Positions 1 through 64,000 of a stretch of DNA of 64,000 nucleotides are shown here, piece after piece. The stretch is from positions 37,735 through 101,734 of the IMG/VR virus record IMGVR_UViG_3300023179_006727. One strand, written 5' to 3'. Position numbers and translations under genes: made by a program. The stretch is from a virus. Numbering within the stretch: position 1 is the first letter of the stretch; each line of letters begins with the position of its first letter. The notes under the pieces were generated by a model that was not told the DNA's origin, ran no database searches, and saw nothing but the letters and a program-made list of their open reading frames with translations.

Positions 1-3000
1 TAAGATAATGCATTAATTAAACTATATTGTGGGTTTCTTAAAAATAATGCAGGTAATAATAACGGTGCACTATGTTGAATAATTTTATCACCATAATTAT
101 CTAAATTTGGCAAATCACGACTATTATTATTACCAACAAAATTCCCAAGTACTATTCCACTATTTTCGCAAATACTAACCCAATGATTTCGTATTCCACC
201 TAAATCAATTGTAGTTGCATTTATATTAAATGGATTATTTTCAAAATTTGCAGGAATATTATAATAAGCAACTTTACTTACTTCAGCACTTAATAATTGT
301 ACAACAATTGGTACATTAAGTTCAGTGTTTGGAATTACAATTGTAGTTTTAGCAGTAGTTGTTGTATATGTAAATTCAGTTGACTGTAAAAATTTATTAT
401 TTAACCATACTTTAACAGGATTCCAACCTGTATCAGGTAATGTAGAAATATCACAAACTACAGTTGAAAAACCTAATTTAGTATTTAAGTTAGTAGTTTC
501 AAACGTGAATGTTTGATATTGTACAGTATCTTGTACAGAATTAACCCATCCCGTTTTTTTCTGTGCAGTTAATAAGTCAGTAATATAATTTACATATCCA
601 ATATTAATATTTTCTGTTACTGTGGTCATATTATAATATGTAAATGTGTCTGTATTCATGTTACAAGTAAAATTAATATCACTTGTGTTTTCAATACTTG
701 TATATTGAATAGGAAAACCTAATATCGGGTCGTCTTCGTTAGAGGGGCCTGGGGTGTAGCTAAACAACTTAGTTCCCACAAATGTACTAGAAGGATAATA
801 ATCAGTATTACTTAAACTTATTCCATTACCATTAAAAATATTAAAAAGTGGAGGTTGATTAATTCCCATTTTAAACTGACTTAATTGCCATCCACCTGTA
901 TTATTATTCAGTTCTGAGTAATAAGCATAGGATCGACCACTATTATCATATAAAGATTCTCCTCTTGTAACTACAATTTGAGATTTATCAATGATGATGA
1001 CGTTTTTATCTTCAACAAAACTAATAACTTGTAATTTATTCTCATTAATAGTCTCATATTTTACAAGATAAACTTTATTTCTTACTTTAGGATCAACATC
1101 ATTACTAATAACTACCCTACATCCATCAAATACTATTTCACCATCTACAATGTAGTCACCAAAACTAGCTATTGCATTTCCTGCTCCCGCAGCACTAAAT
1201 GTTTGTGTGCTTAATGGCTCAGGATCATTAATATTTGCTACGGTACTACATTTAAACGTGGTTGTTGATACACCAACATTAATATCATATATATAAAAAA
1301 TTTTATCATCTATAGTTTGCCATTCTGCTGCCCATGTTTCAGGAATCCTTAAAATTACACATTGTCCTTCAACTAAAGAAACTGTAATACTATTGTCTAA
1401 TGTTGCAATTAAATCACTATTGTTTACTGTAAAAACTGCTTCTGTTGTTAAAGTAATATTTTGTATAGTAGGAATACATGGTATAATACCTTCTACGGTG
1501 CTAAACACATCATAAGAAGCAGTATCTAAAAAATCTACAAATCCTGCACTAATTATTCCATTGTTAAACAATCTTAAGTCACCATGGAATTCAATAATAG
1601 GACGCTTAGCTCTTGATTGTATATTTTGTAAATCTGCTAATGCTCGATCACTTTTAGTGTAATTATATGTTGTTTGTAAAACATCATAATGAAACCAACG
1701 ATTACTTCTAGTCCATGCATTTTTATCTTTAGATAAACGACTAATTGTAATATAATCAGGTTGAATAGGCTGATTTAAAATAACATCATAACCTGTTGAA
1801 TCATAAGGTTCCATATCATATGGAACAAAAATAGGTTGAGTGTAAGGTTCGGGAGTTGCTAAATCACTTACGGGTATTAATGTAATTGATGTGCCAACAC
1901 CATCTACGTAATATTCATTATTTAAATAATTTGATGGTTCAACATTACCTTGAAATAATATTTTTAGTCCGTTTGTAAAAACTACCCCATTTGGAGATGT
2001 ATAATTTTTTTGTCCAATAATATCATCAATATATATCGTAGAAGTACTGTTTCTTTCAAATAACTGCAATATACCAATACTGTTAGGATCATTACTATTT
2101 TGATAATATAGTCTATCCAATGCTGCGCTTAAATAGGGTATTAACTCGATTTGACCTCCTAAATTTCTAAAGAAATTTCTTGCTTGATATTGGTCACCAA
2201 GTAATACTGAAATTTTTTGTAATGTAGGTATATCTCCATCTTCTACTAACCTTATAACAATAGTTTGGTCATATCCTACTTCTATGTTAGTTAAACTTAC
2301 GTTAGTGTCTAAATATGATTCGTCATACTTAGGAAATGGCATTGCATTGTAAGGCACTGTTCTTTTTGGTGGCGGTGGACTGCGATCATTATAAAAAGTT
2401 AAATTAGTTAATGTTGTTACAGTTATACTATTATTAAGATAAATCGTGGAATTTATAATGTTAGTAACTAGAGTACCACTTGGCACACCTACACCCGACA
2501 CCATCAACCCAGGATATATATCCGTCATATCAACCACTTCAATTTCATTAACATTCGTATAATTACTAATTGGTTGTGTTACAACATTAATAATATTATT
2601 AGTATCGTAAGTAATTCTATAGTATTTTGCTTGATATGGTACCGATTCTGTGCCATAAAAAATAATACGTTTATTTTCTAAATCCTCTACTCCATCAAGT
2701 GCATTGCCAATTGCAGCTAAAGTTTTTCCATTAATTTGATCATATTCTAAAGTACAAATGATATCTACCGTTAAATCCCCAGGCAAATCATACTCATTCT
2801 GTGCATCCTTTGATGGTACCGTAAAAATTACTTCACCTGTTGTTGCCCCATTATCAGTAACACCTAATATTTCTCTTGTACTGATATTAGGATATAAAGG
2901 CTCTACCCCCTCTACCCCAGGCGTCCCTTGAATCCAAAATGGATTATTTTGTTCAAGTTTGAATTTGTATGTACCCCCACGTAACAATGGTATAATAGGG

Positions 3001-3524
3001 TTTTTTGTTTTAAATCCTGAAATTCTGTACCCATTATCATCATTTAAAATTGTATATGTTTTTTTGTTATATATAGTATCAGTAGAAACTAGTACCGAAT
3101 CAGGTCCTAGAGGTAACCAATAATATTGTTGATAATTTATCAACATGTCATAATTAATAAATGGTTCCCAACTGTAACCTTGTTGTGTAAATAAAGAATT
3201 TTGATCGGAAATAGGTCCGTTTAGTTGTTGTAAAGCGTTTACGATACCTGGGTAGGTGATGAAGTCTTCAGCTTTTGATGTATCAGTTTTTAAAAAAACA
3301 ACTGCAGGATCAAGTTGATAATCAGTTCTTTGTTTAGTTGGTTCAACTACGTATTTGTCATTTTTGTTAACACCATAACCAAATCGTGAACCAATATAGC
3401 CCTGAATAGGTACAATGTTTTGATTCTGTGATAATTGATCAAGCGTAGCTGCTAAAAATTGACGATTTGTTTCCGTCCTAAATATTTCAGGCAAAAACTC
3501 AATTGTTCGTACTTTTGTAACCAT
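1..3524 (-). CDS. Large virion structural protein, probable baseplate component (partial)
   Basis: The frame is open from an ATG at 3524 to the left edge of the window, so at least 1,174 codons are present and the C-terminus is missing. The protein starts MVTKVRTIEFLPEIFRTETN and continues with motifs such as GYIGSRFGYG, QRTDYQLDPAVVF and NYQQYYWLP. I recognise this N-terminus from memory as that of the large structural protein lying downstream of gene 6 in T4-like cyanophages. It is the last visible gene of the leftward baseplate block, 55 bp after gp6, which is the place where T4 carries the wedge protein gp7, so a wedge role is likely by context. No enzymatic motif is visible. The structural assignment is fairly sure; the equivalence to gp7 is inference. 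Confidence 0.75.
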   Translation of the reverse strand, partial: MVTKVRTIEFLPEIFRTETNRQFLAATLDQLSQNQNIVPIQGYIGSRFGYGVNKNDKYVVEPTKQRTDYQLDPAVVFLKTDTSKAEDFITYPGIVNALQQLNGPISDQNSLFTQQGYSWEPFINYDMLINYQQYYWLPLGPDSVLVSTDTIYNKKTYTILNDDNGYRISGFKTKNPIIPLLRGGTYKFKLEQNNPFWIQGTPGVEGVEPLYPNISTREILGVTDNGATTGEVIFTVPSKDAQNEYDLPGDLTVDIICTLEYDQINGKTLAAIGNALDGVEDLENKRIIFYGTESVPYQAKYYRITYDTNNIINVVTQPISNYTNVNEIEVVDMTDIYPGLMVSGVGVPSGTLVTNIINSTIYLNNSITVTTLTNLTFYNDRSPPPPKRTVPYNAMPFPKYDESYLDTNVSLTNIEVGYDQTIVIRLVEDGDIPTLQKISVLLGDQYQARNFFRNLGGQIELIPYLSAALDRLYYQNSNDPNSIGILQLFERNSTSTIYIDDIIGQKNYTSPNGVVFTNGLKILFQGNVEPSNYLNNEYYVDGVGTSITLIPVSDLATPEPYTQPIFVPYDMEPYDSTGYDVILNQPIQPDYITISRLSKDKNAWTRSNRWFHYDVLQTTYNYTKSDRALADLQNIQSRAKRPIIEFHGDLRLFNNGIISAGFVDFLDTASYDVFSTVEGIIPCIPTIQNITLTTEAVFTVNNSDLIATLDNSITVSLVEGQCVILRIPETWAAEWQTIDDKIFYIYDINVGVSTTTFKCSTVANINDPEPLSTQTFSAAGAGNAIASFGDYIVDGEIVFDGCRVVISNDVDPKVRNKVYLVKYETINENKLQVISFVEDKNVIIIDKSQIVVTRGESLYDNSGRSYAYYSELNNNTGGWQLSQFKMGINQPPLFNIFNGNGISLSNTDYYPSSTFVGTKLFSYTPGPSNEDDPILGFPIQYTSIENTSDINFTCNMNTDTFTYYNMTTVTENINIGYVNYITDLLTAQKKTGWVNSVQDTVQYQTFTFETTNLNTKLGFSTVVCDISTLPDTGWNPVKVWLNNKFLQSTEFTYTTTTAKTTIVIPNTELNVPIVVQLLSAEVSKVAYYNIPANFENNPFNINATTIDLGGIRNHWVSICENSGIVLGNFVGNNNSRDLPNLDNYGDKIIQHSAPLLLPALFLRNPQYSLINALS

Positions 3525-3579
3525 TCTAAATTATACCTATATTAAATTATTTAGCACATTTTAATATATGTATATTTTG

Positions 3580-6500
3580 TTATTGTTGTAATACATTTGG
3601 AGTAAGAGATGCTACGATAACGATATCACTAGCGGTTGCACCATTGACGAATATTTCAAATGGAGCACTTCTTACTTCGTATAGATCACCAAATTTTTGG
3701 TTTGGGTCTTGTGGAACAACTACAACAGAGCTTATTAAATCAGCTAATTCAACATGCAAATAAGCGGTTAATTCACTAAAATAGAAAGTATCACCAAAAT
3801 TCCATTTATCTAGACTAAAATAGTTATTTAATGCTGTTAAAGCAGTGCTGCGTATTTGACTTTCACTAGCAGTAGTTAGTGGACTTTTAATAATTTTAAT
3901 AGTGCCACGTAACGCAGGATCTGCTTTTTGCCCAAATAGTGGTTTAAATTGAACACTGTTAATTACAACACTATCACTTAACATTTTATAATCATCAATA
4001 CTACTATAGCTTTGAGTTAATTCATTAATTGTTGGAGGTTCAGGTTCAATCAATACATTGGTAGAATCATTTAACCAATTTGTATACGATGTATAATATG
4101 CTTGTGTTACAACATATAGATCAATAATATTTGTTGTAGCGGGATCAATTCGGGTAGTATTGTTACTATTGTGTCGATATTGAAAAATAATATCTCCTCT
4201 ACCTGTTTTTACACTGTATTTGTAACTTACATCAGTAAGTGTAACAATATTAGTTACATTGTTTAAAGTACTTGTATACCATGCAGGTTGTGTGGCTATT
4301 TTCCCACTTACTGATGATACACCTGTAACCGCATCTGTTAAATCAGGATTACTATATAATGCAAAAGTAGTCGATGAATATCCCGTGGCTTTTATAAACC
4401 GTGTGCCATTATTACCACCCGCACCTGTAATAATCACTTTTTGTCCATCAGTGAACGAATAAAATGAAGAAACTGTAACTACGGCAGGAGTTGCAGAAGT
4501 AATATTTGTTATAGTATATTCAACAGGATTATAATCTGTATAAAATACAGTGTTTGCAGGATACAGGTAACGATTATCCCATACATCAGCATATGTTTCT
4601 TGTGCAATTACAATAGCTCCATTTGGAACAATTTCAGTTCTATATAATCCTAAATTGTCTTCAACAATTTCAAAAAATACATAAGGATATGGACTAGTAG
4701 AAGTATCACAAATTAATTCAAAGAAATCAGGATTACTTGCAAATCCTGTATCTATATCAATTGCAGAAATTTCTACTGCATAATCATCAGAATAGCCATC
4801 ACTTTCAATTGGTTGGGCAATAATATCTAAATAATAATTTGTACCTAATGGTTGTGCGCTTTGTAAATTTGGATTAACACTTTGAACACTAACATAGTCA
4901 GCAATTGTTTTTCCACTTTTTGGATCAAAAACTTTTTCAAAAGTATCGAAAAAAAATCTTACTTCATCTACACTACCAAAATAATATTGTAGTGTGCGAT
5001 ATCGAACATAATATGCATTGTCAATAACATTGTACGTAAAACTCATAAAATAAGTCGTAGGCACTACGTTTGAAGTTGGAATAGGGGTAACAACGCTCCA
5101 TCTTTCTAAATTTGCTGTCAAGGAATTATCAAACACTAATGCAAAATTTTGTTTTAATTGAATCAATGTTAAACATTGTCTAATAAGTGTATTACTTAAT
5201 GATGAATCAATTGGAGGTATAATACCCGTTGCTTGACTACTTGAAGTACCACCACTTGTATAAACATTATATATCGCTGTATTAACAGGATTTTCTAATG
5301 CACTATCATTATACAATGCATAAGTTGTGGCTGAATAACCACTTACTTTCGCATAATAAGTATTATTATTAAGTTCTGTCATACCACCAACACCACTGAT
5401 AACAACTGCTTGTCCATCGATTAATAAATGTGTTGATGAAGTAGTAACTACTCCTGGGATGGCGCTTGTTATATTAGTAATTGTTTTTGTAGCTGTTAAT
5501 GTTTTGTCAATGACAGCATCTTGTGGTATATATTCACTAAGGGTAATCGGACCGTTACCATTTTCTAAATTACCTGTATTATAATTAGAACCATCTTCAA
5601 TAACTTGTTCAACACCTGCCCATATAAAAGTTTTATCACCTAAAGCATAATTTGGCGTTCTAGTAACAATTCTATTATTTTTATCAAAACATTGAGTATT
5701 TGGATCAGGACATACAAACTTGATTAAAGTTCCTGTAGCAATGTATCTAAGATCTGTTCCGTTAAGGGGTCCTACTGATTGAGGAAATTCTGATGTTGTA
5801 TTAATATAAAAATAACCCGTAACGTTATTACTATTAACTGTGCTTAAATTCCAATATGCATTATAATTACCTGCTACTCCTGCAGGTTGATAATATCCAC
5901 TATATCTTGGGTAATATTCTAAATAATATTGTTGACATTGTTGACTATTTAAAATTTGTTGGAAAGATTGAGTTAAAAATTCTGTAGCAAAGTTAATGTT
6001 ACTTAAACTAAAAGTTGTAGCAGTTGTAGGTGCTCCTGTTGTAGGATCATCACCATCTAATTTCCACAATGCACCATCATCAGCATATACATTTGTACTA
6101 CTATATTTTCCTGTTGGATCTAATAAGTCTAAACTACGATTTACACCAATACTACTGCGATTTAATGCTTTTGATTTAATAATACTATTATATAAAGTAT
6201 ATGGAAAATTAGTATAGTCTTCTCCATTAACCATACGATTTTGTGTATAATATCTTGCAGGAGCACGTTCTTTTATACTATTTAAACTTTCACGTGTCTG
6301 TGCTGTATTGACAGGTAATTGTAAAGATAATGTTAAAGTTAATGTTTCAATACGATTTGAACGACTTAAATATCCAATATTTACAGTAATTCCCTGCATT
6401 TCATTAGGATCAATGGTATATTTTAATGCATTTCCACTGCGAACATATGCTCTAAAACTACCAACAGGAATTTCTGCAAAGATACCATCACCAAAAATAT

Positions 6501-7518
6501 AAGTGACTTGATCATTAAATCGTGAAGTAACGCTAAAAATTTTTCTTTGGCTATTCTCTAATTGTAATTGTGCATTTGCATAAACACTTTCAACCTGATT
6601 CCATAATTCGCTTGTAACTTGATCGCTATTTAATTTATAAAGCCAAGTATCAGTATTATTAATACCTTCTATATTAATTAATTGTACATTGTTTTCAATA
6701 GCTTCAGCGAATGCAAAATCAACGTTAGTAAGTACACCTTGTTTAAAATAAGAAAACCATCCTGTATTTGGGCTTCCAAAACCTAATTTATCATTTTGGT
6801 ATAAAATATTAAATGCGCCAACGGGTGCGGGTGGAATTTCATATAGTGCATTAGAATTTAAACTAGTAACACTAACAAGTTCAAAATTCATATCAACACC
6901 ATCTATTTGTGCCACATAAGGTACAACAGGTAAAAAGTTATCAGGTATAGCTATAGTATATTCATCAGTTTTTATGCCTAAAAGGGTGGCAGAGTTGCCT
7001 GGTCTGCCGACGTATTGACTACTAATTAAAGATGCGTTAATAATACTATTAAATTGTGTTTGCCAATATGGATTTGATGGGTCATTCCACTGTATAATTT
7101 GATTGCCTAGGGCATTGCCATTAATATCACGTATATTTTCAGTTGTTTGTACAGCTACAATTTTAACAATTCCTTGAGCACAAGTGTTTCTTTTTGGATT
7201 ATAACTTACTAAATTGGCTAATTTTATAACTGAATCACGTCTTTCTGCAGTATCAATAAAATTTTCACGTGCATTTAAATCACTTCTAAACGCCATAGAC
7301 TGACCCATAAAAGCAATAATATCTAGTAAAGCTATAAATTCACTGCTTTCAATATAATCATTAAATGTTTCGGGATAATAATTAGTTAAATAATCAATAA
7401 ATGATTTACGTAAAGTTTCATAATCATAACTTGTAAAGTCAGCTTCACGGTAAGTTTGGTAAATTTTTTTCCAATCTTGTACTCCAAACAGTGCACTTTG
7501 TCTCGTACTTGATGCCAT
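3580..7518 (-). CDS. 6: Baseplate wedge protein gp6
   Basis: The 1,312-residue protein has the N-terminal signature of T4-like gp6: a helical start followed by FTSYDYETLRKSFIDYL, YPETFNDYIESSEFIALLDI and FRSDLNARENFIDTAERRDS. gp6 forms the inner ring of the baseplate wedge and drives the contraction switch. It lies 21 bp after gp25, the usual partner and order. It is about twice the length of T4 gp6 (about 660 residues). Two related inserts partly explain this, near residues 675-750 and 1000-1070, each opening ITNITSA.P and containing a DGQ.V.I.G.GG pattern that resembles the FCCH-type domains often annotated in phage structural proteins. The start has an AAGGGAT ribosome site and a late-promoter-like box 18 bp upstream. 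Confidence 0.93.
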   Translation of the reverse strand: MASSTRQSALFGVQDWKKIYQTYREADFTSYDYETLRKSFIDYLTNYYPETFNDYIESSEFIALLDIIAFMGQSMAFRSDLNARENFIDTAERRDSVIKLANLVSYNPKRNTCAQGIVKIVAVQTTENIRDINGNALGNQIIQWNDPSNPYWQTQFNSIINASLISSQYVGRPGNSATLLGIKTDEYTIAIPDNFLPVVPYVAQIDGVDMNFELVSVTSLNSNALYEIPPAPVGAFNILYQNDKLGFGSPNTGWFSYFKQGVLTNVDFAFAEAIENNVQLINIEGINNTDTWLYKLNSDQVTSELWNQVESVYANAQLQLENSQRKIFSVTSRFNDQVTYIFGDGIFAEIPVGSFRAYVRSGNALKYTIDPNEMQGITVNIGYLSRSNRIETLTLTLSLQLPVNTAQTRESLNSIKERAPARYYTQNRMVNGEDYTNFPYTLYNSIIKSKALNRSSIGVNRSLDLLDPTGKYSSTNVYADDGALWKLDGDDPTTGAPTTATTFSLSNINFATEFLTQSFQQILNSQQCQQYYLEYYPRYSGYYQPAGVAGNYNAYWNLSTVNSNNVTGYFYINTTSEFPQSVGPLNGTDLRYIATGTLIKFVCPDPNTQCFDKNNRIVTRTPNYALGDKTFIWAGVEQVIEDGSNYNTGNLENGNGPITLSEYIPQDAVIDKTLTATKTITNITSAIPGVVTTSSTHLLIDGQAVVISGVGGMTELNNNTYYAKVSGYSATTYALYNDSALENPVNTAIYNVYTSGGTSSSQATGIIPPIDSSLSNTLIRQCLTLIQLKQNFALVFDNSLTANLERWSVVTPIPTSNVVPTTYFMSFTYNVIDNAYYVRYRTLQYYFGSVDEVRFFFDTFEKVFDPKSGKTIADYVSVQSVNPNLQSAQPLGTNYYLDIIAQPIESDGYSDDYAVEISAIDIDTGFASNPDFFELICDTSTSPYPYVFFEIVEDNLGLYRTEIVPNGAIVIAQETYADVWDNRYLYPANTVFYTDYNPVEYTITNITSATPAVVTVSSFYSFTDGQKVIITGAGGNNGTRFIKATGYSSTTFALYSNPDLTDAVTGVSSVSGKIATQPAWYTSTLNNVTNIVTLTDVSYKYSVKTGRGDIIFQYRHNSNNTTRIDPATTNIIDLYVVTQAYYTSYTNWLNDSTNVLIEPEPPTINELTQSYSSIDDYKMLSDSVVINSVQFKPLFGQKADPALRGTIKIIKSPLTTASESQIRSTALTALNNYFSLDKWNFGDTFYFSELTAYLHVELADLISSVVVVPQDPNQKFGDLYEVRSAPFEIFVNGATASDIVIVASLTPNVLQQ

Positions 7519-7536
7519 ATTATATCCCTTGTAAAG

Positions 7537-7544
7537 TATTTATA
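7537..7544 (-). promoter_or_regulatory. T4-type late promoter box for gp6
   Basis: TATAAATA on the minus strand matches the T4 late promoter consensus recognised by gp55-RNA polymerase. It overlaps the 3' end of the gp25 gene and is followed by an AAGGGAT Shine-Dalgarno and the gp6 ATG 18 bp downstream, a normal arrangement. Confidence 0.65.
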
Positions 7545-7986
7545 CAGTGCTCGCTTGCCCTGTACTTCTATCTAAAAGCACAGCAAGATTTACAGGATTA
7601 TTAAATGGAGTAAATGCAATTTCAAGCTCTAATAAAATGCCATTCTCTTGATTATTAATATAAACTGATCCTAAAATAATTCTTGGATCTTGTGAAATTA
7701 TTCTGCGTACTTCATCTTCAATTTGACCCAAAACAATAGTACTATTTGGTTCAAATAAAAATCCCCATAGTGTAGAACCATAAGCAGGTTGACCAACTTT
7801 ATCTCCCTGTTTAATATTAAAGGCATTCAATAGGTCACGAATTATTAAATTTTCATCAGTTAAAGTAAATTTTTTAGTAATTGGAACAGGTCGAGTTATT
7901 CCTGCAACGCCCCCAAATTTACCAGGCTCAGTAAATCTAGTTAATAATCCAAGTTCTTGAGTTGAAAATCCGTAATATGTAGCCAT
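7540..7986 (-). CDS. 25: Baseplate wedge protein gp25 (lysozyme-like fold)
   Basis: The 148-residue protein has the gp25/GPW family layout: an N-terminal segment, then DLLNAFNIKQGDKVGQPAYG, LFEPN, and EVRRIISQDPRI with a C-terminal beta region. In T4 gp25 sits at the core of the wedge beside gp6 and gp53. It is a structural member of a lysozyme-related fold, found in every contractile injection system, and is not a working lysozyme. Length matches the family (T4 gp25 is 132 residues). It is directly upstream of gp6 and downstream of the gp5-like gene. Seven bases separate its ATG from a CATAAATA box. Confidence 0.95.
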   Translation of the reverse strand: MATYYGFSTQELGLLTRFTEPGKFGGVAGITRPVPITKKFTLTDENLIIRDLLNAFNIKQGDKVGQPAYGSTLWGFLFEPNSTIVLGQIEDEVRRIISQDPRIILGSVYINNQENGILLELEIAFTPFNNPVNLAVLLDRSTGQASTV

Positions 7987-7993
7987 AATATAG

Positions 7994-8001
7994 TATTTAT
8001 G
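7994..8001 (-). promoter_or_regulatory. Late-promoter-like box upstream of gp25
   Basis: CATAAATA on the minus strand is one mismatch from TATAAATA. Only seven bases separate it from the gp25 ATG, so a transcript starting at the usual distance would have almost no leader. Confidence 0.45.
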
Positions 8002-8007
8002 TTCTCT

Positions 8008-11000
8008 TTAAGTTGCATTTTCACCTGCAGATTCTTGCTTTAACAATGTTGCATATGCTGCTTCAGCTTCTTGTAGACTTTTTAATCTCATATCTGCTTT
8101 TTCTATCCATTGTTGGTTTAATCTTAGATATGCTGCCTTATCAATTTTTCCTTCTTGATAATTTTCAATTATTTTTTGGCGGTATAAAATTAATTCTTTA
8201 GTTTTTGCTGTTTCTTCTTGTACTCGTCTACCTGCTTCTTCAATTGCTATTTGTTGTTGATTAGGCTCTTCAGGAGTTTTCGGACCTACCGCAAAAACAG
8301 GAGCAGGTATTTTGGCATCGCCTACTAATGATCCTGATTTTGCAATTATTGCAGCACTATTAAAAGTTCCCGTAGCTATAATTGGTGTTTTCAATTCTGA
8401 ATTAATAGATGCTAATGATCCTACTTTTGTCAAAATCTGACCATTTACCCCACCTGCTGCTTTTTGTAAATTTTCTCCAACCGCACTAATCGATGCTTTT
8501 GATGCATTCACCGCCGATGGAATATTACTTACATTGCCTGCTAAATTTTTAAAAGTATTTGTCACTGCTCCTGTTACAGCTTGAACTAGTCCATTTGCAG
8601 ATTTTGCTGCAGACGAAACTAAAGAAGATGCATTAGTGCCAACTGTTGATACTATTTTATTAACTATATTAGATGTATCTTTTCCTGTAACAGAATTTGT
8701 TATCGTATTTACTACAGAACCCACTCCCCCAGGTATCGCATTTGACCCACTATTTGCAGTCGTTGCTACCATGGCTGCGCCACTTGTTATTTTATTTGAT
8801 ATTGCTTGCATATTTTGTGCATTTAATGAACCACCTACCGCACCTTTAACTATTGAAGCATCTACACTTCCTGTTGATGAAGCTACATTAGATTGTTGTT
8901 CTTTTTCAATTTGTGCTAAAGCTTGTTTTAATTTTTGGCCTGCTTCATCCCACGCTGCTTTGTTTTCAGGTGTTTTATCAGCGTAGTAAATTTGTAATTT
9001 TTCTCTAACATCTTTGTATAAAAATTCAATATTTGCAATTGCTTTTGTATTTACTCCTAAAGGTAATGCAGGTTCACCACCACCTAAAACATTTGGTTCT
9101 CCTGCTTTTAAGTTAGTAAATGAAGCTTCTATACCACGAAAAGCTTGTTCAGCCAATGATTGTAAATTATTTGCTGCCCCTTTAATTGCACTACTTACCG
9201 CATTTACTGTTCCTGATACTGCATTATTGATACTTGAAGCAACTCCTGTCATCCCATTAAGTGCTTTATCTGCTAAACTACCTGCAAAATTTCCACTAGC
9301 AACATCATTACTGATCTTAGCAAGTGAAGCTGTATTACCATTAAGTGCTTTAGTAACTGTACCAATACCTTGATTTGCTGTTGCCATTGCCAAACCTGTT
9401 ACTTGAGTGACATTTAAATTCGGAGAAATTGCCCCTGTATTTTGTAATTGTACAACACTTTTATTTAAAGTATTTACAAATGCTCCTACTTGTGCAGAAG
9501 AATTATTAAGAAATTGTTGTGCACTTTGTGCTCCTTGAGAACCTGTCAAAATACTATTTGATAAAGCAACTGATTCAGGGAATCCTGCGTCAAGTTTTCT
9601 TTGAGCTATGATGTTGCTGCCTGGTTTAATTACGCCGCTTTCAGCCATTTGTGTTAAAGATGAAACCTTTGCACCAACCAATCCATTTGCAGTAGCAGCA
9701 GCATTACTTAAAAATGAATTATTTGTAGCCTGTTGAGCAATTAATGTTAAATTAGTATTATTTGGCAAAACATTCTTTGTTCCGATATTAATATTCGCAT
9801 TAGCTGCAGCAGTCGATGTTGTAGCAGGTGTTTTAGGTGAAGATGGTACAGCATTTTGTAAAGCTTGTGTTTTAGGTGGAGCTTCGGGAGCTGCTTTTGC
9901 CGCAACTAAACTAGATTTTACTGAAACTCCCCCTGTAGTACCATTGGTTTCAGGCATAGGATAATGGCTTGTTACACGGGTGGTAATGCTTTGGAGTTTG
10001 CCTGGGGTGTTGATCCATCCTTTTTCAGTAGAATAGATCGTATCAGGATAATTTTTTGGTTTATTTTCTTCTACATCTTTTGCTATTACAGAAGGATTAC
10101 GAGTATTTAATTGAATATTTTTCCCTTTTATTACAACATCCGCTCCGTTACTATATAAATTTGCTTCTCCTTTACTTTGTAATGCCACGCTATCGTTAGC
10201 GTACACTGTGTATTTGTTACCCGCACTTGAATTAAAATCAGTACCTGCACGATTTGTAATAGTCGTTTCTGATTCTATACCAATAGTATTTGCTCTTATA
10301 CGAAAATCTTTGCCTGCATGCATGTTAATATGTTGATCAGCATGAAAATTTAAATCACCTAATGTACGCACGTTAAAACTGTTGGTAGAAAATACATCAA
10401 TTGCACCTTCACTATTCATTTCTATCCAACTTTGACCATTACTATGCATTAAAAACAATGTTTGTCCATCATCACTCATAGTAATTTGATGACCACCTGC
10501 ACTACGCAAACGAATAAGTTGATTATTTCCTTCGATGTCACCATCATCCATTACTAACGAATGACCACCTGTTCTACCTATAACTTTAAACTTTTTAGGA
10601 TTTTTTTCATCCTTTATTGCATTTTTAATCGTTTGATTATTAAAACCACCCTCGTAGATTTCGCCACCTGGGGTGCTGATGCCAAATACTCTGCTTGGAG
10701 TTTCACGGTATGTGCTACTTGATATAACACCACGAGTGCTATCCCTAATCAAACCCTGTTGGAACAAAATTGCTGCCTGATAAGAATGTACAGGTCTTGG
10801 TTCTTCATAAAATACTGCACTGTCATTAATACCTGAATTATTAGTATTAATTTCTGAAACAGGTAAAATATCTGCACCACCATAAGATGTAGATTCTGTT
10901 TTATTAGGTACAACCCTACTCGACCCAGGAGCCACCGCAGGAACCATATTATGCACCTCTACTTTTGGTATGCATCCTATATAATATCCTTGATTTATAA

Positions 11001-11352
11001 AACCATTAACAAATAAGCAAATTACTTCTGTTCCTATATCAGGTGGTGTAGCCCAAAAACCATAACTTTGTGGATTGTTTTTAAAATCACCTGCGGTGTC
11101 GCTTGGGGAGTAGGAGTCAAGATACCCATAAAATGGGCTTAAATATCTAACAGGAATCCAACTTGCGCTATCTTCAGGGTTATTACTTTGTTGTATTCCT
11201 GATATCCAAACTTTTAAAATTCCTGTTCTACATGCATCAATACTATCTTTTACAATGCCAATTCGTGGCTCTCTTATTAATGAAGCACCACCACGATCTG
11301 TTTTTAATTGAGCAGGTGTTCCTCTTGCTTTTGGTAAATTATTTGCTGCCAT
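8008..11352 (-). CDS. gp5-like baseplate hub/tail spike without lysozyme domain
   Basis: The protein has 1,114 residues. The first 150 look like the gp5/VgrG OB-fold, with WIPVRYLSPFYGY and FWATPPDIGTEVICLFVNG. Residues of about 255-420 carry short repeats typical of the VgrG/gp5 triple beta-helix: GHSLVMDDGD, GHQITMSDDGQT, NGQSWIEMNSEG, LNFHADQHINMHAGKD. The remaining 690 residues are rich in Ala, Ser, Asn and Thr, with a charged coiled-coil-like C-terminus (about 1040-1114). T4 gp5 has a lysozyme domain between OB-fold and helix; I see none here. The protein would form the puncturing spike at the tail tip. Its place between gp25 and the large hub-like gene fits. What the long Ala-rich tail does is unknown. 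Confidence 0.85.
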   Translation of the reverse strand: MAANNLPKARGTPAQLKTDRGGASLIREPRIGIVKDSIDACRTGILKVWISGIQQSNNPEDSASWIPVRYLSPFYGYLDSYSPSDTAGDFKNNPQSYGFWATPPDIGTEVICLFVNGFINQGYYIGCIPKVEVHNMVPAVAPGSSRVVPNKTESTSYGGADILPVSEINTNNSGINDSAVFYEEPRPVHSYQAAILFQQGLIRDSTRGVISSSTYRETPSRVFGISTPGGEIYEGGFNNQTIKNAIKDEKNPKKFKVIGRTGGHSLVMDDGDIEGNNQLIRLRSAGGHQITMSDDGQTLFLMHSNGQSWIEMNSEGAIDVFSTNSFNVRTLGDLNFHADQHINMHAGKDFRIRANTIGIESETTITNRAGTDFNSSAGNKYTVYANDSVALQSKGEANLYSNGADVVIKGKNIQLNTRNPSVIAKDVEENKPKNYPDTIYSTEKGWINTPGKLQSITTRVTSHYPMPETNGTTGGVSVKSSLVAAKAAPEAPPKTQALQNAVPSSPKTPATTSTAAANANINIGTKNVLPNNTNLTLIAQQATNNSFLSNAAATANGLVGAKVSSLTQMAESGVIKPGSNIIAQRKLDAGFPESVALSNSILTGSQGAQSAQQFLNNSSAQVGAFVNTLNKSVVQLQNTGAISPNLNVTQVTGLAMATANQGIGTVTKALNGNTASLAKISNDVASGNFAGSLADKALNGMTGVASSINNAVSGTVNAVSSAIKGAANNLQSLAEQAFRGIEASFTNLKAGEPNVLGGGEPALPLGVNTKAIANIEFLYKDVREKLQIYYADKTPENKAAWDEAGQKLKQALAQIEKEQQSNVASSTGSVDASIVKGAVGGSLNAQNMQAISNKITSGAAMVATTANSGSNAIPGGVGSVVNTITNSVTGKDTSNIVNKIVSTVGTNASSLVSSAAKSANGLVQAVTGAVTNTFKNLAGNVSNIPSAVNASKASISAVGENLQKAAGGVNGQILTKVGSLASINSELKTPIIATGTFNSAAIIAKSGSLVGDAKIPAPVFAVGPKTPEEPNQQQIAIEEAGRRVQEETAKTKELILYRQKIIENYQEGKIDKAAYLRLNQQWIEKADMRLKSLQEAEAAYATLLKQESAGENAT

Positions 11353-11364
11353 AGTATTTTATCT

Positions 11365-14061
11365 TTACGGAAATGTTGGTGGTTCTCTTGTTGAATCAGG
11401 TGGCGGAACTCTTGCCAATAATCTTGAATTTTCATTTTGTATTACAGCATCATCATTAAATGCTTGATTATTTAAATTAGGGGTAGATTGAACAGCAAAA
11501 TCATAAGGAGGTTGCCAAGTAGGAGTTGGAGCAGGTTTTAGATCACCTGTTTTATTATTGTTATTAACAGCATTTGCTTGTGAAGTTTCCCTAGGATTAG
11601 TGTTATTTGGGGTTGCTTTGGAGTTAGATTTAAAAAAGGCTCCTGGGTCGATTAGAACACCGTTTAAATCCTGAGTAAATTTTCCACGAGAAAAATTACT
11701 AGTAACATGGCGTAGCATATAAACTAAAGAATCACTATCTACTGCTTCATCACTAAATTGTTTTGAATTATAAAAACCTATACTAGCATTTAATCCCATC
11801 AATCCATTTTCTTCTGAGTATTGCACCGAACTATTTCTTGGATTTAATATTGCGTTATAATCTACTGCTTCTTTAAATGATATTTCTACAAAGACTTGAC
11901 CTCCATTTGGATTTATAGTATAACCATCATAGCTATATACACTAAATTTTTTATAAAAATTTTCATTTAATGTATCAGTTCCAACAGATTGAGTAAGATA
12001 ATCAGGATCTCCTAAAATAGTTGCTTTAAATTCAACTTGATCTTTTGGACTTGTTAACGCAGTAGCTATTTGAGCAGTTTGGCTTCCTGTAATCCCACCT
12101 CCACTGCTATCAATAGGAGCATCAGGACCGCCCAACGCTGAAATAGGTGCACTACCTAAATTATTACTATTAGTCTTATCTTGCCCTGTTGTTTGTGCTA
12201 GTAACAAATAAAATAATCCACTATAATTTTGCTCATAACTGATTATTTCACTATTTTTTCCTGTTAACCAATACTCATATTTTTTGTGTGCACCCGTATA
12301 TTGTGCCCTAGCACCTACATAAGGACTACGTACATAAGGAATTTTAAATTCGTGAATTTGATAAGTTATGTCATATGCCCAATCTTTACGTTTAGCGTCC
12401 CAAGCACGAGGTTTTACATATGGATTAACATGATACCAATTTAAATTTTTAGTTGAAGCTTGATTTTCAGTCTCACCTTCATCTTCAGATGGAGTATTAA
12501 CTTGATTGATTGCGTTTATGACATAATCACTTTGTCTAATAATTTGATCAATAGCACTTAGTATTGGAGTTGGTGATATCGGAACATTGGTTGCAGTTGA
12601 TATTCCTATAGTGTTTTGAGATTCTTGTACATTACTTTCATAACTAACATCTACATCTGAAGTCACTGTATTTGTTTTATCTAGTATAGATATTTTTAAT
12701 TTTGAATTTAAAATATCACTACCGTTTTCAAATTTGATAAAATAACGATCTACCTCATCAATGACATTAGAACCCTTTAAAGACTCTTGTATACTGTTTA
12801 ATTGTGTAACTAAACCATTTGTTCCTGTTAATATCTGATTTACAGTGCTGCCTTTACATGATATAGTAGTAGGAACAATGCCACGTTTTGATCCATAAGC
12901 TACACTAATTGACATTGGAGCAGCTTTAATATTGTAAACAGTTGCTTTACCATCTAATTTAAATTTAAATTCAGTGATTTTTATAACATAAAATCTTTCA
13001 AAAATTGCATCAGGTGTAGTGCCCATTGTTTCATTAGGGCTAAACTTTTTAGAATCAACTAATGCTCCATTTTCATCATAACCATAAAATCTTACAGCTA
13101 AAACAAAATGTTGATCTAATGGATTTGGTGTTTTGTTTGGATTTCTATTATTTAAAATTTGACTGTTTTGGTACAAATTTTGTACAGCTTGTACTAATTT
13201 AGTGGGTAATGAAAAACTATTAGGTTCTATAATTTTAAATTCAAAATTCATCCCACTCGCAGGTCCTCCTGGGATCATTAAAATTGTCTTAAAACTTAAG
13301 TCATCGATATAGTAGTCGTAGATCATGCCTGGGGCACGAAGGGCAGGATTACCAACCCCTGCACTTTGAGCAATAATATACGCTTGTGGTTTTGATCCTG
13401 AACTAGTTGGAAGCATTGTATTAATATTTCTAAATTGTGATTCTTGTAGATTTGTTATTGCATCAGGATTTGCCATATACCATGTTATATTATAAGTATA
13501 ACTAGATAACATACTTAGTGGATTAAATTGCCGACGACCAGGTATCGTACTATCATCACCTGCAGGTGCACGAATTGTTACAGTTTGGTTAGCAGATCCT
13601 GTATTTGTAGTATTTTGTGTAACACCATCACCACTTGGATTATTAACACCTGTAGCGACACCTTGTTGACTAGGTTTGTTTTCTTTATTATCATCATCTG
13701 ATGCGGTTGATGATGGTTCATCTTGATCTACAGTATCACCTGTTTCACCTTCTGTAACTGTTGAAGATTCAGGTGGCGTTGGTTCCGTAACAGGTTTTGG
13801 TTCAGTTGCAGGTGGAGCAGGATCTTCTTTGGGTTTAGGTTGTAAGGCAGCTAATATTTCACTAATATTATTATTAGCAATATTTGTTAATGCCTCTTCT
13901 GAACCTTCGGCTGATGGGGATCCTTTAAATCCACTTATAAATGTCGCAGTTGAAAAATTACTAATAGATCCAAGATCTATAGATCGTTTTGTACCTGTTA
14001 ATATAACTCTTCCTGAAGCAGAAAGTGAAAAATTAAAACCATTTATTGTAATTGAACTCAT
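11365..14061 (-). CDS. Large baseplate/hub-like virion structural protein
   Basis: This 898-residue protein lies between gp53 and the gp5-like gene. It shares one base with the end of gp53, so the two are probably translationally coupled. After a short beta-rich start, residues of about 80-165 form a low-complexity linker rich in Pro, Thr, Glu and Ser. The folded body follows (QFNPLSMLSSYTYNITWYMA onward) and includes a conserved-looking block NLNWYHVNPYVKPRAWDAKR and KIPYVRSPYVGARAQYTGAH. The C-terminal 90 residues are again Asn/Pro-rich. I know similar large proteins at this position in T4-like cyanophages as virion structural proteins. A gp27-like hub role is possible by position, but I cannot show it from motifs. 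Confidence 0.75.
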   Translation of the reverse strand: MSSITINGFNFSLSASGRVILTGTKRSIDLGSISNFSTATFISGFKGSPSAEGSEEALTNIANNNISEILAALQPKPKEDPAPPATEPKPVTEPTPPESSTVTEGETGDTVDQDEPSSTASDDDNKENKPSQQGVATGVNNPSGDGVTQNTTNTGSANQTVTIRAPAGDDSTIPGRRQFNPLSMLSSYTYNITWYMANPDAITNLQESQFRNINTMLPTSSGSKPQAYIIAQSAGVGNPALRAPGMIYDYYIDDLSFKTILMIPGGPASGMNFEFKIIEPNSFSLPTKLVQAVQNLYQNSQILNNRNPNKTPNPLDQHFVLAVRFYGYDENGALVDSKKFSPNETMGTTPDAIFERFYVIKITEFKFKLDGKATVYNIKAAPMSISVAYGSKRGIVPTTISCKGSTVNQILTGTNGLVTQLNSIQESLKGSNVIDEVDRYFIKFENGSDILNSKLKISILDKTNTVTSDVDVSYESNVQESQNTIGISTATNVPISPTPILSAIDQIIRQSDYVINAINQVNTPSEDEGETENQASTKNLNWYHVNPYVKPRAWDAKRKDWAYDITYQIHEFKIPYVRSPYVGARAQYTGAHKKYEYWLTGKNSEIISYEQNYSGLFYLLLAQTTGQDKTNSNNLGSAPISALGGPDAPIDSSGGGITGSQTAQIATALTSPKDQVEFKATILGDPDYLTQSVGTDTLNENFYKKFSVYSYDGYTINPNGGQVFVEISFKEAVDYNAILNPRNSSVQYSEENGLMGLNASIGFYNSKQFSDEAVDSDSLVYMLRHVTSNFSRGKFTQDLNGVLIDPGAFFKSNSKATPNNTNPRETSQANAVNNNNKTGDLKPAPTPTWQPPYDFAVQSTPNLNNQAFNDDAVIQNENSRLLARVPPPDSTREPPTFP

Positions 14062-14360
14062 TATAATCCTAATACCGCTTTTAATGTTTCCGCTGTTGGT
14101 AAGTAAATATAAATTCCTTGCACAAAATCAAATAATGGATTAATTAATTTATTTGGATTACGTTGTGCGAATACCCACCATAATTTTGGATCATCATATA
14201 AATCATAAGCTAATAAATCAGGTCGCAAATGATAGGTAGGACCTATTTGCCAATATAAATCAGATGGATTTTTTGGTATTGCTCTATTAGTCATAACATC
14301 TAAGTAATTGTTGTTAACAATATTTGTAATATAATACGGACTTGTTGATGGATATTTCAT
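14061..14360 (-). CDS. 53: Baseplate wedge protein gp53
   Basis: The 99-residue protein carries the gp53 family signature: YYITNIVNNNYLDVMTNR near the start, then PTYHLRPDLLAYDLY, LWWVFAQRNPN and a closing IYLP segment. gp53 completes the wedge and links neighbouring wedges in the T4 baseplate; T4 gp53 is 196 residues, and short versions like this one are usual in cyanophage-type T4-like phages. It begins immediately after the gp48 stop and ends by overlapping the next start by one base, so it sits in the middle of a tightly coupled baseplate operon. Confidence 0.93.
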   Translation of the reverse strand: MKYPSTSPYYITNIVNNNYLDVMTNRAIPKNPSDLYWQIGPTYHLRPDLLAYDLYDDPKLWWVFAQRNPNKLINPLFDFVQGIYIYLPTAETLKAVLGL

Positions 14361-16688
14361 TTACCAAACTCCTCCACCATAACCTGCATTTTTACTTCCA
14401 TTTAATAATTTACCTGTTGCATAATCTTTCAAACTAAATTTATTACTGACCATTCTTCTTGTTACAATAGGATGAAAAGTTAAACTCATACTCATTTTAG
14501 TTGGAATTCTTGTTGTTTCACCTGTCACCACATTTTTAAAAATTGGTGGCGTATTAAGTCCACCTTTTGCTAAACGATTAGCTTGTAATCGATTTACCTG
14601 CGAAAGAATTGGATTACTTGAAGATGCAGGTGCATTTACTTGTTGATTACCTTGTACAATAGTTTGTGTTATATCACCTGCCATAATATAATCAACATCA
14701 GCAGGTAATGTATATTGAAATTGTGCCAATACCATAGGATGATTATCAAATTGATATTCACCAAAACCACTTAAATACAATAACGGTGGAGGAATTCCTG
14801 CCTTTGGTGATTGATCTTGTCCATAAAACATTTTTGATGCACTGCGGAAAAAATGTATTACTGCTCGCAAATATGCTGCTTCTGCTATATTTTGTGCAGT
14901 AAAATCTGCATTAATACTTATATCACTTACTGAGCTACCACGATAACTAAAGATTTTGTAATTACTATGAGTAGGTTCAGTGGCATCATAATTAGCTGAA
15001 TATGATAAACTTACTTGAGGCGTATAAGGAAATATTACCCCATTTGTAGATTTTAAAGGCCAAAGTATGTCTGTTTGTTCTGCAATATTATAAAAATATG
15101 GCGCACTTGGAGCAAGACTTATACGAACACGCCAATCAATTGCTTTTTCAAATTTTACTGATGCTGATTGATTACTGTTTTTACTATCACCTACAAATTG
15201 ATCCGTATTAGGGGATGCGGTTACTGCTATAGATGCGCCTGCGGCGGTTGGCAGAAAACCCTCTGCTTCACGTAAAGCGTTAGCTTCATCATCACGTCTT
15301 TGTGCATCAGCCATTGCATTTGATATATCATCTGCCCCGCTTATATCAGGTGGTTCTGTAATAAAGAAACTTGGCTCACTAAGACTATAGTCAAAAACAT
15401 CATCCAAGATTTCTGAATAATATACATCCTCCTTTTGATCTATGGTTGGTGCTGAAGAATAACGTACCAATGCTTCTTCGTTATATGCATTTTCCAACTG
15501 AGTGATTGTACTTGTAGGAAATCCACTCGAAAGAATTTCTAAATTAGTTATACCATTATCTTTGATCCATTGAGCTTTTTGAGCAAGAGTATATGTACCC
15601 CAATCACTAGGAACATGTGTAAAAGATCCTCCTTTACGTTCAAAATAAAAACCTACTGAAGTATTAATATCATATATACGACTTCCACCATTATTAATAA
15701 AACGTTGTTCTTCGGGCGGAAGAGTATATTCAGTAAAATTTACATTAAATGTTTTAGATGTTGTGTTTCCATTTGCATCTGTTATAATTATAGTAGTAGG
15801 AAGGGCAGCATTGGGAACGGCTAGACTAGTACTACCTACTTTTCCATAAAAAGTAGCGTTGTTGCTGCCTGGATTATAGGTGAGATTAAGGTTAACCAAA
15901 CCCTCAAATCCGCCAGGTGACCTGTCATTTCTATCAAAAGTAAAATTATAAGGAGGTTGCCCACCTATACTTGATACATCAATCGAAAAGTCCTGCCCCC
16001 AAACTGCGTTTAAAGTTTGAGAAGTTGTAAATGCCAAAGGAGTATTACTCGTAGCGGTACTGCTGCTATTTTGATTTTGTATAGCAGCAATCGTTGCAGT
16101 AGTTGAAACATTGTTGCTTGCTTGATTCGAATTATTGTCATTGATTGTTGTATTATTGCTTATTGGGGGCTGAGTCGGAGGAGGTGGAGAAGGTGGTGGT
16201 TCATCAACAATTTTTATTTCCTTATTTTGTACCTGATTTTTCCAAAATGCATATTTGTCCCAATAATTAGGATCTACGCCACCGCCGCCTGGGGCAATTG
16301 TCTTGTTAACTGTATCAACATAATATTTTCCATCATCATTATCTGCCTGTGCTAAAAATGTTACTACTTCTGTTGGAGTATATCCCAATGCTCTTGATAG
16401 GTCTTCAACATTAGCTCCATATAATGATCCATATGGATGTCGTACTTCGAAAAGAATGTCACTTGCAACATATCCTGGCTTATCGGGATGCGCCTTTAAG
16501 CTTTCAGTTACAATTTTTTTAATTCTTTCATCAGTTAAACCACCAAATTCCCCCCCCGCCCCATCAAAATCAGTTCTAGATAATATATTTCTTGATATAT
16601 CAACAAATAAATTATTAAATTCCTTCTGAGTAATAGTTTTAATTTCATTAGTAGTTGAAACATTATTGCTTGCTTGTTCATCTGCCAT
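14361..16688 (-). CDS. 48: Baseplate tail-tube cap protein gp48, N-terminally extended
   Basis: I place the start at the ATG at 16688 (775 residues). It has an AAGGG ribosome site, and a late promoter box lies 19 bp upstream; an in-frame ATG at 16733 lies above that box. The last 260 residues match gp48: WRVRISLAPSAPYFY, the block around HSNYKIFSYRGSSVSDISI, LRAVIHFFRSASKMFYG, PADVDYIMAGDI and LTFHPIVTRRMVS. In T4, gp48 caps the hub and starts tail-tube growth. T4 gp48 is 364 residues, so about 400 residues are extra: a helical N-terminus, a linker rich in Asn/Ser/Thr, and an Ig-like segment at about 215-320 with GQPPYNFTF and TIIITDANGNTTSKTFNVNF, resembling He_PIG/cadherin-like surface domains. 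Confidence 0.88.
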   Translation of the reverse strand: MADEQASNNVSTTNEIKTITQKEFNNLFVDISRNILSRTDFDGAGGEFGGLTDERIKKIVTESLKAHPDKPGYVASDILFEVRHPYGSLYGANVEDLSRALGYTPTEVVTFLAQADNDDGKYYVDTVNKTIAPGGGGVDPNYWDKYAFWKNQVQNKEIKIVDEPPPSPPPPTQPPISNNTTINDNNSNQASNNVSTTATIAAIQNQNSSSTATSNTPLAFTTSQTLNAVWGQDFSIDVSSIGGQPPYNFTFDRNDRSPGGFEGLVNLNLTYNPGSNNATFYGKVGSTSLAVPNAALPTTIIITDANGNTTSKTFNVNFTEYTLPPEEQRFINNGGSRIYDINTSVGFYFERKGGSFTHVPSDWGTYTLAQKAQWIKDNGITNLEILSSGFPTSTITQLENAYNEEALVRYSSAPTIDQKEDVYYSEILDDVFDYSLSEPSFFITEPPDISGADDISNAMADAQRRDDEANALREAEGFLPTAAGASIAVTASPNTDQFVGDSKNSNQSASVKFEKAIDWRVRISLAPSAPYFYNIAEQTDILWPLKSTNGVIFPYTPQVSLSYSANYDATEPTHSNYKIFSYRGSSVSDISINADFTAQNIAEAAYLRAVIHFFRSASKMFYGQDQSPKAGIPPPLLYLSGFGEYQFDNHPMVLAQFQYTLPADVDYIMAGDITQTIVQGNQQVNAPASSSNPILSQVNRLQANRLAKGGLNTPPIFKNVVTGETTRIPTKMSMSLTFHPIVTRRMVSNKFSLKDYATGKLLNGSKNAGYGGGVW

Positions 16689-16707
16689 AGTAATACCCTT
16701 ATTTTTA

Positions 16708-16715
16708 TATTTATG
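16708..16715 (-). promoter_or_regulatory. Late-promoter-like box for gp48 and the baseplate operon
   Basis: CATAAATA on the minus strand lies 19 bp upstream of the ATG at 16688, with an AAGGG ribosome site in between. Its position inside the longer alternative reading supports the shorter start for gp48. Confidence 0.55.
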
Positions 16716-16812
16716 ACTAAATAAAAGTGCCATTTTTACCTAATAAATCCTAATATATTGATTTTTTTGTTAATATTATGTAACATTATAGGTATTATAA
16801 CTACGGAGCATT

Positions 16813-18696
16813 ATGACAGTCATTAAAAGACCCCTAAATTACCTTAATAATAAGGATATTCTCAAAGAGATTCACTTAAGTAAAAATACTTATTGCAGTT
16901 TTATAGAACCACAAGATCACCAATATGATTATATAATTGATTATGAAGAAGGTGTTTCACTAGAAGATAGTCTAAAAATTGCACTTAGACCTGATATTAT
17001 ACAAAAAGCAAAAGAAAATCGTGCTTATCGTTTAAGTATTGAAAATGGAACAAAAATAGATCCTACTACAATAGAACATAATGATCTAGTTTTTAGAATT
17101 ATGACGTGGGATCATATACCATTAGCCCCTAAACAACCTAGAAAAATTGACAAGAAAAAATCTGCAAAAGAATTGTTTGAATTTGAAATTGAAGAAGATC
17201 AAATATATGATGACTTAGATGATCCAAAATTAAACAAAGAAATGGGCATGTCAGATATGATCCATGTTCGTGTCAATTTCCCACCATTTCAACATTTTAA
17301 GTACGCAGTAGTAGGGGGACAAATGTATTGTGTAGGTAAATCTCATTGGAAAGGTGACATCTATACAGGCCATTTTGATAAAGATAAAGGTCAACTTACT
17401 AACAAACTAGCCAAAATGTACCTCATGCTATGTGAAAAATATGCTATGAGGTTCAATTGGCGTGGTTACTGCGTAGATAAAACTACTGAAGCATTAACAC
17501 AACGTGGTTGGTTATCCTATGATCAAATCAATGAAGATGACAAAATTTTATCATATAATGAAAATAAATTAGTATGGTCATCAATTACATCAATATATAG
17601 GGGTCAATATAATGGATTAATGCATTATATGACTGCAACGGGTTTAGATTCACTCATGACACCTGAGCACAAACTTGTTACTAAAAATGGTCTTAAAAAA
17701 GTTGAACATGTTTTAGAACATGATAAAGTCGTTCTTATGGGTCAACCATTGGAGGATTGTACTATTCCAACAATTAATAATAGTTTAGTAGAAATTATTG
17801 GTTGGGTTGTTACTGAAGGTTCTTATGACTATTATCCAAATAAAACAATTAAACATATCAGTATCTATCAAAATAATGGGAAAAAAGCTAATCGAATACG
17901 TAAGTTACTAGAAAGTTTGGATATTAATTTTAGTGAAAGAATGAGAAAAAATAATATTTGTTTTAGAATTAATACAGAATCTTCCAAAAAAATAGCTGAA
18001 ATTGCACCACAAAAAAACCTTACCATGGAATTTTTGTTAAAACTTACCTATGAGCAAAGACTAACCTTATTACATACTATGATAGATGGTGATGGTTGGC
18101 GCACAGGAACTAAAAAACAAAATTTACGATATGTACAAAAGAACAAAGCTCACATCGATATGTTTCAAACACTATGCACCATGGTTGGATTAAGGTCGAA
18201 TTATCACCTACGAAACCATGTTTCATACGGTAAACCCACTAGTTCATATACTGTAAACATATTTTCAAATAGGAAAAATACAACAAGATTTGAAAATATT
18301 AGCTTGAATGGTGGTAAACAAAGCGGCAAAAACTATATTGGTAAAGGCAAAACTGCTCATCCTAATACACCTACAGTACCATATAATGACATTGTATGGT
18401 GTCCTGAAACAGAATATGGATGCTTTATTGCTAGAAGGAATGGCACAATTTTCTTAACAGGTAATACTTATAATGACGAAATGCGTGGTGCGGCTATTTT
18501 ACAATTAACTTATGTTGGGTTACGATTTAATGAGGCTAAATCAAGCAATCCTTTTGCTTATTATACAGCAGCAATTACTAATTCATTCTGTCGTGTATTG
18601 AATACAGAAAAGAAAAATCAAGGCATTCGTGATGATATTTTAGAGACTAACGGTCTAAACCCAAGTTGGTCAAGACAATTTGCGGAAGAATCCTAA
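16813..18696 (+). CDS. 55: Late-transcription sigma factor gp55 with in-frame intein
   Basis: The host protein, after removing an intein at codons 220-551, has 295 residues. It opens RPLNYLNNKDILKEIHLSKN, continues VNFPPFQHFKYAVVGGQMYC and LTNKLAKMYLMLCEKYAMRF, and closes with DEMRGAAILQLTYVGLRFNE, NPFAYYTAAITNSFCRVLN and NPSWSRQF. This matches gp55 of cyanophage-type T4-like phages, the small sigma factor that directs host RNA polymerase to TATAAATA late promoters with the sliding clamp. The intein sits in the conserved RGY/TYNDEMRG segment and must splice out to restore the sigma core. The gene is divergent from the baseplate operon and is followed by genes 47 and 46. An ACGGAG ribosome site precedes the ATG. 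Confidence 0.93.
   Translation: MTVIKRPLNYLNNKDILKEIHLSKNTYCSFIEPQDHQYDYIIDYEEGVSLEDSLKIALRPDIIQKAKENRAYRLSIENGTKIDPTTIEHNDLVFRIMTWDHIPLAPKQPRKIDKKKSAKELFEFEIEEDQIYDDLDDPKLNKEMGMSDMIHVRVNFPPFQHFKYAVVGGQMYCVGKSHWKGDIYTGHFDKDKGQLTNKLAKMYLMLCEKYAMRFNWRGYCVDKTTEALTQRGWLSYDQINEDDKILSYNENKLVWSSITSIYRGQYNGLMHYMTATGLDSLMTPEHKLVTKNGLKKVEHVLEHDKVVLMGQPLEDCTIPTINNSLVEIIGWVVTEGSYDYYPNKTIKHISIYQNNGKKANRIRKLLESLDINFSERMRKNNICFRINTESSKKIAEIAPQKNLTMEFLLKLTYEQRLTLLHTMIDGDGWRTGTKKQNLRYVQKNKAHIDMFQTLCTMVGLRSNYHLRNHVSYGKPTSSYTVNIFSNRKNTTRFENISLNGGKQSGKNYIGKGKTAHPNTPTVPYNDIVWCPETEYGCFIARRNGTIFLTGNTYNDEMRGAAILQLTYVGLRFNEAKSSNPFAYYTAAITNSFCRVLNTEKKNQGIRDDILETNGLNPSWSRQFAEES
17470..18465 (+). mobile_element. LAGLIDADG intein inside gp55
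   Basis: This 332-codon insert has all the main intein blocks. Cys220 is the first residue (CVDKTTEAL). Block B is LDSLMTPEHKLVTKNG with TPEH at 283-286. The two LAGLIDADG helices are EIIGWVVTEGS (about 326-336) and LLHTMIDGDGW (about 420-430), so it encodes a homing endonuclease. Block F is VWCPETEYGCFIARRNG, and the C-terminus is FLTGN followed by Thr as the +1 residue. The penultimate residue is Gly rather than the commoner His, a variant I know from other phage inteins. The frame is intact throughout and both nuclease motifs keep acidic residues, so it may still be mobile. Confidence 0.93.
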
Positions 18697-18736
18697 TAAT
18701 TTGACTTTAGTATTTACGCTGTTATACATTCTATGA

Positions 18737-19753
18737 ATGAGTAAATTATTTAAAAAGGCAGCAGTTTTCACTGATATACATTTTGGAATGCGTAATAACA
18801 GCATCCAACACAATGAGGACTGCATACAATTCGTTGATTGGTTTATAAAAACTGCCAAGAAAGAAGGGTGTGAAACCTGTTTCTTTCTTGGAGATTGGCA
18901 TCATAATCGTGCCACAGTCAACGTTCTTACCCTAAATTACAGCTTAAATGCATTGGAAAAATTAAATGAATCGTTTGACTGCGTTTATTTTATTGTTGGT
19001 AATCATGACCTTTATTATCGAGATCGTCGTGACGTACAGAGTGTTGAATGGGCTAAGCACCTTAAAAGAATTCGTATTTGTAACGATTGGGTTATTGATG
19101 GCGATTGTGTCATTGCTCCCTGGCTTATTGGGGAAGATTATAAAAAAATACAAACCCTAAACGCAAAATACCTGTTTGGTCACTTTGAACTACCATCATT
19201 TTATATGAATGCTATGGTTGAAATGCCCGATCACGGTGAAATCAACCGTAATCACGTATTACAATTTGGGCATGTTTTCACAGGACATTTTCATAAAAGA
19301 CAAACAAAAGGAAACGTAACATATATTGGTAACGCATTTCCGCATAACTATAGTGATGTAAATGATGATGATCGTGGTATGATGATACTAGAATGGGGTA
19401 AAGAACCACAATTTCGTTCTTGGGATAATCAACCTAAATTTCGTTCGTATACTTTATCAGAAATTTTGGATAACCCTGATAAATTACTGTTACCTAATAC
19501 AAGCGTAAAAATACAAATTGATCGTGAAATCAATTACGAAGAATCAAGTTCAATCAAGGAAACTATTATGAAAGAATATAATTTAAGAGAAATGACCTTA
19601 ATTCCACAACGTGTTGACATTGAAACTGATACCACAGATCAAGTAAACTTACAATTTGAGAGTGTTGATACTATTGTATTGTCACAAATTGAACAACTTG
19701 AAGCAGGTGCTTATGATAAGCAACTGCTACTTAACATTTACAGAAATTTATGA
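18737..19753 (+). CDS. 47: Recombination endonuclease subunit gp47 (SbcD/Mre11-like)
   Basis: The 338-residue protein has the calcineurin-like phosphoesterase motifs in order: TDIHFG (Asp13, His15), FLGDWHHN, IVGNHD and GHVFTGHFHKRQT. These bind two metal ions in the Mre11/SbcD nucleases. With gp46 it forms the complex that resects DNA ends for recombination-dependent replication in T4 and degrades host DNA. Length matches T4 gp47 (339 residues). It starts 40 bp after gp55 and its end overlaps the gp46 start by four bases, a coupling typical of this subunit pair. Confidence 0.96.
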   Translation: MSKLFKKAAVFTDIHFGMRNNSIQHNEDCIQFVDWFIKTAKKEGCETCFFLGDWHHNRATVNVLTLNYSLNALEKLNESFDCVYFIVGNHDLYYRDRRDVQSVEWAKHLKRIRICNDWVIDGDCVIAPWLIGEDYKKIQTLNAKYLFGHFELPSFYMNAMVEMPDHGEINRNHVLQFGHVFTGHFHKRQTKGNVTYIGNAFPHNYSDVNDDDRGMMILEWGKEPQFRSWDNQPKFRSYTLSEILDNPDKLLLPNTSVKIQIDREINYEESSSIKETIMKEYNLREMTLIPQRVDIETDTTDQVNLQFESVDTIVLSQIEQLEAGAYDKQLLLNIYRNL

Positions 19754-21915
19754 TCGTTATAAAAGAATTAACCATTAAAAACTTCCTATCAGTAGGCAAT
19801 GTTACACAAAAAATTAACTTCAATCGCAACGATTTAACTCTTATTCTTGGTGAAAATCGTGATTTAGGTGGAGATGGTGCACGTAATGGCACAGGAAAAT
19901 CCACTATTGTACAAGCACTTAGCTATGCTCTATACGGTTCAGTTCTTAATAATATCAAAAAAGATAATCTAATTAACCTTACTAATGGTAAAGGTATGCT
20001 CGTTACCGTTGATTTTGATATCAATGGCAAAGAATATCGTATTGAACGTGGGCGAAAACCTAATATATTGAAGTTCTATGTAGACAATTCCGAACAAGAA
20101 TTTGATGAAGATGATAGCGAAAGTCAAGGTGAAAGTAAAGAAACCCAAGCTAAAATCGAGTCTATGATAGGCATTTCTGCTGAAATGTTTAAGCATATTG
20201 TTGCATTAAACACCTATAATGAACCATTTTTAGCACTTAAAGCAGCAGATCAACGTGAAATTATTGAACAATTGCTTGGTATTACCTTGCTTAGTGAAAA
20301 AGCTGAAGGTATTAAAGAACTCAATCGTAACGTAAAAGAACAAATTCAAAAAGAGGAATTTAAGATACGTAGTGTGCAAGATGCCAATACAAAAATCCAA
20401 GAACAAATTGATAATCTTAAGCGTAGACAAACACTTTGGACTACAAAAAAGAATGAAGATATTACCAATTATACGAATCAATTAATTGAATTATACAAAA
20501 TTGATATTGATCAAGAAATTAGTGCGCATCGTTCTTTAGTGATTTATAATGAAAAACAAACAACATTAACCAATGCTAAAAATCATTATGATACTGAGCT
20601 GTCTAAACTTACTAACCGATACAATGAAACTGTTGTGTCAAATCGGAAAGAAAGTAGTGCTATCAGTACACAAATGAATAATTTACAGAATATTGACATT
20701 CATATCGAAATTTCAAACTTAAAAATTATTTCTGAAATTAGGGAAAAAACAATTAAACGTGATAATACAAAGAAATTATTTACAAACGCTAATGCTACTT
20801 GTATACGTTTAAAAAAAGCTATTGATGATATTAATGGAGAACTAGTTAAGTTATATGACCACAAATGTTATGCATGTGGTCAAGATTTTCATGATAATAG
20901 CCTTAAAATTGTTATAGAGGATAAAGAAACTAAGCTAGAAGAACTTAAGGTAGAATATGATACTGCACAAACACAATACGCAGAATATGAAACTATTCTT
21001 AAAGAAATTGGTGATATACCATTAACTCCTACTGTAGTGTATAAAACTTTGGAAGAAGCGATTAATCACAAGTCTACCATAGATTCGTTGGATGAAAAAT
21101 CAAAAAAGTTGTTAGAAACTATTGACCAAGCTAAAAAATTATATGAAAAGGATATTACAGCACTTGAACAACAATACAATATAGTTGTTAGTAAGATTGG
21201 TGATATCGGAACAAAACCAACTATTATCTATAAAAATTTAGAAGAAGCATTAAAACATCAAAGTACGGTTGAAAAGTTAGAGCAAGCCTTAGAAAAGCGT
21301 GTTGATGAGTTTGATCCTTATGCTGACCAAATCAATGATATGCAAAATAATAGTCTTGTTGAGGTTAATTTTGGCACGTTAAATGATTTAACTAAGGTAT
21401 TAAAGCATCAAGAATACTTGTTAGACTTGTTAACAAATAAGAAATCTTTTGTTCGTAAGAAGATTATTGAACAAAATTTAAGTTATTTGAATACTCGTTT
21501 AGGTAATTATTTGGATAAAATGGGTTTACCTCATCGTGTTAAGTTTCAAAATGATCTTAGTGTAGAAATTACAGAGCTAGGTCGTGATTTAAGTTATGGC
21601 AATTTTAGTCGTGGTGAAAGCACTCGTTTGATACTATCACTATCATTTGCTTTCCGTGATGTATGGGAAAACCTGTATCATAGTATCAATTTATTGTTTA
21701 TTGATGAAATGATTGACAATGGATTAGATACGGTCGGTGTAGAAAATGCCATTGGATTGTTTAAAGAATTAGGTAGACGTAGAGATAAATCGGTATGGTT
21801 AATCTCACATCGTGATGAATTGGTAAGTCGTGTTAATAACGTATTACATGTGATTAAAGAGGGTGGTTTTACTCGTTACTCTAATGTCAATGAAAAATTT
21901 GCGTTGCCGATATAA
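19750..21915 (+). CDS. 46: Recombination endonuclease subunit gp46 (SbcC/Rad50-like ATPase)
   Basis: The 721-residue protein has the Rad50/SbcC architecture: a Walker A motif ARNGTGKST (Lys50), a long coiled coil with a CYAC zinc hook at residues 373-376, the ABC signature FSRGESTRLILSLSFAF, and a Walker B segment INLLFIDEMID near the C-terminus, followed by WLISHRDE. It powers end processing together with gp47. T4 gp46 is 560 residues, so the coiled-coil arms are longer here. The start overlaps the end of gp47. Confidence 0.96.
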   Translation: MIVIKELTIKNFLSVGNVTQKINFNRNDLTLILGENRDLGGDGARNGTGKSTIVQALSYALYGSVLNNIKKDNLINLTNGKGMLVTVDFDINGKEYRIERGRKPNILKFYVDNSEQEFDEDDSESQGESKETQAKIESMIGISAEMFKHIVALNTYNEPFLALKAADQREIIEQLLGITLLSEKAEGIKELNRNVKEQIQKEEFKIRSVQDANTKIQEQIDNLKRRQTLWTTKKNEDITNYTNQLIELYKIDIDQEISAHRSLVIYNEKQTTLTNAKNHYDTELSKLTNRYNETVVSNRKESSAISTQMNNLQNIDIHIEISNLKIISEIREKTIKRDNTKKLFTNANATCIRLKKAIDDINGELVKLYDHKCYACGQDFHDNSLKIVIEDKETKLEELKVEYDTAQTQYAEYETILKEIGDIPLTPTVVYKTLEEAINHKSTIDSLDEKSKKLLETIDQAKKLYEKDITALEQQYNIVVSKIGDIGTKPTIIYKNLEEALKHQSTVEKLEQALEKRVDEFDPYADQINDMQNNSLVEVNFGTLNDLTKVLKHQEYLLDLLTNKKSFVRKKIIEQNLSYLNTRLGNYLDKMGLPHRVKFQNDLSVEITELGRDLSYGNFSRGESTRLILSLSFAFRDVWENLYHSINLLFIDEMIDNGLDTVGVENAIGLFKELGRRRDKSVWLISHRDELVSRVNNVLHVIKEGGFTRYSNVNEKFALPI

Positions 21916-21932
21916 AGATATAAGTAAAATAT

Positions 21933-22445
21933 ATGCCATCTGCTAGTAAAATTAAAGGAAGTTCATTTGAGAGGGATATTGCAAAATATTTGTCCGATCT
22001 ATATAATGAGTCTTTTGTACGTGTTCCAAATAGTGGAGCATTTATTGGTGGTATTAACAAAGATAGGAAATCTTATTTGCATGAGGGACAGGTTCGCAGT
22101 TTTAAGGGAGATATAATTCCTGGGGAATCGTTTCAATTATTAAATATAGAATGCAAAAACTATGCAGATTTTCCGTTCTATCAAATTCTAACTACATGTA
22201 AATTATTAGATGATTGGTTAGATCAATTGATGGATGTAAGTGATAAGGATGATTTGAACGTTCTTTTTATGAAATTCAATCGTAAAGGTCGTTATATTGC
22301 AGTAGAACAAAAACATAAATGGAAAATGAACAATTACTTAGTATATCATAGTGATATATATGGTTCATGGATTATCTCAGAATTAGAACATTTTTTTAAA
22401 TTAAACTCAGGTCTCTTCAAAACTCTCTCCAAAAATAATACTTAG
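21933..22445 (+). CDS. PD-(D/E)XK nuclease, Hjc-like Holliday junction resolvase candidate
   Basis: The 170-residue protein has a pattern like archaeal Hjc resolvases: KGSSFERDIAKYL (Glu13), VRVPNSGAF, KGDIIPG (Asp60) and NIECKNYADF (Glu73, Lys75). Glu, Asp, Glu-x-Lys in that order is the metal-binding set of the PD-(D/E)XK fold. It follows gp46 by 17 bp, so a role in recombination intermediates or DNA ends fits the operon. T4 uses gp49, an unrelated endonuclease VII, for this step. The family placement is fairly sure; the exact substrate is not. The gene stops right where the proposed structured RNA begins. Confidence 0.75.
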   Translation: MPSASKIKGSSFERDIAKYLSDLYNESFVRVPNSGAFIGGINKDRKSYLHEGQVRSFKGDIIPGESFQLLNIECKNYADFPFYQILTTCKLLDDWLDQLMDVSDKDDLNVLFMKFNRKGRYIAVEQKHKWKMNNYLVYHSDIYGSWIISELEHFFKLNSGLFKTLSKNNT

Positions 22446-22883
22446 GTCTACTCTAAGGTCTCAAAATCATAGAACAATAGGTTTGGTTGCATGACCTGTA
22501 ACGCAACGAAGGTATATCAATGAACGTTGGTCAATGCCTGAATCACTGCCGTTCTACAGTGGCTTCAATGGACTACCCTCAAGGAGGATGCTTTAAATGG
22601 GTGCTCGCATGTCACATTTCCATTGTCGTAATAGTTGAATTCATTGAGAAATGAGTTGGAGTATGTAGTAATGTACTAAGTGTCTGATCATAATAATATG
22701 GGCAAAGGGTCAGAATCAGGTTATAAATTAATTCACTGCGGTTTATAACGGGTATAAAATACCACTGATGTATACGATATATTTCTTGTTAGTAACAAGT
22801 TTTGGGGTGATATAGTCAAACCTACCTGAATAAAATATATGAAGTGAACCCTATCCACGTAATGTGGGCGTTGGCAAACAAAC
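22446..22883 (+). ncRNA. Candidate large structured non-coding RNA
   Basis: About 440 bases have no credible reading frame and fold locally into many helices. Visible pairings are GTTGC 22486-22490 with GCAAC 22503-22507; a two-part hairpin closed by CACTG/CAGTG near 22543-22562; an 8-bp helix 22638-22645/22650-22657 capped by a GAGA (GNRA) tetraloop; and TCTGA 22683-22687 with TCAGA 22710-22714. ATCAG 22715-22719 with CTGAT 22765-22769 encloses two more hairpins (GTTATAAA/TTTATAAC and GGTAT/ATACC) as a three-way junction. CTTGT/ACAAG at 22785-22799 and CCAC/GTGG at 22855-22867 follow. Bases 22501-22620 are 56/120 G+C, well above the surroundings. A strong terminator follows at once. I do not recognise a known family; a group I intron remnant is a weak alternative. 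Confidence 0.6.
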
Positions 22884-22930
22884 AAAAAGGGACAATATAA
22901 ATTATTAATTTTATATTTACCCCTTTTTTT
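22884..22930 (+). terminator. Strong intrinsic terminator after the structured RNA
   Basis: An AAAAAGGG arm pairs with CCCCTTTTTTT, and inside it AATATAAA pairs with TTTATATT, giving a long helix ending in a run of seven T. It marks the end of rightward transcription from the gp55-47-46 block and the structured RNA. Confidence 0.85.
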
Positions 22931-22935
22931 GCGTT

Positions 22936-23104
22936 AAGCAACAACCAATTATTATAACTTTTTATTATTTTGAGCGTCGCTGATTAAAGGCATTTGATAG
23001 AACCCCCCTAATACAAATGATGTGCTGAAAATCCCCCCACCTATTAATGGCTTTATTACCCCCCATGGTTTTCAACACATTGAGTTTAAAAAATAAAAAA
23101 AGAA
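22936..23104 (-). other. G-tract-bearing hairpin in the convergent intergenic region
   Basis: No gene is supported here. On the minus strand three runs of six G (plus-strand C runs at 23003-23008, 23033-23038 and 23059-23064) lie within 62 bases of a very AT-rich sequence. Two of the runs are enclosed by a 12-bp helix, 23020-23031 with 23069-23080, which has a single C/A mismatch on the plus strand but a G-U wobble on the minus strand. The structure therefore favours a leftward transcript, from read-through of the gp26 operon. It could be a regulatory or stabilising 3' structure; its function is unknown. Confidence 0.4.
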
Positions 23105-23110
23105 AAAAAG

Positions 23111-23181
23111 ATTTTTGTTTTTTCGAATTTATGAGAAAAAACAAAAATAGATGACTGCAGGTCGATAGACCAAAGTCATCT
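23111..23181 (-). terminator. Tandem hairpins ending the leftward gp26 operon
   Basis: Reading leftward, a hairpin of AGATGACT/AGTCATCT (23149-23156 with 23174-23181), with an inner GGTC/GACC helix, runs into an ATTTTTGTTTTTT tract. That tract is one arm of a second, perfect 14-bp inverted repeat (23111-23124 with 23135-23148). Together they should terminate transcription of the gp26 operon; the second hairpin can work in both directions. Confidence 0.7.
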
Positions 23182-23253
23182 TTAAAGAAAAGCAAGGATG
23201 ATATTAAGGCATTATCAACAAAAAATTCAATGTAAGTTTCAAATAAAAAATTT

Positions 23254-23466
23254 TTAAAAGAAAGGTAAACCACTTTTTTTTGTGGTTTCTAAATTATCAT
23301 CTATAAGTTGGTTAATTAGTTGTGTTTCTGTGGGTGATAAATTCATTGCATCAGTATACGATAGTGATCCACGCATATACCAAGACAAACGCAATGCATT
23401 AGATTTAATATTTTTTACTTCTTCGTCAAGTGATTTTACTAGCTTCTCTATGTCATCTTGTGACAA
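23254..23466 (-). CDS. Small conserved protein after gp26, tail/baseplate assembly
   Basis: The 70-residue protein ends LSPTETQLINQLIDDNLETT followed by KKSGLPFF, preceded by RLSWYMRGSLSYTDAM. I recognise this small protein from other cyanophage-type T4-like phages, where it follows the hub gene 26. It has no enzymatic motif. Its place 11 bp after gp26 and close to the tape-measure gene suggests a baseplate-hub or tail-assembly helper, similar in position to T4 gp51 or to tail-assembly chaperones, but that function is inferred. A run of eight A near the end of the gene was considered as a slippery site and not accepted. Confidence 0.7.
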   Translation of the reverse strand: MSQDDIEKLVKSLDEEVKNIKSNALRLSWYMRGSLSYTDAMNLSPTETQLINQLIDDNLETTKKSGLPFF

Positions 23467-23477
23467 ATAGAGAAGCT

Positions 23478-24302
23478 TTAGTCGAAAAAATCGGTAACAT
23501 TAAATGCAACGGTTTGTTTATATTCGTGTTTACAATTAATACATTTAAATTGAAGTGGTTTACTTGAACTACTATCTCGTAATTCAATACTTTTATCACG
23601 AATTTTATCATACATTTTTTTATCACAATTTTGTAAAAAATCTAGAATAAAATTTTGATCAGTTACCGTTGTTTCAGGAGTTTTTATATATTGAATACTT
23701 TTACCAAGAATTTTTTGACTTAATTCATTCATTTTAGCTAATAATTCACTTGCTGCTTTATTTTTAGCTTCACCATTTTCAAATGAATCAAGTTGTGCTA
23801 AACCACGTTGAATTTCAAATTGTTCAGTATTATTTGCGTTGTTTTGTTGATATGTTACTTCATTGAATTTAACTGAAAGATCACCTAGCATAAGTTCTTT
23901 ATTATAATCTCCAACACTAATACCACTTAATAATTGTGAAAGATTTACTCCAAATCTCATTGTTTCACTACAACTAGGGCAGCTAGTATCAACATCCATT
24001 TCGTCACCTGTAGTAGCAATTTTTATAGCAATAAGTATAGTTTCAATATCACTATTAATAATTTTCCATGGATTTTTAATGGATGGGACACAACTTTTAA
24101 TAATTGATACTACTGCTGATCCATTAAAAAGTGCATCAGGAGTACGTGAAGTAATTTCATCATTAGCTGTCATTGGATATACAGGTAATTCTCCTGTAGG
24201 AGGAAATTCTATAATATCAGGCGTGTAATTAAACTTACTTGGTAATCTAATATGTATCGCAGGTCTGCGAAAATACTGCTTAAGTGGGTTATTTTCCATC
24301 AT
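23478..24302 (-). CDS. 26: Baseplate hub subunit gp26
   Basis: The 274-residue protein starts with NPLKQYFRRPAIHIRLPS and continues SRTPDALFNGSAVVSIIKSC, which I recognise as the gp26 pattern of T4-like phages. It carries two CxxC pairs, CPSC in the middle and CINC near the C-terminus, so it likely forms a zinc ribbon. T4 gp26 (208 residues) takes part in hub assembly. Tandem ATGs exist at 24302 and 24299; a GGAG ribosome site lies upstream of both. The gene is divergent from the tape-measure gene, leaving about 67 bp for promoters in both directions. Confidence 0.85.
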   Translation of the reverse strand: MMENNPLKQYFRRPAIHIRLPSKFNYTPDIIEFPPTGELPVYPMTANDEITSRTPDALFNGSAVVSIIKSCVPSIKNPWKIINSDIETILIAIKIATTGDEMDVDTSCPSCSETMRFGVNLSQLLSGISVGDYNKELMLGDLSVKFNEVTYQQNNANNTEQFEIQRGLAQLDSFENGEAKNKAASELLAKMNELSQKILGKSIQYIKTPETTVTDQNFILDFLQNCDKKMYDKIRDKSIELRDSSSSKPLQFKCINCKHEYKQTVAFNVTDFFD

Positions 24303-24330
24303 TTGGTTAAAATCTCCATATATATTGTTG

Positions 24331-24338
24331 GATAAATA
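24331..24338 (+). promoter_or_regulatory. Late-promoter-like box upstream of the tape-measure gene
   Basis: GATAAATA on the plus strand lies 31 bp before the ATG at 24370 in the divergent gap between gp26 and the tape-measure gene. It is one mismatch from TATAAATA. Confidence 0.45.
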
Positions 24339-24369
24339 TATTTAATCTTAAAAAAATATGATATAAAAA

Positions 24370-27300
24370 ATGGCAGATCAACTTGATCCTGATATAATAC
24401 AACAGTTAAATGAGAAATTTAACGAATTAGCTGCTATTACCTCGTCTGCTGCAGCACGAGCTAGTGCAAGTGCTTCTGCTACTCAAAATCAAACTGCAGC
24501 AGCAAAAAAAAATACTGATGCAAGTAATGATAATTTTGAAGCTATAAGACGTGCAAATCAAGCAATACGACAACAATCAGGTGCAGTAGATTCTAGTCGT
24601 GCTACTATTAATAGATTAAATGCTAGTATTCAAGATCAGTACAAAGCTTACGAGGCCAATCAAAAAGCTATAGAAGAAATTGAAAAGGCTACTAATAAAG
24701 CAGCACAACAGGAGCGTAATAAAGCAATTCATCTTGAGCGTGCAGTAGAATCCACAATTGCTGCATTTGAACAATTAGGCAAAGCTATATTTGATTCTAG
24801 TAGGGGAATGTCAAAATATACAGGTGTAGTTGAAAACCTTACAACTGCAGTAAGTGCGTTGTTATTAATTTTTGGCGGTCCGTTACTCAAAGTGGTAGGT
24901 TTAGTTGTTGGAGCATTAGGTAAATTATTTGGTGCGCAATTAGAGCAAATTGAAGCAAGTAATAAATTATATGAATCGTTAAGTGAATTTGGTGCATTAA
25001 GATTAGATGAGTTTGGTAATGGTATACAGTCTATCACACAAGATGTACATAAATTTGGATTAACAGTAAAGAATGATGGTGGATTATTTGTAGATAGTAT
25101 GAAAGGTATGTCCAAGGAGATTGTTGCGCTTGGAGGTACAGTAGGTCAAGGTCGTGGACAATTAGCGGATGCTTTTGGTGCAAATATTGGTGCACCTATT
25201 GAAGATGAATTACGCAGACTTGGTTATAATAGTCAAACATATTTTAAATCATGGGCAAAAGCTACGCAATTAGCTATACAATCAGGTCAAGCTGTTGGTA
25301 AAAGTAATTCGGAGTTAAACAAACAAACCAATCAATATTTAAAAACGTTAACTGAACTAAGTGAATTAACAGGTATTTCACGTGATGAGCAAATGGCTAT
25401 ACGTGAAAGAGCAATGCAAGATGAAGCTTATTTCATGAAACGCCGTGAAATTGCTGCTAGTGGGGATGACAAAGCTTTAGAACGTTTTGATAAATTAACT
25501 ACGGTAACAAATCAGTTTGGTGATGGAATTGGGCAGGTAATTAAAGAAGTAACGAATGCAGGTGGAGTAGTTACTGAAAGAGCAGCAGAAATTAATGCAT
25601 TTACAAATGGAGCAATTGAACGTGCCACACAAGCATATAATCGTGGTGCGATTGATGAACAACAGTTACGTAAAGAAATTGCAGAGGCAGTTAATTCATT
25701 AAGAGAAAGATTTGGTTCAAAAGCTATAGCGATTTTGGGTAATGATTTTGCAAAAGCGATAGGCTTATCAAGTGAAGCAATGAAGGCATCTGCGACTATA
25801 GAAAAACAATCTGCGGATGCAGCAAAAACAGCAAGAAATGTCATAGATAAAATTGCTGCAGAAGGTGCAGGAAAAGAACGTCAAATTGCAATTGATGAAA
25901 ACAAAATGGCTATAAAAAATCAACAAGCCTTAGAAAAAGTCATTCAAGTGACAAATGGACCGCTTATTGGGGCTTTTGAAAAATTAATTCAAGTCACTAA
26001 TAAGTTGCGTGATGCTTTTGTAAAAATATTACGTATGGTTGGTATTGATGCTGAAGCGGGTACATCAGCGGAATCAAAAAGACGTGTACAAGCTGCTGAA
26101 AGTTCATTAGAAGAGACCAAAAAAAGTTTAGAATTTCAAAAACAGCAAGCTCAAAAAACTGCGATGAGAGCAGCAGGTATTAAAGAAGGTGAGACAGGAA
26201 CAGAGGAGCAACGTAAAAAGTATCAAGAAATATACAATAAAGAATTAGAACGTACTACAAAATTTGACCGTGAACGTATTGCTTCATTAGAAACGCAACG
26301 TGCATTATCACTTGAAGAAGAGCGTGATCGTTTAATTAAAGAGGGTTCATTAAAAGAAGAGGTAAAACAAAATAAAGAATTAATTGCAGCAAAAGAAAAA
26401 GTTGCAGAAGTTGATAAATTAATTGCTGATTATGAGGGCCGTAGAAAAAAGGTCCTAGAATCGTTAAAACTAACTGAAGAAGATTTAAAAGGGCGTAATT
26501 ATGCAAAAAATATAGACGTTGTGCGTAAGGCAGAGCAGAAATATTTAGAAGATTTAAAAGAACAGCGTGGTATAAGAGCAGCAGAATATGCTAAAAAGTT
26601 AGAGGAACAAGTTAAACCTGCTCGTGAAGGTGTTGCTGAACCTACAAGTAAATCTGCATCTACTACTATATCTGTAGCAGATGCAAAACAATTTGAAGGT
26701 ACACAAAAAGAGTTTTATGATAAGATGTATAAAACTTTGCTTGACGAAGCCAAGAAAGCAGGATTAAAGAATGCAGAAGTTATAGCAAAATTAGGTGCGT
26801 CACAATCTGCATTAGAAACAGGTTATGGCAAATCTACTGCAGGTGCTGAAAATTATTTTGGGATAAAAGCACAAAAAGGTCAGCCTAGTAACACTGTAGA
26901 AACTACTGAATGGGATGAAAAGAAACAACAATACGTAAAACAATCTGCTGCGTTTAGAAAATATGGTAGTATGCAAGAATCTGCTGCTGATTATATTAAG
27001 TTTTTACAAGAAAATAAACGATATAGTAAGGTATTAAGTGCTGAAAATATAGCGGAAGCTATAGCAGAGCAGGGTAAGACAGGATATGCTACTGACCCAC
27101 AGTACGTAAAAAAATTAGCTGATATTACTGCAAGGGCAGAAAAAACTTTTGCTCCACAAACTCAAATCGCAGCAGTAAAACCTGAAAAACAAGCAGTGCC
27201 AGCACAAAAACCACAAGTAGCAACTGCTCCACCTGAAAAACAAGCAGTGCCAGCACAAAAACCACAAGTTGCAGCGGCATCTCCCGAAAAACAAGTAGAA

Positions 27301-27624
27301 CCACAAAAAGTACAAGTTGCTTTATTAACATCTGAAAAACAAGCAGTGCCAGCACAAAAACCACAAGTAAATCTACCTGATATTAATAAAATGTATGGAG
27401 GTGGATTATCTGCCAATCCAATGACAGATAGTTTGCGTTATAGTGAAAAAGATGAAGTAATTAATTTATATAATAAATTAGCAGAATTATTACCAATAAA
27501 AGAATTGATTGCTGCTATAAATCGACAAACTGATTTATTAGTAGCAGGTATTGATGGCATGAAGGATAAAATGACTGAAAATAATAGCATAGCGAGTGAT
27601 CAATTATTGTACTTACAGACCTAA
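24370..27624 (+). CDS. Tape-measure-like tail protein with GH73 peptidoglycan hydrolase domain
   Basis: The protein has 1,084 residues. It begins with an Ala/Ser/Gln-rich helical region, followed by a hydrophobic stretch at about 158-192 (AVSALLLIFGGPLLKVVGLV) of the kind seen in tape-measure proteins, then long charged coiled coils. Residues of about 770-930 form a FlgJ-like glucosaminidase (GH73): LGASQSALETGYGKS with Glu816 as likely catalytic acid, ENYFGIKAQKG, FRKYGSMQESAADYIKFL. After it come Pro/Gln-rich repeats and a short C-terminal domain. It should span the tail lumen and help DNA through the cell wall. T4's counterpart gp29 is 590 residues and has no such domain. The gene sits just before the portal gene. 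Confidence 0.85.
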   Translation: MADQLDPDIIQQLNEKFNELAAITSSAAARASASASATQNQTAAAKKNTDASNDNFEAIRRANQAIRQQSGAVDSSRATINRLNASIQDQYKAYEANQKAIEEIEKATNKAAQQERNKAIHLERAVESTIAAFEQLGKAIFDSSRGMSKYTGVVENLTTAVSALLLIFGGPLLKVVGLVVGALGKLFGAQLEQIEASNKLYESLSEFGALRLDEFGNGIQSITQDVHKFGLTVKNDGGLFVDSMKGMSKEIVALGGTVGQGRGQLADAFGANIGAPIEDELRRLGYNSQTYFKSWAKATQLAIQSGQAVGKSNSELNKQTNQYLKTLTELSELTGISRDEQMAIRERAMQDEAYFMKRREIAASGDDKALERFDKLTTVTNQFGDGIGQVIKEVTNAGGVVTERAAEINAFTNGAIERATQAYNRGAIDEQQLRKEIAEAVNSLRERFGSKAIAILGNDFAKAIGLSSEAMKASATIEKQSADAAKTARNVIDKIAAEGAGKERQIAIDENKMAIKNQQALEKVIQVTNGPLIGAFEKLIQVTNKLRDAFVKILRMVGIDAEAGTSAESKRRVQAAESSLEETKKSLEFQKQQAQKTAMRAAGIKEGETGTEEQRKKYQEIYNKELERTTKFDRERIASLETQRALSLEEERDRLIKEGSLKEEVKQNKELIAAKEKVAEVDKLIADYEGRRKKVLESLKLTEEDLKGRNYAKNIDVVRKAEQKYLEDLKEQRGIRAAEYAKKLEEQVKPAREGVAEPTSKSASTTISVADAKQFEGTQKEFYDKMYKTLLDEAKKAGLKNAEVIAKLGASQSALETGYGKSTAGAENYFGIKAQKGQPSNTVETTEWDEKKQQYVKQSAAFRKYGSMQESAADYIKFLQENKRYSKVLSAENIAEAIAEQGKTGYATDPQYVKKLADITARAEKTFAPQTQIAAVKPEKQAVPAQKPQVATAPPEKQAVPAQKPQVAAASPEKQVEPQKVQVALLTSEKQAVPAQKPQVNLPDINKMYGGGLSANPMTDSLRYSEKDEVINLYNKLAELLPIKELIAAINRQTDLLVAGIDGMKDKMTENNSIASDQLLYLQT
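27181..27372 (+). repeat. PEKQAVPAQKPQV repeats in the tape-measure gene
   Basis: Three near-identical copies of a 39-bp unit (starting near 27181, 27232 and 27334) and one degenerate copy encode a Pro/Gln-rich linker after the GH73 domain. The identity is at DNA level, so the copies expanded recently or are being homogenised. Confidence 0.85.
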
Positions 27625-27626
27625 TA

Positions 27627-27634
27627 TATAAATA
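27627..27634 (+). promoter_or_regulatory. TATAAATA late box immediately before the portal gene
   Basis: A perfect TATAAATA lies only four bases before the gp20 ATG and just after the tape-measure stop. The usual late start site would then fall at or inside the start codon, which is odd. Confidence 0.45.
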
Positions 27635-27638
27635 CATA

Positions 27639-29399
27639 ATGGCTTATAAAAAGAAATTTTCTAATTTTCATGGTTCATTATCACCAATAAGTGGTGGTAA
27701 TAATAATACGGGAGCATGGAATGGTGGCATGGGACAAGAACCTACGGGTGGGTGGAATAATGATTTTGCGTTTCGTAACTATCAAAGTCGATTACCTGAG
27801 GTTTATACAGGGCATCCTAATCGTATAGAACGATACAATCAATATGAAATGATGGATGTTGATCCTGAAATCAATGCATGTTTAGATATTTTAAGTGAAT
27901 TTAGCACACAATCCAATGATCAAAATGGTACACCATTTGAAATTACATGGAATGATGATCCTACAGATATTGAAGTAGATTTAGTTAAAAAACAGTTGCA
28001 ACAATGGTGTAAGTTAAACGAATTTGATACTAGAACATTTAAAATTTTTAGAAATACAGTAAAGTATGGCGATCAAGTTTTTGTACGTGATCCTGAAAAC
28101 TTTAAATTATATTGGATTGACATGACAAAAGTAATTAAAGTTATTGTCAATGAAACTGAGGGTAAGTTACCTGAACAATATGTTATTAAAGATATCAATC
28201 CAAATTTACAGAATCTGACCATAGCTGAGAAAACCACAACGGATTTTCAAGCGCAACCTCCTACTGCGGGGTATAGTGCACCATATTCATATACTGTACC
28301 AAATGAACCATATGGTACGACAGGTACACGTTTTAGTTTAGGTATTAATGAAAGCGCAATCGATGCTAAGCATATTGTGCATTTGTCATTAACAGAGGGT
28401 TTAGATCGTTATTGGCCTTTTGGACAAAGCATTTTAGAAAATATCTTTAAAGTATATAAACAAAAAGAATTATTAGAGGATGCGATATTAATTTATCGTG
28501 TTCAACGTGCTCCTGAGCGTAGGGTATTTAAGATTGACGTAGGTAATATGCCTAGTCATTTAGCGATGCAATTTGTTAATCGTATCAAAGATGAGATACA
28601 TCAACGTAGAATACCTAGTGTACATGGTGGTAGTAATGTATTAGATGCAACTTATAATCCATTATCAATCAATGAAGATTATTTCTTTCCAACTACTGCA
28701 GAGGGTAGAGGAAGTAGTGTCGAAGTCCTCCCAGGTGGACAAAATCTAGGTGAAATTGATGATTTAAAATATTTCAATAATCGTTTAGCACGTGGTTTAC
28801 GTATTCCTAGTTCATATTTGCCAACAGGTCCTGATGATCAAACTACACCATTAAATGATGGTAGAGTAGGAACTGCTATGATTCAGGAATTTCGTTTTAA
28901 CAAATATTGTGAACGATTACAGGGATACATTGCACGAAAGATGAGCGAAGAATTTAAATTATTTTTGCGTTGGCGTGGATTTAATATTGATAGTGGATTA
29001 TTTGATATAAAGTTTAATGAACCACAAAACTTTGCAAGTTATCGTCAGGCTGAGTTAGATACAGCAAGAGTAAATACGTTCACTACTATGGCTGCGTTGC
29101 CTTATATGAGTACTCGTTTTTGTTTAGAAAGATTTTTAGGTTTATCACAAGAAGAAATCAAGAAAAATGAACAATTATGGGAAGAAGAACGTACAAAACC
29201 TGAAGAAATTGGAGCTAAAGGAAGTGATTTGCGCAATATTGGTATATCAACAAGCGATATTGAAAAAGATCTTGAGACTGCTGAAGATATGGATACAGAA
29301 GAAGATATTGAAGGTGAGCCTGCTGAAGTTACAGAACCTGTGGCAGGACCTGAAGCAGCAGGTGGGGCAGCTATACCACCTGCACCACCAAATGTATAA
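27639..29399 (+). CDS. 20: Portal protein gp20
   Basis: The 586-residue protein matches T4-like gp20. Motifs include RIERYNQYEMMDVDPEINAC, ALDILSEF-type text (here LDILSEFSTQS), FKIFRNTVKYGDQVF, LEDAILIYRVQRAPERRVFK, LPGGQNLGEIDDLKYF and RIPSSYLPTGPDDQ. Twelve copies form the ring at the unique head vertex that starts prohead assembly, serves as the packaging channel and joins the tail. Length is close to T4 gp20 (524 residues). The C-terminal 60 residues are acidic and Ala/Pro-rich. It follows the tape-measure gene by 14 bp and heads the 20-67-21-22-23 block. Confidence 0.97.
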   Translation: MAYKKKFSNFHGSLSPISGGNNNTGAWNGGMGQEPTGGWNNDFAFRNYQSRLPEVYTGHPNRIERYNQYEMMDVDPEINACLDILSEFSTQSNDQNGTPFEITWNDDPTDIEVDLVKKQLQQWCKLNEFDTRTFKIFRNTVKYGDQVFVRDPENFKLYWIDMTKVIKVIVNETEGKLPEQYVIKDINPNLQNLTIAEKTTTDFQAQPPTAGYSAPYSYTVPNEPYGTTGTRFSLGINESAIDAKHIVHLSLTEGLDRYWPFGQSILENIFKVYKQKELLEDAILIYRVQRAPERRVFKIDVGNMPSHLAMQFVNRIKDEIHQRRIPSVHGGSNVLDATYNPLSINEDYFFPTTAEGRGSSVEVLPGGQNLGEIDDLKYFNNRLARGLRIPSSYLPTGPDDQTTPLNDGRVGTAMIQEFRFNKYCERLQGYIARKMSEEFKLFLRWRGFNIDSGLFDIKFNEPQNFASYRQAELDTARVNTFTTMAALPYMSTRFCLERFLGLSQEEIKKNEQLWEEERTKPEEIGAKGSDLRNIGISTSDIEKDLETAEDMDTEEDIEGEPAEVTEPVAGPEAAGGAAIPPAPPNV

Positions 29400-29402
29400 A
29401 TA
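29395..29402 (+). promoter_or_regulatory. TATAAATA late box at the end of the portal gene
   Basis: TATAAATA overlaps the gp20 stop codon and ends five bases before the ATG of the following small gene, too close for a ribosome site between a normal late start and that ATG. It could serve the downstream prohead genes as well. Confidence 0.45.
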
Positions 29403-29407
29403 AAGTT

Positions 29408-29632
29408 ATGCACTTATTTGAATTTTATAACGCAGCACCAAAAGGAATGCAAGATGTGGAAGATGATCACAGTCAACCACGTTGGGGTGATTCACGTAAA
29501 ACCAAGGGTTTAACATTAGCAGCTATCAATAAAATTCGTAGGATGAAAGAAGTTAGGTCATACGAACAAGCAGAAAATCTTAAGAAAGTTCGCAAGCAAT
29601 ATGCACCTCCTGCACCTGAAGGTGCACTCTAA
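29408..29632 (+). CDS. Small basic conserved protein between portal and prohead core
   Basis: The 74-residue protein opens MHLFEFYNAAPKGMQDVEDD and continues RWGDSRKTKGLTLAAINKIR with further Arg/Lys to a Pro-rich end. I recall similar small proteins between genes 20 and 67/21 in T4-like cyanophages, described there only as hypothetical. Its basic character and position suggest a prohead-core or portal-associated role, but no function is shown. A weak terminator-like hairpin follows it. Confidence 0.7.
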   Translation: MHLFEFYNAAPKGMQDVEDDHSQPRWGDSRKTKGLTLAAINKIRRMKEVRSYEQAENLKKVRKQYAPPAPEGAL

Positions 29633-29658
29633 AACGTATATTTAAAACAAAAACGTAA

Positions 29659-29687
29659 AAAAATAGCACTTTTAGCGGTGTTTTTTT
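29659..29687 (+). terminator. Weak intrinsic terminator-like hairpin before gp67
   Basis: An A-rich arm with AGCAC pairs with GTGTT (one G-U) and is followed by a run of T. It may only partly stop transcripts from the portal side before the prohead core genes. Confidence 0.45.
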
Positions 29688-29742
29688 GCATATTAGGTAA
29701 ATAAATGAAGCACAAGCCATTTACCTAAGGAGAATATATTAA

Positions 29743-30597
29743 ATGTCTACAGCAAAATTTGAAAAGCTAATTGATCTCATCATCAATGAGGATCAAGAGC
29801 GAGCAGAACAATTATTTCACGAGATTGTAGTAGAGAAGTCACGGGAAATTTATGAAAATCTCATGGATGAAGAAATGAATGAAGATATGTCAGAAGATCT
29901 TCTAGATGAGATTGAAACAGAAGAATCAGGCATGTCAGGCATGATGGAAGCGGGTGAAGAAGAAGATGAAGAAGAAGACTTGGACTTTGACGCTGTTACT
30001 ACTGATACGGATATTGACGGTGGTGACGACATGGGTGGTATGGGTGACATGGGTGACATGGGCGATGAAGAAGCACCTGCAACAAAAGGTGATATTCAAG
30101 ATTTAGAAGATAAGCTTGATGAACTTATTGCTGAATTTGAAGCTATGATGGGTTCAGGTGATGAAGAAGAAGGCGAAGAGGAAGGCGAAGAGGAAGGTGA
30201 AGAGGAAGGTGAAGAGGAAGAAGGCGAGAGCATGGTTGCTGAAGCTGTAAGCCTTAAGCAAGTTGGTGGTGCAACTTATGATAAGTTTGGTAAGATGGGT
30301 GATGATGGTTCTAATACCAAGAGTCCTGCATTAACAAAGCCTAAAGTTGTACAAACAGGTGCTAAGCCCGTAAATTTTAGTCAAGGTGGTGATGAATCAG
30401 TACCTTCAAGTCCAAAAGCCAATATGGGATACATTAAGCAGGGTGGTGATTTAATGAGTGGTGCGAAGAATGCGCCTGGGGCGACTTTCAATGAAAAGGG
30501 CGAATCAACACCAAAACCTGTAACAAAAGATGCAGCTTCTGATAAGCGTAGTCCTGTAGCAGAAAGTAAAAAATCTGTTAAAAAAGTAGTACGCTAA
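29743..30597 (+). CDS. 67: Acidic prohead core protein gp67-like, enlarged
   Basis: The 284-residue protein opens STAKFEKLIDLIINEDQERA and EQLFHEIVVEKSREIYENLM, the pattern of T4 gp67, an internal prohead core protein. As in T4, this is followed by a very acidic stretch, here much longer, with repeated EEGEE units at about 143-160. The last 110 residues (SLKQVGGATYDKFGKMGDDG onward) have no counterpart in T4 gp67, which is only 80 residues. It has a good AAGGAG ribosome site and precedes the protease gene. It may be a combined core/internal protein cut by gp21; that is inference. Confidence 0.82.
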   Translation: MSTAKFEKLIDLIINEDQERAEQLFHEIVVEKSREIYENLMDEEMNEDMSEDLLDEIETEESGMSGMMEAGEEEDEEEDLDFDAVTTDTDIDGGDDMGGMGDMGDMGDEEAPATKGDIQDLEDKLDELIAEFEAMMGSGDEEEGEEEGEEEGEEEGEEEEGESMVAEAVSLKQVGGATYDKFGKMGDDGSNTKSPALTKPKVVQTGAKPVNFSQGGDESVPSSPKANMGYIKQGGDLMSGAKNAPGATFNEKGESTPKPVTKDAASDKRSPVAESKKSVKKVVR

Positions 30598-30610
30598 GGA
30601 TTTAAGTACA

Positions 30611-31255
30611 ATGGCATATTTACGTGAACATCTAACTTTTGACAGAGCGGGATTAATTGTTGAATCTGTTAAAGAGGGTGATGAAAAAGTTAAAGCACTT
30701 TATATGAAGGGTATTTTCATACAAGGTGGCGTAAAGAATGCTAATGAACGTGTTTATCCTGTAGATGAAATTGAACGTGCAGTAGAAACATTAAACGGGC
30801 AAATTAGTGAGGGATACAGTGTTTTAGGTGAAGTAGATCATCCTGATGATTTAAAGATAAACTTAGATCGTGTATCCCACATGATAGTCAATATGTGGAT
30901 GGATGGTCCTAATGGGTATGGAAAGTTAAAAATTTTACCTACACCGATGGGAAATCTTGTTTCTACGATGTTAGAGAGTGGAGTGAAGTTAGGTGTATCT
31001 AGTCGTGGTAGTGGAAATGTCAATGACATGAATGGACGTGTTAGTGATTTTGAAATTGTAACGGTTGATATAGTAGCACAGCCAAGTGCACCGAATGCAT
31101 ATCCAAAAGCTATCTATGAAGGATTAAGGAACATGAAGGGTGGTAATCGTGTTTTAGAGAATTTAAAGGATAGTAAACTAGACAAGGATGCACAAGTTCA
31201 AAAGTATTTAAAAGAGTCGGTAGTTAACCTTATTAAGGAGTTGAAATTAAAATGA
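30611..31255 (+). CDS. 21: Prohead maturation protease gp21
   Basis: The 214-residue protein has the T4-type prohead protease layout, with GIFIQGGVKNANERVYPVDE, LGEVDHPDDLKINLDRVSHM (His77 as likely catalytic base) and GVKLGVSSRGSG (Ser130/131 as likely nucleophile), then FEIVTVDIVAQPSAPNAYP. It cleaves the scaffold and capsid proteins in the prohead before DNA packaging. Length matches T4 gp21 (212 residues). It lies 13 bp after the gp67-like gene and before the scaffold gene. Confidence 0.96.
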   Translation: MAYLREHLTFDRAGLIVESVKEGDEKVKALYMKGIFIQGGVKNANERVYPVDEIERAVETLNGQISEGYSVLGEVDHPDDLKINLDRVSHMIVNMWMDGPNGYGKLKILPTPMGNLVSTMLESGVKLGVSSRGSGNVNDMNGRVSDFEIVTVDIVAQPSAPNAYPKAIYEGLRNMKGGNRVLENLKDSKLDKDAQVQKYLKESVVNLIKELKLK

Positions 31256-31321
31256 TTTCAACTTTAATAATACCCGTGAGTTCGGGGTTAAACGGACTAA
31301 CCAATAAAGGGGAACATACAA

Positions 31322-32422
31322 ATGTTTGATGCTATTAAGCCATTGCTTGATAACGGAATCATTAATGAAGACACAGGTCGTGCTATAAACGAGGCTTGGG
31401 AGTCAAAATTGAATGAGGCACGTGAGCAAGTACGTGCTGAATTGCGTGAAGAATACGCAAGAAAGTACGAGCATGATAAAAATGTAATGGTTGAAGCCCT
31501 TGACAAGATGGTATCAGTAGGCTTACAAGCTGAGATTGCTGAATTTCATGAAGAGCGTAAAGCTATGAATGAGGACAGAGTAAAAGCAAAAGTTGCTTTA
31601 CGTGAGAATGCACGTAAGTTCAATGATTTTATGGTAACAAAATTAGCAGAAGAAATCAAGGAATTACGTTCTGATCGTCAAACTCAGATGGAAGGTCGTC
31701 AAAAATTAGAGCAGTTTGTTGTACATGCACTTGCACGTGAAATTAAAGAATTTAGTGAAGATAAAAAACAAGTTGTAGAAGCTAAGGTTAAGTTAGTGGC
31801 TGAAGCAAGAAAGCAACTTGAAGCATTAAAAGCAAAATTTATTTCAGAAAGTGCTAAACGTGTCAACGAAAGTGTTACTAAACATCTTAAGGGTGAAATT
31901 AGTCAATTAAAAGAAGATATCAAAGTTGCCACAGAAAACAATTTTGGTCGTCGTCTATTTGAAGCATTTGCTACAGAATTTAGTGCAACGCATCTTAATG
32001 AGAAAGCAGAAACACGTAAATTATTGTCACAAATTGTAGAAAAAGACAAAAAATTGGCTGAGTCCATTGCTGAAGTTAAGAAAGCTAAAACTTTAGTTGA
32101 GAGTAAAGAGCGTGAAGTTCGCATTATTAAGGAAAGTAATCTTCGTGAAAAGGCCATGACAGAATTGTTAGGTACATTAAATGAGGAAAAAGCTAGCGTA
32201 ATGAAGGGCTTGCTCGAAAGTGTGCAGACAAGTAAGCTAAAGTCTGCATATGATAAGTATTTGCCTGCTGTACTAAATCATGGAACAGAAAAACCTACTG
32301 TAAAAAAGCAAGTAATTTCTGAAAGTGTAGTAACAGGTAATAAAACTGCCGTTAAACAAGATGTTGAAGTCGAAGAAGAACGTGATAACGTCATTGCGAT
32401 CAAACGTTTGGCAGGGCTTTAA
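31322..32422 (+). CDS. 22: Prohead core scaffold protein gp22
   Basis: The 366-residue protein is almost wholly helical and charged (ESKLNEAREQVRAELREEYA, RKQLEALKAKFISESAKRVN), as expected for the gp22 scaffold that fills the prohead and is cut to small peptides by gp21. A VTGNKTAVKQDVEVEEERDN segment and IKRLAGL form the end. T4 gp22 is 269 residues. AAGGGGAAC is the ribosome site. The 66-bp gap after gp21 holds a small GC-rich hairpin (CCCG/CGGG near 31272-31288) that may adjust the amount of scaffold made; this last point is speculation. Confidence 0.93.
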   Translation: MFDAIKPLLDNGIINEDTGRAINEAWESKLNEAREQVRAELREEYARKYEHDKNVMVEALDKMVSVGLQAEIAEFHEERKAMNEDRVKAKVALRENARKFNDFMVTKLAEEIKELRSDRQTQMEGRQKLEQFVVHALAREIKEFSEDKKQVVEAKVKLVAEARKQLEALKAKFISESAKRVNESVTKHLKGEISQLKEDIKVATENNFGRRLFEAFATEFSATHLNEKAETRKLLSQIVEKDKKLAESIAEVKKAKTLVESKEREVRIIKESNLREKAMTELLGTLNEEKASVMKGLLESVQTSKLKSAYDKYLPAVLNHGTEKPTVKKQVISESVVTGNKTAVKQDVEVEEERDNVIAIKRLAGL

Positions 32423-32450
32423 TTTGACATATTACAGGAGATAAGAAAAA

Positions 32451-33662
32451 ATGTCTAAAGTATTATTAGAGAGCCGTTGGGGTGAAACAAAAGAAGCCCT
32501 TCTAGAAGGTCTCAAAGGAACTCGTCGTTCAACAATGGGTGTCATTCTTGAAAACACTCGCAAGCAGTTACTTGCTGAATCTTCAGCAGGTACAACTACA
32601 GCAGGTAACATTGCAACACTTAATCGTGTTATTCTTCCCGTTATCCGCCGTGTTATGCCAACCGTTATTGCTAATGAGTTGGTTGGTGTTCAGCCCATGA
32701 CAGGACCCGTAGGTCAAATTCATACACTACGTGTTCGTTATGCAAATAATATGAACGATACAAGCGCAGCACAAACAAGTGTTGTTGCAGGTGAAGAAGC
32801 ATTGTCACCATTCAAGATTGCTCAAGCATATTCTTCAGCAAGTAGTACAACTGCAGGTGTGGTTAACACAAACCAAACACGTTATACTGCGGCAGATACA
32901 AGTGTTCTTGAAGGTAGTGGTGGTCGTCAAATCAGCGTACAGATCTTACGTCAGGCTGTTGAAGCTAAGTCACGTAAGTTACAAGCACGTTGGACATTTG
33001 AGGCTGCACAAGATGCACAGTCACAGCATGGCATTGATGTTGAAGCTGAAATCATGGCAGCACTTGCGCAAGAAATTACTGCTGAAATTGATCAAGAAAT
33101 TCTCTTATCATTACGCAGTCTTGCAGCTACAGAATTCACATACAATCAAGCAACCGTTTCAGGTACAGCTACATTTGTAGGTGATGAGCATGCAGCATTA
33201 GCAGTATTAATTAATCGTGTTGCCAATTTAATTGCTCAGCGTACACGTCGTGGTGCAGGTAATTGGGCAGTTGTTTCAAGCGAGAGTTTAACAATTCTCC
33301 AAAGTGCAACAACATCAGCATTTGCACGTACTACAGAGGGTACTTTTGAAGCACCAACAAATACAAAATTAGTTGGTACATTAAATAATGCAATGCGTGT
33401 TTTTGTTGATAGCTATGCTCCAACAGGTACAGCAGTTCTTGTTGGTTATAAAGGTTCAAGTGAAACAGATGCAGCAGCATTCTATTGCCCATATATTCCA
33501 TTAATGAGCAGTGGTGTTGTTTTAGATCCAACAACATTCGAACCCGTAGTCTCGTTCATGACTCGTTATGGATATATCGAGTTAACGAATACAGCATCAT
33601 CATTTGGTAATGCTGCTGACTATGTTGGTGAAATTGCTGTTCAAAATGTAAGTTTTCAGTAA
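32451..33662 (+). CDS. 23: Major capsid protein gp23
   Basis: The 403-residue protein begins SKVLLESRWGETKEALLEGL and contains LNRVILPVIRRVMPTVIANE, LVGVQPMTGPVGQIHTLRVR, and FYCPYIPLMSSGVVLDPTTF followed by SFMTRYGY, all typical of T4-like gp23. It builds the head shell and has the HK97 fold. It is shorter than T4 gp23 (521 residues). N-terminal cleavage by gp21 would be expected. It has a strong AGGAGA ribosome site and is followed by tandem hairpins and a terminator, as befits the most abundant virion protein. Confidence 0.96.
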   Translation: MSKVLLESRWGETKEALLEGLKGTRRSTMGVILENTRKQLLAESSAGTTTAGNIATLNRVILPVIRRVMPTVIANELVGVQPMTGPVGQIHTLRVRYANNMNDTSAAQTSVVAGEEALSPFKIAQAYSSASSTTAGVVNTNQTRYTAADTSVLEGSGGRQISVQILRQAVEAKSRKLQARWTFEAAQDAQSQHGIDVEAEIMAALAQEITAEIDQEILLSLRSLAATEFTYNQATVSGTATFVGDEHAALAVLINRVANLIAQRTRRGAGNWAVVSSESLTILQSATTSAFARTTEGTFEAPTNTKLVGTLNNAMRVFVDSYAPTGTAVLVGYKGSSETDAAAFYCPYIPLMSSGVVLDPTTFEPVVSFMTRYGYIELTNTASSFGNAADYVGEIAVQNVSFQ

Positions 33663-33730
33663 AATCAGTTATTTACAAAATTTTTTGAAAATAACTTACC
33701 AACAAAAGGGGCACGAAAGTGCCCTTTTTT
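33654..33730 (+). repeat. 77-bp perfect direct repeat, left copy (gene 23 end plus terminator)
   Basis: This segment holds the last codons of gene 23 (TTTCAGTAA), an AGTTATTT/AAATAACT hairpin and the GGGCAC-gaaa-GTGCCC terminator. It is repeated without a mismatch at 35358-35434, 1,704 bp downstream. The two copies bracket the homing endonuclease gene. Confidence 0.97.
33704..33730 (+). terminator. Intrinsic terminator of the capsid gene
   Basis: GGGCAC and GTGCCC close on a GAAA tetraloop and are followed by six T. A second hairpin, 33667-33674 with 33689-33696, lies just upstream and may protect the capsid mRNA. Confidence 0.92.
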
Positions 33731-33731
33731 A

Positions 33732-33760
33732 TTGACATTTTTTCTAAAAAACGATATATA
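33732..33760 (+). promoter_or_regulatory. Sigma70-like promoter for the homing endonuclease
   Basis: TTGACA (33732-33737), a 17-bp spacer and TATATA (33755-33760) form a host-type promoter starting two bases after the left direct repeat. It would give the endonuclease its own early expression apart from the late capsid genes. No clear ribosome site follows. Confidence 0.6.
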
Positions 33761-33774
33761 CATCTTTAATTCAA

Positions 33775-35319
33775 ATGTTATTGGATCAAGATATGAAAGA
33801 TAAAATTGTAGAAATTGTTGAGAAATACTCCAAGCATTACGTTAGGATGATTAAAAACAGAGAAGAATTAATGACATGGGTAGTGACTCATAGCAAAGTT
33901 AGTAGTGATGATATTGGGTTACTAATTTATAGTGCATTAAATGATGTTAGTAATGTGTGTCCATATGGCAAGGAAAAAAAGTTTGGTGGACTTTCAGTAG
34001 GTTTGCGCAATTGCGGATCATCTAAAGTTTGCCAATGTACACGTGAGCAAGTATCAAAATCGGTAATTCAAACTAAAAAAACGATTACTGAAGAACAACA
34101 AAAAAAAATTAATATAAAAAGGGCAAAAACTAATTTAGAAAAATATGGTGTTGAAAATATTGGACAAACAAATTTGGCTAAATTAAAGCATCGTGAATTT
34201 TATTTGACCCATGAAAATAAGAAAAATACCATTGAGTCAAAAAGCGCAAAACAGATTGGATATGAAAAGTTTAAAGGTTATATAGATAAACAATACAATT
34301 TTAAACTTTTGACCACTTTAGAAGAATATCGGGGTATACGTCAAAAAGATGCCTATGAGTACTTATTTCAGTGTAACATTTGTAAAGATATAGTATCATA
34401 TCGATTCTATCATAAACGAGGTATTACTTGTGACAAATGTAATCCTAAAAAACCTTTATATACAAGTCATGAAGAACAATCGATTTTTGATTATATAACA
34501 CAGGATTTAAAAGTTAATGGTGTACAAAGTGACAAAAAGCTTATAAATCCGTATGAATTAGATATGGTATTTCATGAATATAAAATTGCTATTGAATATT
34601 GTGGATTATATTGGCATAGTGAATTAAGTTCAGGAAAGCATAGAAACTATCATAAAACCAAAATGGAATTAGTCAATGAGTTAGGATACAGATTAATTAC
34701 TATCTTTTCCGATGAATGGTTAAACAAAAAAGAAATTGTTAAGAAAAGATTACAGCATATTTTCAACAAAAGTACAAGTAAGCAGTATGCAAGAAATTTA
34801 AAGGTTGTTGAGATAACAAACACAGACGCAAAGTCCTTTTTAAATCAATATCACATTCAAGGTTATACGATTGCTCCAATAAAATTGGGATTAGTAGACA
34901 ATTATGGAAAATTATTTGCTTTGATGACGTTTTCAAAAGGTAGAGCATCATTAAATTCAAGTGATGAATACGAATTAGTACGCTATGTGACAAATGGGAC
35001 AGTTGTTGGGGGTGCAGGAAAGTTATTGAAATATTTTACGAAGCTTTACAATCCTAAAAAAATAGCTACTTATGCTGATTTACGTTGGAGTCAGGGTAAT
35101 TTATATAAGGTGTTAGGTTTTAATAGAGTTGGTGATGCAAAAGTTGGATATTGGTACGTTGAAAATTATAATAAAAGATTGCATCGATATAATTTTACTA
35201 AGCATAAGTTAGTTAGAATGGGAGCAAATTCATTACTTACAGAATGGAAAATAATGCAAAATTTAAATTATGACCGAATTTGGGATTGCGGTCATCAAAA
35301 ATTTGAATTAATATTATAA
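33775..35319 (+). CDS. Free-standing homing endonuclease, EDxHD (Vsr-like) type
   Basis: The protein has 514 residues. A Cys-rich zinc-ribbon-like segment (FQCNICKDIVSYRFYH, TCDKCNP) precedes a nuclease core PYELDMVFHEYKIAIEYCGL and YWHSELSSGKHRNYHKTKME followed by GYRLITIFSDEW. This is the pattern of I-Bth0305I-type EDxHD homing endonucleases, which are related to Vsr and often found free-standing in phages. The C-terminal 190 residues (YARNLKVVEITNTDAKSFLN onward) are also a recurring accessory domain in this group. It sits just past the capsid gene between two copies of a 77-bp repeat, so it looks like an inserted cassette that spreads by cutting the uninterrupted gene 23 terminal region. 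The frame is intact. Confidence 0.88.
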   Translation: MLLDQDMKDKIVEIVEKYSKHYVRMIKNREELMTWVVTHSKVSSDDIGLLIYSALNDVSNVCPYGKEKKFGGLSVGLRNCGSSKVCQCTREQVSKSVIQTKKTITEEQQKKINIKRAKTNLEKYGVENIGQTNLAKLKHREFYLTHENKKNTIESKSAKQIGYEKFKGYIDKQYNFKLLTTLEEYRGIRQKDAYEYLFQCNICKDIVSYRFYHKRGITCDKCNPKKPLYTSHEEQSIFDYITQDLKVNGVQSDKKLINPYELDMVFHEYKIAIEYCGLYWHSELSSGKHRNYHKTKMELVNELGYRLITIFSDEWLNKKEIVKKRLQHIFNKSTSKQYARNLKVVEITNTDAKSFLNQYHIQGYTIAPIKLGLVDNYGKLFALMTFSKGRASLNSSDEYELVRYVTNGTVVGGAGKLLKYFTKLYNPKKIATYADLRWSQGNLYKVLGFNRVGDAKVGYWYVENYNKRLHRYNFTKHKLVRMGANSLLTEWKIMQNLNYDRIWDCGHQKFELIL

Positions 35320-35357
35320 CGATTTGAAGTTTTTCAATTTATCATATGGATATATCA

Positions 35358-35434
35358 TTTCAGTAAAATCAGTTATTTACAAAATTTTTTGAAAATAACT
35401 TACCAACAAAAGGGGCACGAAAGTGCCCTTTTTT
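35358..35434 (+). repeat. 77-bp perfect direct repeat, right copy
   Basis: This is an exact copy of 33654-33730, including the gene 23 stop region and terminator, but here it follows the endonuclease gene and codes for nothing. It marks the right junction of the inserted cassette. Confidence 0.97.
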
Positions 35435-35435
35435 T
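35408..35435 (+). terminator. Duplicated intrinsic terminator after the homing endonuclease
   Basis: The hairpin is the same GGGCAC-gaaa-GTGCCC as at the capsid gene, here followed by seven T. It now terminates the endonuclease transcript. Confidence 0.9.
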
Positions 35436-35537
35436 AATTTTAGTATTTTAAGAATAAAATTTATTTCTAATTATTGAAACAGTTTATATTTAAAAATAAA
35501 TAAATAATTAGAGAATGTTAATATTTTGGGGATAAAA

Positions 35538-36131
35538 ATGGCAGAATGGGTATTAGTTGAAAATAATGAAATTATTGAATATCATGATAAATTGCCTAGG
35601 AATTGGAGAAATATTTCGGGATTACATCTGTCTATTAATGATACAGTTTTTTTAAAATCTTTAGGTTGGTTCAAGGTACAAAAAATTGCTTTGGATAATG
35701 GGCAAGTGGTATCTCATTATGATTATTCAATTTGTGATGATTATGTTTTAGAAACTCCTATTTATAAAATTTTTTCTGCAGAAGACAATTACAATATACA
35801 ACAGCATGATTTAAATCTTTTATTAGAATATGTTAGATCTGAACGTAATAAAAAATTGTTAGAATCAGATTATACACAATTAACAGATGTTATTGAAAAA
35901 CATACAGATAATGAAAAATTAGCATGGAAAACTTATAGACAAGCTTTACGTGATTTTCCTGCCACAGTACATATTGGAAATAATGTACAGAATTTGAATT
36001 GGCCTAATTTTGATAATATTCTTTTAGATTTAGAGATTAATGTTCAAAATGAGATTATTATTCAAGAAAGTATAGAAGAAAATATTCAAAATGCAGAAAA
36101 TAATCAAGAAAGTATAGAGTCTAGTATTTGA
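35538..36131 (+). CDS. Tail-fibre assembly chaperone-like protein
   Basis: I take the ATG at 35538 (197 residues), which follows a GGGGAT ribosome site; an in-frame TTG lies just upstream. Residues of about 95-150 read LLLEYVRSERNKKLLESDYT and WKTYRQALRDFPATV, the signature of the phage tail assembly chaperone family (Phage_tail_APC type), where R-ER..LL..SDW/Y-T and W..YRQALRD.P recur. The N-terminal half resembles the beta-rich part of such proteins. The C-terminus is a short repeat of QESIE and NIQNAEN. Such genes normally sit next to the fibre gene they assist, which here is the giant RCC1 gene starting 23 bp later. Confidence 0.78.
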   Translation: MAEWVLVENNEIIEYHDKLPRNWRNISGLHLSINDTVFLKSLGWFKVQKIALDNGQVVSHYDYSICDDYVLETPIYKIFSAEDNYNIQQHDLNLLLEYVRSERNKKLLESDYTQLTDVIEKHTDNEKLAWKTYRQALRDFPATVHIGNNVQNLNWPNFDNILLDLEINVQNEIIIQESIEENIQNAENNQESIESSI

Positions 36132-36142
36132 AAAAAAATGAG

Positions 36143-36150
36143 TATAAATA
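36143..36150 (+). promoter_or_regulatory. TATAAATA late box four bases before the giant RCC1 gene
   Basis: A perfect TATAAATA lies between the chaperone-like gene and the RCC1 ATG at 36155. The four-base gap leaves no room for a ribosome site after a normal late start. Confidence 0.45.
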
Positions 36151-36154
36151 CTAA

Positions 36155-39100
36155 ATGTTATTAGCTACCTTAATACAAACAGGAACATATTTTCCTCCTG
36201 CCCCAGGTAAGCTCTTATACCTTTGGGGCAATAACACTTATGGACAATTAGGTGATGGTACTACAGTAAGTAAATCATCACCTGTTTTAGTTCCTACTTC
36301 ATCATGGAAACAAGTATCGGTTAATAGATTTTACACCGCTGCTATTCGTTCTGATAATTTATTGTTTGCTTGGGGTAGAAATAATTATGGACAGTTAGGA
36401 GATGGCACAACAGTAAACAAGTCATCACCTGTACAAATTGGTTCTTCACAATGGAAATCAGTTTCGGTTGCTACATCTAATACTACTGCGATTGATAATA
36501 ATAATAATTTGTTTATATGGGGAGCAGGTGTATCTGTAGGTGATAATTATTTTTTAATCCCTTATAAAATAAAGCAACCATCGGGTTCAACATATATTGA
36601 TTCTAGTTGGACAATGGTTAGTGTTGGTCCTTCCCATACTGCTGCTATTCGTTCTGATGGAATATTATTTACGTGGGGGTTCAATAACAATGGACAATTA
36701 GGTGACGGAACTACGGTAACTCGAACTTACCCAACTCAAATTGGCAATTTAAGTTGGAACATGGTAAGTGCAGGTGGATTACCTTCTAATAGCACTGAGT
36801 ACACATTAGGTATAACAAGTAATGGGTTACTTTATTCTTGGGGATATGGTGGTAATGGTGCTACAGCAGATGGTGATTTTTATAATCCAAATGTTATCAA
36901 ATTTCAAGTGGGAACAAGCTATATAGATTATAGTTGGACAGCCTTATCTTCAAGGGGTTCTAATTTTGTTCTTGCAGTTAGAAATGATGGACTGTTATTT
37001 TCTTGGGGCAGAAATCAATATGGTCAATTAGGTGATGGTACTACTGTTAATAAATCTACTCCTGTTCAAATTGGTAGTAGTAGTTGGATAGCTGTATCAA
37101 CAGGATCTCTACATGCCTTAGCTATACGCAGTGGTGGAACATTATTTTCTTGGGGCAGAAATAATTATGGACAGTTAGGAGATAGTACTACTGTTAATAA
37201 ATCATCACCTGTACAGATTGGTAGTAGTAGTTGGACAACTATTAGTGCATATGGTACTGTTAGTACAGGTATTAGTAACAATAATCTTTTTGTATGGGGA
37301 TTTAACGGCACGGGGTTTCGTTTGGGTTTAGGTGATGGCACAACAACAAATAGATCATCCCCCGTTCAAATCGGAGATCCTGCGATAAGTTGGCAAACTG
37401 CAGTTGCAGGTGGATATCAATCAGCGACATTGAATTCTACCAATCTATTATATACATGGGGTAGAAATAATCGAGGTCAATTAGGTAGCGGCTCTACAGT
37501 TAATAGATCATCCCTTGTACAAGTTGGTGGTAGTAGTTGGACAGCTTTAAGTATGGGCATGAGTCATACTGTAGGTATTCGTTCAGATGGAATATTATTT
37601 GCTTGGGGATTAAATAATTTTGGACAATTAGGAGATGGTACTGGAATTAGTAGATCTTCCCCTGTACAAATTGGTAGTAGTAGTTGGATTGCTGTACGTG
37701 CAGGATCATATCACACTGTTGCAATAAGAAGTGGTGGAACATTATTTACTTGGGGTAGCAATTTTTTATCACAATTGGGAGACGGAAATTCACAAGGTAC
37801 GACTGTGATCTCGCCCGTACAAATTGGTAGCAGTAGTTGGACAGCGATAGCTGCAGGTTCAACTTTTAGTGCAGGTATATCGGATGGATTATTATATGCA
37901 TGGGGATATAATTCAAACGGACAAATTGCAGTAAGTGGTTCAACCCAAATATATAATTGGATAAGTACTAGTTCGGGTACTGATATGCATGCTGCGATTC
38001 GTAGTGATGGTTATTTATTTGCATGGGGTTTAAATTCATATGGTCGATTAGGTGATGGCACGACTATTAATAAATCATCACCTGTACAAATTGGTAGTAG
38101 TAGTTGGATTGCAGTTAGTGTGGGACAAAACTTTACTTCTGCAATACAAAGTGGTGGTACATTATTTACATGGGGGAGAAATACTTTTGGGCAATTAGGT
38201 GATGGTACTACAGTCGATAAATCATCACCTGTACAAATTGGTAGCAGTAGTTGGACAAGCGTTGCAGCAGGTGGTAGTCATGTTGTTGCAATTCGTTCTG
38301 ATGGTTTATTATTTGCTTGGGGTAACAATAATTTAGGACGATTGGGTGATGGTACTACTGTTAATAAATCATCTCCCGTACAAATTGGTAGTAGTAGTTG
38401 GACTGCGGTATCAGGCGGAAGAAATCATACAATTGCTATTAGAAGCGGCGGAACATTGTTCGGATGGGGGGATGGAACTTTTGGACAATTAGGATACGGA
38501 TCTACACTTAGGTTAGAACCAGGTCTTCTTAGTTACCCGCAAGACACAGCAAGTTGGACAAGCGTTGCATCAGGTGCTAGTCATGTTGTTGCAATTCGTT
38601 CTGATGGTTTATTATTTGCTTGGGGTAACAATAATTATGGACAATTAGGTGATGGCACAAATATAACCCGTAGTGTTCCAACACAAATCGGCAATGATAG
38701 TTGGACTGTAATCGGGGCGGGTCGAAGAATATCAGCAGGAATTAATAGTAACGGTATAGTATATACGTGGGGATATAATACTAACGGTGAGTTAGGAAGT
38801 GGTGATACAACAAGTAGGAACGCTCCTGGAACACTTGCGTCAGGATTTAATAGTAGATCCGCAACAAGATTAGGAGTCGGAGCTAATCATATGATGGCAT
38901 ACTTTCCTACACTAGGTGATGTTTACGGTTGGGGAGTTGGCTTTAATGGGCAATTGGGAACAGGAAGTAGTGGCATTACCTATCGCCTATCAACACCTAC
39001 GCTCTTAGGTTTAGGTGGGGGTGAACCCCAAAAAATTTCATTAGGTGATCGTTTCTCATTAGTTTTAATTAGTAATGGTACTTTATTTGGAACAGGTTTA

Positions 39101-41896
39101 AATACTTATGGACAAATGAGTTCAGGAAATACAACGCAGCGAAATGTTTGGGCATCTATAGGCACGTCAATAGTATATAACGATATAGCAGCAGGTAAGG
39201 GGCATGCATTAGGTATAAGATCAACAGGTCAATTATTTGCATGGGGGAGAAATGATTTTGGGCAATTAGGTGATGGTACTACTATTAATAGACTTTCAAT
39301 GGTTTCAATTGGAGCAAGTAGTTGGTCAGCAGTTGGATCAGGTATTTATGCTAATACTTCATTAGCTATCAGAAGTGGAGGAACATTATTTAGTTGGGGA
39401 TTAAATTCATGGGGTCAATTAGGTGATGGTACTCAAATTAGTAAATCATCACCCGTACAAATTGGTAGCAGTAGTTGGATAGCAGTATCTGCGGGCGGTT
39501 TAAATTCTGTAGCTATACGAAGTGGTGGTACATTATTTACTTGGGGTTCAAATTCATATAGTCAATTAGGTACCAATTTGTCCCAAGTTTCTCCTGTGCA
39601 AGTAGGAAGTAGTAGTTGGACAGCGATAGCTGCAGGTTCAAATTTTAGTCTTGGAATAACAAATAATAATGCACTTTATGCATGGGGAAGAAATAATAAA
39701 AGTCAATTAGGCGTAGGTATTGTTCCCCTTACCGAACAATATACTCCTTTACAAGTAGGATTAGGTAATAGTTGGACAGCGATAGCAGCAGGTAATTATT
39801 TTAGTGCAGGTATAGATACTAATGGGTATTTGTACATGTGGGGTCAAGGAAATTACGGACAGTTAGGTTTAGGTAATCCTCCTATAAGTATATCTGTCAA
39901 CCAAAGAGTTATTACGCAAGTAAAATTAGGTTTAAATAATATTTTTTCTTCAGTACAATGTGGTGGCTATGGCACCTCTGCAATAGATAGCAATAATAAA
40001 TTATATGTATGGGGTAATGGCGGCAATGGTGCGAACGGTCAAAATTTAAATAATATACGCATAATTTTTAGACCATTACAAATTGGTGGTTCAAGCACTT
40101 TGCTTGGTGCAACATTTAATTCACCAACCTTAATAAATTCTTCTTCGTGGACTGCCTTATCAAGTAGCTCTGATTTTGTAGTAGGTATTAGTAGTGATAA
40201 TAAATTATTTACTTGGGGCAATAATTCGTATGGACAATTAGGCAATAATACTAAAGCTATACAATGGACAAATGTAGGGCCAAGCGCATTTCTAAAAAAT
40301 GGTTTATTATATGCATGGGGAGCAAATACTTACGGTCAATTAGGTGATGGTACTACAGTAAATAAATCTTCACCCGTACAAATTGGTAGCAGTAGTTGGA
40401 CTGCGGTAGCATTGTCTGCAGTTAATACCCAAATTTTAAATAATCGGTTTGCATTACAAACATTTGCAATACGAAGTGATGGATTATTATTTGCATGGGG
40501 ATTAAATAATTTTGGGCAATTAGGTGATGGTACGACTGTTAATAAATCATCACCGGTTCAAATTGGTAGTTCCTCATGGTCTGTAGTAGCAGGTGGCATG
40601 TACCACACTGTTGGTATTACTATTAATAATAAGTTATTTACATGGGGAAGAAATAATTATGGACAACTAGGGGATGGTACTACGGTTAATAAATCTTCCC
40701 CTGTGCAAATTGGTAGTAATGATTGGGGAATAGTTTCTGCAGGCCGTGGACTTTCTCATGCTATACGATCTGATAATCTTTTGTTTGGATGGGGAGGCAA
40801 TAATACTACTGCGGGATTCATAGGTGATAACACAACGATAAGTAGATCCTCACCTGTGCAAATTGGTAGCAGTAGTTGGACAACAGTTTCGTCTTCATCC
40901 TATGGAGCTAGTGCTATACGAAGTGGTGGTACATTATTTACATGGGGTTTAAATTCATATGGTCAATTAGGTGATGGTACTACTGTTAATAAATCTTCGC
41001 CCGTACAAGTTGATAGTAGTAGTTGGGTTGCAGTAAGTAGTGGTTGGCAACACTGTTTAGGAATTAAAGCTGGTACTAATGTTGCGGTTGGAGTATTGCT
41101 TGCTTGGGGCAGAAATCAATATGGTCAATTAGGTGATGGTACTACAGTAAATAAATCTACTCCTGTTCAAATTGGTAGTACAACAGAAGTCGATGCTCCA
41201 ACTTATACTAGTTGGATTATGATTTCAGCTAGGAGTGACAACTCATCTGGATTAAAACAAAATAATGTATTATATTTTTGGGGAAAAAATAATATTTCTC
41301 AAGTAGGGGATGGTACTACTATTAATAGACTAAATCCTTTTTTAATTCCTTATGTAAATCAAGAATTACAATCTTCATTCTTACAAAGTTTTAGTGGATC
41401 TCCTGTACAAATTGGTAATAGTAGTTGGACAGCAGTCAGTGCAGGCAACGCACATGTTGGTGCAATACGAAATGATAATTTGCTTTTTTCATGGGGATTA
41501 AATAATTTTGGGCAATTAGGTGATGGCACTACAGTAAATAAATCTTCACCCGTACAAATTGGTAGCAGTAGTTGGGCTACAATATCGGCAGGTTACAGAC
41601 ATACTGTAGCCACAACAAACAATGGCGCTTTATTTTCTTGGGGATTAAATAATTTCGGGCAATTAGGCGATGGTACTACTGTTAATAAATCATCACCTGT
41701 CTTTATTGCAGGAACTTATCAATCAAGTCTTAGATCTTGGAAATTTGTAAATACAGGTCAAGATTCTACTCTTGCTATTGATAATACCGATAAATTATAT
41801 GCTTGGGATTTGGTGTACCTAATGCAACAACGGGAATGCCGCAATTTACTGCATCAACAATTGATACAAGCAATCCATATCCTATTCGAACACTGA
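36155..41896 (+). CDS. Giant RCC1-repeat protein, N-terminal part (frame ends early)
   Basis: The protein has 1,913 residues built from RCC1-type beta-propeller blades about 50 residues long. A typical blade reads LFTWGLNSYGQLGDGTT and KSSPVQIGSSSWTAVSAG, then AIRSGGT or AIRSDGL. There is no signal peptide or membrane segment. The first 1,883 codons are regular repeats; the last 30 residues (DLVYLMQQRECRNLLHQQ) do not fit, because the RCC1 pattern moves to the -1 frame at 41806. The natural product is probably one protein continuing in the next entry. Position after a tail-fibre chaperone suggests a fibre or other virion surface protein, an inference. RCC1 propellers are protein- and ligand-binding scaffolds in other systems. 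Confidence 0.85.
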   Translation: MLLATLIQTGTYFPPAPGKLLYLWGNNTYGQLGDGTTVSKSSPVLVPTSSWKQVSVNRFYTAAIRSDNLLFAWGRNNYGQLGDGTTVNKSSPVQIGSSQWKSVSVATSNTTAIDNNNNLFIWGAGVSVGDNYFLIPYKIKQPSGSTYIDSSWTMVSVGPSHTAAIRSDGILFTWGFNNNGQLGDGTTVTRTYPTQIGNLSWNMVSAGGLPSNSTEYTLGITSNGLLYSWGYGGNGATADGDFYNPNVIKFQVGTSYIDYSWTALSSRGSNFVLAVRNDGLLFSWGRNQYGQLGDGTTVNKSTPVQIGSSSWIAVSTGSLHALAIRSGGTLFSWGRNNYGQLGDSTTVNKSSPVQIGSSSWTTISAYGTVSTGISNNNLFVWGFNGTGFRLGLGDGTTTNRSSPVQIGDPAISWQTAVAGGYQSATLNSTNLLYTWGRNNRGQLGSGSTVNRSSLVQVGGSSWTALSMGMSHTVGIRSDGILFAWGLNNFGQLGDGTGISRSSPVQIGSSSWIAVRAGSYHTVAIRSGGTLFTWGSNFLSQLGDGNSQGTTVISPVQIGSSSWTAIAAGSTFSAGISDGLLYAWGYNSNGQIAVSGSTQIYNWISTSSGTDMHAAIRSDGYLFAWGLNSYGRLGDGTTINKSSPVQIGSSSWIAVSVGQNFTSAIQSGGTLFTWGRNTFGQLGDGTTVDKSSPVQIGSSSWTSVAAGGSHVVAIRSDGLLFAWGNNNLGRLGDGTTVNKSSPVQIGSSSWTAVSGGRNHTIAIRSGGTLFGWGDGTFGQLGYGSTLRLEPGLLSYPQDTASWTSVASGASHVVAIRSDGLLFAWGNNNYGQLGDGTNITRSVPTQIGNDSWTVIGAGRRISAGINSNGIVYTWGYNTNGELGSGDTTSRNAPGTLASGFNSRSATRLGVGANHMMAYFPTLGDVYGWGVGFNGQLGTGSSGITYRLSTPTLLGLGGGEPQKISLGDRFSLVLISNGTLFGTGLNTYGQMSSGNTTQRNVWASIGTSIVYNDIAAGKGHALGIRSTGQLFAWGRNDFGQLGDGTTINRLSMVSIGASSWSAVGSGIYANTSLAIRSGGTLFSWGLNSWGQLGDGTQISKSSPVQIGSSSWIAVSAGGLNSVAIRSGGTLFTWGSNSYSQLGTNLSQVSPVQVGSSSWTAIAAGSNFSLGITNNNALYAWGRNNKSQLGVGIVPLTEQYTPLQVGLGNSWTAIAAGNYFSAGIDTNGYLYMWGQGNYGQLGLGNPPISISVNQRVITQVKLGLNNIFSSVQCGGYGTSAIDSNNKLYVWGNGGNGANGQNLNNIRIIFRPLQIGGSSTLLGATFNSPTLINSSSWTALSSSSDFVVGISSDNKLFTWGNNSYGQLGNNTKAIQWTNVGPSAFLKNGLLYAWGANTYGQLGDGTTVNKSSPVQIGSSSWTAVALSAVNTQILNNRFALQTFAIRSDGLLFAWGLNNFGQLGDGTTVNKSSPVQIGSSSWSVVAGGMYHTVGITINNKLFTWGRNNYGQLGDGTTVNKSSPVQIGSNDWGIVSAGRGLSHAIRSDNLLFGWGGNNTTAGFIGDNTTISRSSPVQIGSSSWTTVSSSSYGASAIRSGGTLFTWGLNSYGQLGDGTTVNKSSPVQVDSSSWVAVSSGWQHCLGIKAGTNVAVGVLLAWGRNQYGQLGDGTTVNKSTPVQIGSTTEVDAPTYTSWIMISARSDNSSGLKQNNVLYFWGKNNISQVGDGTTINRLNPFLIPYVNQELQSSFLQSFSGSPVQIGNSSWTAVSAGNAHVGAIRNDNLLFSWGLNNFGQLGDGTTVNKSSPVQIGSSSWATISAGYRHTVATTNNGALFSWGLNNFGQLGDGTTVNKSSPVFIAGTYQSSLRSWKFVNTGQDSTLAIDNTDKLYAWDLVYLMQQRECRNLLHQQLIQAIHILFEH

Positions 41897-44800
41897 AAAT
41901 AAAAACTGCACTTAATCCTGCTGCCTTTCCTGATTATCAATGGATTGCAGCCTCAACTTGCGGAAATATGAGTTTTGGAATACGAAATGATGGTATTTTA
42001 TTCGCATGGGGATATTCAAATAATGGTGGTTCAGGATCGCTTACAAATAAATTTGTAAATCCACCATCACCTATACTTGTACAAGGTAGCACTTTTAGCC
42101 AATTTGTTGCTGTAACTTCAGGCGATCAGCACAGTGCTGCAATTCGTAGTGGTGGTACATTATTTACTTGGGGATTAAATTCATTCGGTCAATTAGGTGA
42201 TAGTACTACAGTAAGTAAATCTTCGCCCGTACAAATTGGTAGCAGTAGTTGGACTGCAGTTTGTGCGGGATCTCAAGGATTTATTCTAGCTCTTAGATCA
42301 GATAATTTACTTTTTTCATGGGGTCGTAATCAATATGGACAATTAGGTGATGGTACTACAATTAACAAATCTTCACCTGTACAAATCGGTAGTAGTAGTT
42401 GGATTGCTATATCAGGTGGTAATGGTTTTGTTGCTGCTATTCGTTCGGGTGGTACATTATTTTCTTGGGGAAGAAATCAAAGTGGACAATTAGGTGATAG
42501 CACTACAGTTAATAAATCATCACCTGTACAAATTGGTAATAGTAGTTGGATAGCTGTATCAGCAGGAGATCAACACGTAGCTGCAATTCGTAGTGGTGGT
42601 ACATTATTTACTTGGGGATTAAATTCATTTGGTCAATTAGGTGATAGTACTACAGTTAATAAATCATCACCTGTACAAATTGGTAGCAGTAGTTGGAGTA
42701 TTTTACCTGCAGGTTTACAAAATTCAACTATGGCATTAGATCCTACAGGAACACTTTATACATGGGGCAATAATTCCAATGGACAATTAGGCGATGGCAC
42801 GTCAATCAATAAATCATCTCCTGTACAAATCGGTGGTTCGACTAAGTTTTCATATATTGCGATGGGGTTACAGACATTACCTGCATGTTTTGGGATAGCT
42901 TCAAATGGGACAATGTATTCATGGGGTGGGGATTCCACTTACCCAGGGATTGCAATCGGTAGGCCTGGGGCGTTGATTCCTGTACAAGTTGGCGCAGGGG
43001 GAATTAATGCTCAAAGTATTACATTTCAAAATTTAAATTGGTCTACCGCATCAATAGTCCAACCTGCCTCTGAAAATAAAGGTCAAGCTGCAGCAATAAC
43101 AACCAATGGTACATTATATGTGTGGGGTATTAATAATTATGGTCAATTAGGTAATGGGAATACAGTAAGACAGATTTTTCCACAACAATTGGATTCAAAT
43201 TCTTGGACTATGGTAAGTGTAGGCCAATACCATATGCTTGGCCTACTCCCCAACGACACATTATTTGCATGGGGTAGAAATCAATATGGTCAATTAGGAG
43301 ATGGTACCACAATAAATCGTTCTTCACCTGTACAGCTTGGTGGTATTACTAGATTTAATAATGGTAGTTGGACTTTAATTAATGCAGGACAACAATTAAG
43401 CGCAGGTATTGGAAAATCAAATTCATACTTGTTTACATGGGGATCAAGTAATTTAGGTCAACTAGGACGATCAATGGGTGGTTCAGCACCTTTTCAAATT
43501 GGTACATCATCATGGACAGCAGTTTCTACAGAATTTAATCAATTTGCTGCCGCAATAAAATCTGATGGATCTTTATTCACTTGGGGACAAAATTCAAGCG
43601 GACAACTTGGAGACGGCACCACAGTTAATAAATCATCACCTGTGCAAATTGGTAGTAGTAGTTGGACAGTAGCTAGTGTAGGAGGTTCGCACACTGTAGC
43701 TATACGAAGTGGTGGTACATTATTTACTTGGGGATTAAATTCAAGTGGTCAATTAGGTGATGGTACGACTGTTAATAAATCATCACCTGTTCAAATTGGA
43801 TCATCATCATGGATTGCAATTTCAGGAGGTGGATTACATTCTGCTGCAATTGATATTAATAGTTTGTTATTTACTTGGGGATTAAATTCAAGCGGACAAC
43901 TTGGAGATGGAACCACTGTTAATAAATCATCCCCCGTACAAATTGGTAGTAGTAGTTGGACAGCAGTATCTGCGGGTCCTTCTAATTCTGTAGCTATACG
44001 AAGTGGTGGTACATTATTTACTTGGGGATTAAATAGCGTAGGTCAATTAGGTGATGGTACGACTGATAATAAATCATCGCCCGTACAAATTGGCAGTAGT
44101 AGTTGGACAGCAGTTAATGCGGGTTGGGTAATAATAGATGCTATAAGAAGTGGTGGTACATTATTCACTTGGGGATCAAATTCATTTTTTATTGGAAGCA
44201 GTCGCCCCCCAGGCGGCCTCTACCCATACCAACTTGGTTATGATTCATGGGCAGCATTATCTACTACAATATCAAATTCAAGTGCCGTTCGTTCTGATGG
44301 AATATTGTTTACTTGGGGAAATAATGCATCAGGACAAATAGGAGATGGCACCACCATACAAAGAGGTAGTCCTGTACAAATTGGTAGTAGTAGTTGGACT
44401 ATTGTCAGCGTAAATCCGTCTGTTACAAGTGCGGTAAGATCTGACGGTTTATTATACGCATGGGGATCAAATACGTTTGGTGAACTTGCTGATGGCTCTT
44501 TTATCAGTAATTTTTCACCACAACTTGTTGGTTCGTCGCAACCATTTAGTTGGATTTCAATTACGGGTTGGGTAAAAGGTCATCGTGCAGCCATACGTTC
44601 AGATGGAATTTTGTTTACATGGGGAAGAAATACTCAAGGACAGTTAGGAAATGGTACAACAATCACCACTTCAAGACCTTCGCCTTTAGTATTTCCATAT
44701 AATAAAAGTCAATGGACTGCTGTAGCTGTAAGCAATTATCATTCATTAGCAATACGTAGTGATGGTTATTTATTTGCATGGGGAGCAGGTTTGTTTGGCA

Positions 44801-47800
44801 GCTTAGGTGATGGTACTACAATTAGTAAATCATCACCCGTACAAATTGGTAGCAGTAGTTGGGCTGTAGTAAGTGCAGGTGGTGCCCCATTTTCGGCAGC
44901 TATACGTAGTGGCGGCACATTGTTTACTTGGGGATTAAATTCCAATGGACAATTAGGCGATGGCACGACTATTAATAAATCATCACCTGTACAAATTGGC
45001 AGTAATAGTTGGGTTGCAGTAAGTGGTGGAAGTAACTTTATTGCTGCAATACAAAGTGGAGGTACATTATTTACATCGGGAAGAAATACTTACGGTCAAT
45101 TAGGTGATAGTACTACAGTTAATAAATCTTCCCCTGTACAAATTGGTAGCAGTAGTTGGATAGCGGTAAACGCAGGTAATTCACACACTGTAGCTATACG
45201 AAGTGGAGGTACATTATTTACATGGGGAAGAAATAATTATGGACAACTAGGGGATGGTACTACGGTTAATAAATCTTCCCCTGTACAAATTGGTAGCAGT
45301 AGTTGGATTGCAGTTGCAGCAGTTCTTGGAGGTGAAATTGGAAATGTAGGAGCAAGTTTGGGAATTACAGCGGATAATAGTTTATATACGTGGGGATCAC
45401 CAAATAATAGCCATACAGTATCTATTGCAACAAGTCCCGCAGGTTTTACAGGAGATGCTGATTGGATAAATATTAATCCTATAAAATTTGTATCTAATTC
45501 TGTATATTTTGATAATCAAAGTTGGACAAGCGTTTCATCAGGTAATAGCCATACAGTAGCTATTCGTTCCGATAATATATTATTTGCATGGGGTAAAAAT
45601 CAATATGGTCAATTAGGTGATGGTACTACTTCAGATAAATCATTGCCACAGCAAATAGGAAGTAGTAGTTGGATTGCAGTTAGTGCAGGATATAATTTTA
45701 CAAAAGCATTACTAAGTAATAGTAAATTATATACTTGGGGCAGAAATAATGTAGGACAATTGGGTGATGGTACTACAGTTAATAAATCATCTCCCGTACA
45801 AATTGGTGGTAGTAGTAGTTGGAATATAATTAGTGCGGGAAATAGTTTTTCTGCTGCGATTGATTCTGATCAATATTTGTATACATGGGGTATAAATAAT
45901 TTAGGACAATTAGGGAATAATACAACATGCAACCTCGCTATCCCAAACTTAATTCAAACCCCTACTTCATATAGTTGGACGATGATAGCAGCAGGATTAA
46001 GTCATACTGCTGCTATTCGTTCAGATGGTATATTATTTACGTGGGGCGGCAATTCAAGCGGACAAATAGGTGATGGAACTACGATTAATAGGAGCCCTGG
46101 GGTGTTCCAAGTTGGTAGTAGTAGTTGGACAGCAGTCAGTGTAAGTGATGGTGATACATATGCTATACGCAGTGATGGTCGGATTTTTGGATGGGGAAGC
46201 ATTGCTGCAGGACAGTTAGGTGATGCAGTAACAACTGTTTTGGGTTGGAATGCTTTACAAATTGGCGGTGCACAGGGACTTGGACAGGATGTTAATAATA
46301 ATATATATACTTGGGGATTGCTGGGACCACTTAATGGACCAGCATCGACCGCATCACGCTCATCACCCGTAGCAATTGGATTTTCCGCAGCTCAGGTTGA
46401 TCTAGGCGGCTTTGATTCGGCTCGTGCTTTTGCATTAGCAATCACTACTACAGGCTTATTATATGCATGGGGAAATAATGCTTATGGTCAATTAGGAGAT
46501 GGTACTATAATTAGTAGATCTTCCCCTGTACAAATTGGTAGTAGTAGTTGGACAGCAGTAAACGCAAATGCATTCAATACAGCCGCTGCGACACCGAACT
46601 CATGGTCTTTAGCAATTAGAAGTGGTGGCACATTATTTGCTTGGGGTAGAAATGCTTATGGTCAATTAGGAGATGGCACCACCGCACAAAGACTTAGTCC
46701 TGTACAAATTGGTAGTAGTAGTTGGATTGCAATTAGTGCAGGAGGGGTGCACACTGTAGCTATACGAAGCGGAGGTACATTATTTTCTTGGGGAAGAAAT
46801 CAAAATGGACAATTAGGTGATAGCACTACAGTTAATAAATCATCTCCCGTACAAATTGGTAGTAGTAGTTGGACTGCTGTTTCAGCAGGAGGTTCTCAAA
46901 ACTTAGCAATACGTAGTGATGGTTTATTATATGCATGGGGTAGAAATAATTTAGGACAATTAGGTGACGGTACTACAGTTGATAAATCTTCGCCCGTACA
47001 AATTGGTAGCAGTAGTTGGAAATTAGTATCTTCATCGGATAGTAATGGTGGAGGAATTACAATCAATGACAATTTATTTATGTGGGGAAATAATGCATCA
47101 GGACAAATAGGTGATGGTACTACAGTAAGTAAATCTTCGCCCGTACAAATTGGCGTTCCTGTACTTCCTACAGGTTATTCTTTAGGCGCAAAAGTATTAG
47201 CAGGTTCCAACTTTAGTGGAATGGTTATTAATAATAATTTATTTACATGGGGTAGAAATAATAATAGTCAATTAGGTGACGGTACTACTGTTGATAAATC
47301 AACACCTGTACAAATTAATTCCTCAGGAAGTAGTATTAATGGATCTGTGTTGAATGCTTCATTGGGTGAAAATAGTAGTTTAGCAATACGTACTGATGGA
47401 ATATTATTTGCTTGGGGAATAAATTCAAGTGGACAGTTAGGTGATGGCACTACTGTAAATAAATCTACTCCTGTACAAATTGGTAATAGTAGTTGGATTG
47501 TAGTAAGTGCAGGATTTAATAATAATGCTGCAATTCGTAGTGGAGGAACATTATTTACTTGGGGAAGTAATAGTGCAGGAGAATTAGGTGATGGTACTAC
47601 TAATAATAAATCATCTCCTGTACAAATTGGTAGTGATAGTTGGACAATGGTTTCTACAAATAATGGAAGCTCGTTAGCAATTAGATCAGATGGTTTATTA
47701 TTTACATGGGGAAATAATAGTTATGGTCAATTAGGAGATGGTACAACTGTAAATAAATCATCTCCTGTACAAATTGGTAGTAGTAGTTGGACTGCTATTA

Positions 47801-50800
47801 AAGGTGGTTATTCATCATTTGCTATTCGAACTGATGGAATATTATTTGCTTGGGGGAGAAATAATTTTGGGCAATTAGGTGACGGTACTACTGTAAATAA
47901 ATCACAACCTGTGCAAATTGGTAGTAGCAGTTGGGCTGCATTATCAATTACTGCACCATCAGATACTATGGGTGCAATTCGTAGTGGTGGAACGTTATTT
48001 ACATGGGGTAGAAATCAATATGGTCAATTAGGTGATGGTACTACTGTTAATAAATCATCTCCTGTACAAATCGGTAGTAGTAATTGGACAATGTTGGCAA
48101 TGGGTAAACTTGGTCAAACATTTGCGAATACAAGTGATGGTACATTATATGTATGGGGAGCAGGTTCTTTCGGCCAACTTGGGATTAATGACACTACAAA
48201 TCGTTCCTCTCCAACTCAATTTACAATGGGGGTTTGGTCTCAGTTATGGGTTACTACTAGTGGTACAACAGCTATATTAAGTTCTTGGGCTACTTATTAT
48301 AATAAAAGAGCCTATGTGTGGGGAGTAAATAGTTTAACCTTTGGCGGCAGGTTAGGTTTAAATGATACAATAAATAGATCATCTCCGAGTTTACTTGGAG
48401 GACAACCTGTAAGCTCTAATCAATCAAGTCCTGTACAAGTAGCATCCAATAGTTGGAATGCGGTAGACGCAGGTTCATCTCATGTTATGGCATTGAATTC
48501 TGCAAATATATTATTTACTTGGGGATTAAATTCTAGTGGTCAATTAGGTGATGGTACAACCATTAATAGATCATCACCTGTACAAATTGGCTCATCATCA
48601 TGGATTGCAATTTCAGGAGGTGGGTTACATTCTTCTGCAATTAATAGTAACAGTTTGTTATTTACTTGGGGAAATAATTCAAGTGGTCAATTGGGTGATG
48701 GCACGACTGTTAATAAATCATCACCTGTTCAAATTGGTAGCAGTAGTTGGTCAGCAGTATCAAGTGGTGGAACACACACTGTAGCTATACGAAGTGGAGG
48801 TACATTATTTACATGGGGATTAAATAGCGTAGGTCAACTAGGTGATGGTACTACGGTTAATAAATCTTCCCCTGTACAAATCGGCAGTAATAGTTGGGTT
48901 GCAGTAAGTGCGGGGTTAGCTAGTTCTGCAGCTATAGAAAATGGTACTAACTTTTTATATACATGGGGAAATAATTCCAATAGTCAATTAGGTGACGGTA
49001 CTACTGTTAATAAATCATCACCTGTTCAAATTGGTAGCAGTAGTTGGTCAATGATTAGTGTGGGTGGTAGTCATATGGCAGGTATTGTTACCACAGCTTC
49101 TGCGCTTACATGGGGTAGTAATACTCAAGGACAATTAGGAAGAAATGAGTATGAAATTTTACCATTAAAAATTGGAACAAGTAATTGGACAACGGTTAGC
49201 ACTAGTGCAGGAGGTAGTCACACTGTTGCAATACGAAGTGGTGGTACATTATTTACATGGGGAGTTAATGCACAAGGTCAATTAGGTGATGGTACTACTA
49301 TTAATAAATCTTCTCCTGTGCAAATTGGCAGTAGTAGTTGGGCAGCGATAGCAGCAGGAACAAACCATACACTTGCGATAAGAAATGGTGGTACATTATT
49401 TTCATGGGGGCTTAATGATTTTGGTCAATTAGGCGACTTAACTAAGGTTTGGAAATCATCACCTGTACAAATTGGCAGTAATAGTTGGGTTGCAGTTGTC
49501 GCAGGGCAAGTCCATTCTATGGCTCTTTCTAATGAACAAAAATTGTTTTCATGGGGTGGAAATTTTGCGGGTCAATTATCGAATGATAGTTTAACACCAA
49601 AATCATCTCCTGTTCAAATTGGTTCATCATCATTTACAATAATTTCTGCAGGATTACAATTTAATGCAGCGATAGCAAGTGGTGGAACGTTATTTACTTG
49701 GGGATCTTTCAATGTAAATTTCCCTAGTAGTCCTACTACTACTGAGCCTATATGGTTAGGCAGACCAATGGGTGGAGGGTTACCTTACAGAATACAACAA
49801 AATCAAAATTGGACGATATTAGGTCGTACAGGGGCAATAACATCAAATGGTACAATTTATACATGGGGCGTGGATAATGTTATAAGTGGTGCTGGTGCTC
49901 CTGTTTCTTGGTCTTATAGTTATCAAAACGTATCACCAATACCTACCGCAAGGGTAAATACTTTAAACACTGTAAAATCGTGGACTAATATTAGTTTAGG
50001 GTATAGTTATGTTACTGCTATTGATAGTAATAATTTATTATATACTTGGGGTCAACCTACTAATTCAATAGGACAAACTGCGGACGGTGATTACTTAAAT
50101 CCTGTACCTATAAAATTTTATCAACCACTTACATTGGATCAATACCCAACTTATTTAACACATAGTTGGGTAATGGTCTCGGCAACAGGGCTTAGAGGAA
50201 ACACAAATCTTCATACTTTAGCAATAAGATCAGATGGTTTATTATTTGCTTGGGGAAAAAATGATCAAGGACAATTAGGTGATGGCACTACCATTGAACG
50301 TACATTACCTACACAAATTGGTAGTAGTAGTTGGACAATAGTTACTGCAGGATATCGTTTATCATTAGCTATCAGAAGTGATGGTATATTATTTAATTGG
50401 GGAACAGCAATACAATCCTCACCTGTGCAGGTAGGTTCAAGTGCTTGGTCAGCAGTTAGTGCAGGAACTAATAGCCAATGGTGGCAAGCAATTCGTGCAG
50501 ATGGTTTATTATTTGCGCAAGGAAATAATGTTAGTGGACAATTGGGTGATGGTACTACTACAACTAGAAATTCTCCCGTACAAATTGGTAGTAGTAGTTG
50601 GGTTGCGGTTTCTACAGGTTATACGCATACTGTAGCTATACGAAGTGGAGGTGCATTATTTACATGGGGAGGTAATGCAAATGGTCAATTAGGGGATGGC
50701 ACTACAGTAAGTAAATCTTCGCCCGTACAAATTGGTAGTAGTAGTTGGGTAGCAATATCTGCTAGTTATAGAACATCAGGTGCTATTAGAGATGGTGGTA

Positions 50801-51340
50801 CATTATTTACTTGGGGATTAAATTCATTTGGTCAATTAGGAGATGGTACAACTGTAAATAAATCATCTCCTGTACAAATTGGTAGTAGTAGTTGGACTGC
50901 AATTGGGATCGCAGTTACTTCGAGTTTCGCTATAAAATCCAATGGATTATTATTTGCTTGGGGTGAAAATATAACCGGTAATCTTGGAGATGGTACAACT
51001 ATTAATAGGTCATCGCCCGTACAAATTGGATCATTGTCTTGGATAATGGTAACAGGAAATCGTTGGGCACAATTCGGAATAACTTCAAATAACTTGCTTT
51101 ATAGTTGGAACTCCGATTCCAATTCGGGATTCCGTTTTAATGCTCGTCCTTTTGGAGGATTAGTGCCATATCAAATTGGTTTTAGTAATTGGTCAGGAGT
51201 GAGTGCGGGTACTTCGCATGCGGTAGGTTTGACTGCAGGCAATGCATTATTTACTTGGGGATTAAATTCAAGTGGGCAACTTGGAGATGGTACAACTATT
51301 AATAGGTCATCGCCCGTACAAATTTCAGGAACTTGGGCTG
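36200..51340 (+). repeat. Long array of RCC1-coding DNA repeats
   Basis: Roughly 100 units of about 150 bp are repeated with many near-identical stretches, for example CAAATTGGTAGTAGTAGTTG and GGTCAATTAGGTGATGG variants. The copies differ in order and spacing. Identity at synonymous sites implies recent duplication or ongoing recombination between units. Confidence 0.9.
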
Positions 51341-51381
51341 GACCTAAAGCAGGGTCTGTCAATAGTGCTTCGTTACAATAA
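41803..51381 (+). CDS. Giant RCC1-repeat protein, continuation in -1 frame
   Basis: This frame has 3,192 codons from a TTG at 41803, almost entirely RCC1 blades, ending SGTWAGPKAGSVNSASLQ. It overlaps the previous entry by 94 bp. It has no ribosome site or ATG of its own at the point where the repeat pattern takes over, and its first residues (GFGVPNATTG) continue the blade broken at YAW in the other frame. The equivalent repeats elsewhere read TGGGGATT, but at 41804 the sequence is TGGGATT, one G short. With that G the two frames join into about 5,075 codons. Ribosomal -1 slippage at the site is possible but no classic slippery heptamer is present. Length alone makes this by far the largest gene in the window. 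Confidence 0.82.
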   Translation: MGFGVPNATTGMPQFTASTIDTSNPYPIRTLKIKTALNPAAFPDYQWIAASTCGNMSFGIRNDGILFAWGYSNNGGSGSLTNKFVNPPSPILVQGSTFSQFVAVTSGDQHSAAIRSGGTLFTWGLNSFGQLGDSTTVSKSSPVQIGSSSWTAVCAGSQGFILALRSDNLLFSWGRNQYGQLGDGTTINKSSPVQIGSSSWIAISGGNGFVAAIRSGGTLFSWGRNQSGQLGDSTTVNKSSPVQIGNSSWIAVSAGDQHVAAIRSGGTLFTWGLNSFGQLGDSTTVNKSSPVQIGSSSWSILPAGLQNSTMALDPTGTLYTWGNNSNGQLGDGTSINKSSPVQIGGSTKFSYIAMGLQTLPACFGIASNGTMYSWGGDSTYPGIAIGRPGALIPVQVGAGGINAQSITFQNLNWSTASIVQPASENKGQAAAITTNGTLYVWGINNYGQLGNGNTVRQIFPQQLDSNSWTMVSVGQYHMLGLLPNDTLFAWGRNQYGQLGDGTTINRSSPVQLGGITRFNNGSWTLINAGQQLSAGIGKSNSYLFTWGSSNLGQLGRSMGGSAPFQIGTSSWTAVSTEFNQFAAAIKSDGSLFTWGQNSSGQLGDGTTVNKSSPVQIGSSSWTVASVGGSHTVAIRSGGTLFTWGLNSSGQLGDGTTVNKSSPVQIGSSSWIAISGGGLHSAAIDINSLLFTWGLNSSGQLGDGTTVNKSSPVQIGSSSWTAVSAGPSNSVAIRSGGTLFTWGLNSVGQLGDGTTDNKSSPVQIGSSSWTAVNAGWVIIDAIRSGGTLFTWGSNSFFIGSSRPPGGLYPYQLGYDSWAALSTTISNSSAVRSDGILFTWGNNASGQIGDGTTIQRGSPVQIGSSSWTIVSVNPSVTSAVRSDGLLYAWGSNTFGELADGSFISNFSPQLVGSSQPFSWISITGWVKGHRAAIRSDGILFTWGRNTQGQLGNGTTITTSRPSPLVFPYNKSQWTAVAVSNYHSLAIRSDGYLFAWGAGLFGSLGDGTTISKSSPVQIGSSSWAVVSAGGAPFSAAIRSGGTLFTWGLNSNGQLGDGTTINKSSPVQIGSNSWVAVSGGSNFIAAIQSGGTLFTSGRNTYGQLGDSTTVNKSSPVQIGSSSWIAVNAGNSHTVAIRSGGTLFTWGRNNYGQLGDGTTVNKSSPVQIGSSSWIAVAAVLGGEIGNVGASLGITADNSLYTWGSPNNSHTVSIATSPAGFTGDADWININPIKFVSNSVYFDNQSWTSVSSGNSHTVAIRSDNILFAWGKNQYGQLGDGTTSDKSLPQQIGSSSWIAVSAGYNFTKALLSNSKLYTWGRNNVGQLGDGTTVNKSSPVQIGGSSSWNIISAGNSFSAAIDSDQYLYTWGINNLGQLGNNTTCNLAIPNLIQTPTSYSWTMIAAGLSHTAAIRSDGILFTWGGNSSGQIGDGTTINRSPGVFQVGSSSWTAVSVSDGDTYAIRSDGRIFGWGSIAAGQLGDAVTTVLGWNALQIGGAQGLGQDVNNNIYTWGLLGPLNGPASTASRSSPVAIGFSAAQVDLGGFDSARAFALAITTTGLLYAWGNNAYGQLGDGTIISRSSPVQIGSSSWTAVNANAFNTAAATPNSWSLAIRSGGTLFAWGRNAYGQLGDGTTAQRLSPVQIGSSSWIAISAGGVHTVAIRSGGTLFSWGRNQNGQLGDSTTVNKSSPVQIGSSSWTAVSAGGSQNLAIRSDGLLYAWGRNNLGQLGDGTTVDKSSPVQIGSSSWKLVSSSDSNGGGITINDNLFMWGNNASGQIGDGTTVSKSSPVQIGVPVLPTGYSLGAKVLAGSNFSGMVINNNLFTWGRNNNSQLGDGTTVDKSTPVQINSSGSSINGSVLNASLGENSSLAIRTDGILFAWGINSSGQLGDGTTVNKSTPVQIGNSSWIVVSAGFNNNAAIRSGGTLFTWGSNSAGELGDGTTNNKSSPVQIGSDSWTMVSTNNGSSLAIRSDGLLFTWGNNSYGQLGDGTTVNKSSPVQIGSSSWTAIKGGYSSFAIRTDGILFAWGRNNFGQLGDGTTVNKSQPVQIGSSSWAALSITAPSDTMGAIRSGGTLFTWGRNQYGQLGDGTTVNKSSPVQIGSSNWTMLAMGKLGQTFANTSDGTLYVWGAGSFGQLGINDTTNRSSPTQFTMGVWSQLWVTTSGTTAILSSWATYYNKRAYVWGVNSLTFGGRLGLNDTINRSSPSLLGGQPVSSNQSSPVQVASNSWNAVDAGSSHVMALNSANILFTWGLNSSGQLGDGTTINRSSPVQIGSSSWIAISGGGLHSSAINSNSLLFTWGNNSSGQLGDGTTVNKSSPVQIGSSSWSAVSSGGTHTVAIRSGGTLFTWGLNSVGQLGDGTTVNKSSPVQIGSNSWVAVSAGLASSAAIENGTNFLYTWGNNSNSQLGDGTTVNKSSPVQIGSSSWSMISVGGSHMAGIVTTASALTWGSNTQGQLGRNEYEILPLKIGTSNWTTVSTSAGGSHTVAIRSGGTLFTWGVNAQGQLGDGTTINKSSPVQIGSSSWAAIAAGTNHTLAIRNGGTLFSWGLNDFGQLGDLTKVWKSSPVQIGSNSWVAVVAGQVHSMALSNEQKLFSWGGNFAGQLSNDSLTPKSSPVQIGSSSFTIISAGLQFNAAIASGGTLFTWGSFNVNFPSSPTTTEPIWLGRPMGGGLPYRIQQNQNWTILGRTGAITSNGTIYTWGVDNVISGAGAPVSWSYSYQNVSPIPTARVNTLNTVKSWTNISLGYSYVTAIDSNNLLYTWGQPTNSIGQTADGDYLNPVPIKFYQPLTLDQYPTYLTHSWVMVSATGLRGNTNLHTLAIRSDGLLFAWGKNDQGQLGDGTTIERTLPTQIGSSSWTIVTAGYRLSLAIRSDGILFNWGTAIQSSPVQVGSSAWSAVSAGTNSQWWQAIRADGLLFAQGNNVSGQLGDGTTTTRNSPVQIGSSSWVAVSTGYTHTVAIRSGGALFTWGGNANGQLGDGTTVSKSSPVQIGSSSWVAISASYRTSGAIRDGGTLFTWGLNSFGQLGDGTTVNKSSPVQIGSSSWTAIGIAVTSSFAIKSNGLLFAWGENITGNLGDGTTINRSSPVQIGSLSWIMVTGNRWAQFGITSNNLLYSWNSDSNSGFRFNARPFGGLVPYQIGFSNWSGVSAGTSHAVGLTAGNALFTWGLNSSGQLGDGTTINRSSPVQISGTWAGPKAGSVNSASLQ

Positions 51382-51402
51382 ATTATAGTTACATTTAAAA
51401 AA

Positions 51403-51410
51403 TATAAATA
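51403..51410 (+). promoter_or_regulatory. TATAAATA late box at the start of the glycan island
   Basis: A perfect TATAAATA lies 33 bp upstream of the ATG at 51444, with an AAAGGAAA ribosome site in between. This is the most normally arranged late promoter on the plus strand. Confidence 0.65.
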
Positions 51411-51443
51411 ACACCATTATTGTTAATATTTTAAAGGAAACTT

Positions 51444-52481
51444 ATGCATAAAATTGATCAACAACTTAATTTAATGATTCGTGGGAGGTTTCAAGAAGGA
51501 TGGGAATTAAGCCAACAAATGCACGAAGAACATCCTAATGATTTACGACATTTATTTAATCGTGGTTGGTTTTTAATAAATCAAGGAGATTTACAGGGTG
51601 GGTTTCAATGTTTAGAATCAGGTAGACATTTAAACGTATATGGAAGCGGTAGATTACCAACAAAAAAACCAATTTGGAATCCTGAAAAAGATTCAATTGA
51701 AGGTAAAACTATCATTTTAAATATGGAATGTGGGTTTGGTGATCAGATAATTTATGCTAGATTTGCTTCTGAAATAGCTAAAAGAGGTGGTAAATGTTTA
51801 TTATCATCTGATGTTAGATTACATTCAATTTTTTCTCGTATCCCAGGCGTTGAAAAATGTATCACTATTAAAGATGTTCCTAATGTTTTTCATGATTTTT
51901 GGATCCCAGGCTTTAGCTCAAGTTGGCTTTTTGGTCACACATTTGAAACCTTACCAAACGATCCATATATTTTTGCCAATCCTGCTAGCGTAGAAATTTG
52001 GAAAAATTTAATTAAATCTGATAAACCTAAAGTTGGTATACGGTGGTCAGGTAGTCCATTGTTTGAACACCAACAATTTAGGGTATTTCCACCTGAGCCA
52101 CTTATAGATTTACATAAATATAATGATGTACAATTTTATAGTTTACAACGAGATACAGATTTAAGAGAATTACCTGAAGAAATAAGTGATTTGCAACATA
52201 TTATTATATCATGGGAAGATACTGCTGCTGCTATTGAAAATCTTGATTTAGTAATAACATCCTGCACCAGTATAGCACACTTATCTGCTGCTATGGGCAA
52301 GCCAACATGGGTAATTGTTCCATTATTACCATATCATGTATGGGCTTATGGAGGTGAACATTCTCCATGGTATCCTAAGACAACAAGAGTTTTTAGACAA
52401 AAAGTTTTTGGAAATTGGAATGAAACTTTTGAAAATCTTGAAAATGAATTTGTAAAGTTTTTTTCTTTAACAAAAAAATAA
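51444..52481 (+). CDS. TPR-containing glycosyltransferase (GT9/GT41-like)
   Basis: The 345-residue protein has a TPR-like N-terminus (FQEGWELSQQMHEEHPND, HLFNRGWFLINQGDLQGGF) and then a GT-B glycosyltransferase body with MECGFGDQIIYARFASEIAK, VGIRWSGSPLFEHQQFRVF, LDLVITSCTSIAHLSAAMGK and SPWYPKTTRVFRQ. The pattern fits glycosyltransferases related to the GT9 heptosyltransferases and GT41 OGT-like enzymes; SIAHLSAAMGKPTWV is a typical nucleotide-sugar-binding end. Substrate and acceptor cannot be read from sequence. It directly follows the RCC1 gene and opens the glycan island, so it may glycosylate the giant surface protein or a lipopolysaccharide. Confidence 0.83.
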   Translation: MHKIDQQLNLMIRGRFQEGWELSQQMHEEHPNDLRHLFNRGWFLINQGDLQGGFQCLESGRHLNVYGSGRLPTKKPIWNPEKDSIEGKTIILNMECGFGDQIIYARFASEIAKRGGKCLLSSDVRLHSIFSRIPGVEKCITIKDVPNVFHDFWIPGFSSSWLFGHTFETLPNDPYIFANPASVEIWKNLIKSDKPKVGIRWSGSPLFEHQQFRVFPPEPLIDLHKYNDVQFYSLQRDTDLRELPEEISDLQHIIISWEDTAAAIENLDLVITSCTSIAHLSAAMGKPTWVIVPLLPYHVWAYGGEHSPWYPKTTRVFRQKVFGNWNETFENLENEFVKFFSLTKK

Positions 52482-52501
52482 TTATTATCTTTTTTATAAA
52501 A

Positions 52502-52528
52502 AATAGGTCATTATGACCTATTTTTTTA
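52502..52528 (+). terminator. Intrinsic terminator inside the glycan island
   Basis: AATAGGTCA and TGACCTATT form a 9-bp helix with a three-base loop, followed by a T run. It separates the first glycosyltransferase from the sulfotransferase operon. Confidence 0.85.
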
Positions 52529-52594
52529 TACAAAAAAATTTCATAATCAAATTTAAATGTAAATACAGACACTTAAAATTAATAAAGGACTTTT

Positions 52595-53389
52595 ATGAGA
52601 TCAATAAATTTTGTTGCAGGATTACCAAGATCAGGATCAACTTTACTAATAAATTTACTTAAACAAAATCCAAAAATTCATGGAGAGGCGGTAAGTTCAT
52701 TATGTTCAGTATTTTCTTCTATACATTTTAGTTGGAATAAACTTGAATCAAATCGTGAATATCCAAACTTACCTGCAAAGATTAATATTTTAAAAGGTGT
52801 TTTGAATTCATATCATGAACAACATGGTCGTGACATTGTATTTGATAAGGATCGTTTATGGATTACACAAATTAGTTTGTTAGAATATGTTTTAGAAAAG
52901 CCCGTAAAGATGTTAATTCCTGTAAGAAATCCTGCTGAGATTTTAGCCTCTTTCGAAAAAATTAGAAAACATAATCCACTACATTTAACATTGTCAGATG
53001 AAGATTTAAAAGAATCAACTTCAATACCTGCACGTGCGTATTTTTTTGCAGGACCGAACGGACCAATGGGCTTAGCTTATCAAGCGTTGAAAGATTCTAT
53101 TACTATGGGTTACTTGGATAGATTATTGTTTGTAGATTATAATCGTTTTTGTAATAGCCCAAAAAGTCAAATGAAAAGAATTTATGACTTTTTTGAACTT
53201 CCATCATTTGAACATGATTTTAATAATATTGAACAAAGTGAAGTTTATAATGATGAAGCAGTTAAATTACCTAATTTACACAAAATTAAACCATCACTAC
53301 AAAAAACAACTGTAAATTGTGTTGAATATCTTGGATTAGATTTGTATCAGCAATATAATCGTGAAATTTTTTGGGATGCTTGGATCTGA
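52595..53389 (+). CDS. Sulfotransferase family protein
   Basis: The 264-residue protein begins INFVAGLPRSGSTLLINLL, the 5'-phosphosulfate loop that binds PAPS in sulfotransferases. IPVRNPAEILASFEKIRK is the second, 3'-phosphate-binding region, and RLLFVDYNRFCNSPKSQM lies where family members have the Y..L..P segment. It would move sulfate to a hydroxyl or amine, most likely of a sugar given the neighbours. An AAAGGA ribosome site precedes the ATG. A phage-carried sulfotransferase needs PAPS from the host. Confidence 0.88.
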   Translation: MRSINFVAGLPRSGSTLLINLLKQNPKIHGEAVSSLCSVFSSIHFSWNKLESNREYPNLPAKINILKGVLNSYHEQHGRDIVFDKDRLWITQISLLEYVLEKPVKMLIPVRNPAEILASFEKIRKHNPLHLTLSDEDLKESTSIPARAYFFAGPNGPMGLAYQALKDSITMGYLDRLLFVDYNRFCNSPKSQMKRIYDFFELPSFEHDFNNIEQSEVYNDEAVKLPNLHKIKPSLQKTTVNCVEYLGLDLYQQYNREIFWDAWI

Positions 53390-53390
53390 A

Positions 53391-54053
53391 ATGAACGTTT
53401 TTAACCTATTCTCTATCCCTGTTTTGATGTCAGAACTTTTAGATTTTGAAAAAATTACGACTGAAGAATACGAGGTATTAACGAGTTTAGAGGTTAAAAA
53501 ACGAGAAGAGGAATTTGAAAATAGTACATTATTATCAAATTCTTCACAAATTCTAGAAGATCCAAGATTACTAAGAATTAAAGAAACAAAACTAAGATAC
53601 GTAGATCATTATCTTAATAATGTTATTAATGTTACTAACAAATTTAAGATGACTAGTTCTTGGTTGACAATAAATCAAAATGGATCTTCACATGAGAGAC
53701 ACTCTCATGGAAATGTTATATTAAGTGCTGTTTTATATTTTGGTGAAAACTTCTCTGATGAAAATTTATCAAATTTTTACATAAGTCAAGAAGGAACTAA
53801 AAATATATTTAAATCTTTTCAATTTACGTATGACATAAAAAATTATAACGAGTATAATTCACCTTCATTGAATTTAAAACCAAAAAATAACACGATAATA
53901 ATCTTTCCAGGTTGGATGTTACACGGATCGGAACCACACAATGATTCAAATAAGAGATATTGTATTGGTTCAAATTATTTTTTAAATGATCATGTAGGCT
54001 CAGGGTATCATTCATTGTCAATCGAAACAAAGATAAAAGATTCAACAATTTAA
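53391..54053 (+). CDS. 2OG-Fe(II) oxygenase-like protein
   Basis: I start at the ATG at 53391, one base after the preceding stop (220 residues); an upstream in-frame start would overlap the sulfotransferase. The middle has SSWLTINQNGSSHERHSHGN, the end has IIFPGWMLHGSEPHNDSNKR and YCIGSNYF. The two His of the H..H.H region, the distal His in MLHG and the following Arg are the expected iron and 2-oxoglutarate ligands of the family often found in T4-like cyanophages (2OG-FeII_Oxy_5 type). It probably hydroxylates an unknown substrate, protein or sugar. Confidence 0.78.
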   Translation: MNVFNLFSIPVLMSELLDFEKITTEEYEVLTSLEVKKREEEFENSTLLSNSSQILEDPRLLRIKETKLRYVDHYLNNVINVTNKFKMTSSWLTINQNGSSHERHSHGNVILSAVLYFGENFSDENLSNFYISQEGTKNIFKSFQFTYDIKNYNEYNSPSLNLKPKNNTIIIFPGWMLHGSEPHNDSNKRYCIGSNYFLNDHVGSGYHSLSIETKIKDSTI

Positions 54054-54064
54054 ACGGAGAAAAA

Positions 54065-54694
54065 ATGGAAAATATAGCGCAATTATTACCTGAACATAAA
54101 AAATTAAATATGGGATGTGGGTTCAAAAAACTACTTGATCATTGGAATGTTGACATTGAAAAAAAATGTAACCCTGATCAAGTAGTTGATTTTGAAGAAT
54201 TTCCTTATCCCTACCCTGATGATTATTTTGAACATATTAATGCTGATAATATATTAGAACATTTGGGACAAAACCCTAAAGTTTTTACTGAGATAATAAA
54301 AGAAATGTATCGTATTAGTTCAGATCAAGCAACATGGCATATTAATTTTCCACATCATCGTTGCGATATATTTTTTGATGATTATACTCATGTTCGCCCA
54401 CTCACCGCAAAAACATTCCGAATGTTTGATCAAAAAGTTAATTTTGAATCAGTTGCAAAAAAATTAAGTGATAGCACATTTGGTTTATATCATGGTATTG
54501 ATTTGGAAGTACTTGATGCTAATTACAATGTAACAAGTTATTTTAGAGAACAACATGAAAATGGTTTTATTGGTACAAGAGAGTTAGATATAAAATTAAA
54601 CACAATTTCAAATGTTTGTGAAACAGTCGAAATTAAAATAAAGGTACATAAGCCAGGTCGATACAATAATTGGTTTAAAACATTAAATAAATGA
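54065..54694 (+). CDS. SAM-dependent methyltransferase
   Basis: The 209-residue protein has a class I methyltransferase start KLNMGCGFKKLLDHWNVDIE and a second motif DYFEHINADNILEHLGQNP, as in the Methyltransf_11 type, followed by a region with HHRCDIFFDDYTHVRP. It shows a CGGAG ribosome site and overlaps the next gene by four bases. The substrate is unknown; a sugar or fatty acyl group is likely from context. Confidence 0.75.
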   Translation: MENIAQLLPEHKKLNMGCGFKKLLDHWNVDIEKKCNPDQVVDFEEFPYPYPDDYFEHINADNILEHLGQNPKVFTEIIKEMYRISSDQATWHINFPHHRCDIFFDDYTHVRPLTAKTFRMFDQKVNFESVAKKLSDSTFGLYHGIDLEVLDANYNVTSYFREQHENGFIGTRELDIKLNTISNVCETVEIKIKVHKPGRYNNWFKTLNK

Positions 54695-55443
54695 AGATAC
54701 CATTTGATAAAAAAATTTTTAATATAAACGATTTCCCTCGAAGAAATGTATTAGTTACTACTGATCAAGGTATGATGATAGTTAATCGTTTTGACAAAAA
54801 TTCTCAAAACGATGGACATGGGCAATGGTTATTAGATCATGGCAATTGTAATACATCTGAAGTAAATGATCTGTATCAAGTTATTAAATATAAAAATGAT
54901 CCAAATATTTTCGATGTAGGTTCAAATATAGGAACCATATCTATATGGTTAGCAAAAATTTTTAACTACGGTAAAATTTTTTCATTTGAACCACAACGAC
55001 AAGTATTTTATCAACTTTGTGGTAATATAGCAATTAATAATATTTACAATATTGAAGCATTTAATTTAGCTATAAGTGATGAAGATGGTTATTTTTATGT
55101 TAATGAGCCTAATTATTTTACAAATAATGATTTTGGTACTTTTAGTTTAATTGATACATGCGTAGATTATATACAGAACAAATTAATAGTTCCTAAAATT
55201 AGATTAGATGATTTTGTTAAAATTCACGAAATTAAAACTGTTGATTTGATTAAAATTGATGCAGAAGGAATGGATCTTCAAGTATTGCAGGGATCAAGGC
55301 AAATAATAGATTATCATGCTCCTGTTATTTTTGTAGAGTATTATGATAACTGTCAATCTAAATTACAAGAAATAAAAAATTTTTTAAATGATTATAGATA
55401 TAATTTTGAAGTAAGGGGTAATAATTTACTATGTCTGAAATAA
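54691..55443 (+). CDS. FkbM-family methyltransferase
   Basis: The 250-residue protein has the FkbM layout: NIFDVGSNIGTISIWLAKIF (SAM loop), IFSFEPQRQVFYQLCGNIAI, an acidic motif with AISDEDG, IRLDDFVKIHEIKTVDLIKI, DAEGMDLQVLQGS and APVIFVEYYD. Members of this family are O-methyltransferases often found with polysaccharide genes. It is coupled to both neighbours: four-base overlap at the start, 13-base overlap at the end. Confidence 0.87.
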   Translation: MKIPFDKKIFNINDFPRRNVLVTTDQGMMIVNRFDKNSQNDGHGQWLLDHGNCNTSEVNDLYQVIKYKNDPNIFDVGSNIGTISIWLAKIFNYGKIFSFEPQRQVFYQLCGNIAINNIYNIEAFNLAISDEDGYFYVNEPNYFTNNDFGTFSLIDTCVDYIQNKLIVPKIRLDDFVKIHEIKTVDLIKIDAEGMDLQVLQGSRQIIDYHAPVIFVEYYDNCQSKLQEIKNFLNDYRYNFEVRGNNLLCLK

Positions 55444-56246
55444 ATTTCCATTATGCAGTTCAAATATGTGATGTTGAAAATTCACAAAATTTGTCAAGAT
55501 TTTGTGGTAATGATCGTTCATTGTTGTCTAAAAAAAGTTTGGCATCGTTTTTTGAATCTGTAAAAAACTGTGCTGATAATGTCTCAAATTCTATTCATAC
55601 AATAAAAATATTTAATGATCGGTCAACACAAGAATTATTAGATTTTACAAATTATTTGATTAAAAAATATTCAAATGACCAAATTAAAGTAAGTATAGAA
55701 AATATCGTTCAGCCAGGCCTCGCTAACAGCATAAAACAATGCTATCTTTGGTTACAAGTTGTTGGGAAAGATTTAGTTTATCAAGTTCAAGATGATTATA
55801 TGTTTTTACCTGATGCTATTTTAGAAATGTATCAAATTTATGACCAAATGAAAAAAGAAATTAATTATGATATTATTGTAAGCCCATTTAATGATTATTG
55901 GTTATGGCTAGCTGTTTATCGTAATTCCGTGACACCTAGAACAGTTGTATGTGGATCTAACAGATATTGGATACAATATTATGATATGAGCTGCTCATTT
56001 ATGACTACACATAAACAATTTTCTCAGCATTGGGATTTATACCATGCATTCTTTGAATTAGTTGATAAAAAAGATCCAAAACTAGAAAGTCAGTCATTAA
56101 ATTATATGTTAACACAGCGTGGTGTGCTAGGTTTAATACCAATTAATAGTTTAGCTTTTCATATGCAAAGTGATTTAGAAAAAGATCCACATATTCCTTG
56201 GCAACCTATTTGGGACAATATTGATGTTACGATACCATCAACATGA
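55431..56246 (+). CDS. Glycosyltransferase-like protein (GT-A type)
   Basis: The 271-residue protein contains a Rossmann-like start and LVYQVQDDYMFLPDAILEMY, where QDDYMF resembles the D-x-D metal/nucleotide-sugar site of GT-A enzymes. The region around SPFNDYWLWLAVYRN and YWIQYYDMSCSFMTTHKQF may form the acceptor pocket. The family is not one I recognise with certainty. Its start overlaps the FkbM gene by 13 bases and its end overlaps the next methyltransferase. Confidence 0.62.
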   Translation: MSEINFHYAVQICDVENSQNLSRFCGNDRSLLSKKSLASFFESVKNCADNVSNSIHTIKIFNDRSTQELLDFTNYLIKKYSNDQIKVSIENIVQPGLANSIKQCYLWLQVVGKDLVYQVQDDYMFLPDAILEMYQIYDQMKKEINYDIIVSPFNDYWLWLAVYRNSVTPRTVVCGSNRYWIQYYDMSCSFMTTHKQFSQHWDLYHAFFELVDKKDPKLESQSLNYMLTQRGVLGLIPINSLAFHMQSDLEKDPHIPWQPIWDNIDVTIPST

Positions 56247-56760
56247 GTTTGTAATAGAAATAAAAGAAAAATATCCACTTTTTTTTAAAAAGCAAACAGT
56301 TTTAGAATTTGGAAGCCATGATATACATGGTACAGTAAGACCGTATTTCACTGATTGTGCTTATATTGGAGTTGATGTAGCAAATGGCAAAGGTGTCGAT
56401 GTAATCTCTATTGCACATGAATATAATCTACCCGATGAAACTTTTAATGTTGTTCTTAGTTTAGAAATGTTTGAACACGATCCATATTGGGATAAATCAT
56501 TTAAAAATATGATAAGATTATGTAAAAAAGGTGGTTTAGTACTATTTTCTTGTGCAACTACAGGTAGAGCAAAACATGGTACCCTATATTGTGATCCTCA
56601 TGCTAGTCCAAATACAGTTGATTTAGGATGGGAACATTATAAAAATCTAACTGAAAAAGATTTTATTGAAATTATTAATTTTGATGAATTGTTTTCAACC
56701 TATGATTTTTCAATTAATAGACATTCATTTGATTTAAACTTTTATGGCATAAAAAAATGA
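56224..56760 (+). CDS. SAM-dependent methyltransferase, class I
   Basis: I choose the ATG at 56224 over the TTG directly before it (178 residues). Motifs are TVLEFGSHDIHGTVRPYF for SAM binding, YIGVDVANGKGVDV, FNVVLSLEMFEHDPYWDKSF and KKGGLVLFSCATTGR, as in the Methyltransf_11 family. The start lies within the last 23 bases of the preceding gene and its end overlaps the next start by four bases. Substrate unknown. Confidence 0.8.
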   Translation: MLRYHQHEFVIEIKEKYPLFFKKQTVLEFGSHDIHGTVRPYFTDCAYIGVDVANGKGVDVISIAHEYNLPDETFNVVLSLEMFEHDPYWDKSFKNMIRLCKKGGLVLFSCATTGRAKHGTLYCDPHASPNTVDLGWEHYKNLTEKDFIEIINFDELFSTYDFSINRHSFDLNFYGIKK

Positions 56761-57491
56761 ACTTAACCTTGTATTGTAATAGTTTTAATGGAAAAAAACC
56801 ATTAAAATCACAATGCAACCAAAAAGTTTTAATGTGTGGCGCAGTAAACTTATCAAAAAGTATTAAAGATCAATGTATTAGCCAAAATTATCTACTAGAT
56901 GATACATCAGATAATATATCAAACTTGAATTACTTATTAGGTGATATCACAGGATTATATTGGATTTGGAAAAATACAAACGATGAATTCGTTGGTACCA
57001 ACCAATATAGAAGATTTTATGAAGATAGTGATCTGTATGAACATAAAAATTTACAAGAAAATACTCTATATGTTTCACACTTTGTTAAGTTTCCAATTAG
57101 TGTTTGGCAACAATATATATACTATCATGGTGAAATAGGTTTGAAATTATTAAATCGTGCGATTGAATTACAAAAAATTCCAATTTCTATGCCTATGAGT
57201 AATGAATTATATGCTAGAAATGAAATGTCAACATGTAATTCATTTTTTGCACATAGAACTATTTTTAATAAAGTTTGTGCTATTTTTATGGATATAATAT
57301 TAGAATTATATCATGGGTCAAAATATATTCTTGATTTTATTCAGTATAACTTACATGTAGAAAGAAATCCTAACGATAAAAGATTACTTGCTTTTTTAGG
57401 CGAACGTATTCTCAATATTATCTATTTTAATTGCAATTATTTCTTGGGTAATGTTAAAATAGTACCAATAAGGTATTATACACATGACTGA
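56757..57491 (+). CDS. DUF4422-type glycosyltransferase
   Basis: The 244-residue protein has the DUF4422 signature LNYLLGDITGLYWIWKNTND followed by FVGTNQYRRFYEDSD; E/D-x-TGLYW-WKN and VG..QYRRF recur in this family of putative capsular and O-antigen glycosyltransferases. The central MSNELYARNEMSTCNSFFAH and the C-terminal region fit the family's length. Overlaps on both sides show that it is translated together with its neighbours. The transferred sugar is not known. Confidence 0.83.
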   Translation: MNLTLYCNSFNGKKPLKSQCNQKVLMCGAVNLSKSIKDQCISQNYLLDDTSDNISNLNYLLGDITGLYWIWKNTNDEFVGTNQYRRFYEDSDLYEHKNLQENTLYVSHFVKFPISVWQQYIYYHGEIGLKLLNRAIELQKIPISMPMSNELYARNEMSTCNSFFAHRTIFNKVCAIFMDIILELYHGSKYILDFIQYNLHVERNPNDKRLLAFLGERILNIIYFNCNYFLGNVKIVPIRYYTHD

Positions 57492-58761
57492 TTTATTATT
57501 AGAACAAATTTCAAACTTTTATAAACCAAAGTATATTCAAAATTACGAAAATTTTGATGAAAAAAAAGATAGTGTGCTGTACTCAGGTCCATATTGGAAT
57601 CAACAAGAATTATATGCTATTTTAGAAACAGTATTAAAAGGTAATTGGATCGTAAGTGGAGAAAATGTAGAAAAATTTGAATACGAATTTTCAAAAAAAT
57701 TTAATGTAAAATATTCACGTATGGTTAATTCAGGTAGTTCTGCTAATCTTGTTATGATAACCGCACTAAAAAAACGATTTAGATGGCAAGAAAATGATGA
57801 AATAATTGTATCTCCTGTTGGTTTTCCTACTACTATAGCTCCTATTATACAAAATAGATTAATTCCACAATTTATTGATATTGAATTTAATACTCTTAAT
57901 TTTGATCTTAACCTTATTGAAGATAAAATTACTTCAAAAACAAAGGCAATTTTTGTTTCTCCTGTATTAGGAAATCCACCTGATTTAGAAAAATTAACTG
58001 AAATTTCTAAAAAACATAACTTAATTTTAATTGGTGATAATTGCGATAGTTTAGGTTCGAAAATTAATAATCGTTACATCCATGAGTATTATTATGCTTG
58101 GTCTTGTAGTTTTTATCCTGCTCATCATATTTCAACAGGTGAAGGTGGAATGGTATCATCTAATGACCAACATTTATCAGATTTAGTTAAAAGTATTAGT
58201 TGGTGGGGTAGAGATTGTTATTGTGTTGGAAGTAACAATACTTTACCTCAAGGTACTTGTGGTAAAAGGTTTGATTATTGGTTAGAAAATTATGATGGTA
58301 TTATTGATCACAAATATATTTATGGTAATATAGGTTATAATTTAAAACCATTAGATTTACAAGGATCAATTGGCTCTGTACAACTTACTAAATTTGATGA
58401 AATTAGTAATAAAAGAAAATTACATAAAGATATTATTGATCAAGCATTATTTAGTCATATTGATTTAGATAAAGTTGTAAATTTATCTAATGCAGATCCA
58501 TGTTGGTTTGGAGTACCTATACTTTGTAAAAATCAAGGACAAAAAGAACTCCTTGTCAGTTATTTTGAGGCTAATAGAATACAGACACGTAATTATTTTG
58601 GTGGTAATATACTTTTTCATCCTGCATATAAACATTTAGATGACTATAAAAAATACCCAAATGCAAATAAAACATTAGATTTAGTATTTTTTTTGGGGTG
58701 TTCACCAAGTTATAATCAAAAAGTATTAGATTATATAAAAAATGTCATACAATTATGGTAA
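57484..58761 (+). CDS. RfbH-like sugar 3-dehydratase (PLP and [2Fe-2S])
   Basis: The 425-residue protein belongs to the DegT/DnrJ/EryC1 fold. The PLP-binding lysine is replaced by histidine in CSFYPAHHISTGEGG (His215), the hallmark of the CDP-6-deoxy-xylo-4-hexulose 3-dehydratase (E1, RfbH). Cysteines 187, 245, 247 and 259 match the iron-sulfur set of E1: C187 to C245 keeps the spacing of 58 and C-x-C is kept, while the last loop is four residues longer than the one I recall for E1. It would make the 3-deoxy intermediate of 3,6-dideoxyhexoses. It overlaps the upstream gene by eight and the epimerase by seven bases. Confidence 0.9.
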   Translation: MTDLLLEQISNFYKPKYIQNYENFDEKKDSVLYSGPYWNQQELYAILETVLKGNWIVSGENVEKFEYEFSKKFNVKYSRMVNSGSSANLVMITALKKRFRWQENDEIIVSPVGFPTTIAPIIQNRLIPQFIDIEFNTLNFDLNLIEDKITSKTKAIFVSPVLGNPPDLEKLTEISKKHNLILIGDNCDSLGSKINNRYIHEYYYAWSCSFYPAHHISTGEGGMVSSNDQHLSDLVKSISWWGRDCYCVGSNNTLPQGTCGKRFDYWLENYDGIIDHKYIYGNIGYNLKPLDLQGSIGSVQLTKFDEISNKRKLHKDIIDQALFSHIDLDKVVNLSNADPCWFGVPILCKNQGQKELLVSYFEANRIQTRNYFGGNILFHPAYKHLDDYKKYPNANKTLDLVFFLGCSPSYNQKVLDYIKNVIQLW

Positions 58762-59591
58762 CTTTATTTGGACATGGGTTTATAGGGTCAAAGTATTCAT
58801 CATTATATCCTTGTATTATAAATCAACGTGATGATTTTGTTCCAAAAACTGATCAATTATTATATTTTATTAGTACTGTAGATAATTATAATGTTTTCAC
58901 TAATCCACATTTAGATATAAACACTAATCTTAATTTGCTTATTGAAACATTAGAACACTGTAAAAATAATAAAAACACTGTTTTTAATTTTGCTAGCTCA
59001 TGGTTTGTGTATGGGGAAGTAGCATCAAACGCCACAGAAGAAAGTTATTGTAATCCTAAAGGTTTTTATTCTATAACAAAAAGAACAGCAGAACAGTTAC
59101 TAATAAGTTATTGCCAAACATTTGATTTAAATTATAGAATTTTTAGATTTGCAAATGTTGTAGGTGCGGGAGATGTAAAAACATCATCTAAAAAAAATGC
59201 TTTAGGTTTTTTAGTTCGTAAATTAGTTTACAATGAAGATATTAATTTGTATGAAAATGGTAATTTTTATAGAGATTATGTACATGTTGAAGATGTGTGT
59301 CATGCAATAAACATGTTATTACAAACTGAAACAGATCAGATTATAAATATTGGAACAGGAAAACCCGTATTGTTTTCTGAAATAATTAGTTATGTAATTA
59401 AAAAAGTAGGGTCAAAAAGTAAAATTTTTAATATTGAACAACCACAATTTCATAAAGTTGTTCAAAATAAATCATTTTTTATGAATTGTGACAAATTGAT
59501 TAGCTATAATTTTAAATTTAAACATAACATATATTCAATATTAGATGAACTTATTGTAGAAGCGGAAAAAAATGAAAAAATATCACATTAG
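58755..59591 (+). CDS. NAD-dependent sugar epimerase/reductase (extended SDR)
   Basis: The 278-residue protein has a short Rossmann start (LFGHGFIGSKYS, matching GxxGxxG loosely), FNFASSWFVYGEVASNATEE, and YSITKRTAEQLL with the Tyr-x-x-x-Lys catalytic pair. FRFANVVGAG and DYVHVEDVCHAINMLLQTE are typical sugar-nucleotide epimerase/dehydratase motifs. Next to the RfbH-like gene it most likely reduces or epimerises the dideoxy intermediate, like RfbJ (CDP-abequose synthase) or a paratose-type enzyme. The exact product cannot be told. Confidence 0.86.
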   Translation: MVTLFGHGFIGSKYSSLYPCIINQRDDFVPKTDQLLYFISTVDNYNVFTNPHLDINTNLNLLIETLEHCKNNKNTVFNFASSWFVYGEVASNATEESYCNPKGFYSITKRTAEQLLISYCQTFDLNYRIFRFANVVGAGDVKTSSKKNALGFLVRKLVYNEDINLYENGNFYRDYVHVEDVCHAINMLLQTETDQIINIGTGKPVLFSEIISYVIKKVGSKSKIFNIEQPQFHKVVQNKSFFMNCDKLISYNFKFKHNIYSILDELIVEAEKNEKISH

Positions 59592-59784
59592 ATACAATAC
59601 GCAAAAGGGTGAGTCAGATTTTGCATGGCGTATTTTTGAAAATGGAACTGAATTTTTAGTTAAAAATATTAAAATTGAGGTGCCATGTTTTAATGAGTGT
59701 ACTATGGAAAATGGAGTTGAAAAACATAACATTGCTTGTTATGGTCGAATGATTATTATTGATAATAACGCTTTGATTATTTAA
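59572..59784 (+). CDS. Small conserved T4-like phage protein of unknown function
   Basis: The 70-residue protein has FAWRIFENGTEFLVKNIKIE, VPCFNECTMENGVEKHNIAC and YGRMIII. I recall close relatives in many marine T4-like phages, always annotated as hypothetical. It looks like a compact beta-rich domain. Its start overlaps the epimerase by 20 bases, but its wide distribution argues that its function is independent of the sugar genes. Confidence 0.75.
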   Translation: MKKYHIRYNTQKGESDFAWRIFENGTEFLVKNIKIEVPCFNECTMENGVEKHNIACYGRMIIIDNNALII

Positions 59785-59849
59785 TTAATTTTTAAATAAT
59801 AAATAATTATGCCTAAATATAATTATCTCAATCGGGATGGGAGCAATTA

Positions 59850-59874
59850 GGGAATCGTTAAGATTCCTTTTTTG
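59850..59874 (+). terminator. Intrinsic terminator closing the glycan island
   Basis: GGAATC and GATTCC pair around a five-base loop and are followed by six T. It ends the rightward glycan operon in front of the leftward zinc-finger gene. Confidence 0.88.
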
Positions 59875-59875
59875 T

Positions 59876-60226
59876 TTATATTGTTACTTCACTTATATCA
59901 ACAGTAGTATCGACTGTTAACTCATATTCATCATAATTTTTTTGTTTTAAATTTTGTAATCTTAAACGATTACAATTAGCACAGAGAGTAGTAAAATTAT
60001 TATTTACAATAACTAAATCTAATTGACACATGTGCTTTGCTATAAATCCACAAGATTCACATGATTTTCTTTTTTTCGGTCGTTTCCTGTATTTCTTACT
60101 ATCGCAACTACTGCAATACTTGCGCCATTTTGTAAATCCATTAACACTAGTCCCACTTTTTCTTGATGGTCTTAATTTACACCCTATACAAATAGGTCGT
60201 TTTAAACTTTTTGTTAACATTTTCAT
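59876..60226 (-). CDS. Zinc-finger protein with degenerate HNH-like fold
   Basis: The 116-residue basic protein has four CxxC pairs: CIGC, CSSC, CESC and CANC. The last two frame a segment KSCESCGFIAKHMCQLDLVI and TTLCANCNRLRLQN that looks like the zinc-holding frame of phage HNH endonucleases. The catalytic D-H of the usual QLDVDHIDGN motif is missing (QLDLVIVNN), and NCN stands where NCH is expected, so it is probably not an active nuclease. It may bind DNA or serve in regulation. It is the only leftward gene between 24 kb and the right edge, opposite to all its neighbours. Confidence 0.7.
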   Translation of the reverse strand: MKMLTKSLKRPICIGCKLRPSRKSGTSVNGFTKWRKYCSSCDSKKYRKRPKKRKSCESCGFIAKHMCQLDLVIVNNNFTTLCANCNRLRLQNLKQKNYDEYELTVDTTVDISEVTI

Positions 60227-60233
60227 ATTTATG
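60226..60233 (-). promoter_or_regulatory. Late-promoter-like box touching the zinc-finger gene start
   Basis: CATAAATA on the minus strand runs into the first base of the ATG at 60226. A second in-frame ATG six bases later might be the real start if this box is used. Confidence 0.35.
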
Positions 60234-60299
60234 TCTTCAATACCCTAAAAGACACAATAAAAAAATAAATATATTAATAGAATAATCATTGGAAAATAA

Positions 60300-63200
60300 A
60301 TGTCACAAGAAATTATTAATATTGGAGCTTTGCCTAATGATGGCACAGGTGATCCTGTAAGAGTTGCATTTCAGAAAATAAACAATAATTTTACGCAAGT
60401 ATTTGATGGAAATACTTTTAGTGAAGTATTTGGTCCTGAAGGTAGTGTGCAATTTAAAAAAGTCAACAGTTTTCAATCAATTGCAGTAAAAGGTAATATA
60501 ACATTAGTAACAGGATATCCATCACGTTTTTATACTACTAGTGATTATATCGATTATATTGAACAAACTGCTCCAACAAGTAACACAATATATGACACTA
60601 TTAGCGCAAATGGAAATTTTTATGGTGTTGGTCAAGGTGGAACAGTAGTTACAAGTTCTGATGGTGTAACATGGGGTAATGTGATTCAAGTTGGTGTACC
60701 TGATACTTTACGAAGTATTGCGTATGATTCTTCAAATACTTTATTTGTTACAGTGGGTGATAACGGTCGTATTTTAAGTAGCACTAATGGCGCAAATTGG
60801 ACATTACGCACTAGTGGTGTAACAGACCATTTACATGGTGTTACATATGCAGATGCTCTAGGTTTTGTCGTTGTCGGTGCTAATGGTACTGCATTATATA
60901 GTACAAATGCAACAACATGGAATGCAGCTAATTCTTCTGTTTCTGAAGATTTGTATGGTATAAGTTATAATGGTGTTATTTTTACCGCAGTTGGAGCAAA
61001 TGGTACAATTATAAGTAGTAACATTGTATCTACTTGGACTGATAGAACAATTTCTAATGTTAATACCGATTTTTATAGTGTTACTGTAGCAAATGTATTA
61101 GGTAATTTGACTTTTATTACAGTTGGTGAAAATGGAGCTGCGTATAAAAGTGCTGACGGTAACGCAGTAATTTGGACAGCATTAACAACTTCTACAACAA
61201 ATAATTTGGTTGACGTAGTAGTTGGGGCAAATGTTTTCTTAGCTACAGGTGCTAATAGTACAGTTTTAAGTTTACCATTTGGTAATACAATATGGAATAA
61301 TGTAAGCGTACCAAGTCGTATGATTGGTAGTGCAAACTTTTTATATGATGATCCAAATAGTAATATATTATTAAATTCTAATATTATACCACAAAGTAAT
61401 ACAAATATTCTGTTTGGTTCAAATACAAACAGAATAAACACAGCTTATTTTACAACATCAATTAGTAATATTTCAAATGTTTCTAATTTAACCGTATCTT
61501 CGTTAGCAACAATTACAAGTGTTAACATTGTTGGATTGTCTAATTTAGGAGACATTGGTAATGTAACAATACTTGGTGGCGATAATGGTTATTTTTTGCA
61601 AACTGACGGGGCAGGTGGTTTAACATGGGCACCTGCAGGTAATGGTGGAAATGGTGGAAATGGATCACCCGCAGGAGCAAATACTCAAGTACAATTTAAT
61701 GATGCAGGTAATTTTGGTGGTGATGCAGGTTTTACATATAATAAAATTACTAATGTTTTAACTGTTAATACAATTAATTCAACTACACAAACAGTAAGCA
61801 ACAATATTACAGCAACTTCTGCAAATATTACAGCTAATTTGATTGCAGGAAATACATCACTTGGTAACTTGGCAACAGCAAATTATATTAATGTTGCTTG
61901 GGATGTCAATGCAAATGTTGTAAATGCAAATTATTTGTATGGTGATGGTTCTAATATTACTAATATTTCTATTGCAGCAAATGCAAATTATAGTACATAT
62001 GCAGGTGAAGCATTTGATGTAGCAGGTGCTAATGTTAGTGGTGAAGTAGCGAATGCTAATTATAGTGCATATGCAGGTGAAGCATTTGATGTAGCAGGTG
62101 CTAATGTTAGTGGTGAAGTAGCGAATGCTAATTATTCAATGTATGTTAATGTTGCAAATTCAAATAGTAATATTAATTATAATCTTGTTTTTGTTGAAAG
62201 TACATCAAATAATCAATTAAAAATTGATGCAAATACACAAATACAATATGATCCATCAAGTGGAATATTGACTGCTAATAGAATTGATGCAACATATTTT
62301 ATTGGTAATGGTCATTTTTTAACAAATTTAACAGGTGCTAATGTATCAGGTGAAGTTCCTTATGCAAATATTGCAAATTCTGTAGCAGGTGCTAATGTAA
62401 GTGGTATAGTAGCAAATGCAAATTATAGTGCATATGCAGGTAATGCTTTTAGTGTGAATGGTGCAAATGTAGTTGGTAATGTTCCTGAAGCAAATTTTGC
62501 TTGGCATGTTGATGTTGAACCAACTACAAATAATTTTAGTTATCATGTGGTATTGGTTCAAAATCCTGGGGATAATCATCTTCAAATTGATGGAGATGAT
62601 CAATTACAATATAATCCTGATCAAGGAATATTAACTTCACAGCGTGTTGATGCACAATATTTTGTTGGAAATGGTCATTTTTTAAGTGCAATCGAAGGTT
62701 CTAATGTAACAGGTCAAGTTCCTTACGCAAATATTGCAAATTTTGTAGCAGGTAGTAATGTAAGTGGTATAGTAGCAAATGCGAATTTTGCTTTGAATTC
62801 AGCAAATGCAAATTATGCTAATTTTGCTAATGTTTCAAATTTAGCTAATTACACTGCAAATTCAAACAATTCTAATTTAGCAATTACAGTAAGCGGAAAT
62901 GCTCAACCAAATATAACAAGTGTTGGAAATTTAACTAATTTAGTTGTTGATGGTACAATAATATCAAATAATTTAACAATACTTGCTAATAGCACAATAA
63001 GTAATTTAAATGTTTTAAATTTATTATCTGTTGATAATGAATTAGTTCTTAATGTTAATTCTAACATTACCTCGTATGGCATTGTTTATTTTGATGACGC
63101 AACTGAAATAAATTTAGGTGAAGTAGACAAAATATCAATTTTAGGTGGCTCTAATGGCTATTATTTGAGAACTGATGGCAGTGGTAATTTATCTTGGGCT

Positions 63201-64000
63201 GCTGTAAGTAATGGTGGTAGTGGAAATACTCCACCTGCAGGATCTAATCAACAAATTCAGTTTAATAATAGTGGTGCATTTGGAGCTAGTGCTAATTTAA
63301 TTTATGATACATCAACTAATTATTTAACACTTATTGGTGGACTTAATACCAATACAATATCAGCTACGGGAAACATTGCAGTTGGTAATGCATCTCTAGG
63401 TAATTTAGCTATAGCTAATTTTTTCCAAGGTTCAGGCAACCGTTTATCAAATTTACAAGCAAGTAATATTACAGGAACAGTTGCTAATGCATCGTTTGCA
63501 TCTAATGCAGGATATGCTAATTTGGCTGCAAATGCAACTTACGCTGATACTGCTAACATATCTGAATATTCAAATATTGCTAATTCAGCGAATATTGCTA
63601 ATTTTGCCACTAATGCAAATACAGCAAACACAGCTAATATAGCTAATTCTACACCAAATGCTAATTTTGCAAATTATGCAAATGTTGCTAATTTTGTAGA
63701 TACTGTAATTAATGCTGCACAGCCAAATATTACATCAGTTGGTACATTGATTTCTTTAGCGGTATCAGGAAATGTAACTGCTGCTAATTTTATTGGTGTA
63801 TTGGCTAATGGAAATAGTAATGTAAGAATACCAAGTGCTAATGGCAATGTCAATATTAGTGCTGTAGGTAATTCTAATGTAGTAGTTATTACAGGAACAG
63901 GAATTAATGTTGCAGGCACTTTAAATAGTTCAGGTAATGCAAATGTTGCTAACATTGTATCAAATAATGCTACATTTACATTAGTAGGCGGTACTTTAAC
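60300..64000 (+). CDS. Large tail-fibre protein (partial at right edge)
   Basis: The frame is open from the ATG at 60300 to the window end (more than 1,230 codons). The N-terminus INIGALPNDGTGDPVRVAFQ KINNNF is typical of fibre/adhesin proteins in marine T4-like phages. Residues of about 95-340 carry short repeats with TVVTSSDGVTW, GRILSSTNGANW and GTALYSTNATTW, resembling YCF48/BNR-type beta-propeller blades. From about 370 onward the protein is rich in Ala, Asn, Ser and Gly. It has two LGG.NGY(F/Y)L.TDG modules and Ala-Asn-x-Ala runs (ANFANYANVANF) that suggest a trimeric fibre shaft. The right end is cut off by the window. A receptor-contact role is likely. Confidence 0.85.
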   Translation, partial: MSQEIINIGALPNDGTGDPVRVAFQKINNNFTQVFDGNTFSEVFGPEGSVQFKKVNSFQSIAVKGNITLVTGYPSRFYTTSDYIDYIEQTAPTSNTIYDTISANGNFYGVGQGGTVVTSSDGVTWGNVIQVGVPDTLRSIAYDSSNTLFVTVGDNGRILSSTNGANWTLRTSGVTDHLHGVTYADALGFVVVGANGTALYSTNATTWNAANSSVSEDLYGISYNGVIFTAVGANGTIISSNIVSTWTDRTISNVNTDFYSVTVANVLGNLTFITVGENGAAYKSADGNAVIWTALTTSTTNNLVDVVVGANVFLATGANSTVLSLPFGNTIWNNVSVPSRMIGSANFLYDDPNSNILLNSNIIPQSNTNILFGSNTNRINTAYFTTSISNISNVSNLTVSSLATITSVNIVGLSNLGDIGNVTILGGDNGYFLQTDGAGGLTWAPAGNGGNGGNGSPAGANTQVQFNDAGNFGGDAGFTYNKITNVLTVNTINSTTQTVSNNITATSANITANLIAGNTSLGNLATANYINVAWDVNANVVNANYLYGDGSNITNISIAANANYSTYAGEAFDVAGANVSGEVANANYSAYAGEAFDVAGANVSGEVANANYSMYVNVANSNSNINYNLVFVESTSNNQLKIDANTQIQYDPSSGILTANRIDATYFIGNGHFLTNLTGANVSGEVPYANIANSVAGANVSGIVANANYSAYAGNAFSVNGANVVGNVPEANFAWHVDVEPTTNNFSYHVVLVQNPGDNHLQIDGDDQLQYNPDQGILTSQRVDAQYFVGNGHFLSAIEGSNVTGQVPYANIANFVAGSNVSGIVANANFALNSANANYANFANVSNLANYTANSNNSNLAITVSGNAQPNITSVGNLTNLVVDGTIISNNLTILANSTISNLNVLNLLSVDNELVLNVNSNITSYGIVYFDDATEINLGEVDKISILGGSNGYYLRTDGSGNLSWAAVSNGGSGNTPPAGSNQQIQFNNSGAFGASANLIYDTSTNYLTLIGGLNTNTISATGNIAVGNASLGNLAIANFFQGSGNRLSNLQASNITGTVANASFASNAGYANLAANATYADTANISEYSNIANSANIANFATNANTANTANIANSTPNANFANYANVANFVDTVINAAQPNITSVGTLISLAVSGNVTAANFIGVLANGNSNVRIPSANGNVNISAVGNSNVVVITGTGINVAGTLNSSGNANVANIVSNNATFTLVGGTL
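61996..62136 (+). repeat. 72-bp-period tandem repeat in the tail-fibre gene
   Basis: Sixty-nine bases at 61996-62064 are repeated identically at 62068-62136. The unit encodes YAGEAFDVAGANVSGEVAN and keeps the frame. Looser copies follow further down the gene. Confidence 0.92.

Follow-up and report, generated by a model that had tools for sequence, protein, structure and literature searches.

The window is a 64,000-nucleotide stretch of an IMG/VR virus contig of 101,734 bp. In it an intact capsid gene is followed by an endonuclease gene and then by a tail module, with the same 77 bp on either side of the endonuclease gene. The features are these:

32451..33662, + strand: gene 23, major capsid protein, intact (PF07068, E 1.9e-98; PHROG 138)
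33654..33730, + strand: copy 1 of the 77-bp repeat, with the last two gene 23 codons and stop, an AT stem-loop and a terminator
33667..33696, + strand: AT-rich stem-loop of copy 1, predicted by RNA folding
33704..33730, + strand: intrinsic terminator hairpin and T run of copy 1
33732..33760, + strand: promoter-like element (TTGACA, 17 nt, TATATA) directly 3' of the terminator, a consensus match only
33775..35319, + strand: predicted Hef-like free-standing homing endonuclease, 514 aa (PHROG 3339, E 1.8e-99)
34459..34770, + strand: predicted nuclease domain of the Vsr-like (I-Bth0305I-like) type, roughly residues 223-326 when numbered from 33793
34792..35316, + strand: predicted GNAT-fold C-terminal domain, with phage Mu Mom among the best matches
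35320..35357, + strand: spacer of 38 nt from the endonuclease stop to copy 2
35358..35434, + strand: copy 2 of the 77-bp repeat, interpreted as a displaced gene 23 3' end plus terminator
35538..36131, + strand: tail-fibre assembly chaperone-like gene, first of the tail module past the repeat (PF16778, E 1.1e-14)

The first-pass annotation had described a perfect 77-bp duplication around the endonuclease gene that leaves gene 23 whole, and both points hold. The two copies are identical at 77/77 positions and start 1704 nt apart. Copy 1 runs from TTTCAG, the last two codons of gene 23, through the stop codon to the T run of the terminator. The bases flanking the copies differ (AAGT before and A after copy 1, ATCA before and T after copy 2), which makes 77 the maximal length of the exact repeat. 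About 6e-36 exact 77-mer pairs would be expected by chance in 5 kb. The segment occurs only twice in the 101,734-bp record and is its longest exact repeat. The AT stem-loop and a GC hairpin with a U run are predicted in both copies (RNA fold, z about -6.3). Since the copies are identical, the native one is indistinguishable from the other. An exact search of IMG/VR with 42 bp of the repeat gave no match. The 38-nt spacer had no convincing match either, and the idea that it is an older gene 23 tail was rejected because the similarity is too weak to claim.

The ORF between the copies is, by its PHROG 3339 match (residues 86-512) and the predicted fold of its nuclease part, a putative Hef-like homing endonuclease. 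By profile it resembles the I-Bth0305I catalytic domain (3R3P), with an E value of 9.7e-9. In the structure model (mean pLDDT 83.3, pTM 0.55) the middle part matches 3R3P and the C-terminus matches GNAT folds; Foldseek gives the nuclease domain a TM of 0.77 on the target. Six residues (E228, D257, E268, H275, H287, and K290) are invariant among 14 endonuclease sequences. The likeness to I-Bth0305I concerns the nuclease domain; the 3R3P entry differs in being titled a mobile intron protein and in holding the catalytic domain only. The window's gene is free-standing, an ORF of its own between intact genes, and an Rfam search of the region returned sub-threshold matches, none above the gathering score. 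For the C-terminal domain the best Foldseek match is phage Mu Mom (8BV8, E 3.6e-6), and VIA-align of the two gives Z 13.4 and rmsd 4.0 over 162 aligned residues, although several protein acetyltransferases rank level with Mom in the VIA ranking. An alternative start at 33793 aligns with the start used for the closest relative, L114. The promoter-like element was not listed by a promoter scan requiring T at the last position of the second hexamer. L114 and phage PA5oct (L108) likewise have a TTGAC element behind the terminator, similar to this one.

L114 bears on the age of the repeat. Its gene 23 is 98% identical to that of the window in amino acids (88% in nucleotides), its endonuclease is 67% identical (71.5% in nucleotides) and the left junction is common to both. 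It has no second copy of the 77 bp and no terminator after the endonuclease. Therefore the duplication arose, or became identical, after the split from L114. The earlier proposal that the cassette as such carries a fresh copy of the terminator falls for the same reason, as L114 has the endonuclease and the left junction without the repeat. In addition, DNA similarity between L114 and the window stops at the endonuclease end, and so right-hand homology between these siblings is missing. The repeat sits at the boundary between the conserved head genes and an unrelated tail module. Viral contigs yielded neither a relative of the gene after copy 2 nor an empty-site relative carrying the tail module of the window.

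Further contigs were found through the gene 23 tail pattern. In 0/8 contigs found in this way with readable downstream DNA did gene 23's own 77-nt end recur downstream, and the recurrence score was at most 31 compared with 154 in the window. These contigs include duplicates (L195, L199 and L201 are one sequence, as are L198 and L200); L194, which is cut, was left out. The only one with a Hef gene is L197, which is the L114 contig. Within this pattern-matched set, then, relatives without the endonuclease are single-copy, not the two-copy relatives that the first-pass annotation had named as the case against it.

A wider comparison covered both flanks of 125 endonuclease sites (97 Hef, 18 HNH and 10 GIY-YIG), with exact duplicates and sites with a flank of <120 nt dropped. 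The median flank-similarity score is 23. The window scores 154, a group at gene 18 scores 92, 90, and 68, and further sites are L111 (66), L115 (59), L181 (46), and L022 (44). The view that free-standing homing genes rarely make such duplications consequently needs softening, as weaker ones exist in the Hef family (L171/L174/L175, L115, L181, L111).

The gene 18 sites are the most clear-cut, and one of them has an empty counterpart. L171/L203 (one contig) and L174 each have a Hef relative in convergent orientation to gene 18, with a copy of the last 14 gene 18 codons (42 of 43 nt) on its far side; in L175 the copy of the gene end is more diverged. In L205 the endonuclease is absent. Its gene 18 is 97% identical to that of L203 and leads straight into the sequence that follows the displaced copy in L203 (92% over 850 bp). 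This pair shows gene-end displacement directly. The two gene 18 sequences are 88-100% identical per 60-nt bin, falling to 80% in the last 60 nt, yet the last 29 residues are the same. One observation complicates matters. The displaced codons of L203 agree with the gene-side copy at 42 of 43 positions and with the native end of L205 at 36 of 42, the latter counted by eye. Therefore exchange between the copies, or another recipient, must be invoked. At gene 23 the displaced copy cannot be matched to a native neighbour as it can at gene 18, because of the missing empty-site relative.

What might have produced the repeat in the window? The reading we prefer, with a probability of roughly 0.55, is that it is the scar of a recent one-sided homing or re-homing event in the window's lineage, in which the gene 23 end of the recipient was displaced to the far side. 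In this scenario a sibling lacking the endonuclease would have been cut by the enzyme close to where gene 23 ends. Homologous repair on the capsid-gene side would have used the donor as template and so brought in gene 23's end and terminator, the promoter and the endonuclease gene. On the far side the tail modules of donor and recipient are proposed to have been unrelated, so that the copied strand would have been attached to the right end of the recipient by an irregular join. If that right end still opened with TTTCAG, followed by stop codon and terminator, then the gene end and terminator would land behind the endonuclease, as observed, and gene 23 would keep a complete 3' end. Cleavage, the order of events and one-sided repair are what we infer. 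A cut close to TTTCAG is a guess, against which weighs that free-standing enzymes often cut far from their own gene, according to the accessible part of a review (PMC2988022). The same part documents one-sided homing with illegitimate joining at microhomology for the T4 td intron. This resembles the proposal in its one-sided homology and irregular join and differs in being an experimental intron system. The first-pass annotation had suggested repair-template switching during insertion. Template switching is still the best reading, given the single-copy relatives without the endonuclease and the displaced gene 18 end beside an empty site, but L114 indicates that insertion and duplication are separate in time.

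That separation is also what an alternative would predict. Perhaps the far side of an old insertion later acquired the terminator, or was overwritten with it, through ectopic duplication or through conversion by the gene 23 side, with no homing involved. The endonuclease and left junction are common to L114, so insertion predates the repeat, and 77/77 identity suits conversion between neighbouring copies. Moreover, L115 too has a copied gene 23 terminator, 27 bp of which part two tandem Hef genes. L115 is the only other same-strand Hef locus behind gene 23 with a comparable copy, and this counts against the displacement model. However, copy 2 begins inside the coding region of gene 23, which would be unneeded if the duplication had been chosen for its terminator, and it sits on the edge of an unrelated tail module, a place where an irregular join is expected. 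We regard duplication or conversion without homing as unlikely, though not far-fetched.

Could the repeat be an artefact of assembly? A contig with the endonuclease might have been concatenated with one starting with a shared k-mer, doubling one 77-base k-mer. The length is suggestive, since 77 is a common k-mer length in SPAdes-type assemblers and no exact repeat in the record is longer (the next are 72, 71, and 68 bp, all in the repeat-rich tail region). The edges also look as k-mer doubling would leave them: the right edge is the expected point of divergence between alleles with and without the gene, and the left edge is an arbitrary codon. However, assembly-graph paths normally share a k-mer and do not double it, and the record contains no N. 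Other contigs and a GenBank phage have comparable repeats that contain mismatches (L174, L175, L111), and therefore the repeat pattern itself is natural. An artefact here seems improbable.

Turning from the window to its relatives, three families of endonuclease genes, HNH, GIY-YIG, and Hef, have a hotspot just 3' of gene 23. In a set chosen by capsid gene only (73 distinct gene 23 3' regions from the best 80 of 599 gene 23 matches), 68 regions could be classified and five more were too short. An endonuclease gene lies <=400 nt behind gene 23 in 27/68 and none does in 41/68. Those on the same strand are 15 HNH and 10 GIY-YIG genes; one HNH and one GIY-YIG gene are on the opposite strand. Among the best 80 Hef relatives, the locus includes a gene 23 of >=60% identity in 20 cases and a weak gene 23-like match in another 11. 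The PA5oct-like Pseudomonas phages have a full-length Hef-family relative (34%) at the same place, about 110 nt behind gene 23 by coordinates, in 11/11 records, two of which are the same phage. PA5oct shares with the window the order of terminator, TTGAC element and endonuclease gene, and differs in lacking the flanking repeat.

Displacement of the gene 23 end was surveyed in 106 distinct regions from 129 loci. An 11-mer, GGGATGGGAAG, lies 10-50 nt after gene 23 and just 5' of the terminator in many relatives without the endonuclease, near the gene in 17/48 regions without an endonuclease gene; the locus sets behind these and the terminator counts drew on Hef and terminator searches and are therefore biased. 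The unit of GGGATGGGAAG and terminator is found directly 3' of the endonuclease in 9/43 same-strand regions (six HNH, two GIY-YIG, and one Hef). In 6/43, however, it still adjoins gene 23 undisplaced, which counts against the displacement model. Four of the 48 regions without an endonuclease gene have two terminators bracketing an endonuclease remnant. The window's own terminator has 22 exact matches in IMG/VR, all directly behind gene 23. Twelve precede the start of an HNH endonuclease gene (L087 ends after about 30 nt), and the remaining 10 precede one common endonuclease-loss scar. From the arrangement in these relatives it follows that the terminator between gene 23 and the endonuclease belongs to the endonuclease allele, the ancestral one having been pushed downstream.

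The same counts bear on the idea, also raised in the first-pass annotation, that selection keeps a terminator on both sides, so that the strong transcription of gene 23 is kept out of the endonuclease gene and read-through is kept out of the tail genes. A terminator precedes the endonuclease gene in 39/43 same-strand cases behind gene 23, and another follows it in 12/36 cases with a readable right flank. Likewise, segD of T4, between genes 23 and 24, is flanked by terminators up- and downstream (accessible part of PMC2988022). However, 24/36 readable right flanks have no terminator after the gene, nor has L114. The one before the gene is mostly just that of gene 23, the one after it is often the ancestral terminator of gene 23, displaced, and the copied codons would be left unexplained. 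A terminator on the far side is therefore not a general requirement, selection for two is unsupported as a rule and we give it little credence as the origin of the repeat. Two further candidates were rejected, a transposon with target-site duplication (the segment holds the endonuclease ORF only, with no transposase and no long bracketing inverted repeat) and SegB-like segmental amplification as in the available part of PMC13096335 (this would repeat the whole segment, and only one endonuclease copy is present).

The nearest known parallel is in fungal mitochondria, whose mobile endonuclease genes are known for such duplications, a second reason to soften the view that they are rare. The available part of PMC3630166 describes mobile ORFs with a carboxy-terminal duplication in Allomyces (atp6) and Glomus (atp6, atp9, cox2, and nad3). 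In both settings a free-standing endonuclease lies behind a gene with a doubled 3' end, the spare copy being on the far side. The fungal cases described there have a foreign copy on the gene side that has diverged from the displaced one (64-81% in Glomus), whereas the copies in the window are identical; this trait is absent from the window and in part present at gene 18. The window also differs in that the coding part is only two codons plus stop, a terminator is included, the nuclease families are other ones and the host replicon is a phage, not a mitochondrion. The window locus works like the fungal type and is not classed as a member of it. T4 segD is likewise a free-standing endonuclease gene behind gene 23 and between terminators, but it is of the GIY-YIG family and on the opposite strand, and the accessible part of PMC2988022 mentions no duplicated gene end. 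A search by titles and abstract openings, with most subscription papers outside its reach, found no phage paper on a free-standing endonuclease flanked by copies of a gene end.

These loci bear on the way in which a free-standing homing gene enters a spot where homology between donor and recipient is one-sided. The window locus, the L203/L205 pair and the loss scars behind gene 23 can be viewed as natural snapshots, taken before, during, and after, of a single process acting at very common sites. One-sided repair, gene-end displacement and loss through the repeats thereby become testable. Tentatively, 3'-end displacement might be the general way in which endonuclease genes spread behind the essential late genes of large T4-like phages. 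A complete gene end and terminator would be left on the gene side, and the recipient's end, pushed to the far side, would give the next homing event its homology arm on the right and, if the copies match, act as one of a repeat pair for clean excision. Such a cycle of gain and loss would be harmless to the capsid gene. The window locus also offers a reason for the tandem terminators behind the capsid genes of these phages.

The last codons of gene 23 vary with the presence of an endonuclease. The ending TTTCAG occurs in 12 regions with an endonuclease or scar and in one without an endonuclease, whereas TTCCAA occurs in four and 18, respectively (Fisher p 4e-5, ignoring relatedness and leaving out TTCCAG, TTTCAA, and other endings).

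The 11-mer GGGATGGGAAG has a single exact occurrence per locus in 54 of the 282 viral loci. Examples are:

L011:7214-7224, 11-mer GGGATGGGAAG
L003:3600-3610, 11-mer GGGATGGGAAG

Where its position was checked, it lies 3' of gene 23 (the major capsid protein gene) and is followed by a terminator. In loci with an inserted endonuclease it is found 3' of that endonuclease. An Rfam search with this element returned no fitting family.

A common scar of endonuclease loss lies 3' of gene 23 in L015/L084, L086, L089, L093, L095, L097, L100, L102, L103 and L105. These loci carry a pair of differing terminators, and the segment between the two looks like a 3' remnant of the endonuclease. The same place is occupied in L008 (3806-4520) by a 179-aa ORF that is none of the endonuclease types. 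Here the GGGATGGGAAG terminator is displaced and now stands 3' of the ORF.

Other loci hold Hef-like genes (one of the homing endonuclease families at this site) in different arrangements. A tandem pair is found 3' of gene 23 in L115 (1516-5003), with a copied gene 23 terminator (27 bp) between the two genes. In L083 (2965-5726) the Hef-like gene is convergent to gene 23, and the terminator between them can be used in both directions. Campylobacter phage IBB_35 (L111:237-1925) has a 43-nt repeat on both sides of its Hef gene. Because this repeat precedes two genes, it is probably a copied upstream regulatory region.

A structure model of the window's endonuclease (33793-35316) predicts a Vsr-like nuclease and a GNAT-fold domain in one protein, the latter resembling Mom of phage Mu. 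A jumbo-phage survey describes fusions of Mom domains with REase-fold nucleases and interprets the combination as modification plus restriction (PMC7824862). The fusion predicted in the window is placed like a mobile homing gene.

Behind the tail-fibre assembly chaperone-like gene lies a further feature:

36155-51381, a pair of ORFs, both very long (1913 aa and 3192 aa), 3' of the chaperone gene

The two ORFs overlap near 41803-41896 in differing frames. Both are built of RCC1-like repeats that recur every 147 nt.

Follow-up and report, generated by a model that had tools for sequence, protein, structure and literature searches.

RCC1 proteins are already known from phages, and so is their presence in virions. 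W70_237-239, members of phrog_4219, were found to be virion proteins by mass spectrometry (PMC11370258), and GAP32 gp1, also an RCC1 protein, was likewise found in virions (PMC5259590). In the closest described systems, the Asteriusvirus, Eneladusvirus and RaK2-group jumbo phages and W70, phrog_4219-type RCC1 propellers occur as tandem copies, with one gene of ~380 aa per propeller (121Q gp234-248, BF, GAP32 gp1, W70_237-239). Synechococcus phages BUCT-ZZ01 and S-SRM01 carry their RCC1 genes in a tail fibre locus, as single ORFs of two propellers (BUCT-ZZ01, a 701-aa gene) and one propeller (S-SRM01), with a TPR/glycosyltransferase-like gene downstream and, in BUCT-ZZ01, a chaperone gene. RCC1 propellers also occur in the tail fibre genes of the Pollyceevirus phages PollyC and SeaP, although there a single, distantly related propeller is fused to a T7-like N-terminal domain (a match below the Pfam cut-off); in PollyC and SeaP2, RCC1 stands in tail-fibre position behind this weak T7 tail-fibre N-terminal domain. 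The cellular UVR8, RCC1 and HERC2 RLD propellers have the same fold and blade motif, but as single domains of signalling proteins. In T-even phages (gp37/gp38) the adhesin gene is separate, follows the fibre gene and comes with an assembly helper, an arrangement that works like the cassette described below although the fold differs.

Here we describe a stretch of 64,000 nucleotides (the window), bases 37,735-101,734 of a 101,734-bp viral contig, in which about 14 propellers are fused in two polypeptides; the chaperone gene and the TPR/glycosyltransferase-like gene that adjoin them further distinguish the locus from the RCC1 genes of 121Q, BF, GAP32 and W70. Nearby genes are T4-like structural genes, among them those for the baseplate wedge and hub, portal, protease and major capsid protein. 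Among cultured phages, the capsid protein is nearest (65-66% identity) to those of the jumbo myoviruses Vibrio phage 2.275.O, PA5oct, Erwinia SNUABM phages and Serratia phage BF, that is, to the phage group with tandem RCC1 genes. Metagenomic contigs with capsid proteins 87-89% identical to that of the window reach 223-303 kb, which makes it probable that the 101-kb contig covers only part of a jumbo genome. A cyanophage host assignment was rejected, as a search for psbA found the gene neither in the window phage nor in another 25 contigs with RCC1. Two other large ORFs lie at the edges of the window. Positions 3-3524 on the minus strand hold the N-terminal part of a second giant ORF (6,306 aa, contig 22338-41258), whose only match in the window part is to virion structural phrog_10938, with one weak Pfam match elsewhere; an ORF of at least 1,233 aa at 60300-63998 runs off the contig end and has no Pfam or PHROG matches.

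The RCC1 array and its division into two genes

Positions 36155-51381 are filled by RCC1 blades. A custom blade HMM counted 98 of them in the joined frame of 5,075 residues, mostly 49 residues apart, and a profile search returned 79 RCC1_2 matches at E<=1e-3, the same search giving none in 14 control genomes. The first ORF alone scored 1085 bits with Pfam WD40_RLD and 943 bits with RCC1. The repeats, ~50 residues long with conserved WG and GQLG motifs, score above the Pfam cut-offs (PF00415, PF13540, PF25390), as is characteristic of RCC1-like propellers, and no domain other than RCC1 blades was recognisable in the 5,075 residues. The original prediction had located an RCC1 array at just these coordinates, which the Pfam, RCC1_2 and blade counts bear out, and its estimate of roughly a dozen propellers was about right (98 = 14 x 7). 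It had also taken the array for a single gene of 5,075 codons; instead, there are two ORFs in different frames, at 36155-41896 (1,913 aa) and 41803-51381 (3,192 aa in the longest frame). The features of the locus are as follows.

35408-35433, plus strand: intrinsic-terminator-like hairpin (11 pairs, T tail) in the gap between a homing endonuclease gene and the cassette (pattern scan, consensus match only)
35526-36131, plus strand: tail fibre assembly chaperone, 201 aa (Phage_tail_APC, PF16778; Pfam 1.1e-14, over the cut-off; PHROG match; conserved adjacency)
36155-41896, plus strand: RCC1 protein A, 1,913 aa (ORF, Pfam, blade HMM, PHROG 4219 at E=8e-177)
41804-41809, plus strand: TGGGAT at the junction, a -1 shift between the two blade frames (motif comparison)
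41836-51381, plus strand: RCC1 protein B, 3,181 aa from the ATG at 41836 (ORF, start, junctions of relatives, PHROG matches)
51444-52481, plus strand: TPR/glycosyltransferase-like protein, 345 aa (conserved just 3' of RCC1 genes)
52595-59591, plus strand: probable glycan or surface modification genes (profile matches, partly parallel to a cluster in S-SRM01)

Protein A consists of a 17-residue leader, a C-D half blade and ~36 blades, with its last ~29 codons off the blade frame. Protein B has ~61 blades and an A-B half blade at its end, and matches PHROG 7220 (E=2.6e-275) and PHROG 4219 (E=3.1e-263); both window ORFs match phrog_4219, 7220 and 16766 in the PHROG profile search. The frame of protein B is open from 41803, and its most likely start is the ATG at 41836 (MPQFTAST...), which lies at the same point of a blade as the second-gene start in relatives. 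Whereas the 95 other W-G motifs of the array all read TGGGGN, the junction motif TGGGAT is one G short of a continuous frame; the first ORF slips frame 32 bases before the ATG and continues 60 bases beyond it.

The same point is marked in the giant relatives by two kinds of junction. In a capsid relative of 127 kb (G007) and in L273, L275, L276 and L277, the first gene ends in ...LYAWGQDxSGQLG(F/L) and TAA, and the next codon is the ATG of MPxxSPVxLGNxLPxN; in G001/G002, L299, L301 and L152 the genes overlap in ATGA or TTGA, again after GQ(L/I)GD. Because the giant relatives are likewise divided into two ORFs at this loop of a blade, an error alone does not explain the two-gene layout: the two-cistron arrangement is probably ancestral, and the one-base slip of the window, whose junction sequence had no match in other viral contigs, is probably a later change or error. 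A fixed propeller position for the split was considered and dropped, the blades before it numbering ~37, 40 and 92.

That the array's length or its split is an assembly artefact, or the mark of a decaying gene, seems to us very improbable. The frame shift at the junction would fit such an explanation, as would one near-identical pair of contigs that differ by 552 bases in the RCC1 gene. However, no exact repeat within the array is longer than 72 bases, a length that short reads cover, so that repeat collapse by the assembler is no obvious problem, and the 15 kb contain no stop other than at the ORF junction. Moreover, L273, a 220,867-bp contig from a second metagenome, repeats the G007 array and its TAA/ATG junction without a single base difference over the 3 kb compared, and similar giants are present in several other contigs.

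Strand counting leaves protein A with one C strand extra and protein B one C strand short, so the two proteins may share a blade, which suggests that they complete it in common. Extending this, protein A (strands A-B-C) and protein B (strand D) could form a noncovalent continuous chain, 14 to 26 or more propellers long, a Ser/Thr-rich adhesin filament modified by the downstream TPR/glycosyltransferase-like enzyme, with the split blade conserved in at least nine contigs through the two kinds of start/stop overlap. We put this forward tentatively and as a whole, conserved split blade and glycosylated chain together.

A cassette shared with tail fibre loci

A scan of viral contigs for RCC1 gave 67 loci. 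The chaperone gene that the original prediction had seen before the array proved to be a regular partner of phage RCC1 genes: in 33 of 43 distinct phage loci PF16778 precedes RCC1 by no more than 150 bases, mostly by 0-11, at least two more loci have it downstream, and it was found at none of 80 bacterial RCC1 loci. It is directly upstream of RCC1 in the window phage, G007, G002 and BUCT-ZZ01, and was not found in the other contigs with related capsid proteins, all of which lack RCC1. The chaperone sequence used alone as a query did not find relatives.

Of nine proteins tested that relatives encode upstream of the chaperone, eight are tail fibre proteins or long-tail-fibre distal subunits, and the ninth is a virion structural protein; tail fibre genes are annotated upstream in BUCT-ZZ01 and S-SRM01 too. 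In the window, this place is taken by a homing endonuclease gene (33775-35319, between the major capsid gene and the cassette) and then the capsid gene, with no tail fibre gene directly before the cassette and none identified on the 101,734-bp contig, which counts against an adhesin.

On the other side of the array, relatives of the 345-aa gene directly follow RCC1 in 32 of 40 loci, and none was found after bacterial RCC1 genes. Since the TPR and Glyco_transf_9 matches of this family are weak, we name its product only as a candidate glycosyltransferase. A glycosyltransferase homologue in RCC1-less relatives, considered as a trace of a replaced adhesin, lies on the opposite strand and gave no clue. 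The genes at 52595-59591 encode a sulfotransferase, a 2OG-Fe(II) oxygenase, methyltransferases, an aminotransferase and a nucleotide-sugar epimerase. This resemblance of adjoining genes to surface-modifying enzymes would suit an intracellular or secreted infection factor, made late and absent from the virion, that serves as a scaffold, a decoy or a block to superinfection. We consider such a role improbable, given that members of the same PHROG are virion proteins and that no signal peptide is evident by eye.

PHROGs 4219, 7220 and 16766 bear the name 'regulator of chromosome condensation' and are classed with DNA metabolism. With members in virions and in tail fibre loci, they are probably misfiled, and the label of chromosome condensation or Ran exchange factor, which reaches the window genes by fold only, has no support.

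Propeller units and predicted fold

Complete phage RCC1 ORFs have lengths near multiples of ~351-360 aa (seven blades) and mostly hold 1-7 propellers; ORFs of 361, 705, 1,055, 1,429, 1,774, 2,118 and 2,455 aa, for example, have ~8, 15, 22, 28, 35, 43 and 50 blade matches. The strength of this length period (R=0.72) exceeds the largest of 2,000 null values (0.60), and after reduction to 35 non-redundant clusters it (R=0.70) was not reached by any of 5,000 null values. Some members depart from whole propellers (6.4, 5.3 and 3.7), and the 552-base difference noted above, between the near-identical contigs L164 and L167 (98.9%), is no multiple of seven blades, so that gains and losses of single blades, or assembly problems, also occur. 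Neither blade scores nor blade similarity gave a convincing seven-blade (lag 7) autocorrelation inside the window array, which counts against the adhesin chain proposed below; the evidence for a seven-blade unit is therefore the gene lengths of relatives. An alignment of divergent blades, tried as a scanning query, was discarded as degenerate and too poorly conserved.

The largest relatives exceed the window. In G007 the two RCC1 ORFs encode 1,981 and 4,525 aa, and in G002 they encode 4,821 and 5,123 aa, a total of 9,944 aa or ~26 propellers. Inserts of ~220-240 residues stand between blades, five in G007 and three in G002, and the three tested from these contigs were all Laminin_G_3 lectin-like domains. 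Seven Laminin_G_3 domains also occur in a separate 1,873-aa protein of G002 (L113, 1554-7172), which is encoded three genes ahead of the chaperone. In L281, L282, L284 and L290, tandem single-propeller RCC1 genes of seven blades each share an N-terminal GVQYSGIW-type stretch, and a TPR/glycosyltransferase-like gene lies between them. The search of phage contigs proposed with the original prediction thus found homologues in related phages, and their absence can therefore no longer be held against it.

Most complete RCC1 proteins of the set start with a C-D half blade, behind either a short leader (often MLLxExLLxK) or a 75-residue N-terminal domain matching phrog_11610, and end with strands A-B. 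The window protein has the same ends, with the leader MLLATLIQTGTYFPPAPG, then LLYLWGNN..., and the terminus GTWAGPKAGSVNSASLQ. A C-D start and an A-B end are what would be expected of self-closing propellers, and they support this arrangement. Across the 1,326 blades compared, variation is greatest at positions 9, 10, 26, 28, 29 and 20; by the strand assignment of an AlphaFold model, five of these six fall in the A-B and C-D loops, which should lie on one face because the blade is antiparallel.

That model, of residues 18-715 of the joined frame (two propellers), reached pLDDT 84 and pTM 0.53 with 94 alignment slices cut every seven blades, a procedure that presupposes the seven-blade unit. 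It matches UVR8, RCC1 and RCC2, the seven-blade match to RCC2 being 2.5 A over 353 columns for a model of pTM 0.53 built on slices of seven. Structure prediction, which had been suggested as a check, thus agrees with the expected blades, while the modest pTM and the slicing limit what it says of whole propellers. PollyC and Littlefix tail fibre proteins were among the matches returned by a BFVD search. An alignment with 19 relatives gave only a poor model (pLDDT 57) for the first 1,080 residues, of which the fold match alone was kept.

A proposed virion-borne chain of propellers

We start from what the sequence itself shows: an array of blades divided between two genes, gene lengths that go up in units of seven blades, a protein start at strands C-D and an end at A-B, and neighbours that are conserved. 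The product is most likely a modular virion component of extraordinary length that binds cell surfaces, rather than a chromosome-condensing protein. In its specific form, a virion-borne adhesin of ~14 closed seven-bladed RCC1 propellers, made as two coupled polypeptides and associated with the tail fibres through the PF16778 chaperone, this is the reading we favour and judge somewhat probable. The chaperone and fibre-gene context, the LamG inserts, the quantised lengths, the virion members of phrog_4219 and the AlphaFold propeller match support it; for the window proteins themselves, we infer receptor binding and virion location.

The chaperone, encoded just before the RCC1 genes, would help to place the chain at or beside the long tail fibres. 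Blades would close in runs of seven, the first C-D hairpin of a run pairing with a later A-B hairpin, and proteins A (ending A-B-C) and B (starting at strand D) would join by completing the same blade between them. The A-B and C-D loops, with the most variable positions, could present many weak binding sites, most likely for a host surface glycan, and the repeats would give avidity, reach and fast change through the gain or loss of propellers. The original prediction had proposed a very long surface or receptor-binding fibre. The fibre genes upstream in most relatives and the virion proteins of the same PHROG (PMC11370258) favour that claim in part; the window RCC1 product has no trimeric shaft or fibre signature, and the nearest picture would be a propeller chain attached to or near a fibre, not a fibre in the usual sense. 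No N-terminal virion-docking domain was recognisable in the window protein, which also speaks against the adhesin reading.

A virion protein need not sit at the fibre tip. Instead, the chains might be hairs that stand on the tail sheath, the collar or the capsid and entangle the phage with cells or particles, and the nearest cultured capsid relatives belong to the RaK2/121Q group of jumbo phages, some of which have tail hairs and many RCC1 genes (PMC7247149). This decoration or whisker role is weakened because phage CBB is hairy yet lacks the GAP32 RCC1 protein (PMC5259590), and the cassette couples RCC1 with a tail fibre chaperone; we regard it as unlikely.

The product is also basic (pI 9.4), which would suit nucleic acid binding and counts against an adhesin, as does the DNA-packaging role suspected by the phAPEC6 and W70 authors (PMC7247149, PMC11370258). 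Eukaryotic RCC1, moreover, binds nucleosomes. An internal, DNA-associated virion protein that orders or packs the genome would, however, leave unexplained the cassette with chaperone and fibre genes, the inserted lectin domains, the hypervariable loop positions and an enormous copy variation unrelated to DNA packing, and we think it rather less likely than the whisker role.

Taken with the preferred reading of a virion-borne adhesin, the evidence moves a large phage RCC1 family from its filing under DNA metabolism and chromosome condensation to the tail and adsorption apparatus. In a limited literature search, we found no description of the giant chain, growth by whole propellers, the cassette of chaperone and TPR/glycosyltransferase-like genes, or the conserved split blade. 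With a total of ~5,100-9,900 residues, gained in whole propellers, such a phage adhesin would be a direct test case for the number of binding-domain copies that one virus can link, for an influence of chain length on host range or avidity, and for the use of a split propeller blade as the joint between two giant proteins.
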